Below, one piece after another: positions 1 through 34,853 of a DNA stretch of 34,853 nucleotides. The number at the start of each line of letters is the position of its first letter. The first letter of the stretch is position 1. Source of the DNA: a virus. The translations under genes were made by a program, and so were the position numbers. The notes beneath the pieces are model-generated. The model was not told the DNA's origin, made no database searches, and worked only from the letters and a program-made list of their open reading frames with translations. Where the stretch lies: the IMG/VR virus record IMGVR_UViG_3300028610_002683, positions 1 to 34,853 of that record. The stretch is one strand, 5' to 3'.

Positions 1-144
1 CGCGGCGGGCGGGTTCTTCACAAATGCTATGCCGGGCAACGGGGTATATATTTCCGCTGGTGTCAATTTCGTGGTAGGTATGTACTACATAAAGACCTGG
101 ACGGATGCGAATAACGTTGTCCTGGACAGAAGTGCCTCGCCCGC
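1..144. repeat. Terminal direct repeat (copy 1), circular join
   Basis: Bases 1-144 are identical to 34710-34853. A reading frame runs uninterrupted from 34531 through this overlap and on to 1066. This is the usual sign of a circular molecule (unit length about 34,709 bp) whose assembly overlaps itself. A terminally redundant linear genome with a 144-bp direct repeat is the alternative and cannot be excluded from sequence alone. Confidence 0.95.
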
Positions 145-1066
145 GGGCGCGGGCGCGAATGGCGTTGGCAATGTCGGAGGCAGCAGAGCGACCCTCTTAG
201 ACGCCTTTTTTGAGGGAGTATCAGCAGGTGATACCATCTGGGTCATGGATGGCACTTACACCCTCACGGAGCAGATCACGGTTGCGAAGGTGGGAACTCC
301 GACCGCGACTATCAAAGTGTACGGATACAAGACCACCAGGGGCGATCAACCGCTGGACGACGACCGACCGTATATCATTTGCACAGTGGCCTTTTCTATC
401 GCACTCACGGATCACTGGTTTTTCCATCATTTTCGCATGTTGGGGGGCGCTCCACACGTCCTGCACTTGACCGGCGTATCCTCAAGAGCGCAGAACGTTA
501 AAGCACAAAACGACTCAGGAGTCGCGAATCGGTACGCTATCTGTGCGGACGGCAACGGCGCCATGGTTGAGGACTGTGAATGTATATCTGATAACGGTTA
601 CGGGCTTCACGTTAATTCTGAGGGGTTTGCCCGGTATAATTCCTGTCATGATTCCGTCCATGGGATGCACATTGACTCAGACGGTGTATGTCTTATAAAC
701 AATCTCTGCTATGATAACACGGATGGTATATATGTCACGTCTGACGATGTTAAAATACAGGGGAACACGCTTGACGATAATACAGGGGTCGGGATTGATC
801 TCACGACTGGTGAAATGTGCGACCTCATTAATAACATTTTAAGCAATAACCTGACGGGCGTCAATGCAACGAATCCCAGGGAGTCGAATTACCTGAACTA
901 TAACGACTTTTTCACTAACGGGACGGACGTTACAAACGTGGTCAAGGGAGCGAATACTCTGGCGGTCGATCCTGACTACGTGAATCGCGGTCTCAAGAAT
1001 TTCGCATTGAACCCCACGTCCGCGTTACTGGATGAGGGACTACACTTGAGGAAAGGTGTTGGATAA
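1..1066 (+). CDS. Beta-helix fibre-like protein (3' part; begins at 34531)
   Basis: This is the downstream part of a gene that starts at 34531 and crosses the circular join. The complete product is about 414 residues. From about residue 180 on it carries repeated short units of the parallel beta-helix type (pectate-lyase / PbH1 fold), visible as spaced 'GLHV', 'GMHID', 'GIYV' and 'GIDL' rungs each followed by an Asn/Asp-rich turn ('NNLCYDN', 'GNTLDDN', 'NNILSNN'). Such proteins in phages are usually receptor-binding fibres, spikes or glycan-binding/cleaving appendages on the virion surface. I see no clear catalytic residues, so binding rather than cleavage is possible. It follows the 505-aa protein by 2 bases and overlaps the next gene by one base (TAATG), so translation is probably coupled. 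Confidence 0.75.
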   Translation, partial: AAGGFFTNAMPGNGVYISAGVNFVVGMYYIKTWTDANNVVLDRSASPAGAGANGVGNVGGSRATLLDAFFEGVSAGDTIWVMDGTYTLTEQITVAKVGTPTATIKVYGYKTTRGDQPLDDDRPYIICTVAFSIALTDHWFFHHFRMLGGAPHVLHLTGVSSRAQNVKAQNDSGVANRYAICADGNGAMVEDCECISDNGYGLHVNSEGFARYNSCHDSVHGMHIDSDGVCLINNLCYDNTDGIYVTSDDVKIQGNTLDDNTGVGIDLTTGEMCDLINNILSNNLTGVNATNPRESNYLNYNDFFTNGTDVTNVVKGANTLAVDPDYVNRGLKNFALNPTSALLDEGLHLRKGVG

Positions 1067-1419
1067 TGGTTAAGGGTTGGATAGGTGCAGCAGGGCGAGG
1101 CTTTGTGGGAGCAGCGCCATTATTTGAACCCGCGCCGCTCCCTGCAAATTGGAGTTATCCAAACGTGCCGGGACTACAGCCGATCCTTGACGCGGGCGAC
1201 CGGACACACAACCTGCCCACCAGCTTTAACAGGGGCGCTAGTAATTGGGCATATAACGTTGAACCCACGATCCAGCCAATTCTTGATCAGGGGCTATTGA
1301 CTCACAATCTGCCAACGGGTATGACCCACGGATGGAGTACAGACCCGTATAACTCCACGGCGCGAGGTCTTGGGCTACAGACGGACGAGAAGATCAAAAA
1401 GCCGTGGCTATGGCCTTGA
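1066..1419 (+). CDS. Small protein with two tandem ~37-residue repeats, unknown
   Basis: Product of 117 residues, function unknown. Two adjacent repeats of about 37 residues are visible. Each contains an 'NW(S/A)Y' start, a 'QPILD' centre, 'THNLPT' and then a Gly-Ser or Trp-Ser turn. The N-terminus is Gly/Ala-rich ('GAAGRGFVGAAPL'). No membrane helix, signal peptide or cysteines are seen. The start overlaps the stop of the beta-helix gene (TAATG). With its position after a fibre-like gene, the repeat architecture suggests a small virion or fibre-accessory protein. That role is inference from position only. Confidence 0.7.
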   Translation: MVKGWIGAAGRGFVGAAPLFEPAPLPANWSYPNVPGLQPILDAGDRTHNLPTSFNRGASNWAYNVEPTIQPILDQGLLTHNLPTGMTHGWSTDPYNSTARGLGLQTDEKIKKPWLWP

Positions 1420-1428
1420 GGAATTATT

Positions 1429-1812
1429 ATGGCCGCTCACGTAGGTATGTTTTACGGATATAAGGGGTTTGTTTTCCCTGTTGGCGGACGCGTGCAGCTT
1501 CCTTTCTGGGAACTGGACGGGCGGATTCCAACCAGGAACCTCACGTACAGCGGAAACGCATTAGACGCATATCCGGCCATAACCACCTTTCCGCGACTGG
1601 AACAGAGCGAGGCGATCCTGATCCAGACCTGGGATAATAAGCTGATGTTTAAGCTATCAGCGGATGGCGTCAATTACGAAGATGAACAGGAAGTCGATCC
1701 TGATCTGAACCTGGGATCGTGGTTTCACAGAGTGACGGCGCGGGGCTTTGCTTTGGAGAATGAAAGCGCCGGCGCTGTAGCGCGTTATCAGTTAGTCGCG
1801 TTTTTCGTATAG
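1429..1812 (+). CDS. Small beta-rich virion-type protein, family of 32678
   Basis: Product of 127 residues with no recognised name. The start ATG has GAGG upstream. The C-terminal half ('LMFKLSADGVNY...', then 'ALENESAGAVARYQ') aligns by eye with the proteins at 32678-32962 ('LNIRLSNDGGTTY...', 'VQNKTAGSVSRYQ') and more weakly 30853-31236. The three therefore appear to share a small beta-rich domain ending in an 'xxN-x-[ST]AG-x-[VA]-x-RYQ' strand. Alternating hydrophobic residues and absence of helices suggest a beta-sandwich. All three sit in the rightward structural block, so a capsid decoration, spike or fibre-base role is likely. Confidence 0.7.
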   Translation: MAAHVGMFYGYKGFVFPVGGRVQLPFWELDGRIPTRNLTYSGNALDAYPAITTFPRLEQSEAILIQTWDNKLMFKLSADGVNYEDEQEVDPDLNLGSWFHRVTARGFALENESAGAVARYQLVAFFV

Positions 1813-1884
1813 TTTGATCGGCCTGGAGCCACTGAGTAATTATACAGGAAAAAGCCTCCCAGCGCGTTAGCCACGTAGCGGAGC

Positions 1885-1955
1885 AGAATATTAACTTTCT
1901 TGAGGTTCTACCTCATGAATGTCTATTCCAGGAAGCTCCAAAACCTTAATATTCT
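1885..1955. repeat. Nested inverted repeats in the 1813-1994 gap
   Basis: The 182-base gap between two rightward genes holds an outer perfect 10-base inverted repeat (AGAATATTAA at 1885-1894, TTAATATTCT at 1946-1955). It encloses a perfect 6-base hairpin (TGAGGT tct ACCTCA, 1900-1914). No T-run follows, so this is not a standard terminator. It may be an RNA processing or regulatory structure. I see no convincing promoter in the gap. Confidence 0.5.
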
Positions 1956-1994
1956 TGATCTGATTATGAATTTTCTAAATCCAGAGGTAGAGCA

Positions 1995-2681
1995 ATGAAG
2001 AAACGGAGGCCCGCAACCCTATCCGGGAAGGTTCTAAACTGCGCGATCTGGATTCCTGACGGATACGGCGGTTGGAAGTGTGGAGGCTATGCGCCGGCCT
2101 GCGAGGTCGACAAGTGCGCCCCGCTGCCCGACCCGAAAAAGAAACAGGTGAAAGTGTGCATAACACCGCAAAAGGTTTTCTCTCCGTTCCTGGATAAGAA
2201 TGTCACGCGCTGCAAGCGATACGCGGCGGCATGTAACCGTCAGGCCTGCATGGACTTTACCATGCCCTACCCAGGGGAACCCTCAGAAAAAACAATGCCC
2301 GCGCCAGCGGAGATCAAATCGGTTGCCTCCTGGATGGCTGAGGAGTATAACGAGGAGGTCTTTAAGAAAGACCCCTCTTTCGCGAGGGAGATTATGGACC
2401 GCGGCGGGATCAGCCCGCCCCGTGGAGTCGGAGCGGAAAAAGAGGAATACAGGACGATCCCGATCTTCATGCGTAACAAAAGAGGTCTGGCCCTGGACGA
2501 GATGGCCGCCGAAATGAACTATGATGGCAGCGAGGCACTCAGACGGGATATAGAAAAAGCCTATCCTATCAAGGCAAAAGGCGAATGGAAGAAGAAGAAA
2601 CAGCGCAAACAGGCAAGCGATTTCATTGACGCCGCCTATGAATACATTGAGGATCAGATGGCTGAGTCTCAATGGATATAG
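1995..2681 (+). CDS. Basic, cysteine-rich protein, unknown
   Basis: Product of 228 residues. The N-terminal ~90 residues contain nine or ten cysteines in two similar segments, each ending in [KR]C-x2-YA-x-AC followed a few residues later by another Cys. This could be two small disulphide- or metal-stabilised units. The middle is acidic and proline-containing. Residues from about 150 ('MRNKRGLALDEMAAEMNYDGSEALRRDI') look helical and HTH-like. A Lys-rich stretch ('KGEWKKKKQRKQ') follows, then an acidic tail. Start ATG follows GAGGTAGAG. It opens the second part of the rightward block, after the 180-base gap, and is followed by several membrane proteins. A DNA-contacting or internal virion protein is possible but not shown. 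Confidence 0.65.
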   Translation: MKKRRPATLSGKVLNCAIWIPDGYGGWKCGGYAPACEVDKCAPLPDPKKKQVKVCITPQKVFSPFLDKNVTRCKRYAAACNRQACMDFTMPYPGEPSEKTMPAPAEIKSVASWMAEEYNEEVFKKDPSFAREIMDRGGISPPRGVGAEKEEYRTIPIFMRNKRGLALDEMAAEMNYDGSEALRRDIEKAYPIKAKGEWKKKKQRKQASDFIDAAYEYIEDQMAESQWI

Positions 2682-2693
2682 AGAGGAGAATGG

Positions 2694-2924
2694 ATGATAG
2701 TCAGTCTCGGACGGACTCAGATCGTAACACCGGCAACCTACACGCCGCCGATCCGTACTGTGGTGATACAGCCGATCCCAAAGCCGACACCTGAGCCATA
2801 TATAAGCCCGACCTACACCGTAGTCGCGCCGCCAGTAGCGGCGGAGGCAGTTGACAGTAACACAGCCCTCTGGATCGCGGGCGCTCTTGTGGGAGGTCTG
2901 ATCCTGGGAAGCATGAGCAAATAG
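2694..2924 (+). CDS. Tail-anchored small membrane protein, proline-rich
   Basis: Product of 76 residues, unknown family. The first ~50 residues are a Pro/Thr/Val-rich extended segment ('IPKPTPEPYISPTY'). Residues ~57-74 form a Gly/Leu/Ala membrane helix ('ALWIAGALVGGLILGSM') at the extreme C-terminus. The same plan (soluble N-part, one C-terminal helix, a few polar or basic residues) recurs in the proteins at 3165, 3841, 26076, 26587, 27006 and, on the other strand, 20024. GAGGAGA lies 5 bases before the ATG. Probable virion-membrane or assembly protein by analogy with membrane-containing phages. Confidence 0.7.
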   Translation: MIVSLGRTQIVTPATYTPPIRTVVIQPIPKPTPEPYISPTYTVVAPPVAAEAVDSNTALWIAGALVGGLILGSMSK

Positions 2925-2937
2925 CGAGGGGGCAGAT

Positions 2938-3168
2938 ATGCGAGGGCTTATTAGTTGGTACGCCTGGAAAAAATATAAAGGCGACATATTACAATGGCTA
3001 TCGGCGGCCATAGTTTTGATAGGTGTTTGCTGTGAGTACAAATTGAAAGCCGATTTGTACTTTGTGATGATAACGACCGGGGCGTTAATGTGGGGGGTTG
3101 CACAGAAAATCAATCATCCATCCCGGTCTAAGAGATTGAGGCGGCTTATACGCCGGATCAGGTCATGA
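2938..3168 (+). CDS. Small two-helix membrane protein
   Basis: Product of 76 residues, unknown. Two hydrophobic segments are visible, about residues 17-32 ('DILQWLSAAIVLIGVCC') and 38-54 ('ADLYFVMITTGALMWGV'). A strongly basic tail follows ('RSKRLRRLIRRIRS'), which by the positive-inside rule should face the cytoplasm or, in a virion, the DNA. The start ATG has GAGGGGGC upstream. Its TGA stop overlaps the next gene's ATG (ATGA), implying translational coupling. The small size with a basic tail could also fit a holin. The lytic transglycosylase lies far away in the circular order, so the role is open. Confidence 0.7.
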   Translation: MRGLISWYAWKKYKGDILQWLSAAIVLIGVCCEYKLKADLYFVMITTGALMWGVAQKINHPSRSKRLRRLIRRIRS

Positions 3169-3824
3169 CGGCAGAAGAATCGCAAGGACGGGCACAATTT
3201 GAGGCGCTTTCAGACGGCATGAGGAATAAGAAGATCGGGATCGCGGTGAATACTGCGTCTTTCGCTTATACGGGCTTTACTGTCGGAGGGCCGGTCGGCG
3301 CGGCGGTCGGGGCCGCGCTGGGAGTCTTAACGGGTCTCTGGGGATTGAAAAGCTACAGAGCGCGGGTATATGAAGAACTCCGGGCGTCTGGTGTGGTCTC
3401 GAAGCGACGACAGAAATTCCGGTCTGTCATGGACAGACACATCAGCGACACGCCAAGTATTCGCGAATTTCCACGCTCAAGAGCGGTCTCATACGCAGTT
3501 ATAGATGTTTTGAGCGCAAAGTATCCGCGAATGAGCGATGAGGACATAAACGCTGAGGCCTATGCCATAGTCAAAACCTTTGACGAATTCCGCAGAAACA
3601 ACCCGGACGTACCAATCGAGATCGCCGCTGAGGTGATCTTGCTAGTGAACGGAATACGACTGAACGCGCAGACAGGGGATTATGAGTCATTCGTTTTAGA
3701 ATTCCCAGAGGAACCGCCACCAATGGACTACCCGCCCGAAGCGGAGCCTCTTAACGAAACAAAATTGGCGTGGGGGCTTGCCGCGGCCGCCCTCCTCATC
3801 TTCGCGTTTCGGAGAAAAAAATGA
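3165..3824 (+). CDS. Membrane protein with glycine zipper and C-terminal anchor
   Basis: Product of 219 residues. Residues ~33-61 form a Gly-zipper hydrophobic stretch ('VGGPVGAAVGAALGVLTG'), the pattern seen in membrane-disturbing or channel-forming segments. The centre (~70-170) is mixed helical and soluble. A proline-rich linker ('FPEEPPPMDYPPEAEP') leads to a C-terminal helix ending in 'FAFRRKK'. Start overlaps the preceding stop (ATGA). In tailless membrane phages such Gly-zipper proteins can act in genome delivery. That function is inference; the membrane topology is what the sequence shows. Confidence 0.7.
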   Translation: MTAEESQGRAQFEALSDGMRNKKIGIAVNTASFAYTGFTVGGPVGAAVGAALGVLTGLWGLKSYRARVYEELRASGVVSKRRQKFRSVMDRHISDTPSIREFPRSRAVSYAVIDVLSAKYPRMSDEDINAEAYAIVKTFDEFRRNNPDVPIEIAAEVILLVNGIRLNAQTGDYESFVLEFPEEPPPMDYPPEAEPLNETKLAWGLAAAALLIFAFRRKK

Positions 3825-3840
3825 AAGGAGGTTGATCTGA

Positions 3841-4350
3841 TTGATAATCAATTTAGGACAGCAGCGACCCCCCCGCGACCCTCTCAGGCCACGCGATCCA
3901 GTATTGCCGCCGTCTGATGGGGAAATACCAGCAATTCTCACATCGGAGATCGTAGCGGGGCTTATAGCGGATCATTATGAGTCACCGATGCAATACGGCA
4001 GAGCAGACTCGATCAAACTGGCAGATGGCCAGATAAGACCGGATCAGCGATTCTACGACAGAGAGATCGAGGTTGCCGCGCAGATATTAGCCGCCCGATC
4101 CCCGTCCACAGAGACCGCGCAAAACTGGTATCTTCTGATGAAAAGGGAGATCGGTTACAGAGTCGTGCCTGTCCCGTTTTGCAGCTACGGTGAGGAGCCT
4201 CACCCGGTAACCCGTCAGTGTGTCATGAAAGGGCCTGAGATGGAGTGGCAGCCAGAACCAGAGAAGGAGGCAAAAGACAAAAGCAGCTTGATCGCTCCAT
4301 TGGCCATAATCGGGATCGTTGGTCTGCTAATGATAGGAGGGAGTAAATGA
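3841..4350 (+). CDS. Tail-anchored membrane protein, TTG start
   Basis: Product of 169 residues, unknown. The only sensible start is TTG at 3841, nine bases after a perfect AGGAGG; an earlier TTG meets a stop. The N-terminus is Pro/Arg-rich. A central helical part follows, then a Cys pair 'C-SYGEEPHPVTRQ-C' of the spacing seen in several neighbours. An acidic linker precedes a C-terminal membrane helix (~149-166, 'LAIIGIVGLLMIGG') with a short 'SK' end. The stop overlaps the next ATG (ATGA). Probably part of the same virion-membrane set. Confidence 0.7.
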   Translation: MIINLGQQRPPRDPLRPRDPVLPPSDGEIPAILTSEIVAGLIADHYESPMQYGRADSIKLADGQIRPDQRFYDREIEVAAQILAARSPSTETAQNWYLLMKREIGYRVVPVPFCSYGEEPHPVTRQCVMKGPEMEWQPEPEKEAKDKSSLIAPLAIIGIVGLLMIGGSK

Positions 4351-5603
4351 GCGGTTTTACTCAATTTCTAGGTGCAATAGCGGGGCAGGTTGCATCACGC
4401 GTGATTATGAATAAAGTCGCGAACGTGGGCTTGAGTCAGGCGCGGGAACCGTCCAGGGAACCGGGCGGGTATAAACCACCTGTGATAGTTCCGAAGGGCG
4501 CGGAGTTTGACAGACCAGAGGCGGGTGTACCTTCGGGTCGTTATAAAATCCCGACTTGGCTTTTTTTCACTGGATACGGTGCGCTCCTCTGGTATGCAGC
4601 GAAGGCGACCGCCCCGGTGGACATGCCCGATCTGGGAGACCCGGGGCCAGAGGAAGCCCTCTTGTTTCCAGGACTCAAGAGGGAACTTACGCACTTAGAC
4701 GTTGAGGACATATCAACGTCAGACGACCCGGTTGAGGCTTGTCTAGAGCGCGCCGGCTGGAAGCTGCCTCGCATAGACGAACTGAGGCAGAGCATTTTCG
4801 AGAAAGAGCAGGTTGATCTTTTCACCACGCCGGAACCTCTGACACGGAGCGAGGGCGAACTCCTGGAGGCGATAGAATCCTGTATGCAGAGGCTAGAGAT
4901 TCAATACGGGTCTCTCGAGGCCGCCGGGGTCGTGTGTTCTGACTGTGGACAGGATGGCGATCTGCCTTCAGCCTATGCAGCAGTTCAGAGAGAGATGTTT
5001 GATCCTGAGCAAATAGAGATTGATTATGATCCAGCGCCAGACCCCCAGGGAACACCAAATATTTTTTGGTTCTTTATTGCTAAAGGACACCACAAAGGGA
5101 ACCTCGTTACTCAAGACCAGATAGACTCAAATCCAGAGTGGTATTTTTCCGCAGAGAAAGACAAAAAGGGAAAACTCTACCAGGTCGAAGCAGATACAAA
5201 AGTCAAGGCACTAACAAAACTCCATGACCAGCTAAAGGCCGCCAGAGAATACACAAAAGAGTATGGACAGAAGCAGAACAAGTTTACGCCGTGGTTTCAT
5301 CCTGTAGAAAACGGGGGAAAAGGCTATAGAATCATACCAAATATCATGGCACACCCAGAGACAGGCTATGGTACAGAGGAAGCCCCGCGACTCTATGAGT
5401 ATTTGGACACTCTGGAACCTGGGGAACCCGCGAACGTCCTGGACGCCTGTAATTTTATCCACGGATCGGGAAACTGCGAATCTGCACAGATGGAGTCGGT
5501 AATCGATCTGGTTAAACAAGAGGGGTATTTCTATCTTGACGATCTGAGAAAAGCCTATAAGGACAAGGCAGAGATTCCGGCGCACAGGAAAACCGGCGGA
5601 TGA
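4347..5603 (+). CDS. Large single-pass membrane protein with Cys pairs, unknown
   Basis: Product of 418 residues. The first ~65 residues include an amphipathic segment and a Pro-rich linker. A membrane helix lies at ~68-86 ('WLFFTGYGALLWYAAKA'). The remainder (~330 residues) is soluble and acidic, with several Cys pairs: 'EACLERAG', 'ESCMQRLEIQYGSLEAAGVVCSDCG' (split here only by reading), and 'DACNFIHGSGNCES' near the end. The C-terminal half is charged and helical. It is translationally coupled to the upstream gene. A large soluble domain tethered to a membrane by an N-proximal helix suggests a vertex, spike or injection-apparatus component. No enzyme motif is recognised. Confidence 0.65.
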   Translation: MSGFTQFLGAIAGQVASRVIMNKVANVGLSQAREPSREPGGYKPPVIVPKGAEFDRPEAGVPSGRYKIPTWLFFTGYGALLWYAAKATAPVDMPDLGDPGPEEALLFPGLKRELTHLDVEDISTSDDPVEACLERAGWKLPRIDELRQSIFEKEQVDLFTTPEPLTRSEGELLEAIESCMQRLEIQYGSLEAAGVVCSDCGQDGDLPSAYAAVQREMFDPEQIEIDYDPAPDPQGTPNIFWFFIAKGHHKGNLVTQDQIDSNPEWYFSAEKDKKGKLYQVEADTKVKALTKLHDQLKAAREYTKEYGQKQNKFTPWFHPVENGGKGYRIIPNIMAHPETGYGTEEAPRLYEYLDTLEPGEPANVLDACNFIHGSGNCESAQMESVIDLVKQEGYFYLDDLRKAYKDKAEIPAHRKTGG

Positions 5604-5628
5604 TTTCGTATTATAAAAGGAGGCTACA

Positions 5629-6045
5629 ATGCCTACTAAAAGAGCGGTTGCATACAGCAGAGAGTCAGTCAAGAGGGCAGTAGAGGAGTATTTGGAGGAC
5701 GGCGAGGGTCTTAAAAGTCAACACGTCAGGAAGCCGGCAGGTCGAAGTTATCAATATTTTGAAGCACAGCAATACGGAGCGTATAATCTCGCGCAAAAGT
5801 TGGGCTTTGACTGTATGTGTACCCCGCACAGCGCCAAATCACCGGCGATCTGCAAATGCAAGATAAAGAAAAGCGGGATCAAGCAAGGCCATCAGATTTT
5901 GAGCGGTCTGGGGCGTGGCCCGTATGTTTTGGACGGTGCGGGATGCAGGGACGGTCAGGGGCTTTTTGTACCAATCGCACAATGTAAGGGGCCTGTAGGT
6001 CGCGATGAGGCCGGGAGATTCATTAGCATAAAGAGGGCGGCTTGA
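5629..6045 (+). CDS. Basic Cys-containing protein, unknown
   Basis: Product of 138 residues. The ATG follows AAAGGAGG. It is basic and contains a cluster 'CMCTPHSAKSPAICKCK' plus a later pair 'C-RDGQGLFVPIAQ-C-K'. This resembles the Cys pairs of other structural-block proteins; the first cluster could bind metal. The C-terminus ('GRDEAGRFISIKRAA') is basic. The Lys/Arg content and 'RESVKRAVEEYL' helix could suit nucleic-acid contact. The stop TGA overlaps the TTG start of the glycosyltransferase (TTGA), so the two are translated together. Function unknown. Confidence 0.65.
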   Translation: MPTKRAVAYSRESVKRAVEEYLEDGEGLKSQHVRKPAGRSYQYFEAQQYGAYNLAQKLGFDCMCTPHSAKSPAICKCKIKKSGIKQGHQILSGLGRGPYVLDGAGCRDGQGLFVPIAQCKGPVGRDEAGRFISIKRAA

Positions 6046-6764
6046 TCTTCGCATATCCAGAGCAAGAGACACCCTATAAAACAAACCCGGTCGCCTCTGT
6101 GATCCTGTGCGCTTATAATCACCTTAACGATCTGACGATCCCTTGTATCGAGAGCATCAGAGCTAATACTTTCTATCCCTACGAACTGATCCTCGTCGAT
6201 GATGGTTCCACAGATGGATCAATGCGCTATTTCAGGACGGTCTCAGAGAAAGCGATCCGCGTTCCAAGAGGGAGCGGAGCGGCAAGAGCAAGAAACGCCG
6301 GACTCGAGGCCGCCGCGGGCGATCCGCTAGTTGTCCTGGACAATGATACAATAGTACCCCCCGAATGGTTGACGATCCTCGTCCAGGAGGTGCAAAAACC
6401 CGGAGTCGGGATCGTGTCTGCTATCCCTTCGGATCAAGTGGATCGTCTGAACGGAAAGCGATCCCAAGATGGGCTTATCGAATACCAGAACGTTAGCGGA
6501 TTCTGTGCAGCGATAAGCCGTCAGTGTCTAAACGCTATAGGATACTTTGATGAAAGCCTCATCAGCGGAGAGGACACAGATTTTTGCTACAGAGCGAGGC
6601 AGCGAGGTTTTCGTATTGCTAACACGCCGCGGCTGATGGTTAAGTCCGGCGGAACGCGGCGGGAACTGGACAAACAGACCGAGAGGAGCGCGAGGCGGTT
6701 TATCCAGAAACACGCCGCCAGTAATCCCCATCTGCCAGCCGCGCCTCTCTATCCTTTTGGCTAA
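6042..6764 (+). CDS. Family 2 glycosyltransferase
   Basis: Product of 240 residues with a clear GT-A fold family 2 signature. It has an N-terminal 'ASVILCAYNHL' strand, 'VDDGSTDGS' (~53-60) that binds the nucleotide sugar, 'AARARNAGLEAA', and 'LDNDT' (~99-103) as the metal-binding DxD equivalent. 'GYFDESL...EDTDFCYRARQRGF' is the acceptor/ED motif. It transfers a sugar from a nucleotide donor; the acceptor is unknown. Start is TTG at 6042 overlapping the previous TGA, with GAGGGCGG upstream. It is the last gene of the rightward block. With two more glycosyltransferases on the minus strand, it may glycosylate virion proteins or alter host surface glycans. Family call is firm; substrate is not. 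Confidence 0.9.
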   Translation: MIFAYPEQETPYKTNPVASVILCAYNHLNDLTIPCIESIRANTFYPYELILVDDGSTDGSMRYFRTVSEKAIRVPRGSGAARARNAGLEAAAGDPLVVLDNDTIVPPEWLTILVQEVQKPGVGIVSAIPSDQVDRLNGKRSQDGLIEYQNVSGFCAAISRQCLNAIGYFDESLISGEDTDFCYRARQRGFRIANTPRLMVKSGGTRRELDKQTERSARRFIQKHAASNPHLPAAPLYPFG

Positions 6765-7040
6765 ATCTCACCAGGCCAGAAAAACCAGCTCAACCTCCGA
6801 AAAAACCCAAAGGCGTCAAATGGGCAGTTTGACCCCTTAAAAGCGATATTTAGAAAACACGCCCTCAGACCCGTATCCAAATTTATCGCGGCTTATATGC
6901 CCCTTTGCTCCCCTCAAAAGCAGCATAAAATTCGATATTCATATTTCTGACTCAATTTTAACACTTGTTAGCTTTTTTGTGGAAATTCTACCGGATCCGG
7001 CCGACGTGCGCGCGGATCTGCCTCAAAGCCGGTTGGTGAA

Positions 7041-7146
7041 CTTAACGATTGTTATAGATTAGTTGATTTTTTGGGGAAATTGGACTGGCTCCACGCGAGG
7101 ATCGGGGCGGATCAGCGCGGATCTGGGAGGCGGGCTTAACGATTGT
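7041..7146. repeat. Direct repeat CTTAACGATTGT x2 with preceding GCGCGGATCTG
   Basis: CTTAACGATTGT occurs at 7041-7052 and 7135-7146 (94-base spacing). Each copy is preceded, 12-30 bases upstream, by GCGCGGATCTG. The paired composition of both copies suggests a duplicated protein-binding element or an iteron-like origin component rather than chance. Confidence 0.5.
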
Positions 7147-7166
7147 GATGAATCGGAGGGAATGAA

Positions 7167-7222
7167 AAGGCCGCGCCTGTAGCTTTTGCTGTTTGGAAGA
7201 ATGAGGTCTGAGGCGCGGCCTT
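7167..7222 (-). terminator. Perfect 12-bp stem at the end of the leftward block
   Basis: AAGGCCGCGCCT (7167-7178) pairs perfectly with AGGCGCGGCCTT (7211-7222) around a 32-base loop. It lies just downstream of the last minus-strand gene (end 7236). On the minus strand only a short T stretch follows (TTTTCATTCCC), so it could be an intrinsic terminator of moderate quality or a 3'-end-protecting stem. Confidence 0.5.
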
Positions 7223-7235
7223 GAATCGCGCTGAG

Positions 7236-7922
7236 TCACAGTGTATCAATGGCTATGCAAGAAGTCAAGTCCTTTATATGCGCGCTCTCAACGTCGCCCG
7301 CGAATGGCTCTAAAGTCGTAACCTCATCGCTAGAGAGGTCGGCTTGCCATTCACCGTCCAGGTGAGGCCGCCTCTTGCGGTTGAAGTCCCGCTGTTTGAT
7401 CATCCGTTCATTCGCTCCCGCGATATCGAACCGGCGGAACATGGTCTGATATAACAGGTCGCGGAACATAGGCAGCGGCTTTTCTATGGGTACGATCTGA
7501 TCCGGCGTACAGGCTATCATCGGAACACCGACCTCGAAAATCACCTCCATGTCGATCAGAACCTCCGCGACCGCTCCGAGGCGCGCGTCGATGTCATAGG
7601 CGAAACCTGTGTCAAGTGAGATGTCTTTCCGTATGATTCTATCGCCTCCCAGGTCGTACAGAACGGATCTGAATTTCTCCACCAGTCCCTTGACGGCTTC
7701 CGCTGAAAGCCCGGTGATTTTTTCAAGCGGAAACTCTGCAAACATGACAGTTGACTTTATCCCCACCGCTCCGACCTGCATGAGGGCGATCCTGTCGTTC
7801 CATTCCATATCGCGAAGGGTCTCAAGAGACACCGGGAGCGCGACCCCGAACCGTGCAGCCTCTTGCATAAACTTCGATACATTATAATCTGCCTTGTCAA
7901 TGAAGCGCAGCCAGCCAGCCAT
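7236..7922 (-). CDS. Unknown 228-aa protein, last gene of the leftward block
   Basis: Product of 228 residues, not recognised. The start chosen (MAGWL) has GGGAGGC six bases before ATG; an in-frame ATG five codons earlier lies over the ribosome site. The sequence is mixed alpha/beta, with no cysteine cluster or membrane helix. It has a charged middle ('QRDFNRKRRPHLDGEW') and an acidic end. Unlike most genes of this block it is separated from its upstream neighbour by 100 bases containing alternative hairpins, suggesting its expression is controlled separately. Confidence 0.65.
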   Translation of the reverse strand: MAGWLRFIDKADYNVSKFMQEAARFGVALPVSLETLRDMEWNDRIALMQVGAVGIKSTVMFAEFPLEKITGLSAEAVKGLVEKFRSVLYDLGGDRIIRKDISLDTGFAYDIDARLGAVAEVLIDMEVIFEVGVPMIACTPDQIVPIEKPLPMFRDLLYQTMFRRFDIAGANERMIKQRDFNRKRRPHLDGEWQADLSSDEVTTLEPFAGDVESAHIKDLTSCIAIDTL

Positions 7923-7947
7923 ATTCAAGCCTCCCAATAATAGAGAA

Positions 7948-8017
7948 AGCCGCCCCCGCCTGAAGGTTTACGAAAGCGGAGAGCGAGGGCGGCTATCGGT
8001 ATATGTACTCCGCTTTC
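7948..8017 (-). promoter_or_regulatory. Alternating hairpin (A-B-A'-B') leader before the 7236-7922 gene
   Basis: Read on the minus strand, four arms occur in order: A GAAAGCGGAG (8017-8008), B AGCCGCCC (7994-7987), A' CTCCGCTTTC (7981-7972), B' GGGCGGCT (7955-7948). A pairs perfectly with A' (10 bp) and B with B' (8 bp), but the pairs interleave, so they are either mutually exclusive or form a pseudoknot. B:B' is followed by TTTCTCTATTATT, like a terminator. A:A' would act as an antiterminator. The ribosome site of the next gene lies just after. This is the arrangement of an attenuator or riboswitch; the ligand or trigger is unknown. Confidence 0.6.
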
Positions 8018-8022
8018 AAGGC

Positions 8023-8703
8023 TTACAGGGCCACTTCTTGCTCAACCTGTATGGTTCCGCTCTTGATACATCCCGGATTCGTGCAGCGCCAGCGGATATA
8101 TGTAAATTTCTCCGCTTTCAACTCATATCCCTCAATAGGATCAGAACAGTCGGAACAGTGTTGATACTCCGCTCCCAGGTCGACCAGTTTAAAGCCTAAC
8201 ATTTTCATTCCAATCGGAGCATACTTTATCTCTAGCAAGAACTCAGACCACACCGGGTTTGTGAGACTTGCGGCGATCCGCGCTTCCTCAGTCTCGATCT
8301 TTTGTATTCGCTCCGGCTGTATTACCGTGGCTTTTATCGCCAGCACGATCTCAAGCATACGATCCGCAAATTCCGCCTCCGCGCGGTCGAGGTAAGCGTT
8401 AGCCATCACGCGTATATTCTTATTTAACCGAAGTTCCTCAGAGCTTTTATAACCAGCGCCCAACTCGTCCACCGGTTCCTTACCACTGGCGATCATCAGC
8501 ATAACAGCCGCTAGAGGCTTTCTAGTCGCCTCGTAGATTTCGTCGGTAGGTGTTTTCGTTCCGGGCATGAACCCTAGTTTTACCGCGACAAGATCAAAAG
8601 TATCCGCGACAAGATCACCAAGACATTCAAAATCATCTGTAAAGTCTTTGTGGGCGGCTGTTCTGATGGCTGATTCCATCTTCGTGTCTAATCCTTTTAA
8701 CAT
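8023..8703 (-). CDS. Unknown protein with C-terminal zinc-ribbon-like Cys motif
   Basis: Product of 226 residues from the ATG with GGGAGCGAAGG upstream (an ATG eight codons earlier overlaps that site). Residues 1-150 are helical and charged. The C-terminal ~65 residues contain 'C-SD-C', then 'RWRC-TNPG-C', a C-x2-C...C-x4-C arrangement typical of small zinc ribbons. Zinc ribbons in phage early genes usually contact nucleic acid or transcription machinery. No catalytic motif is seen. Function unknown. Confidence 0.65.
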   Translation of the reverse strand: MLKGLDTKMESAIRTAAHKDFTDDFECLGDLVADTFDLVAVKLGFMPGTKTPTDEIYEATRKPLAAVMLMIASGKEPVDELGAGYKSSEELRLNKNIRVMANAYLDRAEAEFADRMLEIVLAIKATVIQPERIQKIETEEARIAASLTNPVWSEFLLEIKYAPIGMKMLGFKLVDLGAEYQHCSDCSDPIEGYELKAEKFTYIRWRCTNPGCIKSGTIQVEQEVAL

Positions 8704-8760
8704 TTTTCCTTCGCTCCCTTCATACATCCGTTGTTTTGTAATTACTTAAGAAACACACGG

Positions 8761-8973
8761 CTAGAGATCAGAATCCTCAAGAGAGATGGCCTCACTTGTG
8801 CGGCGCGCCGTTCCAGCGCCCTCGGTCGGTTCTGAAAGTTGATATTTTTCGTCTGTGTTTTTGATGATGCTATCGCCAAAATTGATGACACACTTGAGAC
8901 CATACAGGATACAGAAAATCACCAGACTAACCCAGAACATCTTAAAAAGAAACTTGAGACCTCGTTTCAACAT
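8761..8973 (-). CDS. Small single-pass membrane protein
   Basis: Product of 70 residues starting at MLKRGLKF, with GGGAGCGAGG two bases before the ATG. An upstream in-frame ATG at 9042 lacks such a site. A basic N-terminus is followed by one membrane helix (~9-30, 'FLFKMFWVSLVIFCILYGLKC'), then a polar acidic tail (~40 residues). Likely orientation: N-terminus in, tail out. Unknown family. Candidates are an inner-membrane host-interaction protein or a small lysis/holin-type protein; neither is shown. Confidence 0.6.
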   Translation of the reverse strand: MLKRGLKFLFKMFWVSLVIFCILYGLKCVINFGDSIIKNTDEKYQLSEPTEGAGTARRTSEAISLEDSDL

Positions 8974-9038
8974 GACCTCGCTCCCTTTTATGGAAAGTTG
9001 AAAAATTATATGTGACTTCCCCTTAGTCGTTAGACTTG

Positions 9039-9383
9039 TCAAACATCGGTCTGCGATTTTCCACGCGCCGCCTTTTTTCGCTGTTTCAAGGAGATCAGGA
9101 ACGTGACCTCCGCGTTTTTTCTATTCTGTGACTGTTCCCCTAGATACTGAAAAACCGGGTGATCCGTATTCACCCGGTTATCATACTTTGCCAGCAGCAA
9201 GAGGAAGGCCCCCAGAAAATTGAGCGCATCTGGCGTGAGATCAAGATCGATCTCCATGACCGCGCACTCCTGATCATTCTCATTAGTATCGCGCGGGCTT
9301 ACCCAGCGCGCACTAACGAAACGCGCTATGCTTTTCAGGTATGCCTTGACTATCTCTACTATTACCTTTCCACCCATTCCCAT
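9039..9383 (-). CDS. Unknown 114-aa protein
   Basis: Product of 114 residues; ATG preceded by AGGGAGG. It holds a short central acidic beta segment ('AVMEIDLDLTPDALNFLGAFLLLLAKYD') with a hydrophobic helix that could be buried or membrane-associated, and a basic C-terminus ('KQRKKAARGKSQTDV'). No recognised domain. Part of the leftward block, with 17 bases between it and the upstream gene. Confidence 0.6.
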   Translation of the reverse strand: MGMGGKVIVEIVKAYLKSIARFVSARWVSPRDTNENDQECAVMEIDLDLTPDALNFLGAFLLLLAKYDNRVNTDHPVFQYLGEQSQNRKNAEVTFLISLKQRKKAARGKSQTDV

Positions 9384-9400
9384 TTGTGCCTCCCTTACCC

Positions 9401-9703
9401 TTACATCTGCAAACGGCGTCCATCCTTGCCGACCGGGATCAACCGGCCGCCGACTAAAGAACTGCCACCCTTTTGAGCCTCGATCATCCGACGGCCGCCC
9501 TCAGCCGTGGCGGTCGCCTCGAATATGGCAACGCCCATCTGTATAACTGTATCCGTTCTCGGTTCCTCTGCTTCTGATTTTTTCTGACGTTCAGCGATTA
9601 TCTGATCGGCTTCCTTGAGTGCCTCTTTCATCATTTTCGCCACGTCTTTCATTATCCCGCGCCACGGTTCCGCCGTATCCTGTGTCTTATCTTTTCCCGC
9701 CAT
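9401..9703 (-). CDS. Unknown charged helical protein
   Basis: Product of 100 residues, start ATG after GAGGAGG. The first half is a long charged helix ('DVAKMMKEALKEADQIIAERQKKSEAEE') likely to form a coiled coil. The second half is Gly-rich ('GGSSLVGGRLIPVGKDGRRL'). No cysteine, membrane helix or known motif. The composition is typical of small phage accessory or scaffold-like proteins. No function can be assigned. Confidence 0.6.
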   Translation of the reverse strand: MAGKDKTQDTAEPWRGIMKDVAKMMKEALKEADQIIAERQKKSEAEEPRTDTVIQMGVAIFEATATAEGGRRMIEAQKGGSSLVGGRLIPVGKDGRRLQM

Positions 9704-9715
9704 TGCCGACCTCCT

Positions 9716-10234
9716 CTATAAGCGTGATGTATTCTCAGGAATTAGATCAAACGCTTGACAGACCTCAAAGCAGTCTATGTGTAGTCTTGCCTCTGTCTTG
9801 CTTTCCATATCGAAAAATCTGATCGCCGGGGCCTCATCCTCACGTATGACCTCCTCGCAATATGAGCATATACAGGCAGGATCGCCCGCGTCTGGGGAGT
9901 CCTCGAAAAACTTTAGCTTTGGTTCCTCATCGAAGCGAAGGCCCAGAGTATCCCCTAAGTAGTGCATTGCTTCCGTGACTGTTGAGGGGGCGTCCGGGGG
10001 CGGCGTCTTTGACACCAGCGACCCCAGCGCGATCATAAATGCAGCCTGATCGCGGATTGACGGATGCCGGGGCGTGTATTGCTCCTCTAATCTCACTATC
10101 AGCCTGTCGAATTGCGCTATATTGACCCGGATATTCTCACGCTCAAGAATTTCTAAAACGTCACGACGAAAGGCCCCGCTCCCTATCCGCCGCGCCCCCG
10201 GTTTTGCTCCCACGATCTTTAGTGTCCTTTTCAC
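9716..10234 (-). CDS. Unknown protein with zinc-finger-like Cys/His cluster
   Basis: Product of 172 residues with a GTG start that overlaps the previous stop (GTGA), preceded by GGAGGAGG. The basic N-terminus ('MKRTLKIVGAKPGARR') resembles a nucleic-acid contact. The C-terminal third carries 'C-I-C-SY-C' and 'LHIDC-FEV-C', a Cys/His set able to bind one zinc. The middle is helical. The tight coupling to the ribbon-helix-helix gene suggests they act in one process, perhaps regulation. Function unknown. Confidence 0.65.
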   Translation of the reverse strand: MKRTLKIVGAKPGARRIGSGAFRRDVLEILERENIRVNIAQFDRLIVRLEEQYTPRHPSIRDQAAFMIALGSLVSKTPPPDAPSTVTEAMHYLGDTLGLRFDEEPKLKFFEDSPDAGDPACICSYCEEVIREDEAPAIRFFDMESKTEARLHIDCFEVCQAFDLIPENTSRL

Positions 10235-10977
10235 GATCCTCCTCCCCGTAACTCTAAAGCCAGATCGACAGCGTTTCTAATAAATTCGCTTTTACTCTTG
10301 ACCTGCCCGGATTCCACCAGCTTATTGATCTGATCAACTACCTCCACTCTCAAGCGGACGCCAGCCGCGGATGTGGCCTTCGCGGGTTCCCGCTCCGTCC
10401 GCTTGTCCCGCGCTACATAGAAATATAGAACATGAGCGACAATGTAGAGGTTCACCGTTCCGCTGAGTAGCAACTCTTTGCCCGCCGTCAATTCGCATTT
10501 GACACCAAACCTACCGGGGATCGGTTCTAGCTTCAGCGGGATTGGTTCCCGGCGCAAGTAAGTGTCCGACCTCGCCAGCGACAACGCGATCCCCTCCTCT
10601 GACGGAAGGCTTAAAAGCGGGGCCTTAAGCAAGTCGACCTCCTTTCCACCGACCTCAAACACGGACAGGTTGAAAACCAGACTTGTTGTCAAAGCCCTAA
10701 CATCCTCAATCTTCGCGCCGGGAACGCTGATCCGGACTTCCTCAAGCGCCCACCAGCGCGCCAACGGGTCTGGTATGCGATATTCCTCGACAATGTTGGT
10801 ATATAGTAGCTCTCCGAGAGTATAGCCATAGAATTTCGGATCGCCAAAGCCACGGAGTACCTCGCCCTTTTTCATCGATCCCGCCTCAAAGCGGATCATA
10901 TAGTAGATCACGTCCCGGCGCGTTCCTTCGATCTTGTCGCCCTCGATCTCTTTTGATTCCGCAGAATAAACAATCAT
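10231..10977 (-). CDS. Capsid-like domain fused to ribbon-helix-helix DNA-binding domain
   Basis: Product of 248 residues. The C-terminal ~40 residues (206-245) read 'RLRVEVVDQINKLVESG...SKSEFIRNAVDLALEL', the classic strand-helix-helix of CopG/Arc-type repressors that bind DNA as dimers. The N-terminal ~190 residues are beta-rich. They share landmarks with the capsid candidate at 30142 and its homologue at 12388: 'RRDVIYYMIRF' near the start, a 'NLSVFEVGGKEV...PLLSLP' core, and a final 'LYIVAHVLYFYV' strand just before the linker. I infer a capsid-type or related beta-barrel protein fused to a DNA-binding tail, perhaps a regulator or a DNA-anchoring virion protein. The RHH call is firm; the homology is by eye. 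Confidence 0.7.
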   Translation of the reverse strand: MIVYSAESKEIEGDKIEGTRRDVIYYMIRFEAGSMKKGEVLRGFGDPKFYGYTLGELLYTNIVEEYRIPDPLARWWALEEVRISVPGAKIEDVRALTTSLVFNLSVFEVGGKEVDLLKAPLLSLPSEEGIALSLARSDTYLRREPIPLKLEPIPGRFGVKCELTAGKELLLSGTVNLYIVAHVLYFYVARDKRTEREPAKATSAAGVRLRVEVVDQINKLVESGQVKSKSEFIRNAVDLALELRGGGS

Positions 10978-11196
10978 TTATTTCTTCACCCCCGATCCTG
11001 GTATTATGATTGACGTTTTTCGATCCTCAAGACCATAATCACACAGAACATAAACGACCGCCCCGGACATTTCCATGCCTTGAAAACAATCGCAATGTTG
11101 ATCCGCTCCCTGGGAGCAGCTTTCGACTAAGATCGTCCTGTGTGCAGCCGGGCAGTTCGTTGTCTGCCCGTCTCTGCTAACTTCCAATCTATACAT
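10978..11196 (-). CDS. Small cysteine-rich protein, unknown
   Basis: Product of 72 residues. It contains six cysteines ('NCPAAHRTILVESC', 'QHCDCFQG', 'YVLCDYG'), suggesting a compact metal-bound or disulphide fold. Its ATG lies inside the last codons of the upstream gene (8-base overlap), and its stop is directly followed by the next ATG. It is part of one cistron string with the RHH fusion. No family recognised. Confidence 0.6.
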   Translation of the reverse strand: MYRLEVSRDGQTTNCPAAHRTILVESCSQGADQHCDCFQGMEMSGAVVYVLCDYGLEDRKTSIIIPGSGVKK

Positions 11197-11593
11197 CTAG
11201 ATCATCCTCTTCGTTTTCTTCGACTACTACTCCCTTGAACTCCATCGGCGCGGGGGTCTCAAAGCCCGCCGTGATCGCCCGTTCTACCCTCTCCAAAATG
11301 TCCTCTAGCCTTTTCGGTTTTTCCCGGTCGCCTCTCATTATACAGGTAATAAGCGCCTCGACTAGCTCAGACGCTTTCTCGTTTTCCATGAGCGTGAGAA
11401 TTGAGACCGCTGATCCCTTCTGGATATTCAGCGAAACGCCTACTAGCTGATCGTCGGGGATTTTTTCACCCAGCGCGAACGGCTTACTGAAAATCATCGC
11501 GGGATCAACTCGAATATTCACATCTTCCGCCCGCGCGTCTACCATTACATTAGTCACAAAAGGGAGAGGGAGCGGCGTTATATTGTCAGACAT
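11189..11593 (-). CDS. Unknown 134-aa beta-rich protein with acidic tail
   Basis: Product of 134 residues from MSDNITPL, whose ATG has AGGAGGG upstream. A longer in-frame reading from 11674 has no ribosome site. It has an N-terminal beta-rich part ('FVTNVMVDARAEDVNIRVDP', 'VGVSLNIQKGSAVSIL'), a helical part ('EKASELVEALITCIM', 'RLEDILERVERAI') and a strongly acidic tail ('VEENEEDDLDV'). Acidic tails of this type occur in DNA-mimic and inhibitor proteins as well as ssDNA-binding proteins. Nothing decisive is seen here. Confidence 0.6.
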   Translation of the reverse strand: MSDNITPLPLPFVTNVMVDARAEDVNIRVDPAMIFSKPFALGEKIPDDQLVGVSLNIQKGSAVSILTLMENEKASELVEALITCIMRGDREKPKRLEDILERVERAITAGFETPAPMEFKGVVVEENEEDDLDV

Positions 11594-11683
11594 TGGAACC
11601 CTCCTGATCTCAGTTATCCCCAAGTTATCCAGTGGGAGACTTTTTAGTGTATAAAAATTACTCAGTGGCTCCACGTCGATCCG

Positions 11684-12388
11684 CTATGCCGATAGCCACC
11701 AGTCCATAACATCTTGAGCAGTCTGCCAGGTGGTCTCTTTTCCCAATTCGCGCCGCCTCTCTAGCATCTTGTCAAACGCCCTCATATAAGCCCGATAAAA
11801 GCCCGGAAACATGGCCGCCTCCGCCTTGCGCGCCTTTACGCCCGCCATAGGACACATGGCACAGCCGATGCGCTTCTGATGCTTATAAAGGGAGCATACA
11901 GGGAGACCGTGATCATGCGTATACTCCCAGACCTCCGCCGTAGTCCAATCAAAGATCGGATGCACAAAGGTCTTGAGTTTGTATCTGTGGCACGTTTCCA
12001 CATAATACCGTTGACTCCGGGCGTGGCTTTCCTGTTTGCGTATTCCCGTTAAGACCCGGCGGTCATATCCGCCGCGCTCTTTCAGGTATTCACAGCAGTA
12101 TCTAATTTTCCTGGTTGGAGGGATACCCTTCTTCACTATTAACTTCCACATGGTAGTCTCTGGCTTTTCTATCTTAACGTCTGGGTAGTTATCCCTCAAG
12201 TGATCGATTACTGGACGCGGGTCAACTGAGGTCTTGTTAAAATGAGCGTCAAACTTGACGCCTGATCGCAGAAGCAGATCATATACTACCCCGCTTCACT
12301 TACCGCCAGAGATAGCGGCGTAATATCCCTCCTCCGGGCAAAACATCTGTATACGCTCTATAGCTGTTTGTATCTTCGCCTCGTGCAT
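11684..12388 (-). pseudogene. PAPS reductase-family (CysH-like) gene interrupted by TGA in the PP-loop
   Basis: Reading from the ATG at 12388 (which shares its A with the upstream stop, TAATG), 234 codons give a full-length PAPS-reductase / ATP-PPase-family protein except for one in-frame TGA at codon 31 (12296-12298). Landmarks are 'RIQMFCPEEGYY', 'AISGGK-TGA-SGVVYDLL', 'SGVKFDAHFN', 'TTMWKLIVKKGIPPT', 'IRYCCEYLKERGG', 'VLTGIRKQES' and 'KRIGCAMCPMAG' (paired Cys for an Fe-S cluster or disulphide). The TGA stands exactly where the SGGKDS motif has its Asp. Everything after it is intact; a TTG at 12199 could restart but would lack the ATP-binding loop. So this is either a broken gene, a sequence error or a recoded codon. 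Family enzymes activate substrates by adenylation in sulphur metabolism or nucleic-acid modification. Confidence 0.85.
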
Positions 12389-13017
12389 TAACTAAGCGGC
12401 TTCTGTGTTATAGTGTGCAGAACAACGTAAAGGCCAAAAGGCTTGAGGCCGTACAGCTTTTTATCAAGATCAATGTAGCCGTCTATATGATGCGATTCTG
12501 GCAGAAATTCAGGAATTGCGATCGCGCTGATCTTCCTGATAGTCCATTTGGCAACCTCCTTAAAGTCGCCGCTTACATTTGTGGCGATCTGTGTCTCAAG
12601 CGCAAGCCGCGCCAGCGGATCATTTTCTCTTGCGGTCATTTCACCGAATAGATTGACAGCGAAAAAGGAGAGCGGTTCTGATATAAACTCCTCGCCGTCA
12701 ATCAATATCGTTAAATGTCCAGATTGCAGCGCGGTCATTAGGTCAATCAGAAAAGTATGTTTTTCTGGCCGCGCTACAAGAGAGACCCGATAGATTAGTG
12801 TCTCATGTGCGACCGGTGTCATACGCTCCCTTGTAAAATTCGTCCACTCTTTGTCGCCTATATGCCCACAGAATAGACCAATAGTTGCGTTCGCGTCTAC
12901 CTCTTGTGGGATCGTTATCCGGTAATAGTATGACTTCATACACCACTCTCTAAACTCCCGCACTCCCACGCCCGGAATATCAACAGATCCGGGCGCTAAT
13001 GGTTTTTGTTTTCTCAT
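12388..13017 (-). CDS. Capsid-candidate homologue in the leftward block
   Basis: Product of 209 residues. It aligns by eye along its length with the structural candidate at 30142-30801: 'PG-x3-I-x-GVGVR-x-F' near the start, 'Y-x-R' a little later, 'IYRVSL' versus 'IYRINV', 'LTILIDGEEF...PLSFFA' versus 'FEMVLDDDN...PVVVFP', and the last residues 'YVVLHTITQKPL' versus 'YVILDVLMTRPL'. The pattern is all-beta. Start overlaps the upstream stop (ATGA) with GGAGGCG before it. It may be a second capsid or vertex protein made from the other operon, or a decoy/regulatory derivative. Confidence 0.7.
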   Translation of the reverse strand: MRKQKPLAPGSVDIPGVGVREFREWCMKSYYYRITIPQEVDANATIGLFCGHIGDKEWTNFTRERMTPVAHETLIYRVSLVARPEKHTFLIDLMTALQSGHLTILIDGEEFISEPLSFFAVNLFGEMTARENDPLARLALETQIATNVSGDFKEVAKWTIRKISAIAIPEFLPESHHIDGYIDLDKKLYGLKPFGLYVVLHTITQKPLS

Positions 13018-13592
13018 TCTTCGCCTCCATCACCAGCGGTCGCGGTCCGAAAATCCGACAACTCCGCGGCATATCCACAGTCAATGCACTTTGCTACTAC
13101 GGCCTCATGTTCAGTGAATGTTATAATGCCATCGGATGAACAGCCACACTCAGGGCAGACTAGCCCGGAGTTATCATCAGAAGAAATGCCGATCTCCCGC
13201 TCCGCCAGTTTATCCGCCTCGTCCTCTAATCCATTGACTATGTGGATCGCAAGCATAGCGGCGGCGTCCCTGTTTTCGATCAGTTCCGGATTCCACATTG
13301 TCTCAGAACTTTGGATCAGATTCGTTATCATGTGGATCAATTCTTCTCTGTTGGCGCAAATACCCCGACCGCTTTCTGTTTCTGTTACCTCTGCCATTTC
13401 TACCTCAACCTCCTCGTAGCTTACTATGTGTGTCATAACGTATGCGATTAGACCCCCGGCGATAGCTTCCTCGGAACCCGCCCTCAAGAGAGCGATAAAC
13501 CCATACGCCGCCTCTCTACTTCCCGCCTCAAAGTAAAGACCCTCCTCGTCAAGTCCGATCTCTACCTGAGTTTTTCCGATCCGTCCGTTCAT
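13014..13592 (-). CDS. Unknown protein with C-terminal zinc ribbon
   Basis: Product of 192 residues. The C-terminal ~60 residues include 'C-PE-C-G-C' and 'C-ID-C-GY', a standard C-x2-C ... C-x2-C zinc ribbon. The N-terminal 130 residues are acidic and helical ('VSYEEVEVEMAEVTETE', 'LIHMITNLIQ', 'AAMLAIHIVNGLEDEADKLAE'). ATGA overlaps link it to both neighbours, with AAAGGGGG before the ATG. The zinc ribbon suggests contact with transcription or other nucleic-acid machinery. No enzyme signature is seen. Confidence 0.65.
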   Translation of the reverse strand: MNGRIGKTQVEIGLDEEGLYFEAGSREAAYGFIALLRAGSEEAIAGGLIAYVMTHIVSYEEVEVEMAEVTETESGRGICANREELIHMITNLIQSSETMWNPELIENRDAAAMLAIHIVNGLEDEADKLAEREIGISSDDNSGLVCPECGCSSDGIITFTEHEAVVAKCIDCGYAAELSDFRTATAGDGGEE

Positions 13593-14050
13593 TCTGCCCC
13601 CTTTGCCATGCTATCACTTAGCAAAGCTATATGATTTCCTGTCCTTCCTTTTCCTCGTTTCCGTCGAGCAGACCAACCATCCATGTCGAACCTGCTAAAA
13701 ACAAGCACCTTATCATCCAAAGAAACGAGATCATACAATTCTTCTACGTCCTCATTATACATTGCTACACATCCCAACGTGGATCGCTCTCCTATTCCTT
13801 CGGATTTGCCTATACCGTGTATTGCCAATTTTCGGTATGATCCTGCCGGATACCTGTTTTTGGACTCTGCCTGTGGATGGAAATAGATGCACCGAGTTCC
13901 CACCTCGTCAGACGCAACAGGATCGCATTTTTTCGCATAGATAGGAAACAAGCCAGTAGGCGTTGGACATGCCAAAATCCCTATCCCGATGGGATATATC
14001 GTCCCATTATAATACAACCGAAATGTGTCCTTGTTGACAAGTATATCCAT
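13589..14050 (-). CDS. L,D-transpeptidase (YkuD family)
   Basis: Product of 153 residues. 'TPTG-x-F-P-I' (~30-37) and the catalytic motif 'IHG...ERSTLGCVAM' place His78 and the nucleophile Cys94 as in YkuD-fold L,D-transpeptidases. These form 3-3 cross-links or attach proteins to peptidoglycan through a Cys thioester. There is no signal peptide, so export is unexplained; it might act with host export, on internal peptidoglycan precursors, or in reverse as an endopeptidase. The last residues are basic. Its stop overlaps the next ATG (ATGA). Family confidence is high. The role, whether host wall modification during infection or lysis, is inference. Confidence 0.85.
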   Translation of the reverse strand: MDILVNKDTFRLYYNGTIYPIGIGILACPTPTGLFPIYAKKCDPVASDEVGTRCIYFHPQAESKNRYPAGSYRKLAIHGIGKSEGIGERSTLGCVAMYNEDVEELYDLVSLDDKVLVFSRFDMDGWSARRKRGKGRTGNHIALLSDSMAKGAE

Positions 14051-14094
14051 TTTCTCAATGCCTCAAAATGCCCGATAATAGTTTTTACGCGACC

Positions 14095-14355
14095 TTAGTA
14101 TAATATTCCCGCAGACATTCGAGCGAATGTGTCTATCTTTACGTGCAGCTCCGGCCTTGCTGATGCGAAGCCCACAATAGAAAACAATGCTTTCCTTATT
14201 TCTTCATCAGGAATTATCTCTGCTAGAGCCTCAACAGCCTCCTCTCCGATCTGGCCCCTATAGTCGATCCGCGTGATGAACCATAGCAAGATGATTTTTT
14301 TCTCTTTTGTGGCTTCCGAAGTAAGAACCCTCTGGGGATCGCCTTTCTGTAACAT
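14095..14355 (-). CDS. Unknown 86-aa protein
   Basis: Product of 86 residues; ATG preceded by GAGGAGGG. It is mainly helical ('EEAVEALAEIIPDEEIRKALFSIVGFASARPELHVKIDTF' read in pieces) with a basic N-terminus. No cysteine, membrane helix or known motif. It lies 20 bases after the small membrane protein gene at 14376-14555, so both are probably on one transcript. Function unknown. Confidence 0.6.
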   Translation of the reverse strand: MLQKGDPQRVLTSEATKEKKIILLWFITRIDYRGQIGEEAVEALAEIIPDEEIRKALFSIVGFASARPELHVKIDTFARMSAGILY

Positions 14356-14375
14356 CTATTTTTCCCTCCTCATCG

Positions 14376-14555
14376 TTATATATGCCTATCTTCCACCTTG
14401 TCAAGAAACGCGGCGATCTTGTACCAACAGAGCGTACCAAAAAGAGCAACCGCAAGGCGAAATATCGAAAATTGCACATAGGTCGCAAGAATATAGACCA
14501 TAATCAGCCAAATACCGAAAAAAGACCATCGGATTCCATAAGTTCGACCTTCCAT
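14376..14555 (-). CDS. 59-aa two-helix membrane protein
   Basis: A 59-residue reading frame starting MEGRTYGIRW with a strong AAAAGGGGGG site nine bases before the ATG. The ATG is at 14555 and TAA at 14376-14378. Two hydrophobic stretches are separated by almost no loop: ~10-27 ('WSFFGIWLIMVYILATYV') and ~30-48 ('FSIFRLAVALFGTLCWYK'). A charged 'DKVEDRHI' end follows. Size and topology resemble small phage holins or host-membrane effectors. Codon use and the strong ribosome site support a real gene; the plus-strand frame over the same bases lacks one. Confidence 0.65.
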   Translation of the reverse strand: MEGRTYGIRWSFFGIWLIMVYILATYVQFSIFRLAVALFGTLCWYKIAAFLDKVEDRHI

Positions 14556-14591
14556 AATTCCCCCCTTTTAGTAATGCCCCATAATAGAGTG

Positions 14592-14753
14592 TTATGCAGA
14601 CCAATTCGGACGGACGGGGCGCGCAGGAACCGACCGCCTCATGCGAGTCGGGGCGCGGGAATACAACCGATTATGCCCGGCCGCCCGTTGGTCTGCAAAA
14701 ATTATCTGCCAGAATATGCCAGAAAAACAGCGTTTTCTCAAAAAATCCGGCAT
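14592..14753 (-). CDS. Possible 53-aa basic protein
   Basis: An ATG at 14753 has GGGGAGGG four bases upstream and opens 53 codons: hydrophobic-basic N-terminus ('MPDFLRKRCFSGIFWQIIFA') and Arg/Pro-rich C-terminus. It lies in an otherwise low-coding stretch. The frame also contains a 10-base inverted repeat, so the bases may instead serve as a structured RNA or DNA element. Weakly supported. Confidence 0.3.
   Translation of the reverse strand: MPDFLRKRCFSGIFWQIIFADQRAAGHNRLYSRAPTRMRRSVPARPVRPNWSA
14595..14697. repeat. Widely spaced 10-bp inverted repeat in a low-coding gap
   Basis: TGCAGACCAA (14595-14604) and TTGGTCTGCA (14688-14697) are perfect complements 83 bases apart. The span between is rich in CGG/CCG runs that could fold further. 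It lies within 14556-14994, the least gene-like part of the leftward block. It could be the stem of a structured RNA or a DNA element. Confidence 0.4.
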
Positions 14754-14815
14754 AAAACCCTCCCCATCACCGGCATTTTTTGCACGTTCCTGCATAAATA
14801 CACCACTTTTTTTCG

Positions 14816-15064
14816 CTAAGCGCGGCTGAGCAGCTCGCGGATCTCCCCCGAATCACCGAAAACCACCAGAAGCAGCTCGTAAAATTTCCAGACCCGCGAA
14901 GACACATAAAGCCGCGTATAGTCTGCGTTTATCCCAGAGTGCAGAAAATCACGTTTTCGCGATCTGAAATTTGCCTGTGACGTGCCAGAAAAAACTACTC
15001 CGACCCTTCCTGCATCCCGATCATGAAAGTGTGCTCGCTGTGGAGAAAAAGGTCTCTCTTCCAC
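14816..15064 (-). CDS. Possible 82-aa protein or gene remnant overlapping its neighbour
   Basis: An open frame of 82 codons whose first 23 overlap the gene at 14995-15300 in another phase. The non-overlapping part reads like real protein ('RLYVSSRVWKFYELLLVVFG' then 'DSGEIRELLSRA'), but the only ATG (15064) has no ribosome site. It might be reached by frameshift from the upstream gene, be the degraded end of an older gene, or be chance. Low confidence. Confidence 0.3.
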   Translation of the reverse strand: MEERPFSPQRAHFHDRDAGRVGVVFSGTSQANFRSRKRDFLHSGINADYTRLYVSSRVWKFYELLLVVFGDSGEIRELLSRA

Positions 15065-15300
15065 AGCTTGACAATATAGACACCATTACCGTATTTATTC
15101 CGTATTGTTTCCAGAAATTCCGGGTCTGACAGCACGTCCGCAACTACCATGTCTCTTACTAAGTCCTCGCGCTCGACCCCGGTCTGCGCGTCTATGGCGC
15201 TTGTACACCTCATTATGGATACGCTTTGGTGTCCATCCTTCTGTACCTCTTCAAGAGCAGACCTAAACGGCATAAGTTCCTCATTTGTTATCCACTTCAT
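14995..15300 (-). CDS. Unknown 101-aa protein
   Basis: Product of 101 residues, ATG after AAAGGAG. Mixed alpha/beta and charged: 'ALEEVQKDGHQSVSIMRC', 'VADVLSDPEFLETIRNKYG', then beta 'GVYIVKLWKRDLFLHSEH'. Not recognised. It is the last tightly packed gene before the 440-base low-coding stretch that contains uncertain frames and an inverted repeat. Confidence 0.6.
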   Translation of the reverse strand: MKWITNEELMPFRSALEEVQKDGHQSVSIMRCTSAIDAQTGVEREDLVRDMVVADVLSDPEFLETIRNKYGNGVYIVKLWKRDLFLHSEHTFMIGMQEGSE

Positions 15301-15315
15301 TTCACAACTCCTTTT

Positions 15316-15573
15316 TCATGTTTTCTTTCGCTCAAAACCTGCAAATAATTGCCATATCTCAATTTTATAGATCGTAGGATCATCATAGAGGCGTTGATAA
15401 ACTTGCGACATTTCCGATCCGTCCATAGGATCGCCCGGCGGATGATCTGTTAGATCAAATTCCTGTTCCCCGTATGGTTTGTATGGACTGGCATACCGGG
15501 AACTCCAATATATGAGTTTATACATGACCGGCGGCTTATACGGTTTTATGTCCATGCCCCCTTTACTACTCAT
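15316..15573 (-). CDS. Unknown 85-aa protein
   Basis: Product of 85 residues. The first ATG overlaps the previous stop (ATGA). A second in-frame ATG six codons later has AGGGGG just upstream and is an alternative start (MDIKPYK). Rich in Tyr and Pro ('YSSRYASPYKPYGEQEFD' in part), likely a small beta-containing soluble protein. No motif recognised. Confidence 0.55.
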   Translation of the reverse strand: MSSKGGMDIKPYKPPVMYKLIYWSSRYASPYKPYGEQEFDLTDHPPGDPMDGSEMSQVYQRLYDDPTIYKIEIWQLFAGFERKKT

Positions 15574-15845
15574 AGGTTAAGCTCTTTGACGCGCTTCTTA
15601 ATTCTCTCAATATTCTTGTCGATCCATTCCATCCGCGCCCCCGGTCGGTCTGACATTTGGTAATGCTGTACTGTTCCCTCAATCGTGACCGAGAACTCCC
15701 GATCCATCTGGTTCTGAGTGAAAGCGACTGTCTGATCCTCGCCCCGGTAAAACATAATAGGATAAGTCACGCTCTTATTATCAAACGTAGTCAAGAGTTT
15801 TCTGATCCGTTTCAACTCTGCCCTGTCCTGGATTTTTAACATCAT
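15570..15845 (-). CDS. Unknown 91-aa protein
   Basis: Product of 91 residues; start ATG overlaps the upstream TGA (ATGATG). It has an N-terminal basic helix ('AELKRIRKLLTTF'), a central beta-hairpin region ('SVTYPIMFYRGED', 'FSVTIEGTVQHYQ') and a C-terminal basic helix ('KNIERIKKRVKEL'). No recognised family. It belongs to the overlapping cistron run 17324 to 15316. Confidence 0.6.
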   Translation of the reverse strand: MMLKIQDRAELKRIRKLLTTFDNKSVTYPIMFYRGEDQTVAFTQNQMDREFSVTIEGTVQHYQMSDRPGARMEWIDKNIERIKKRVKELNL

Positions 15846-16066
15846 AGTACCGCCTCATTTTCTGGTCTGAACTCCTCAAGGATGATCTGCATGACGATCA
15901 TTAATGGCAGATCAAGTGCCTCGCGAATCTGCCCGGTGGAGTGACCTGCTGTGACCATCTCCACGACTTCCCCACGTTTCGCGCGTGGAACCTTTGACGC
16001 TTCGATGATCCAGTTGTCCATGATCTCTTTAGCGATCTCCTCTGCGCTTCTGAGTGGCTTATCCAT
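15842..16066 (-). CDS. Small helix-turn-helix-like protein
   Basis: Product of 74 residues from the ATG inside GATGGATAA at the end of the upstream gene; a longer frame to 16111 would overlap that gene heavily. Residues ~30-60 ('KRGEVVEMVTAGHSTGQIREALDLP') have the spacing of a helix-turn-helix of the kind used by small phage regulators: a helix, 'GHST' turn and 'GQIREALDL' recognition helix. The acidic C-terminus follows. Probably a transcription regulator of the early block, though this is based on pattern only. Confidence 0.6.
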   Translation of the reverse strand: MDKPLRSAEEIAKEIMDNWIIEASKVPRAKRGEVVEMVTAGHSTGQIREALDLPLMIVMQIILEEFRPENEAVL

Positions 16067-17324
16067 CTTCTGAGATGATCGTTTCGTCCAGGACGTGCCT
16101 TTCCTCGACACCTTCTATATACCTGATCCTGATGGGGTGTTTTGGGAGGTTTGGGCCTATTGTGACGCCCTCTATTTTTAGGGTCAGTATATCTAGCGCG
16201 ATTGCCATGCCAGATCGACAGCCTTTCACCCATTGATCGCCATAATAATACGATCCGGCCGCCGTGTCCGTCCGGGTATTAAAAAGGTGATCAAGTGCTT
16301 TCAAGTAGACTGCAATGTTGCTATTACCTACCTCCTTTATCACTTCGAGGAGGCTAACGCGCTCCTCTAGCAATTTCATTTGTCCAGGAGTTACCTCAGC
16401 CGGTGACTCCTCTTCCTTTTGCTCTGCCTCTGCCTCTGGCACAGGATCATGATGGACACAGGCATAAATACCAATAACTGCATACATATCCTGTTCCCGT
16501 ATCTGTACTATCTCCCTTCTCACTTCGCACATGTCATTATAAAAGCCTTGCTCCTCATAATCCGCCCCGCAAGCGTCTTTTTTTGCATGATGCACCCGGA
16601 GCCACAGCCAACCCTCAGACCGTACATAGGCCGGCGGGCAGGACAGTTCCGAGTCGTTCGCGGCTATCTCCGTCACGTCTCTATATATCCGCCAGTCTCC
16701 CCACATGTGGCGCTTCTTTTCCCTGGTCATGAGTTCCTGCGCAGCCTCATGATCTTCTAGCTTCTCACTTGTCCAGTATATAGACATACCCCCGCGATTC
16801 TTCAAGAGATTATAGCATACTATAAACGGGGGCATGACCGCCTCATATTCTAACTTCCTTATCAGGGCCATAACAGCATTGCGATCCAGGACAGACCCAA
16901 TATGTAGCTCACCAGGTTTTCCCGTGACTTTCACCCTCTGAGTTACCTTCGTGATCTTGTGATAAATACCCCATTGCTCCCACTTAACCTCGTATTCGCC
17001 ATACAATTCAAGCGCGGGGAGGAATACATTAGTTGAAAAATCATCATGGATGCAGATCGGCGGGTTGTAATCCGGGGTAAATGATTCGCCTCCGTCCTCT
17101 AGATGCTTTTTCAGATCGGAAATGAGGCTTTCAGCCTCTTCTCTGGTGTAAGCGTTGTGTTTCCCCTCTTCCTTTAGCTCCTTTACTCTGATGTGATCAT
17201 AACAGGTTATCCCATACAGAATCGTGTTAGGTTCATTCGTGCTGAGTGCGTAACCTATTGACAAGCACCATTTCACAAGGAACATATAAACGTCTTTCTC
17301 AATCCAGATGACGGGATCATACAC
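16059..17324 (-). CDS. Unknown 421-aa protein, first gene after the leftward promoter
   Basis: Product of 421 residues; the only start is GTG at 17324, seven bases after AGGAGA. It is mixed alpha/beta with scattered Trp, Tyr and Cys and no long hydrophobic stretch. Three parts can be seen: residues 1-150, a middle part to ~300 with 'MWGDWRIYRDV' and 'YGEYEVKWEQWGIYHKI', and an acidic linker ('EAEAEQKEEESPAE') to a C-terminal ~110-residue domain. No nucleotide-binding or nuclease motif is recognised. As the first and largest product of the early operon it is a prime candidate for takeover or replication work, but I cannot name a function. Confidence 0.65.
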   Translation of the reverse strand: MYDPVIWIEKDVYMFLVKWCLSIGYALSTNEPNTILYGITCYDHIRVKELKEEGKHNAYTREEAESLISDLKKHLEDGGESFTPDYNPPICIHDDFSTNVFLPALELYGEYEVKWEQWGIYHKITKVTQRVKVTGKPGELHIGSVLDRNAVMALIRKLEYEAVMPPFIVCYNLLKNRGGMSIYWTSEKLEDHEAAQELMTREKKRHMWGDWRIYRDVTEIAANDSELSCPPAYVRSEGWLWLRVHHAKKDACGADYEEQGFYNDMCEVRREIVQIREQDMYAVIGIYACVHHDPVPEAEAEQKEEESPAEVTPGQMKLLEERVSLLEVIKEVGNSNIAVYLKALDHLFNTRTDTAAGSYYYGDQWVKGCRSGMAIALDILTLKIEGVTIGPNLPKHPIRIRYIEGVEERHVLDETIISEDG

Positions 17325-17362
17325 AGTTTTATCTCCTTTCGTCTTTGTAGTGTCCAGACGAA

Positions 17363-17378
17363 GAGGTCAGACGACCTC
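17363..17378. promoter_or_regulatory. Perfect inverted repeat (operator-like) in the leftward leader
   Basis: GAGGTC-agac-GACCTC is a perfect 6-base inverted repeat with a 4-base spacer, about 20-35 bases downstream of the expected leftward start point. Size and position fit a repressor operator, or a leader hairpin. Confidence 0.5.
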
Positions 17379-17379
17379 A

Positions 17380-17396
17380 AAGTCAACTTGTTTTCC
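17380..17396. promoter_or_regulatory. Shared 17-bp site at +1 of the leftward promoter
   Basis: AAGTCAACTTGTTTTCC here matches 21088-21104 (AAGTCAACGTGTTTTCC) at 16 of 17 bases. In both places it begins at about +1 of a predicted promoter, in opposite orientation relative to the genome but the same place relative to transcription. A common regulator binding both regions is the simple reading. Confidence 0.5.
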
Positions 17397-17403
17397 TGTG
17401 TGG

Positions 17404-17432
17404 AGTATAACAAATTCAGCTATGAAAGTCAA
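17404..17432 (-). promoter_or_regulatory. Sigma70-type leftward promoter
   Basis: On the minus strand: TTGACT (17432-17427), 17-base spacer, TATACT (17409-17404). Both boxes differ from consensus by one base. It drives the 16059-17324 gene and the overlapped genes after it; expected start near 17397. Confidence 0.8.
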
Positions 17433-17469
17433 GTGTTAAACACCTGCCTGCTATAAAATGAAAAAGTGC

Positions 17470-17498
17470 TTGCAAAAGACGACAGATCGTGTTATAGT
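17470..17498 (+). promoter_or_regulatory. Rightward promoter of the lipoprotein gene
   Basis: TTGCAA (17470-17475), 17-base spacer, TATAGT (17493-17498), 55 bases before the lipoprotein ATG. The -35 box is weaker than consensus. It lies back to back with the leftward promoter. Confidence 0.65.
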
Positions 17499-17553
17499 TG
17501 CAACCGTCTTTATACGCGCCAAATTTGCTTGAATACAAAAAAGGAGAGTTATC

Positions 17554-17877
17554 ATGGGAATACGGAAAACATTTCTTGTAGTCGTTACATTCCTGGTCTG
17601 TTTGGTAGTTCTTTCGGGCTGTGGTTTATTTCGCAGGCCAGAAATTAGGAGACTAGAAAAGCAAGTTGAGACATTAGAGGCACAGGTTGATAGTTTGCTA
17701 ACAACCGGCATTGAGGATAATTGGGTTGAGGGCGTCATGGTCATGAGGCGGGCGTCTGCCTCCCATTTGGTACGGGTCTGGGTCTACGTGGATGGATTCT
17801 TGACTCCAATGTGGGAGGACGATCTGAATCACATGATAGAGACGGGCTTTTACATTAAAGTCACGCACCGCCCGTAA
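17554..17877 (+). CDS. Small lipoprotein with coiled coil
   Basis: Product of 107 residues. A basic start (MGIRKT), a hydrophobic run and 'VLSGC' form a clear lipoprotein signal with Cys23 as the lipid-modified residue. A heptad-type coil follows ('RRLEKQVETLEAQVDSLL'), then a ~60-residue beta-containing domain ('LVRVWVYVDGFL'). ATG follows AAAGGAGAG. It is a single plus-strand gene with its own promoter, set between leftward genes, the usual arrangement of a 'moron' expressed independently. Phage lipoproteins often block superinfection or act as outer-membrane spanin parts. Either is possible; the lipobox is certain. Confidence 0.85.
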   Translation: MGIRKTFLVVVTFLVCLVVLSGCGLFRRPEIRRLEKQVETLEAQVDSLLTTGIEDNWVEGVMVMRRASASHLVRVWVYVDGFLTPMWEDDLNHMIETGFYIKVTHRP

Positions 17878-17886
17878 TCGGAAATG

Positions 17887-19161
17887 CTATTTTCCCAGAC
17901 CACCCAGAAATTCAGCGCGGGCCTTGTTAGCGGCGTTGGGATTCTGCTCCCTGTAAGTTTTCCACTTTTCCAACTCTTCATCGCGCTCCGCATTTTCGCG
18001 CTGCGTTTTTTCGATTGCGCGGCGGGCTTTTTCGCGGGCTTTCTTCACCTCGCCGTCAAGCTTTGCCGGCTGGTAATCTCTGGTGAGGGCGTTTCGTAAC
18101 CAGCCGAGGGGGTTCGCAAATTCGACGCTGCGGCGTTTCTGCATTTCCGCGATCTCCATTTTCTCCAATACGACCTCCGCTCCGTATGCGTCAACAGTCC
18201 ACCGTACAAAGGCATAGTCCCGATCCTCCATTCCGAAATTCTGAGATTTTGCAAAGGAACAAACAGCGCCGAAGGCCTCTTTTTTTTTGGCTTTGCTCTT
18301 TGTTTGTTCTTGTTTAAACCCGGGAACTAAGACAAGACTCTCATTAGCGCGTGAGGGGTCGTCTGTCAGACCACCCTTGATTTCACTGGCTTTGTCTGCA
18401 TTTTCGTTTTCAGAAATTTGTGAGCTGGTGTCAGAAGTCGGATCGGGCGTCTGGTGATCCGTTACTGGCATGAGGGCGCTTTCGTATTGAAAATCTCTTG
18501 AGCTGGTTTCTGGTTCTGGATCGGGGGCCTGGTAATGAGGTTCTACAGTGTCGGAGTCGGGCGTCTGAGGAACCTCCTCGCCGTCAGTGATGGCAGCAGC
18601 AGTAGTGTCATAGATGTTCGTATCGGCTGGTGGCAGTCCCAGTTCTTCACGCCAACGCTTTACAGTGTCGGCGTCGGGCGTCTGAGGAACCTCCTCATCG
18701 TCAGTGACGGTAGCAGCATTTTCTATTGATTGGGGCTGGCAGGTGGACTCCGTGGGGAGGGATATTATTTTCGCGGGCTTATCTTCGAGCGTTGTACCAT
18801 TCTTGCTTTCTTTGAGGCGCGCTCTCTCCTGGGGGTCAATCACGATCCTCAGATTGCTTGTATCCAGACCGTTACCTCCGCTTAATAGCTCAATATATCC
18901 GTTTGCTATTAGCCAGGTGCGGGCGCGACTAACGTCAGAGCGTGATCCACTTACGAAGGCCTCCATGTGTTCCACGGAAACATCAGCGTTGTCTTTATGA
19001 TACCCGGAGGTCTTTCTCTCGATCAGAAACACTATCAGCGCGGCGGTCTTTCCCTGTTGGCATAGCTCTGTAACTTCTGGGATGATCACGTCAAAAATCT
19101 CATTGCGGGCTTTTGTGTAGTAAAGAAATTGCTCAACTCCGGCTGTTCCGAGTCCAGTCAT
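17887..19161 (-). CDS. Replication-initiator-like protein (winged helix plus DnaD-like end)
   Basis: Product of 424 residues from the ATG with GGGGAGGATTCTAAA upstream. The N-terminal ~95 residues resemble the winged-helix start of phage O-type replication proteins ('LIVFLIERKTSGYHKDN', 'SVEHMEAFV', 'SRSDVSRARTWLIANGYI'). A long disordered linker (~120-260) holds repeats of 'EEVPQTPD[AS]DTV'. The C-terminal ~130 residues ('FANPLGWLRNALTRDYQP' and a basic coiled tail) resemble the end of DnaD/initiator proteins. Such proteins bind the origin and load a host helicase. This is the only replication-type gene I see, so the virus would depend on host polymerase and helicase. Inference from pattern, moderately sure. 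Confidence 0.6.
   Translation of the reverse strand: MTGLGTAGVEQFLYYTKARNEIFDVIIPEVTELCQQGKTAALIVFLIERKTSGYHKDNADVSVEHMEAFVSGSRSDVSRARTWLIANGYIELLSGGNGLDTSNLRIVIDPQERARLKESKNGTTLEDKPAKIISLPTESTCQPQSIENAATVTDDEEVPQTPDADTVKRWREELGLPPADTNIYDTTAAAITDGEEVPQTPDSDTVEPHYQAPDPEPETSSRDFQYESALMPVTDHQTPDPTSDTSSQISENENADKASEIKGGLTDDPSRANESLVLVPGFKQEQTKSKAKKKEAFGAVCSFAKSQNFGMEDRDYAFVRWTVDAYGAEVVLEKMEIAEMQKRRSVEFANPLGWLRNALTRDYQPAKLDGEVKKAREKARRAIEKTQRENAERDEELEKWKTYREQNPNAANKARAEFLGGLGK
18543..18720. repeat. In-gene direct repeat of ~60 bp, two copies
   Basis: Two nearly identical ~60-base segments (about 18543-18602 and 18661-18720) share ACAGTGTCGG then GTCGGGCGTCTGAGGAACCT and 'CGTCAGTGA'. They encode the repeated 'EEVPQTPDxDTV' units in the linker of the initiator-like protein. 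Shorter copies ('GTCTGG') follow. Likely a slippage-expanded flexible linker. Confidence 0.7.
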
Positions 19162-19162
19162 T

Positions 19163-20005
19163 TTAGAATCCTCCCCTAATGCCTCCGTGTGTTTCACGGA
19201 GACCTGTCTTATAGTTGTTGTTCAGTAGGTAGCCTTTTCCTGAGCATGTCAGAAAATGAGTTACATCCATGAGGCCGAACTTGCAATGCTCTATCCCCCC
19301 CGCCTTTCTTATATTAGACTGAGCTTCTATGCCGGTGTACATCTCTTCCTGTCCCATTGAGAGGTGTGAATAATCGTGATTCTGGTGAACAGCAATAGCA
19401 AAATTACCTATATCGATCACTGGTATCCTGATATCGCGCGCGTGATAGATCATCCAGTTATCCCAACAAGCGCGTCCTACCGCAAATGAGGGAATGTCAT
19501 AGAACAGTTGTCGAGGGAATACAAAATAGTCCATGGCATACATCCAAATCTCATAAGGGTTTGATTTTTCAGATTCCATCGCGTAGGTTCTGACCTGCTC
19601 TTCCCAGGCATCTTTGTCGAAGTCGAAAAGCTGATCCATATCGACATTCCATCTTCGACCAACTATTAAGTATCTCCCCATCTTCCTGTCAACTATTCTA
19701 ATCGCCCTCATAAAATCACTCATCAGGATTATATCCGCGTTCACATAGCACAGAATATTACGCTCTGCCAAGTCGTGTGCAGTTCTAAAGACATAATCAA
19801 GCATCGGCGTCCCGAACTCGTTACGTTTCACATCGGGAACATGCTGCACCTCAAGCTGTTCTGCTGTCTGGGCAATGCCTTCCTCGTCACCGAACAAAAT
19901 CACCTGACACCATGGTTGGAGCTTCACCCAACTACGAATAGCGTTTGTTTGGATGGTCTTAACGTGTCCTTTGAACGGCTTTGGAATGGTGAATAGAGTA
20001 ATCAT
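19163..20005 (-). CDS. Glycosyltransferase (GT-A type)
   Basis: Product of 280 residues from MITLFTIPKPF, the usual start of this family. It continues with 'NAIRSW', 'VILFGDEEG', and 'NEFGTPMLDYVF'. 'CYVNADIIL' (~86-94) places Asp91 at the metal/nucleotide-sugar site, and 'FDFD' and 'MYAMDYFVFPR' appear further on. These are features of GT2-like enzymes that transfer a sugar from a nucleotide donor. The natural ATG has only a weak ribosome site; a GTG four codons earlier is possible. The strong site (GGGAAG) just upstream belongs to an ATG in another frame that yields only 20 codons. Acceptor unknown. Confidence 0.8.
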   Translation of the reverse strand: MITLFTIPKPFKGHVKTIQTNAIRSWVKLQPWCQVILFGDEEGIAQTAEQLEVQHVPDVKRNEFGTPMLDYVFRTAHDLAERNILCYVNADIILMSDFMRAIRIVDRKMGRYLIVGRRWNVDMDQLFDFDKDAWEEQVRTYAMESEKSNPYEIWMYAMDYFVFPRQLFYDIPSFAVGRACWDNWMIYHARDIRIPVIDIGNFAIAVHQNHDYSHLSMGQEEMYTGIEAQSNIRKAGGIEHCKFGLMDVTHFLTCSGKGYLLNNNYKTGLRETHGGIRGGF

Positions 20006-20023
20006 GGTCCGGTCCACTTTCGG

Positions 20024-20281
20024 TCATTTTAGAATTCTTCCCACCAGGAACCCGGCGATAAAGAACGCCCCGGCAATAGTGATTGTGGCAGTCCGGTCAG
20101 ATGATAACATCTGACGGCAGCGATCCACTCCAAATATATCTATACAGCTATCGTATCCGCGCAAATAGCCCTTGACGCTGTTGGATGCTCCCACGGAGGC
20201 CATCTGTCTGCACTCCTCTGGACTTCTGACGCGCTTACACTGATCATAAGTCCTTAAAATTTGCTGTGTCCAGCTTGTCAT
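20024..20281 (-). CDS. Tail-anchored protein with two Cys-pair motifs
   Basis: Product of 85 residues. It holds two copies of Y-D-x-C-x(5-8)-[ED]-x-C-R-Q-M: 'YDQCKRVRSPEECRQM' and 'YDSCIDIFGVDRCRQML'. A C-terminal membrane helix follows ('TITIAGAFFIAGFLVGRILK'). The same motif plus C-terminal helix occurs in 27006-27278 ('YSTCESMLGEEECRRML'), so an early-side and a late-side gene are related. GGAGGCGAGG precedes the ATG. Probably a virion or host-membrane protein with disulphide-linked helices. Confidence 0.7.
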   Translation of the reverse strand: MTSWTQQILRTYDQCKRVRSPEECRQMASVGASNSVKGYLRGYDSCIDIFGVDRCRQMLSSDRTATITIAGAFFIAGFLVGRILK

Positions 20282-20283
20282 TA

Positions 20284-20985
20284 TTAGCCTCGCCTCCGGT
20301 GATAGTTAAGCGCGTTCTGATAGTTTTGCCGGGAAAACGTATCATCAGGATCAGTCAGGACGCGCCGCCTCAATATTTCGAGGTTTCTGGCGTTCTTTGC
20401 TGCAACCTCGCTCTCATTCCAGTAGCCGGAATGTTCTATGCGAAGGTCAGTTACCTCCGTCTGGACTCCGATCCTTTGCAAACTGAGGAGGTTTTGCTCA
20501 TGCAAAGGTATCTCCCACACAACGCCCGGCAACAGTGGGAAAATGCGTACCTGGGGAACCAGAGTAAAACTACCATCCTTCGAGGGCGACCCTTGCCACA
20601 AATAGAACGCTTTGAGGCGCGGCGCAGTCATTAAGGACACGATCCGCGCTGCAACGTCCCGTCTGATCCATTCGTCCGTGTCCATCCACAACACGTATAC
20701 CATGACTCCCAGGTGCGCGGCATACTCACGCGTCACAGAGAGCGCGATATTTCGCTGATACGCAAAATCGTTTCTCCACGCGCTTGTCACAACGCGACAG
20801 CCGTACTCATTAGCCACGTCATACAAGGATTTTCCTGCACTCCCGTCAAAAACAACGACGATCAAATCTGAAACAAGGGCGGCGCTCTGAATCATCCGCC
20901 GGAACCTTGAGACCCGGCATTTGCCGGCGATCACGTTGCACACCAACGGCACACGGAAGGCATCAGGATTTTTACTGACGATCAT
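20284..20985 (-). CDS. Family 2-like glycosyltransferase
   Basis: Product of 233 residues. The pattern 'SWRNDFAYQRN'-like ('SAWRNDFAYQRNIAL'), 'YVLWMDTDEWI' (Asp102, Asp104 as DxD), and 'FEARFFP'-equivalent 'PQVRIFPLLPGVVWEIPLHE' is typical of family 2 enzymes related to SunS and lipopolysaccharide-type transferases. It starts a leftward operon behind the promoter at 21014-21041 (GAGGG before ATG) and is followed by 20024 with a 2-base gap. It probably works with 19163 in building a short glycan. Target, whether capsid proteins or host surface, is unknown. Confidence 0.85.
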   Translation of the reverse strand: MIVSKNPDAFRVPLVCNVIAGKCRVSRFRRMIQSAALVSDLIVVVFDGSAGKSLYDVANEYGCRVVTSAWRNDFAYQRNIALSVTREYAAHLGVMVYVLWMDTDEWIRRDVAARIVSLMTAPRLKAFYLWQGSPSKDGSFTLVPQVRIFPLLPGVVWEIPLHEQNLLSLQRIGVQTEVTDLRIEHSGYWNESEVAAKNARNLEILRRRVLTDPDDTFSRQNYQNALNYHRRRG

Positions 20986-21013
20986 TGTCTAATCCCTCCC
21001 TCGTACACTAAAG

Positions 21014-21041
21014 ATCATACCTCGATTTTCCGAAAAGTCAA
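21014..21041 (-). promoter_or_regulatory. Leftward sigma70-type promoter
   Basis: On the minus strand: TTGACT (21041-21036), 16-base spacer, TATGAT (21019-21014), 28 bases before the ATG at 20985. One mismatch in each box. The -35 sits inside GTCAAC-N9-GTTGAC, whose other arm is the -35 of a rightward promoter. Confidence 0.7.
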
Positions 21042-21052
21042 CAAAAATCGCG

Positions 21053-21081
21053 TTGACAAAAACCGGAGGTGCTGTTACACT
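21053..21081 (+). promoter_or_regulatory. Rightward promoter P1
   Basis: TTGACA (21053-21058), 17-base spacer, TACACT (21076-21081). Perfect -35, weaker -10. Transcription would start at ~21088, exactly at the shared 17-bp site, and probably ends at the terminator at 21240-21276 unless read through. Confidence 0.6.
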
Positions 21082-21087
21082 ACCTGG

Positions 21088-21104
21088 AAGTCAACGTGTT
21101 TTCC
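21088..21104. promoter_or_regulatory. Shared 17-bp site at +1 of rightward P1
   Basis: AAGTCAACGTGTTTTCC, 16 of 17 identical to 17380-17396. It overlaps the expected start of P1. A related AAGTCAAC also lies at 21035-21042. Likely operator for a phage or host regulator. Confidence 0.5.
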
Positions 21105-21182
21105 GAACTAGACCGCCGCGCGCCTCTATCGTGCATTACCGCACTGTCACTGGTAGGAAGAGGGGGCGCGCTTATTTATTTC

Positions 21183-21211
21183 TTGACAAATATCATACAT
21201 TGTGGTAAAGT
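21183..21211 (+). promoter_or_regulatory. Rightward promoter P2 (small RNA promoter)
   Basis: TTGACA (21183-21188), 17-base spacer, TAAAGT (21206-21211), with transcription expected from ~21218. It directly precedes two hairpins and a terminator and no open frame, as for a small RNA gene. Confidence 0.6.
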
Positions 21212-21217
21212 ATCTGT

Positions 21218-21284
21218 GGCTGTTCCGAAGGGAACGCAGAACCCCGGCAGGGTCATCTTTTGCCTTTGCCGGGGTTTTGTTATT
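21218..21284 (+). ncRNA. Probable ~65-nt small RNA
   Basis: Between promoter P2 and a T-run lies a short transcript made of two hairpins: GTTCC-gaag-GGAAC (21222-21235) and the 10-bp GC-rich terminator stem (21240-21276). There is no start codon with a ribosome site. It could act as an antisense or regulatory RNA (compare the short terminated OOP RNA of lambda), or be an attenuated leader of the genes that follow. The genes downstream have their own promoter P3, which favours an independent RNA. Confidence 0.55.
21240..21276 (+). terminator. Intrinsic terminator
   Basis: AACCCCGGCA (21240-21249) pairs perfectly with TGCCGGGGTT (21267-21276), followed by TTTTGTTATTTT. Good GC stem and T-run on the plus strand. 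Confidence 0.85.
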
Positions 21285-21308
21285 TTGCCCTCCGCCCTCG
21301 TTATTTTC

Positions 21309-21337
21309 TTGACTTGACTCCCCTCCTGTGCTATATT
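21309..21337 (+). promoter_or_regulatory. Rightward promoter P3 of the late block
   Basis: TTGACT (21309-21314), 17-base spacer, TATATT (21332-21337), one mismatch in each box. Start near 21344, giving an ~89-base leader to the HTH gene at 21433. Confidence 0.75.
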
Positions 21338-21397
21338 ACAAGCAAAGACCTACCAGCGAAGGAAATACACAGCGACAAGACAAAGAATTTGCAGAGC

Positions 21398-21430
21398 AGA
21401 TTTAACGCAGGTTTAATATAGGTTTAATAT
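21398..21430. repeat. Three 11-bp tandem repeats before the HTH gene
   Basis: AGATTTAACGC, AGGTTTAATAT, AGGTTTAATAT lie head to tail directly before the ATG at 21433; the last two are identical. Helical-turn spacing (11 bp) suggests cooperative binding sites, possibly for the HTH protein encoded next. They also replace a normal ribosome site. Confidence 0.55.
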
Positions 21431-21432
21431 AC

Positions 21433-21777
21433 ATGGTTTCTGTGTCTAGAAACGGTTATGTATCACGACATGAAAAAGACGTCTGGAACCCGCCGGAGTG
21501 GGTATACGCTCCGACCGTCACTATGACTGTAAGCAAAGCCGCGAAGTTTCTTGGAGTCAGTCGTATTATCTTGATCAAGAATACCGACCTATGGGGCTTT
21601 ACGGTCTATAGATCGGGCGCATATTACAGGTATTATCTCATCTCTGAGTTGGAAGCGTTTAAGATGAACGCTCCCGAACTTACGGCCTCAGACATAAAGC
21701 GCGCCACAAAGGGAGGTAGAAATGGGCTTGAGACAGCTAATCAGAAAGCTCGTAAACGGAAAAGAGCCAGAACGTAA
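21433..21777 (+). CDS. Helix-turn-helix regulator, first gene of the late block
   Basis: Product of 114 residues. Residues ~32-76 ('TVSKAAKFLGVSRIILIKNT...GFTVYRSGAYYRYYLISELEAF') look like an excisionase/MerR-type winged helix: 'KAAKFLGVS' helix-turn-helix, a beta wing, and a final helix. The C-terminus is very basic ('KARKRKRART'). The ATG lacks a good ribosome site and sits behind 11-bp tandem repeats. Its 3' end overlaps the next gene by 56 bases. A regulator that controls its own operon is a reasonable inference. Confidence 0.65.
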   Translation: MVSVSRNGYVSRHEKDVWNPPEWVYAPTVTMTVSKAAKFLGVSRIILIKNTDLWGFTVYRSGAYYRYYLISELEAFKMNAPELTASDIKRATKGGRNGLETANQKARKRKRART

Positions 21778-23152
21778 GCTACAAGACCCTGAAAAGAATC
21801 AGAAAAATATGGTGAGGGTCGATCCTCTTGAGCGGATCGCTGCGCTCAAAGCCGCGGATTGGGACTTGACGATCCTCCTTAGCAGGACAAGCGGCGCAAC
21901 CAGCGGCGGGATCAAACAGTGGCACATAACAGAGGTCGATCCTCTAACGTTCTATGATCTGATTTCCGAATTGCTGGGAGGCGGCGCTTATCGTATGGAG
22001 TTCAGGAAACCGGACGCAACCCTCCTACGCCTTGAGGGTTCGGAGAAATTGGAGACCCACACTTTCACGATTGCCGGCAAACCCAAACTCGTAGTTGAAA
22101 ACACGAAGGAAAAAGCAAAGAGCGCGGAGGGCGGCGACTTCTGGCAAGACTTCATGAAAGAGGGCAGCGTTGGTCAGATGCTAATTAAAACGTTCCTTGA
22201 TCAGCGGGGCAAGCCGGATGAGCTATTGATGGAACTGCTAAAGACCGCGATTGGGGATAAAGGAAGCAACGCAGACCCCACCGCCCTCCTCGCCAACGTA
22301 ACGGAAACGGTGGTGAAGCTAAAAGAGGCAGCAGGAGAGAGCGGCGTTGATCCGATGCAGTATATATCGCAGTTTATGACAATGATGAATCAATACAATC
22401 TGGCAAACAAGCCGCCGGTTACTACCACAGGATCGAACAGCACCGGCCTTGATAAGTTTTTCGAGTCTCTTGGACAGGCCGCGCCCGCGTTCGCTCCTAT
22501 AATTGCCAACGCCTTTAACAGAGGAAACGGGCAAGACACAGCAGAAAACCCGGCAAGCCTCCCCGCTGCCACACCAGAGGCACAACCAGCTTTCGCGGGA
22601 ACCGAACCAGCCACAAATAGAGTCAGTCCCGATCCCGCACCTGGTGATCCACCGAAAAAAGTCAATCCGTTATCCGCCTTCTCCGCTCAAGACCTGGGAG
22701 GCGATCCTTCGCTCAGTCCAGCGTCGGCGGCTTTCGGCGCGATCATGAAATTGAGGTATATGATCGGTCAGGAAGCCGATCCTCTTGACATAGCGTCGGA
22801 AATGATTGACACCATTAATCTGATCAAGGGAGCAAGGCGCGTCGATGGGGCCTGGGAGAACTTCATTGACGATCCCGGCGAGGCTTTTGATGAATTCGCG
22901 CCTCTGATCCCAGAGTGGCTTGAGAATCCACAGTATAGGACGGATTGCAGAGCGGCTATGGTGAAGGCACTCACAGACTACTTTGAGTCAGACGAGATCG
23001 AGGAGCAGATTATAGACGGAGCAGAAATTGAGATTGACCATGCTGCACCTGATACAGAATCCCCTATCGAGGCAGACACCGCGCCAGATGACACAGTTGT
23101 CGCAACTGTCGACCATGAGGGGTCGAATGACAACAGTATCATCGACGGATGA
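21722..23152 (+). CDS. Large unknown protein with disordered middle and acidic tail
   Basis: Product of 476 residues; GGGAGG before ATG. The basic N-terminus ('RQLIRKLVNGKEPERK') is followed by a structured ~90-residue part ('WHITEVDPLTFYDLISELLG'). A helical region (~140-270) leads to a disordered Pro/Ala-rich linker (~270-320), a second helical domain (~330-415, 'GAIMKLRYMIGQEADPLDI') and a strongly acidic tail. This order (basic head, helices, acidic tail) is seen in scaffolding and assembly proteins. No ATP-binding loop is present, although in many membrane phages this neighbourhood carries the packaging ATPase. Function unknown. Confidence 0.65.
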   Translation: MGLRQLIRKLVNGKEPERKLQDPEKNQKNMVRVDPLERIAALKAADWDLTILLSRTSGATSGGIKQWHITEVDPLTFYDLISELLGGGAYRMEFRKPDATLLRLEGSEKLETHTFTIAGKPKLVVENTKEKAKSAEGGDFWQDFMKEGSVGQMLIKTFLDQRGKPDELLMELLKTAIGDKGSNADPTALLANVTETVVKLKEAAGESGVDPMQYISQFMTMMNQYNLANKPPVTTTGSNSTGLDKFFESLGQAAPAFAPIIANAFNRGNGQDTAENPASLPAATPEAQPAFAGTEPATNRVSPDPAPGDPPKKVNPLSAFSAQDLGGDPSLSPASAAFGAIMKLRYMIGQEADPLDIASEMIDTINLIKGARRVDGAWENFIDDPGEAFDEFAPLIPEWLENPQYRTDCRAAMVKALTDYFESDEIEEQIIDGAEIEIDHAAPDTESPIEADTAPDDTVVATVDHEGSNDNSIIDG

Positions 23153-23627
23153 TCGGGTCGAACTGATCGCAAAGAACATCCAGAAGGGCAGGATCGATCC
23201 ATCGGTTCATACCTTCGCTGCTATGGCTTTAGCACAGCGATGTGGGGATCAGTGGTGTATCCAGCCTCGCGATTGGGCAGGAGAAGTGCAGCAGTTAGGG
23301 CGCGCCATCCAGGATAGGGTGAGGTATACCCTCGACACCTATAACATAGACACTTATAGAACCCCAGCGCGCACTTTGCAAATGGCGATAGGCGACTGTG
23401 ATGATATGGCCGCGCTGGGAGGCGCGGCGCTGCAAGCGATTGGCTATCCTATCAGGATCAAGGTGATCCAGATGAACGGTCAGAGCGATTTTCATCATAT
23501 ATATCTGATGGTAGGACTACCTCCTCACGATCCCCAGAACTGGATCGCGTTTGATCCGACTCAGGACACACCAGTCGGAGCGGAACCGACAGGGATCATA
23601 GATTCGATTCTTTATAATGTAAACTAG
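23127..23627 (+). CDS. Transglutaminase-like cysteine protease/peptidase
   Basis: Product of 166 residues from the ATG after GAGGGG; longer starts overlap the upstream gene more heavily. The catalytic set is visible: Cys91 in 'IGDCDDMAAL', His123/124 in 'DFHHIYLMV', Asp143 in 'WIAFDPTQD'. This is the transglutaminase-like superfamily, whose members cleave or cross-link proteins or peptidoglycan stems. 'YRTPARTLQM' before the Cys is usual. It overlaps the 476-aa gene and ends before a terminator. A role in virion maturation or cross-linking is plausible; protease or wall hydrolase are alternatives. Confidence 0.8.
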   Translation: MTTVSSTDDRVELIAKNIQKGRIDPSVHTFAAMALAQRCGDQWCIQPRDWAGEVQQLGRAIQDRVRYTLDTYNIDTYRTPARTLQMAIGDCDDMAALGGAALQAIGYPIRIKVIQMNGQSDFHHIYLMVGLPPHDPQNWIAFDPTQDTPVGAEPTGIIDSILYNVN

Positions 23628-23657
23628 CACAAATTGATTCAGGACAACTAGACAAGG

Positions 23658-23698
23658 AAAGCCCGCGAACGTGTGGAGTCTTTGCCTTCGCGGGCTTT
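23658..23698 (+). terminator. Intrinsic terminator after the transglutaminase-like gene
   Basis: AAAGCCCGCGAA (23658-23669) pairs perfectly with TTCGCGGGCTTT (23687-23698), 12 bp, followed by a short CGCTCTTAG. The T-run is poor, so termination may be partial, lowering expression of the following genes. A further CCCCGT-A-ACGGGG palindrome (23720-23732) overlaps the next ribosome site. Confidence 0.7.
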
Positions 23699-23739
23699 CG
23701 CTCTTAGCGTTCGCGGCTTCCCCGTAACGGGGGGTAGTG

Positions 23740-26034
23740 ATGCTAATTGCGATTGAGGATAAAGAACAGCTTTTCAGGGGCATATTCGGTCAGACGCCGG
23801 CCACGCCAACAGCGCAGCCCCCTTTGATAGAGGTAACGCCCTCGCTCTACGCCCGACACGCCATCGGCTACTCGCTCAAGTCAAACGCCCAACTCTTTCA
23901 GAGGATGGGTGTCTCTGTCCCGACCTACGGGAACCGGACGAGGATCGTCGCGCCTCCTCAGCTATTTGACCCGGTTCTCAGAAGCGCCCTCGCGTGGTCA
24001 CGGATTACCTCTTATCCAAGAGTTTATTTCTACTTAACGCGGGATCAAAATTACGTCGTCAGCGACTCAAGGTGGATAAACGTTATCACTGAGTCGTATC
24101 TTGCGGCCTTTCTGGGTCGGAACTATAGCTTTTTCCGTGGAGCGGCCGTCGTAGCAACACCGACTCTTTTTGGGCAACTCGTAAGAAGCCCGGCGGTCTA
24201 CGCAAAACACGCCCTCGAATATGCTTTCAAGCAATTTGAGTCGCCTCTTCAGAGGCTAGGCTATAGACAGCCGTGGATCAGGACTGGCAGCCGGAAGGCG
24301 ATCCCGCCGGATCTGTATAATCAGATTCTCGATTTCGCCTTGAAATGGGCGCGCACCTACCCCAAACAGTACAAAGGCATTATAGACGGCAAAGACTATT
24401 ATGTAAGCGAAAGCAACCCGGAAGTTGTCGGTATGACACCCAAACCCTACCTGAACAACTACCTCACCAGATATTACCTCTTCGTGCAGACCGCAGCGAC
24501 CCCGACAGTCGTTACCGTAACGCCGCCCGCGCCCCGCAGAGGGGTTATGCCGCCGATAACCGCGAACGTCCAGGAGATCGTGAGGCACAACCTGGAATTT
24601 AACAACATACCGCCCATAGCCGGAAGTGTACGTGGCGATATATACGACGCTGTTGTGAGCAAGTCCAGTATTGATATACTTATGATAGAAAGGGCGCAAG
24701 ATATAGTCCCTCCACCTGGTATAACTTACGACGATCTCAAGGGAAGGAACCGGGAGGCGGTTCTGTATTACATGAACTCCCTCGGTCTCATTCGCGGGTC
24801 AACGAGGCAGTCGCCCCAATTCATATCAACAGTGAGGGGAACCGCCCCTCTCGACCCCTCGCAAGAGCGCCAATGGTGGGGATCGACAGATAGAGAGCGG
24901 GCGGAGTGGGCAGTAACGGCAGTTTTAAGGGCTTTGGGAGTCAGATATTCCACGCGTGGAACTACCATCACGCCACAACAGGCGGATCAGGTTATACCGG
25001 GGGCGCTCCAATGGCTTGAGGCTGTAGCGTCCGATCCTGTCTTTGTCATAGACGCGGGTGATCGGCGCGATATCGAGATCGCTAAGAACCTGGTCAACGT
25101 CAATCTTCTGCAAAGGATGCGGATCACCATACAGACGCCAGCACCGCCCCGGACTCCGCCCCGGAAACGGACACCGACTCCGACCCCAACGCCAACGCCG
25201 GCAATTCCGACCCCAACGCCAACGCCGGCAATTCCGACCCCAACGCCAACGCCGGCAATTCCGACGCCAACGCCAACGCCGGCAATTCCGACGCCAACGC
25301 CGGCAATTCCGACCCCGACGCCAGCAATTCCAACGCCAACGCCGGCAATTCCGACGCCAACGCCGGCAATTCCAACGCCAACGCCAGCAATTCCAACGCT
25401 AACGCCGGCAATTCCGACCGAAACGGCTATAGAGGAATTCATGCGGCAGGTTTTTGCGATTGTTCTGCCCAAGTTTGGATTAGCTTTGAGATACCCGCGA
25501 CCGTATTTCATCCCGGACGTGGGCCGGCGCGAGGTCGCTGGTGAACTCCTCTGGGAAGGCGAGCGCCTCGTCAGGGAAACGCCCGGCGATCCAATACGTG
25601 GGAGGATCAGCCTTTCCGCTGCAATGATAGACGCGGAACTCAGGGAGCGAAACATATTCCCAGAGAGTGAATACACTGTAATAGTAACGGCTACTCCGGT
25701 AGTGAGCGGAGAGGCGGCGCTCAGGGAATGGGCGGCAACCGCTCCCATATTCGAGACATACGCCGCTTGCAGAGCAGCGGCGGAGGCTCAGGTGGGCAGA
25801 GTGCCGGATCAGTGGCGCGATTGTCTCTGCGAGGCGGACATGATCGATCAGGCAGTAAGTCACGCTTTGGTTATGGGCGGTCTACGACCCTATCCGGGCA
25901 GTTTGGAAGTCACGGAGGCAGTCTTTGACAGTGTCGCGGCGGTGGGTCTAGCCATAACTCAGCAGATGGTATACCAGCGCACCTATACGCCTGTCTTCGG
26001 CGGTCAGCATCTACCCTTCCGAACCCCTGGGTAA
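23740..26034 (+). CDS. Large modular protein with repeated helical domains and Pro-Thr hinge
   Basis: Product of 764 residues (ATG at 23740; GTG at 23737 also possible). Two tandem ~110-residue domains fill residues ~30-260. Both have 'YA[RK]HA', 'LQR[ML]G', a 'PP..[FY]...L..AL.W' helix and a Tyr-rich end 'TATPT'. Two or three more distant copies follow (~270-465). A Thr-Pro hinge of TPTPTPAIP-type repeats (~475-565) leads to a C-terminal ~200-residue part with related helices and a Cys cluster 'DCLCEAD'. No enzyme motif. The modular build with an extended stiff hinge suggests a spike or fibre reaching out from the capsid vertex. Confidence 0.7.
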   Translation: MLIAIEDKEQLFRGIFGQTPATPTAQPPLIEVTPSLYARHAIGYSLKSNAQLFQRMGVSVPTYGNRTRIVAPPQLFDPVLRSALAWSRITSYPRVYFYLTRDQNYVVSDSRWINVITESYLAAFLGRNYSFFRGAAVVATPTLFGQLVRSPAVYAKHALEYAFKQFESPLQRLGYRQPWIRTGSRKAIPPDLYNQILDFALKWARTYPKQYKGIIDGKDYYVSESNPEVVGMTPKPYLNNYLTRYYLFVQTAATPTVVTVTPPAPRRGVMPPITANVQEIVRHNLEFNNIPPIAGSVRGDIYDAVVSKSSIDILMIERAQDIVPPPGITYDDLKGRNREAVLYYMNSLGLIRGSTRQSPQFISTVRGTAPLDPSQERQWWGSTDRERAEWAVTAVLRALGVRYSTRGTTITPQQADQVIPGALQWLEAVASDPVFVIDAGDRRDIEIAKNLVNVNLLQRMRITIQTPAPPRTPPRKRTPTPTPTPTPAIPTPTPTPAIPTPTPTPAIPTPTPTPAIPTPTPAIPTPTPAIPTPTPAIPTPTPAIPTPTPAIPTLTPAIPTETAIEEFMRQVFAIVLPKFGLALRYPRPYFIPDVGRREVAGELLWEGERLVRETPGDPIRGRISLSAAMIDAELRERNIFPESEYTVIVTATPVVSGEAALREWAATAPIFETYAACRAAAEAQVGRVPDQWRDCLCEADMIDQAVSHALVMGGLRPYPGSLEVTEAVFDSVAAVGLAITQQMVYQRTYTPVFGGQHLPFRTPG
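25155..25420 (+). repeat. In-gene minisatellite (Thr-Pro / AIP hinge)
   Basis: Tandem units of 27 bases then 21 bases, built on CCAACGCCGGCAATTCCGAC, encode TPTPTPAIP then TPTPAIP. The last copies decay (TLTP, TETA). Copies are nearly identical at DNA level, so the array is probably length-variable by slippage. Not a CRISPR: no unique spacers and it is in frame. Confidence 0.9.
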
Positions 26035-26075
26035 TCAACAGAAACTAGCGCAATGATGAGGAGGAGGTTTTATTC

Positions 26076-26570
26076 ATGGTAATCAAACGCACAGAGGGAG
26101 AAACGGATATTCAAGCATTTGATCCGGTTCTGGCACAGTTACCAGCCTTTGGTGGTAATCCTGCGCCTTTATCGGCTTTAGGCTTTAACTGGGGTTTGGC
26201 TATCCAGATCGCGGGATGGACAATTAACGGTATCGGCTTAGGTCTCAGTACATACGAGGCAGTTCGGGGGGCAAAAGATAAGTCGGGAGTGGAGAAACTT
26301 GAGCCATCGGAGATCACCGCCATAGCTTCGCAGATCGCACAGGCAGACCCGCAACACAGAAGCGCGACACAGTGGGAGTCGATCCTCGCCGGTCAGTTCG
26401 GAGGTCAAGTCACGCCGCCGCAAGAAACGCCGCCAGGATTTTACCGCGATCCGCAAACGGGGCAGCTAGTCCCGATCCCCACAAAAGCCGGCATGTTTGG
26501 CGGCTTGCCTACGTGGGCATGGATCGTCGGGGGCGTCTTGGGCTTTGTGGCTTTAAAGGGCAAGATTTGA
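26076..26570 (+). CDS. Membrane protein with N-side hydrophobic stretch and C-terminal helix
   Basis: Product of 164 residues; GGAGGAGG before ATG. It has one hydrophobic segment at ~46-62 ('LAIQIAGWTINGIGLGL'), a soluble helical middle, a Pro-rich linker ('TPPQETPPGFYRDPQ'), and a C-terminal helix ('LPTWAWIVGGVLGFVALKGKI'). Same C-terminal-anchor plan as many genes of this block. The first gene of the membrane-protein cluster 26076-27671. Probable virion-membrane protein. Confidence 0.7.
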   Translation: MVIKRTEGETDIQAFDPVLAQLPAFGGNPAPLSALGFNWGLAIQIAGWTINGIGLGLSTYEAVRGAKDKSGVEKLEPSEITAIASQIAQADPQHRSATQWESILAGQFGGQVTPPQETPPGFYRDPQTGQLVPIPTKAGMFGGLPTWAWIVGGVLGFVALKGKI

Positions 26571-26586
26571 TCGGAGGGACTGATTA

Positions 26587-27003
26587 ATGTCTATAGGAAT
26601 GAATTTAGGAATCATTACAGGACCAGACATATCTACTGAACTAACGTCACGCGGGATCAGAGTGGGGGCAGCGCCTGAGTTTCCTGCTATCATTCCGACA
26701 GTAGTGACGCCTCCAGAAGCCCCAACGCAGCCGATCACGGTTCTGCCTCGCGTTGTTCTGCCAGACGTTCCCGACTACTATGAGCCATATATCCCGATCT
26801 ATCCGCCCGCGGTCGTCATCCAGGAGGACGTGGCGGAGGAGGAAATACTGCCCTATATTCCAGCGGCAAGAGTGCCAGAGGAAAAGAGGGGCCTGGATAA
26901 GGTGCTTTTGATAGTGATAGGGATCACGGCTTTTTCCCTCATGGTACTTGCAAAGCCAAAGCCAAAGCCCAGAACGGGCGTTTATAAGCGGAGGAGGTTC
27001 TAG
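26587..27003 (+). CDS. Pro-rich tail-anchored membrane protein
   Basis: Product of 138 residues. The first ~100 are rich in Pro, Val, Ile and Tyr ('PDYYEPYIPIYPPAVV') and likely extended. A membrane helix follows at ~104-121 ('KVLLIVIGITAFSLMVLA') with a basic end 'KPKPKPRTGVYKRRRF'. The basic tail may contact DNA inside a virion, as in internal-membrane phages. GGAGG before the ATG; 2 bases separate it from the next gene's ATG. Confidence 0.7.
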   Translation: MSIGMNLGIITGPDISTELTSRGIRVGAAPEFPAIIPTVVTPPEAPTQPITVLPRVVLPDVPDYYEPYIPIYPPAVVIQEDVAEEEILPYIPAARVPEEKRGLDKVLLIVIGITAFSLMVLAKPKPKPRTGVYKRRRF

Positions 27004-27005
27004 GC

Positions 27006-27278
27006 ATGTTTATCGAACAGAGGAGGGAGGGTCTAACCGGTTTGGGAGTAGTACATCCTGGTGGGGAAGTACCCGCACCCGCTCCCACATCTCGGAGCTA
27101 TCAGGAGGCGTTTGACGCAGCATATAGCACCTGTGAGAGCATGTTAGGCGAGGAGGAGTGCCGGCGGATGCTTGGCTATATTCCCTTTCTGTGTCCACCA
27201 CCGGCGCAGCGCCCTATGGCCAGTCACCCGCTTTTTTGGTTGGCTTTGGGCTTGCTGGTGAGCAAGGTGTTTTTCTAA
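27006..27278 (+). CDS. Tail-anchored protein with Cys-pair motif, related to 20024
   Basis: Product of 90 residues. It has 'AAYSTCESMLGEEECRRML' once, the motif found twice in the minus-strand protein at 20024-20281, followed by a Pro-rich linker and a C-terminal helix ('LFWLALGLLVSKVFF'). The motif suggests a helical hairpin held by a disulphide. GGAGG and 'GGTTCTAGGC' precede the ATG. Likely virion-membrane protein. Confidence 0.7.
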   Translation: MFIEQRREGLTGLGVVHPGGEVPAPAPTSRSYQEAFDAAYSTCESMLGEEECRRMLGYIPFLCPPPAQRPMASHPLFWLALGLLVSKVFF

Positions 27279-27293
27279 GGGGAGGGGTCTGGA

Positions 27294-27671
27294 ATGGTTA
27301 TCAGCAGAGAGACCGGGTTTACGCTCCCACAGCAAGCCGCGCCCGTACTTTCGCAGAGTGACGGTGAGTTTGGGTGGATACTCCCTGCTATTCTAGGGGT
27401 CTCTAGCGTTTTAGGAGTCGGCACGATCTGGCAGTTTAACAAAAAGCGCGAAGAGCGGTCAGACTATCTAAAATGTATTGAGACCTACACCGCGCCGCCC
27501 TATAGCATGGCCCCGGAAGAGGCAGGAATGATGTGCCGCGGCGAGGAGGTTAGGGGCTTCAAATTCGGCATGAACGCTCAGACGTTCATATTGATCGCCG
27601 CGTCCGTTTTCGGAATGTGGTTTGTTACTCAGTTATTATTGAGCGCCGCGAAAAAGAAGATCGGCGGCTGA
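27294..27671 (+). CDS. Two-helix membrane protein with Cys pair
   Basis: Product of 125 residues. Membrane helices lie at ~27-45 ('WILPAILGVSSVLGVGTIW') and ~96-115 ('FILIAASVFGMWFVTQLLL'). Between them lies a loop 'DYLKC-IETYTAPPYSMAPEEAGMM-C', a longer version of the Cys pair of its neighbours. Lys-rich end ('SAAKKKIGG'). GGGGAGGGG before ATG. Part of the membrane cluster. Confidence 0.7.
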   Translation: MVISRETGFTLPQQAAPVLSQSDGEFGWILPAILGVSSVLGVGTIWQFNKKREERSDYLKCIETYTAPPYSMAPEEAGMMCRGEEVRGFKFGMNAQTFILIAASVFGMWFVTQLLLSAAKKKIGG

Positions 27672-27693
27672 GGAAAATAAGGAGGTTTTACAG

Positions 27694-28350
27694 ATGCAGT
27701 TTGCGAAGCTAACAACAACCATACTGGCGGGCGCAGCCGATCAGGTAGTCCCTCACGGCCTCGTTAGAACGCCGGACTGGATTTTTATTGTAGAAAAAAA
27801 CGAGGCGGAAGGGTCGAAAAAGGCGCTCTACGCACAATGTTTCACTGACGTAGCGGTCGCCATAGCGACACTCGCTCCCCAGATACAGACGGTGGCCGCG
27901 GCGGTCTTTACGGTTGCCGGCGTTTTCTATGGACTGGCCGCGACCGACAACTATTGGGATTTGACAGGGTTCAATGTGACAAATGGCATGTATAACCTCT
28001 GTCTCCTGTGCATTGACGACGCCGCGGCTATGCAGATCGGGATCGGAACAGAGGCCGCGCTGTTGGCGGACGTGGTTCTACCAGACACGCCCGCGGATTC
28101 CTGTGTCGTTGCTATGGTGGAAGTCAATCCTACAGGCGTAGGTAATTTCGTAGGCGGCACTAGCGATTTGGATGATGCTGGTATTGTTCCAAACGCGGTT
28201 TACACCGACCTGTCAGGCCATCCCGACCTCTTTGGAGAGGTCACGTTAGGAACCGCAGCGGACGCGACAAATATTTATGTGGATAACAGCATGTTTTCAG
28301 CGCGGGACGTTGAGATAGTCGCGTCTTGCCTCCATTCGATAATTGCGTAA
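27694..28350 (+). CDS. Abundant-type structural protein, paralogue 1
   Basis: Product of 218 residues; GGAGG before ATG. About two thirds identical by eye to the next gene. Common blocks include 'TILAGAADQ', 'VPHGL', 'IVEKNE', 'KKALYA', 'YWDLTGF', 'NLCLLCID', 'LPDTPADSCVVAMVEVNPTG', 'SGHPD' and 'VDNSM'. Predicted all-beta, no membrane helix. Tandem duplication of a mid-size protein in the centre of a structural operon suggests a main shell or vertex protein pair, as in two-protein capsids of some tailless phages. That is inference. Confidence 0.65.
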   Translation: MQFAKLTTTILAGAADQVVPHGLVRTPDWIFIVEKNEAEGSKKALYAQCFTDVAVAIATLAPQIQTVAAAVFTVAGVFYGLAATDNYWDLTGFNVTNGMYNLCLLCIDDAAAMQIGIGTEAALLADVVLPDTPADSCVVAMVEVNPTGVGNFVGGTSDLDDAGIVPNAVYTDLSGHPDLFGEVTLGTAADATNIYVDNSMFSARDVEIVASCLHSIIA

Positions 28351-28382
28351 GTGCGCCGGATAAAAAGTGAGGAGGCTTTAGA

Positions 28383-29048
28383 ATGGCACTAGATTTTCTG
28401 AAAATACCGGCAACTATACTCGCGGGCGCGGCGGATCAGGCAGTACCGCACGGACTGGACACAACCCCGACCTGGTACTACATCGTTGAAAAAAACGAGT
28501 TAGAAGGCCCGAAAAAGGCGCTGTACGCCCGATGTTTCACGAATGTCGGGGCGGCTATCGGGTCGGCGGTTCTGGACGAAATACTCTTTGCAGTCGCGGC
28601 GGCATATACGGTTGAGGGCGTTCACTACGCGGCCGCTCCCGCCGATCCGTTCTGGGATTTGACAGGGTTTGACGTGACAAACGCCATGTTTAACCTCTGT
28701 CTTTTGTGTATTGATAATCTTGGAGCCATGCAGATCGGCGCGGGTACTGAGGCGGCGTTATTGGCTAACGTTGTATTACCAGACACGCCGGCGGATTCCT
28801 GTGTGGTTGCTATGGTGGAGGTCAATCCTACAGGCGCGGGTAACTTCGTTGGGGGAACTACGGCACTAAATGATGGTGGAGTTATACCAAACGCGGTCTA
28901 TACGAATCTCTCAGGACACCCTGATATGTTTGGAGAGATCACGCTTGGGATCGCAGCGGACGCGACAAATGTGTATGTCGATAACAGCATGAACTCCGCG
29001 CGGGACGTTGAGATAATCGCGGCGTGGTTTCATTCGATTGTCCTTTAG
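28383..29048 (+). CDS. Structural protein, paralogue 2
   Basis: Product of 221 residues; GAGGAGG before ATG. Clear tandem paralogue of the preceding gene, most alike in the C-terminal half. It differs around residues 55-85, which may be a surface loop. The duplication is old enough to have changed many synonymous and some coding positions, so both copies are probably kept by selection. Function as for paralogue 1. Confidence 0.65.
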   Translation: MALDFLKIPATILAGAADQAVPHGLDTTPTWYYIVEKNELEGPKKALYARCFTNVGAAIGSAVLDEILFAVAAAYTVEGVHYAAAPADPFWDLTGFDVTNAMFNLCLLCIDNLGAMQIGAGTEAALLANVVLPDTPADSCVVAMVEVNPTGAGNFVGGTTALNDGGVIPNAVYTNLSGHPDMFGEITLGIAADATNVYVDNSMNSARDVEIIAAWFHSIVL

Positions 29049-29105
29049 AGGGGATTCCATGAGGTTCAAGTTTAGCAGTTAGAAAATTAGAAAGGGGGAT
29101 CGAAA

Positions 29106-29399
29106 GTGGCAAAACCGACAAAGAGCAACATTCTCAAGTGCAAAAAAATCAAGGGCGGTCGGGCCGGTTGCTGGATCAGAGAGAAGGGCAAGACCGTTTT
29201 CAGATTCGCGGACCCGAAAGTCCTGAAAGGTCTGGGGATTCCGATAACCGCCGGAGGTAAATTGCTTCCGGGCTTTACAGGAACCAGCAAGAAAAGGACA
29301 AGGACAAAAACGTCCGGACGTAAGCGGACGGGTTGCAAGACTTTCAAGAACGGTCGGAAGGGTTGCTATACTTCCAAAGGGTTCAGGATAGTCAGCTAG
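29106..29399 (+). CDS. Very basic protein with two Cys-pair motifs
   Basis: Product of 97 residues, GTG start behind AAAGGGGGATC. Two related units are 'KCKKIKGGRAGCW' near the start and 'GCKTFKNGRKGCY' near the end. Between them is a Thr/Lys/Arg-rich linker ('TSKKRTRTKTSGRKRTG'). Strong positive charge fits a DNA-condensing core protein or DNA-membrane linker in a virion. The Cys pairs could form disulphide loops. No known family recognised. Confidence 0.7.
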   Translation: MAKPTKSNILKCKKIKGGRAGCWIREKGKTVFRFADPKVLKGLGIPITAGGKLLPGFTGTSKKRTRTKTSGRKRTGCKTFKNGRKGCYTSKGFRIVS

Positions 29400-29412
29400 A
29401 AGGAGTGAACGA

Positions 29413-30036
29413 ATGGCAGACATAGCCGAGGTTTTGCTCTTTGAGGGCATAAACGGATCGAGAGGAGGTCGTTCAGTGTTTGGAAAACGATGTTTAAAAA
29501 CAAAGAGGGTCAGAAGCGCCGCGACTGGTAAGATGGTCAAAAGATGCGCGGAGTTTTCGGGAGGCAGCCTGGGGAGTCTCGGGGCCTTGCCTTTTGACCT
29601 GGAAGCGTTGAAAGGGACACTACTAACCGGCGCGGTCGCAGTTGGCGGCGCTGTACTGGCAGCCAAAGCGGGAGCGTGGATCGCTCCCATGTTGAAACTT
29701 GATCCCGCTGCCACCTCGACGCCTAAGTGGATTATGGTGATTGAGGTCGCCATTGGGCTTTTGGCGGGTTACGCCGTGGGCCGATACGCCAAACAGCCGG
29801 ACTTAGGAGCGGCGGTCGCGTTGGGGCCTGTAGTGGTGAACGGGTTAAACGTTGTGGGAATGTTCCTACAGCCAGCAGCATCAAGCGCCATAGCGGGACA
29901 CTACGCCGCGAACGTTAGAGCGTCTGACCAGTTGGGGGCAGTTGTACCGGGCGGGCAGTTCCCGGAATGGATGTACCAGTCCGAGTACATGAACCAGGTC
30001 AAACAGCAAGTGCCAGCGTGGAGCATGGGGGCATAA
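29413..30036 (+). CDS. Membrane protein with basic Cys-pair head
   Basis: Product of 207 residues; AAGGAG before ATG. The N-terminal ~45 residues have 'RCLKTKRVRSAATGKMVKRC', a Lys-rich Cys pair like the preceding gene. Two hydrophobic stretches follow, ~73-90 ('LLTGAVAVGGAVLAAKAG') and ~108-125 ('WIMVIEVAIGLLAGYAVG'), with a third ~140-155. The C-terminal ~45 residues are polar. It is probably an integral virion-membrane protein whose basic head faces DNA. Confidence 0.7.
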   Translation: MADIAEVLLFEGINGSRGGRSVFGKRCLKTKRVRSAATGKMVKRCAEFSGGSLGSLGALPFDLEALKGTLLTGAVAVGGAVLAAKAGAWIAPMLKLDPAATSTPKWIMVIEVAIGLLAGYAVGRYAKQPDLGAAVALGPVVVNGLNVVGMFLQPAASSAIAGHYAANVRASDQLGAVVPGGQFPEWMYQSEYMNQVKQQVPAWSMGA

Positions 30037-30051
30037 CCCCTTAGCAGTTCA

Positions 30052-30138
30052 ATGACAGTGACAGTTTACCCTATCCATCCGGCGGGCGCGGTCAAAGACG
30101 ATCCGCCGCGCCTGGTGGCAGAATTGAAAGGAACTTGA
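30052..30138 (+). CDS. Possible 28-aa mini-gene
   Basis: ATG at 30052 opens 28 codons (MTVTVYPIHPAG...ELKGT) that fill the 105-base gap before the capsid candidate and end 3 bases before its ATG. Codon use is like that of neighbours, but there is no ribosome site upstream. It may be a leader coupled to the next gene, or chance. Confidence 0.25.
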   Translation: MTVTVYPIHPAGAVKDDPPRLVAELKGT

Positions 30139-30141
30139 AAA

Positions 30142-30801
30142 ATGCAGGACAAAAGCAACAGATTCTCACCCGGATTTATGGCGGGGTTGGCGCAAGCCTT
30201 CCCTCCTGGTGTTAGTGCCACAGGAAAACCCGGTGAACTCTTTATTGAGGGCGTCGGTGTGCGGAAATTTGCGGATATGCGGCAAGACATAATCTATGAC
30301 CGCGTGCTGTTGACGCCAGCGGCGATCCCGGCTGGTACGTCTTTCGTGTGGTTTCGCGATATTCAGGGCAAGACGCGACAGGATACGAATATGAGTCAGT
30401 CCTCGCGCCTTCCAGAGGGCCAAGAAGCCATTGTATACCGGATCAACGTAATGCCGCAAGCGGACATTGACGAGGCAGACATACGGCTGATACTGGCACA
30501 AGCATACTTTGAGATGGTCTTAGACGATGATAACAGGGTCAAGTCGGGGCCTGTTGTCGTGTTCCCCTCAGCCTACGGTCACTATGGTAACGAGCAGACA
30601 ACCACGAACCTCGCGACCGTGGGTGTAATCAGTAACGGCGTTCCAAGCGCCGGCGCAAACCCCAGGCTTTTGATCCCGATCTATCTGTCTGAAGGAAGAA
30701 CCTTCAGAGCGAATATGACTTACTTTGCTCTGACAACACTGAGCGCGACTGGTAGCTGTTATGTAATCCTGGATGTTTTGATGACAAGACCTCTTCGCTA
30801 A
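30142..30801 (+). CDS. Capsid-protein candidate
   Basis: Product of 219 residues; AAAGGA before ATG. All-beta pattern with no cysteine cluster or membrane helix: 'LFIEGVGVRKF', 'DIIYDRVLL', 'TSFVWFRD', 'AIVYRINV', 'AYFEMVLDDD', 'SGPVVVFPSAYG', 'RLLIPIYLSEG', 'CYVILDVLMTRPL'. This strand order fits a jelly-roll-type shell protein, and two minus-strand genes (12388, 10231) share its landmarks. Mid-operon position between the basic/membrane proteins and the beta-rich accessory genes supports a major virion role. No family match could be tested. Confidence 0.55.
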   Translation: MQDKSNRFSPGFMAGLAQAFPPGVSATGKPGELFIEGVGVRKFADMRQDIIYDRVLLTPAAIPAGTSFVWFRDIQGKTRQDTNMSQSSRLPEGQEAIVYRINVMPQADIDEADIRLILAQAYFEMVLDDDNRVKSGPVVVFPSAYGHYGNEQTTTNLATVGVISNGVPSAGANPRLLIPIYLSEGRTFRANMTYFALTTLSATGSCYVILDVLMTRPLR

Positions 30802-30852
30802 GATTCCCACGGAGGGATCGAGTCTGCGATATAAAAAAGGAGGTTTTTGTCA

Positions 30853-31236
30853 ATGGGGTTAGGTGCAGTAGAAGAATCTTTTTATGTGATCGAGGTAGAG
30901 CTAACGGCGGCCGCGGCCGCGGCTACAAGTACGACACCCGCGCAGCCTGTCGGGTCGTATCCCTTCATCTGGGAGGAGTTGGGGGCTTATTGGGACACCA
31001 CAACAGGCGACTGGCAGGTCAGGATCAGCGATAACGGTCGTAACCATTACTTTTCCAGCATGGAGGTCAAAGTCGGCGGAATGGTAGGCATAGACCAAAA
31101 GCCGTATGAGTTAAAGACTCCGTGGCGCTTTGACGCCGGTTCCGGGATCATGGTCGAGGGTACAAATAACGGGGCCGGGCTTGACACGCTCTTCTTGTCG
31201 TTCATAGGAAAACGCCTCCCTAGTGGCGCGGTGTAA
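30853..31236 (+). CDS. Small beta-rich virion-type protein
   Basis: Product of 127 residues. ATG at 30853 is 9 bases after AAGGAGG; a TTG two codons earlier is too close. The Ala-run ('TAAAAAATSTT') follows a first strand. The C-terminal part ('WQVRISDNGRN...', 'IMVEGTNNGAGL') resembles the domain shared by 1429-1812 and 32678-32962. Likely a capsid decoration or spike-base protein. Confidence 0.65.
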   Translation: MGLGAVEESFYVIEVELTAAAAAATSTTPAQPVGSYPFIWEELGAYWDTTTGDWQVRISDNGRNHYFSSMEVKVGGMVGIDQKPYELKTPWRFDAGSGIMVEGTNNGAGLDTLFLSFIGKRLPSGAV

Positions 31237-31268
31237 TGTAATCAATCCGCTGAGGGGAGGTTTTTTCT

Positions 31269-31787
31269 ATGGGTATCGGTCTGAAAGACGACGTTTGGGA
31301 AAAGTTGCGCCGTGGAGAGTTCCCGCAAACAGACGGGCAGATTCTTGAGGTCATGTGTTCAGTTGGCAGACAACTGGCATACAGGCTTGAGAAACTGATC
31401 GACGTGATAGAGCGCGGGCCTGAGGACGGGATCGCGCCGCTCTTCGGGCCGGGTGCTGTAGCTACGTCGATAGGCAACATGATGGAACTGATGAGGCTGT
31501 CTATGGCCTCATATCCCAGGAACCACGCGACAATTCCAGTGACCGCCGCCGGTGTGGTGATGATCAGTAATCCACACCCGTACTCAATCCCGGTTATGAT
31601 TACTAACCTTGATAACGCCCAATTCCTGTATTATGGATCGTCACCGGCCTCAATCCTGACCGCTCCGCTCATAGACCCGGAGGCAAAGGAAAAGATCATA
31701 CTTTCGCCAAATAGTGATCTCTATGGGATCGTAGCGGGGGCGGCGATTGCTGTTGCGGTCTCAGTTCTTGACCTCCCAATAGTTTAG
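31269..31787 (+). CDS. Virion-type protein, unknown
   Basis: Product of 172 residues; GAGGGGAGG before ATG. The helical N-terminal half ('GQILEVMCSVGRQLAYRLEKLIDVIE') is followed by a beta-rich C-terminal half ('VVMISNPHPYSIPVMITNLD', 'KIILSPNSDLYGIVA'). This pattern (helix then 'xSNP...V.ITN...ILSP') occurs in many phage surface proteins. Gly/Ala-rich end. Function unknown; probably structural. Confidence 0.65.
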   Translation: MGIGLKDDVWEKLRRGEFPQTDGQILEVMCSVGRQLAYRLEKLIDVIERGPEDGIAPLFGPGAVATSIGNMMELMRLSMASYPRNHATIPVTAAGVVMISNPHPYSIPVMITNLDNAQFLYYGSSPASILTAPLIDPEAKEKIILSPNSDLYGIVAGAAIAVAVSVLDLPIV

Positions 31788-31804
31788 AGAGGGAGGCGAT
31801 ATTT

Positions 31805-32428
31805 GTGAAGAAATGGATCGCTATAGCGGGCGCGGTCGCGCTTTTGTATCTAAGAAGTCGCCCGCGTCAGTATATCGCAAACGAGGTCAGAGACCTGTTT
31901 TGGGACGATGAGGCCGGGCGTTGGCGGAGCAATGAGGAGGTTTCTGCCTATCTGCGCGAACACCCTGAGCGCGTTCCGCTTACGCTTATAACCAGCGAGG
32001 CGCGTGTTCTTTCCTACCTCGACCTCATTCAGACAAACGCAAAGAGATATAATCTTGACCCCGCCCTTATCGCTGCTATAATGGCAAAAGAATCCAGTGG
32101 CGACTATTCAGCGCGAGGAGGTGTCGGAGAATACGGACTAATGCAGGTCAGGGCCACAACCGCTCAATGGCTAGGCTTTACAGGAGACCCCGATATTCTC
32201 TATAACCCGGCTGAAAACATCCGCTATGGATCGGCATATCTAGCCTATCAAATGGAGAGGTATGCAGACACAGCCGATCCCCTGAGTTGGGCAGTATCGG
32301 CATACAACGCGGGAACGGCGCAGACGAAGAACGGGCGCTTTAGTAATCAGGACTACGTTGATCACGTTGTAAACTACAAGCTGCCACGGTATACGCTCTT
32401 GATCAATAGAGCTATGGGCATATATTAG
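31805..32428 (+). CDS. Soluble lytic transglycosylase (SLT family)
   Basis: Product of 207 residues with GTG start behind GGGAGG. An N-terminal hydrophobic segment (~4-16) may anchor or export it. The SLT domain (~75-205) has catalytic Glu96 in 'MAKESSGDYSARGG', 'GEYGLMQV', 'NIRYGSAYL' and 'AVSAYNAGTAQ'. It cleaves the glycan strands of peptidoglycan with 1,6-anhydro product formation. Located among structural genes, it is more likely a virion-associated enzyme for entry than the only lysin, but no separate endolysin is seen, so it could do both. Confidence 0.9.
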   Translation: MKKWIAIAGAVALLYLRSRPRQYIANEVRDLFWDDEAGRWRSNEEVSAYLREHPERVPLTLITSEARVLSYLDLIQTNAKRYNLDPALIAAIMAKESSGDYSARGGVGEYGLMQVRATTAQWLGFTGDPDILYNPAENIRYGSAYLAYQMERYADTADPLSWAVSAYNAGTAQTKNGRFSNQDYVDHVVNYKLPRYTLLINRAMGIY

Positions 32429-32441
32429 AGACGGAGGCATT

Positions 32442-32675
32442 ATGGGGGCTGCAAAGGGGTGGCACGTCAATCCAGGACAACAGATCATATTGCCCCAGGG
32501 ATCGGAGCGTATGCGAGGAGGTTTCGGATCGGAGGTCTGGTACAATCCGATGCGGAATAAGTCGTATTATATTACAGGCAGCGCAGTTTATGGATGGGAT
32601 ATTATGGAATACGATCAGCCGCTCTGCCCCCGTTGTTGGGAGCGATATGCTGAATACAGAGAGGGGGGGAGGTAG
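32442..32675 (+). CDS. Small protein with C-x2-C, unknown
   Basis: Product of 77 residues, ATG after ACGGAGG. Rich in Gly, Tyr and Trp, with 'PLCPRCWERYAEY' near the C-terminus, which could bind metal with a partner. Mostly beta-like segments ('SYYITGSAVYGWDIMEY'). It lies between the transglycosylase and a beta-rich protein, spaced by 13 and 2 bases. Function unknown. Confidence 0.6.
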   Translation: MGAAKGWHVNPGQQIILPQGSERMRGGFGSEVWYNPMRNKSYYITGSAVYGWDIMEYDQPLCPRCWERYAEYREGGR

Positions 32676-32677
32676 AG

Positions 32678-32962
32678 ATGGGATGGAGACCGTCAAGGAG
32701 GCTTGACGTGAAAGCGGGCAACGCCGCGGACGCGTGGAGCGCAGATATACCTATAGATTTTCAGAGTCGTATCATATCAGCGGAGGCATGGGCCAATAAC
32801 CTCAATATCAGACTATCAAACGATGGCGGGACGACCTACTCTGACGCCTTCGAGGTGGACATAGAGCGCCCGTTTGTCTTTCCGTTTTCCGCTTCCGATA
32901 TACAGGTACAAAACAAGACCGCTGGATCAGTGTCAAGATACCAGGGCGCGGCGGGTGATTAG
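32678..32962 (+). CDS. Small beta-rich virion-type protein
   Basis: Product of 94 residues; GGGGGGAGG before ATG. Shares with 1429-1812 the pattern 'L-N-I-R-L-S-N-D-G' then 'DAFEVDI', 'FPFSASDIQVQNKTAGSVSRYQ'. Short and all-beta, it is probably the core of the three-member family. A role as capsid or fibre accessory protein is likely but not shown. Confidence 0.65.
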   Translation: MGWRPSRRLDVKAGNAADAWSADIPIDFQSRIISAEAWANNLNIRLSNDGGTTYSDAFEVDIERPFVFPFSASDIQVQNKTAGSVSRYQGAAGD

Positions 32963-32964
32963 GA

Positions 32965-32987
32965 TCAAGCTTTAGGACAAAGCTTGA
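32965..32987 (+). other. 9-bp RNA hairpin between genes
   Basis: TCAAGCTTT-aggac-AAAGCTTGA is a perfect 9-base stem with a 5-base loop, 23 bases before the ATG of the 505-aa gene. No T-run follows, so it is more likely an mRNA stabiliser/processing site than a terminator. Confidence 0.55.
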
Positions 32988-33010
32988 GCAAACATAATTA
33001 GGAGGTCTCA

Positions 33011-34528
33011 ATGGCTTATACATATCAGACAGGGACAGCAAACCATGTGATACACTTTTTCGCTTTGCTAGAGACCTTCTTAACGTCTGTGGGTTGGACT
33101 GTGGTGGCAGGGACAGGCACAACAACGGTGATTTTTTCCAGTCCAGGAGAGGGCGGGGGCCGGACCAAACTATTTATCCGTTTCCGGCGTGACGGCGGCT
33201 TTCCTGAAATTGTATACTATCGAGTACAGGACGACCTCGCGGGAACTCACTTTACAACAGATGGGGCGGCTGCCCAATGTGGATATTTGTCAGCCCCCGG
33301 CGCGGGCGGTATTCCCTTTCAGTATTTCATGGCAGCGGATAAGGACAAGGCCATCGTAAACTGGAAGGCCGGAGCGGGGTATTCAGGTTGCTACGTGGGT
33401 ATAGTTGAACCCTTCGCGCTGGCTGTGGACGAAGAGGAGCAGATGGTTTCTCTTGGTCTACACAAGAATATATCTCCCGCCGATATGGGCTACGTGCTTA
33501 AAGACGACGCTGGAAATTGGGATGAACGAATCCGAGGGGGGCAGGTAGAGACTTCATACATCAGAGACCCCCTCGACAATTCAGCCACGATCTACGGTCT
33601 CAGAGTAGACGAGGGCGCTTTTAATAGGATCGTGGGGCAGCCGATGGACGTTTCCGGCCGGATGCAAACGGTGTTAGGAGTAAACCCGGAGGACATAATA
33701 ACAACCGGCTACGCGGGAGCGACCTCGACGTGGATCGTCATGGGATCAGGCACTTGCCGGTGGTGTATGCGTACCGGCGGAAACGTGCCTGTAGGGAACC
33801 TTGAGGGGGCGTATTTTTCGCACACAAACGGGCTTGCAACGAGTATTGTCGATCTAATCGCAAAACTGGACGCGTTCATGGCGGCTATCGGATGGACTAA
33901 GATCGCAAACCCCGCGCCTCTCTATCCTATTGATTTTTTCTACAACTCCCCAGGAGAAAGCGGCGTTGATGATATATACATTCATCTGTTTTATCACAAT
34001 ATACCTGCGGAACTATTGCGGATCGGCGTTGCAGACGACATACTTTTGACGCACGCGACCGCCACCAACAGCTTATATGCTGAAGCCGGCATTTTTCCGG
34101 CATACTACTTTTTCACGGCGGATCGCGACTGTCTTATGATCAGTCTTGAGCGGTTAGGTCTTTTTCCCTGGATATGGGGAGGAATGTATCAAATGTTCTT
34201 TCCTGATCCGGACAGTTACGCAACGCCCTATAAAGTCGGAGTGCTTAACAAGATTCTGAGGGATCATTCGGGAAACTGGAATGAGACCCTCGCGACCCGG
34301 CCTGATGGATCACTCAATTCATCCCCGAATCTGTATGACGGCGTTACTAACGTCGTTTGGCAACATCCAGTTGTGCGAAACGCTGATAACTGTCCGATTG
34401 GCGTTATGAAGTATTGCCACATTATCTCAGGGCCTGGAGTCAGTGTCATGGACACGGTGGCGATAGGCGGGCGGTCGTTCAGGATTCTTGATCTCGGAGT
34501 CAACACCGTAGCGATGAGGGAGGTCTAG
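33011..34528 (+). CDS. Duplicated two-domain structural protein
   Basis: Product of 505 residues; GGAGG before ATG. Two ~190-residue halves are related. Each has an 'F...LE/LDAF...VGWT' helix-strand start, 'FxSPGExG' loop, 'I...F' strands, a 'PFQYFMAADKDKAIV' / 'PAYYFFTADRDCLMI' core and a 'L-KDxxGNW-x-E' close. A linker follows, and the C-terminal ~60 residues form another beta part. No membrane helix. It lies just before the beta-helix gene (2 bases), so it may be the base or hub to which that fibre attaches. Confidence 0.7.
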   Translation: MAYTYQTGTANHVIHFFALLETFLTSVGWTVVAGTGTTTVIFSSPGEGGGRTKLFIRFRRDGGFPEIVYYRVQDDLAGTHFTTDGAAAQCGYLSAPGAGGIPFQYFMAADKDKAIVNWKAGAGYSGCYVGIVEPFALAVDEEEQMVSLGLHKNISPADMGYVLKDDAGNWDERIRGGQVETSYIRDPLDNSATIYGLRVDEGAFNRIVGQPMDVSGRMQTVLGVNPEDIITTGYAGATSTWIVMGSGTCRWCMRTGGNVPVGNLEGAYFSHTNGLATSIVDLIAKLDAFMAAIGWTKIANPAPLYPIDFFYNSPGESGVDDIYIHLFYHNIPAELLRIGVADDILLTHATATNSLYAEAGIFPAYYFFTADRDCLMISLERLGLFPWIWGGMYQMFFPDPDSYATPYKVGVLNKILRDHSGNWNETLATRPDGSLNSSPNLYDGVTNVVWQHPVVRNADNCPIGVMKYCHIISGPGVSVMDTVAIGGRSFRILDLGVNTVAMREV

Positions 34529-34530
34529 TC

Positions 34531-34853
34531 ATGGCACTATCTGGAGGCGCGCTCTGGGGTGTGAGACCCGGCGGCAATAACCTGAACGGCTGTTATTTCT
34601 ATGATGAAATTCCCGGAACGTCAGTCGACTACACGGATCAGGACGCGGCTGAGGCGGCTTTTGCGGCATTGACCACGCCGGGCGCTGGTAATACTACTCT
34701 GACAGACTCCGCGGCGGGCGGGTTCTTCACAAATGCTATGCCGGGCAACGGGGTATATATTTCCGCTGGTGTCAATTTCGTGGTAGGTATGTACTACATA
34801 AAGACCTGGACGGATGCGAATAACGTTGTCCTGGACAGAAGTGCCTCGCCCGC
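34531..34853 (+). CDS. Beta-helix fibre-like protein (5' part; continues at 1)
   Basis: This is the start of the gene that continues from base 145 of the window (34710-34853 equals 1-144). The ATG at 34531 follows the previous stop by 2 bases; AGGGAGG lies upstream inside the previous gene. The first ~60 residues ('GALWGVRPGGNNLNGCYF', 'DQDAAEAAFAALTTPGAG') form an N-terminal part likely to attach the fibre to the virion. Confidence 0.75.
   Translation, partial: MALSGGALWGVRPGGNNLNGCYFYDEIPGTSVDYTDQDAAEAAFAALTTPGAGNTTLTDSAAGGFFTNAMPGNGVYISAGVNFVVGMYYIKTWTDANNVVLDRSASP
34710..34853. repeat. Terminal direct repeat (copy 2), circular join
   Basis: Identical to bases 1-144. It marks the point where the circular sequence was opened; the true unit length is about 34,709 bp. 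Confidence 0.95.

Follow-up and report, generated by a model that had tools for sequence, protein, structure and literature searches.

A full-length paralogue of a probable shell protein, and a probable remote relative fused to a ribbon-helix-helix domain, in the minus-strand operon of a barely sampled virus

The minus-strand, early-type operon of the IMG/VR virus record IMGVR_UViG_3300028610_002683, whose 34,853 bases constitute the window analysed here, encodes two proteins that point back to a single protein of the plus-strand, late-type operon, 30142 (genes are named by their first coordinate; the labels "early-type" and "late-type" are inferred from strand and gene content). The first, 12388, is by its profile similarity a real, full-length paralogue of 30142, and the second, 10231, combines a region that is probably related to 30142 with a ribbon-helix-helix (RHH) tail. 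The explanation preferred here, tentatively and at a little short of even confidence, treats 12388 as a diverged additional copy of 30142, itself probably a shell subunit, and 10231 as, most likely, a copy that has diverged further and acquired an RHH domain; the former would then be an accessory protein of the shell or of its assembly, and the latter a DNA-binding regulator. The features concerned are the following:

9716–10234, minus strand: conserved gene downstream of 10231, its start overlapping the 10231 stop by 4 nt
10231–10977, minus strand: 248-aa protein with a 30142-like region and a ribbon-helix-helix tail
10252–10359, minus strand: RHH_1 (CopG-type) DNA-binding domain from Pfam, residues 207–242 of 10231
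10402–10977, minus strand: residues 1–192 of 10231, a probable remote relative of 30142 by end-to-end profile z
10978–11196, minus strand: conserved gene upstream of 10231, which it abuts
12388–13017, minus strand: paralogue of 30142 over its full length (209 aa), encoded in the operon on the opposite strand
12919–12993, minus strand: N-terminal segment PG...IPGVGVREF...YYYR of 12388, its most 30142-like part
13014–13592, minus strand: gene upstream of 12388, with a 4-nt overlap, the start of 12388 (13017) lying within its stop
21014–21081, no strand assigned: back-to-back promoter-like sites between divergent operons, with the inverted repeat GTCAAC-N9-GTTGAC
30142–30801, plus strand: reference member of the family, a late structural-module protein and probable capsid subunit by its orthologues and position

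Both minus-strand genes that an earlier note on this DNA had placed between 10231 and 13017 are present at those coordinates and on that strand as frame-scored coding sequence, in a tight arrangement in which neighbours overlap or abut. The window was compared with two related records, G1 (IMGVR_UViG_3300028835_001661, 35,552 bases) and G2 (IMGVR_UViG_3300024432_000937, 33,901 bases). One gene match spans the ends of the window record (34531–34853 together with 29–1066), and the matches of window positions 1429–1812 and 27694–28350 are divided between both record ends of G1 and of G2, respectively, so that all three records are circularly permuted. The plus-strand late-type module is common to the window, G1 and G2, and the minus-strand operon is far more variable. 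Elsewhere, the window encodes two family-2 glycosyltransferases and one L,D-transpeptidase (YkuD) domain protein (6042–6764, 20284–20985 and 13589–14050); three GCGCGGATCTG-like 11-mers with 10-nt spacing lie between converging operons at 7095–7125, with a fourth copy at 7010; and an ARAGORN tRNA-Ser call at 25314–25408 (minus strand), within the PT-repeat part of ORF 23737, is probably spurious.

The gene that follows 12388 is PAPS-reductase-like (11684–12388, minus strand), and the idea that 12388 interrupts a PAPS reductase gene was rejected, because this gene has its own ATG start, which overlaps the 12388 stop. An in-frame TGA at 12296–12298 occupies exactly the Asp position of its SGGKDS motif; since TGA and the Asp codons are unlike at all three bases, more than one substitution is implied. 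A broken gene, a sequence error and selenocysteine are each possible, and no convincing hairpin was seen.

The reference protein 30142 is a probable capsid or shell subunit, a designation based on strong conservation, late-module position and a gene order parallel to that of Salisaeta icosahedral phage 1 (SSIP-1). Its orthologues in both relatives are ~75% identical, and its gene stands between that of a membrane protein (29413) and beta-type/SLT transglycosylase genes. The same module holds tandem paralogues at 27694–28350 and 28383–29048 (plus strand), 65–81% identical to their G1 and G2 relatives, as another conserved candidate for an abundant virion protein. No significant similarity of 30142 to any known capsid protein was found, SSIP-1 gp45 and gp46 included; the capsid proteins of P23-77 and FLiP gave no signal, and sequence searches of Pfam, PHROGs, NCBIfam and PDB returned nothing except the RHH domain. 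AlphaFold2 produced no usable fold (pLDDT 35.7 for 10231 alone and 37.0 for 30142 with a four-sequence alignment), and Foldseek, run with the pLDDT-37.0 model of 30142, gave no match at E ≤ 0.001, only noise. Searches for more relatives in IMG/VR and in phage and plasmid records (all three proteins), as well as in GTDB genomes (30142), yielded only the two viruses that carry a 30142 orthologue and nothing for either 12388 or 10231; the virus group is barely sampled.

SSIP-1 is a tailless membrane phage with a circular genome and two major capsid protein types (PMC6356626). The window virus resembles it in its circular genome, in a transglutaminase-like protein (gp34 of SSIP-1, annotated as structural, matches window 23028–23627, plus strand, at 5.2e-12) that represents the only significant gene common to both, and in a similar order of membrane protein, beta-type proteins and SLT enzyme, in which the place of 30142 resembles that of gp45/gp46; gp44–gp48 of SSIP-1 are annotated as structural proteins. 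The two differ in that SSIP-1 has an ATPase gene (gp40) and none was seen in the window, and in that gp45 and gp46, paralogous to each other at z 9.5, are adjacent there, whereas the window copies lie in the opposite operon. Neither gp45 nor gp46 is significantly similar to 30142 (z −0.45 and 0.36, respectively) or to 12388 (1.7 and 0.86). To 10231, gp46 is weakly similar (z ~2.8–2.9, and 1.6 for gp45); 10231 ranks first among ~170 ORFs against gp46, although the z is low, and pairwise BLAST gives 0.001. A second comparison is offered by the vertical single beta-barrel viruses P23-77, SH1 and HHIV-2, which carry two single-barrel-type shell proteins per virion (PMC5332951, PMC4958249). The likeness lies in the idea of two shell proteins in one virion; the differences are that VP16 and VP17 of P23-77 have no sequence similarity to the window proteins, that no packaging ATPase was found in the window, and that 12388 has no detectable orthologue in the relatives.

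The relationship of 12388 to 30142 is solid. In a one-genome search 30142 matches 12388 at E 2.2e-6; a hmmsearch profile built from 30142 and its two orthologues matches it at E 1.1e-5, with 0 of 5000 shuffles scoring as high; and the end-to-end z is 8.4–9.8 under four scoring schemes. Profile-profile alignment, which the earlier note had proposed against shuffled sequences, sets 12388 clearly apart (hhalign score 36.5, the best of 150 shuffles reaching 19.8) but does not do so for 10231. Membership of 12388 in the 30142 family is established by significant similarity over the full length, the alignment extending from PG...GVGVR.F through the C-terminal YV.L...PL. Identity is highest in the N-terminal 26 columns (11/26, or 42%) and is ~19–27% in the remaining blocks; the same N-terminal stretch is identical at 26–27 of 27 positions among the three 30142 orthologues. 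Overall, 12388 is 25, 26 and 24% identical to the three orthologues and is therefore approximately equidistant from them, so that it probably branched off before they diverged. No orthologue of 12388 is detectable in G1 or G2, and its origin may be either an ancient duplication followed by losses or a transfer from an unsampled relative.

The ordered landmarks by which the earlier note had linked the three proteins survive in part. GVGVR.F is found in 30142 and 12388 as described, and the "D[IV]IY or YYYR" element is likewise present, in the former version in 30142 and 10231 and in the latter in 12388; the literal core pattern [VI]D[DG].....P[VL], however, occurs in none of the three, and the final [LY]YV.L strand matches literally in 12388 but not in 30142 or 10231.

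The RHH tail of 10231, also noticed earlier, is real as judged by its score, which reaches 23 bits against RHH_1 (PF01402) in Pfam and 26.1 bits in the genome search, with a curated cut-off of 20.5. This tail is the point of likeness to the RHH_1 / CopG-Arc-MetJ regulators, from which 10231 differs in that its RHH is attached to a 192-residue region probably related to a virion-module protein. Homology of residues 1–192 to 30142 is held with a confidence of roughly two in three. Against the 30142 family the end-to-end profile z is 4.8–5.2, with 0 of 1000 shuffles and 0 of 300 local shuffles as good, and the two halves each contribute (z 3.8 and 3.0). In the same test no other ORF of the three viruses, 12388 aside, exceeds z 2.5 (167 tests in all), and the maximum among 181 unrelated ORFs from other phage records, including JN126049 (Salmonella phage), is 2.6; z ~5 for 10231 thus compares with a maximum of 2.6 over 346 other tests. 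This margin, together with the scoring of both halves, argues against the somewhat unlikely alternative that residues 1–192 are unrelated to 30142, that 10231 is a conventional RHH regulator whose N-terminal domain has another origin, and that 12388 is the sole true paralogue. Such an alternative would nevertheless agree with the local and HMM methods, which give nothing (369 of 5000 shuffles as good by HMMER and 11 of 150 by hhalign), with a z of only 1.6 under PAM250 (4.1 under BLOSUM62), with the literal motifs, which mostly fail, and with the spurious z of 4.5–4.8 that arose in single-sequence pairwise scans, whose scores were dropped as too noisy. Between 10231 and 12388 there is no direct similarity (z ~0.4–1). 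The kinship claimed for the three proteins is firm for 12388 and only probable for 10231. A further member was considered in G1 (23557–24402, plus strand, 281 aa), in an early-type operon and with a strand pattern resembling that of 10231, and was dropped at a non-significant z of 2.4.

G1 and G2 lack the 10231 gene; in both, the homologues of 10978 and 9716 abut directly, without 10231 between them. Because no orthologue of 12388 or of 10231 is detectable in the two relatives, both genes look accessory rather than essential, and this distribution argues against an essential shell or genome-anchor role. In G1, a separate RHH gene adjoins the homologues of the conserved pair 10978/9716, which is consistent with a regulatory slot.

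According to the preferred explanation, 12388 has kept the N-terminal segment whose sequence hardly varies among the 30142 orthologues; by virtue of this segment it can probably still dock to the partner of 30142, and it would act as an accessory subunit that belongs to the shell or modulates its assembly. In 10231, which does not have the N-terminal segment invariant in 30142, loss of that segment and gain of the RHH domain would most likely have produced a dimeric, DNA-binding protein that regulates its own operon and the divergent late operon and is built on a shell-type domain that may serve oligomerisation or the sensing of shell protein. The tightly packed, overlapping genes and the paired promoter-like sites between the operons speak for this reading. 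Those sites, at 21014–21081, would be the candidate operator for such a regulator and are a natural place to look.

Alternatively, 10231 could be a virion or assembly protein, its 30142-like part joining the shell and its RHH tail holding viral DNA, such that the genome is tethered without a recognisable packaging ATPase. The domain make-up of 10231 would suit this role, and a Walker A motif scan of ORFs of at least 60 aa in the three genomes, whose records may be incomplete, gave no convincing hit, so that neither a terminase nor a packaging ATPase nor a helicase was recognisable; FLiP is likewise without an annotated ATPase. Tethering is nonetheless distinctly unlikely, given that the gene is missing from both relatives, though both have the late module and are equally devoid of a recognisable ATPase, and given that 10231 sits in the opposite operon and is without the invariant segment. 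Slightly less likely again, finally, is a role of 12388 and 10231 as interference factors, early-made shell look-alikes that would poison assembly in related viruses that compete or superinfect; the accessory, lineage-specific and shell-related nature of the two genes and their early-type operon would suit it, but the RHH tail would have no obvious place in it.

RHH regulators and two-protein shells are both already known, and the novelty probably lies in the combination of a shell-type domain and an RHH domain in one protein, the shell half of the fusion being only probable. No precedent for this combination was found in a limited search of open-access literature that was only partly aimed at it. 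Capsid folds have taken on other tasks elsewhere, as in the movement proteins of plant viruses (PMC10306228), and a shell-type domain joined to RHH in a phage, if true, would add a new example; the present sequences suggest, and do not prove, that shell proteins acquired a second use here. In its fullest form, the scenario is one of a tailless phage whose shell protein was duplicated twice into the early operon, one copy becoming a DNA-binding fusion of shell fold and RHH through which either gene expression would respond to the state of shell assembly or the genome would be tethered to the shell, and as a whole it is considered unlikely. The finding brings into view a virus group that is barely sampled and has no recognisable packaging ATPase, and in which a shell/RHH fusion, if true, could connect virion assembly with transcription or with genome capture.

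Follow-up and report, generated by a model that had tools for sequence, protein, structure and literature searches.

How does a virus come to carry a stop codon at the very residue of a catalytic loop that its relatives hold constant? The gene that raises this question lies on the minus strand at 11684-12388 of the window, by which we mean the whole 34,853-base virus record analysed here, and encodes a PAPS-reductase-like protein (a PP-loop ATPase with four conserved cysteines) of 234 codons that is broken at codon 31. Read from 12388 down to 11684, the frame gives MHEAKIQTAIERIQMFCPEEGYYAAISGGK, a stop and then SGVVYDLLLRSGVKFDAHF, after which it stays open as far as a TAG at 11684. The in-frame TGA (12298-12296, minus strand) is flanked by SGGK and SG, and in the family alignment the conserved Asp falls on exactly its column; where the viral relatives compared have an SGGKDS loop with its Asp, the window gene has TGA instead, a codon that matches neither GAT nor GAC at any position. 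The earlier note had placed the TGA precisely at this Asp of a PAPS-reductase gene, in a frame otherwise intact and coupled to its neighbour through TAATG. Frame translation and the family alignment confirm each of these points: the ATG of the reductase gene overlaps the TAA of an upstream 209-residue ORF on the same strand (12388-13017) that has no family match.

We consider what kind of gene has been interrupted. With a Cys placed at codon 31, the protein matches the Pfam profile PF01507 across the domain (residues 24-181, E=1.9e-19, 70.8 bits vs a cut-off of 22.5) and, with one residue set at the stop, it matches PHROG 424, phosphoadenosine phosphosulfate reductase (E=3.4e-32); 87 viral loci match it over its full length. 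Among viral proteins of this family, AZF89934.1 of the Methanosarcina virus MetMV is 48.7% identical to the window protein along its full length, and identity to IMG/VR loci reaches 54% over 200 columns. The SGGK-x-S loop and the cysteine motifs are common to the window protein and these relatives, namely the CC at 98-99 (within RYCC) and the CxxC at 176-179 (within GCxxCPM), so that the window protein is family-like in all but the TGA that replaces the invariant Asp. GC content by codon position is nearly the same before the TGA (0.53/0.40/0.57) as after it (0.53/0.42/0.59), and both parts of the frame therefore look coding. The gene is thus a common phage auxiliary gene of a sulfur-metabolism-like family, PAPS-reductase-like members of which were present in 13 viral genomes of one biogas study (PMC8879888). 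No second copy that could compensate for the broken one is found within the window.

The surroundings of the gene are those of a very divergent virus. Most of the scanned ORFs match nothing in Pfam or PHROG, three other window proteins retrieve no relatives in IMG/VR, a 505-residue protein has no relative in the phage collection, and positions 1-25000 have no near DNA match among phages or plasmids. Three genes upstream of the reductase and in the same run, an L,D-transpeptidase catalytic domain (YkuD, PF03734, E=2.6e-15) is encoded at 13589-14050 on the minus strand, which points to a bacterial, peptidoglycan-bearing host. Elsewhere we find two family-2 glycosyltransferase genes (6042-6764, plus strand, and 20284-20985, minus strand), possibly for modification of the host surface or of DNA, a right-handed beta-helix protein (PF13229/NosD-like; 29-1066, plus strand), possibly of tail-spike type, and a protein with a transglutaminase-like domain (PF01841, E=4.6e-07; 23028-23627, plus strand). 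A tandem repeat of 21/27 bases occupies 25179-25418 within an ORF of 765 residues, and the tRNA-Ser that ARAGORN reports at 25314-25408 is false, as it lies on the other strand of this repeat. Rfam returned two sub-threshold matches and nothing else.

If the TGA were read as an amino acid, relatives should tell us, and the earlier note had proposed searching them for the same codon. We scanned IMG/VR with a profile seeded on the YCC and GCxxC motifs, and therefore without bias from the loop itself, which gave 356 relatives; the best 80 of these, together with loci found earlier, make up 87 loci that can be read at the TGA column. All 87 have Asp there, with neither TGA nor Cys in any, Cys being what homologues of a genuine selenocysteine protein should show, and removal of duplicates leaves 69 distinct proteins that all have Asp and in which the preceding Lys and the following Ser are likewise invariant. 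The gene is uninterrupted in each of the 87, and the sole stop seen (in locus L006) precedes that gene's start. We also scanned IMG/VR with a degenerate DNA pattern (GGK-TGA followed at the correct spacing by GVxF), and 84,980 prokaryote genomes with a similar pattern that included flanking Ser codons. These scans returned 1 and 14 stretches, respectively, none of which encodes a relative, although both collections may omit records very near the window, and a near-identical sister is possible. The TGA is thus not conserved among relatives, which carry a normal Asp in every locus, and the expectation of recoding fails.

The same alignment bears on how old the lesion could be. Conservation reaches at least 99% at 21 columns, and of these the window gene departs at the stop alone; the other 20 are all intact, including the cysteines of the CC and CxxC motifs, and the lesion is therefore either recent or not real. 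Had the gene been dead for long, more of its conserved sites would be gone. Taken with the three-base difference from an Asp codon, the absence of any other loss at these columns finds its best explanation in one multi-base event or in an error in the consensus. At the 40 columns conserved at 95% or more there are four departures (P58, E59, G171 and the stop) where the relatives average 0.58, a slight excess of the sort that relaxed constraint would give. The end branch of the window gene is also somewhat long (1.19 vs a median of 0.62), and a divergent lineage alone may account for the excess.

We now turn to signals downstream of the TGA. The earlier note had drawn attention to a 5-bp stem with a 9-base loop as a candidate selenocysteine signal; the stem exists (TGATC-TGCTTCTGC-GATCA, 12263-12281, minus strand, loop 19 nt past the TGA), and the proposed role does not hold up, since its folding energy is only -2.5 kcal/mol and, under a looser rule (a stem of at least 5 bp and a G among the first two bases of the loop), a hairpin follows 610 of the 1233 TGA triplets in the window, which puts it at chance level. 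A second hairpin, GGCGTCA-AGTT-TGACGCT (12245-12262, minus strand), has a 7-bp stem and -9.0 kcal/mol, lies in the codons of a conserved GVKFDA and places its loop 40 nt past the TGA. In the published model of a bacterial SECIS, the stem has 4-16 bp, the loop has 3-9 nt with G among its first two bases, UGA and loop are 16-37 nt apart, and the energy is -7.5 kcal/mol or lower (PMC13188914). Within that range of spacing the best of the simple, unbulged hairpins scanned in the window gene reaches -4.2 kcal/mol.

With these observations in hand we can ask whether the UGA is translated at all. Selenocysteine at this position of the PP-loop is already largely refuted and we consider it barely credible. 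The -9.0 kcal/mol hairpin does have G at loop position 2, but its 40-nt spacing lies outside the published range. A 61-nt stretch beginning at the TGA folds more stably than shuffled versions (z=-3.0), yet 4% of the window's TGA triplets do as well, and about 6% have after them a 60-nt stretch that is at least as stable. Like bacterial selenoprotein genes with a bSECIS, the window gene has an in-frame TGA with an open and conserved frame downstream; unlike them, it has no Cys or TGA homologues and no simple hairpin of the required kind, and tRNA-Sec, SelA and SelB are not found in the virus record. Selenocysteine, moreover, takes the place of a redox Cys, whereas the PP-loop Asp at codon 31 is not a redox residue. 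In a survey of the Sargasso Sea selenoproteome, a candidate needed homologues with Cys opposite its TGA, and singletons were excluded as potential products of sequencing error (PMC1088965); the window gene has no such homologue. A broader alternative, that functional readthrough or a UGA reassigned in the host supplies some amino acid at codon 31, is very unlikely. UGA followed by A, as here, is a fairly weak terminator, and beyond the stop the frame remains wholly open and is conserved. Against this, TGA terminates 19 of the 52 window ORFs of 80 residues or more, which bears out the earlier remark that other genes end in TGA and the code is not changed genome-wide; a reassigned TGA would rarely serve as a stop and would often occur within genes, and the virus therefore uses the standard code, in which TGA is a stop. 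Among the other recognisable window genes none was seen to carry a TGA interruption, and, with only Asp in the homologues, the loop would very probably be inactivated by Trp, Gly, Arg or Cys at codon 31. It accordingly seems to us extremely improbable that the virus makes a PAPS-reductase-like enzyme whose expression depends on the host decoding UGA, as selenocysteine or some other amino acid, at the Asp position of the ATP loop. Such a case would matter if true, as we found no selenoprotein in the literature consulted with UGA recoded at a catalytic-loop residue other than cysteine.

What remains of the options listed by the earlier note, with readthrough and selenocysteine set aside because the relatives all have Asp and the TGA is not conserved, is a broken gene or a sequence error. 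Our main reading, to which we give a probability of about 0.5, is a real nonsense allele of an ordinary phage PAPS-reductase-like gene. The TGA would stop translation after 30 residues, within the ATP-binding loop, and a restart at the first suitable in-frame codon downstream, TTG at 12199, would yield a product of 171 residues that lacks this loop, so that no working enzyme would be made. Because TGA differs from the Asp codons at three bases and the other near-invariant sites are intact, such an allele would most likely go back to a single recent mutation of several bases (a local template switch, say) and not to stepwise decay; short inverted arms (GAAGC/GCTTC) flank the TGA and could support a template switch, though they are suggestive only. 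Set against a nonsense allele are the chance of about 1 in 234 that a random lesion hits the catalytic-loop Asp, the rarity of three-base changes inside one codon, and the fact that a consensus error yields the identical sequence. That last explanation, in which the true codon is Asp and the contig consensus is wrong through paired small errors or a mis-joined variant, we place at somewhat under even odds. It draws on the intactness of the remainder of the gene and the absence of any broken homologue, on the source of the sequence (an IMG/VR-type virus record, hence most likely assembled from mixed DNA), and on the TGA being a singleton, for which the authors of the Sargasso study cautioned that in-frame TGA codons may come from sequencing errors (PMC1088965). 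However, a three-base error that leaves the frame undisturbed is unusual, and the contig gives no obvious sign of frequent errors, since its other predicted ORFs lie close together and seem uninterrupted, though most of them have no homologue against which this could be tested.

Returning to the nonsense allele and its closest competitor together, the sequence comparisons make it almost certain that this TGA reflects an isolated mutation or an error in the sequence and not a new reading of the genetic code. The main value of the locus is as a caution on assembled viral contigs in which an in-frame TGA is seen as a singleton.
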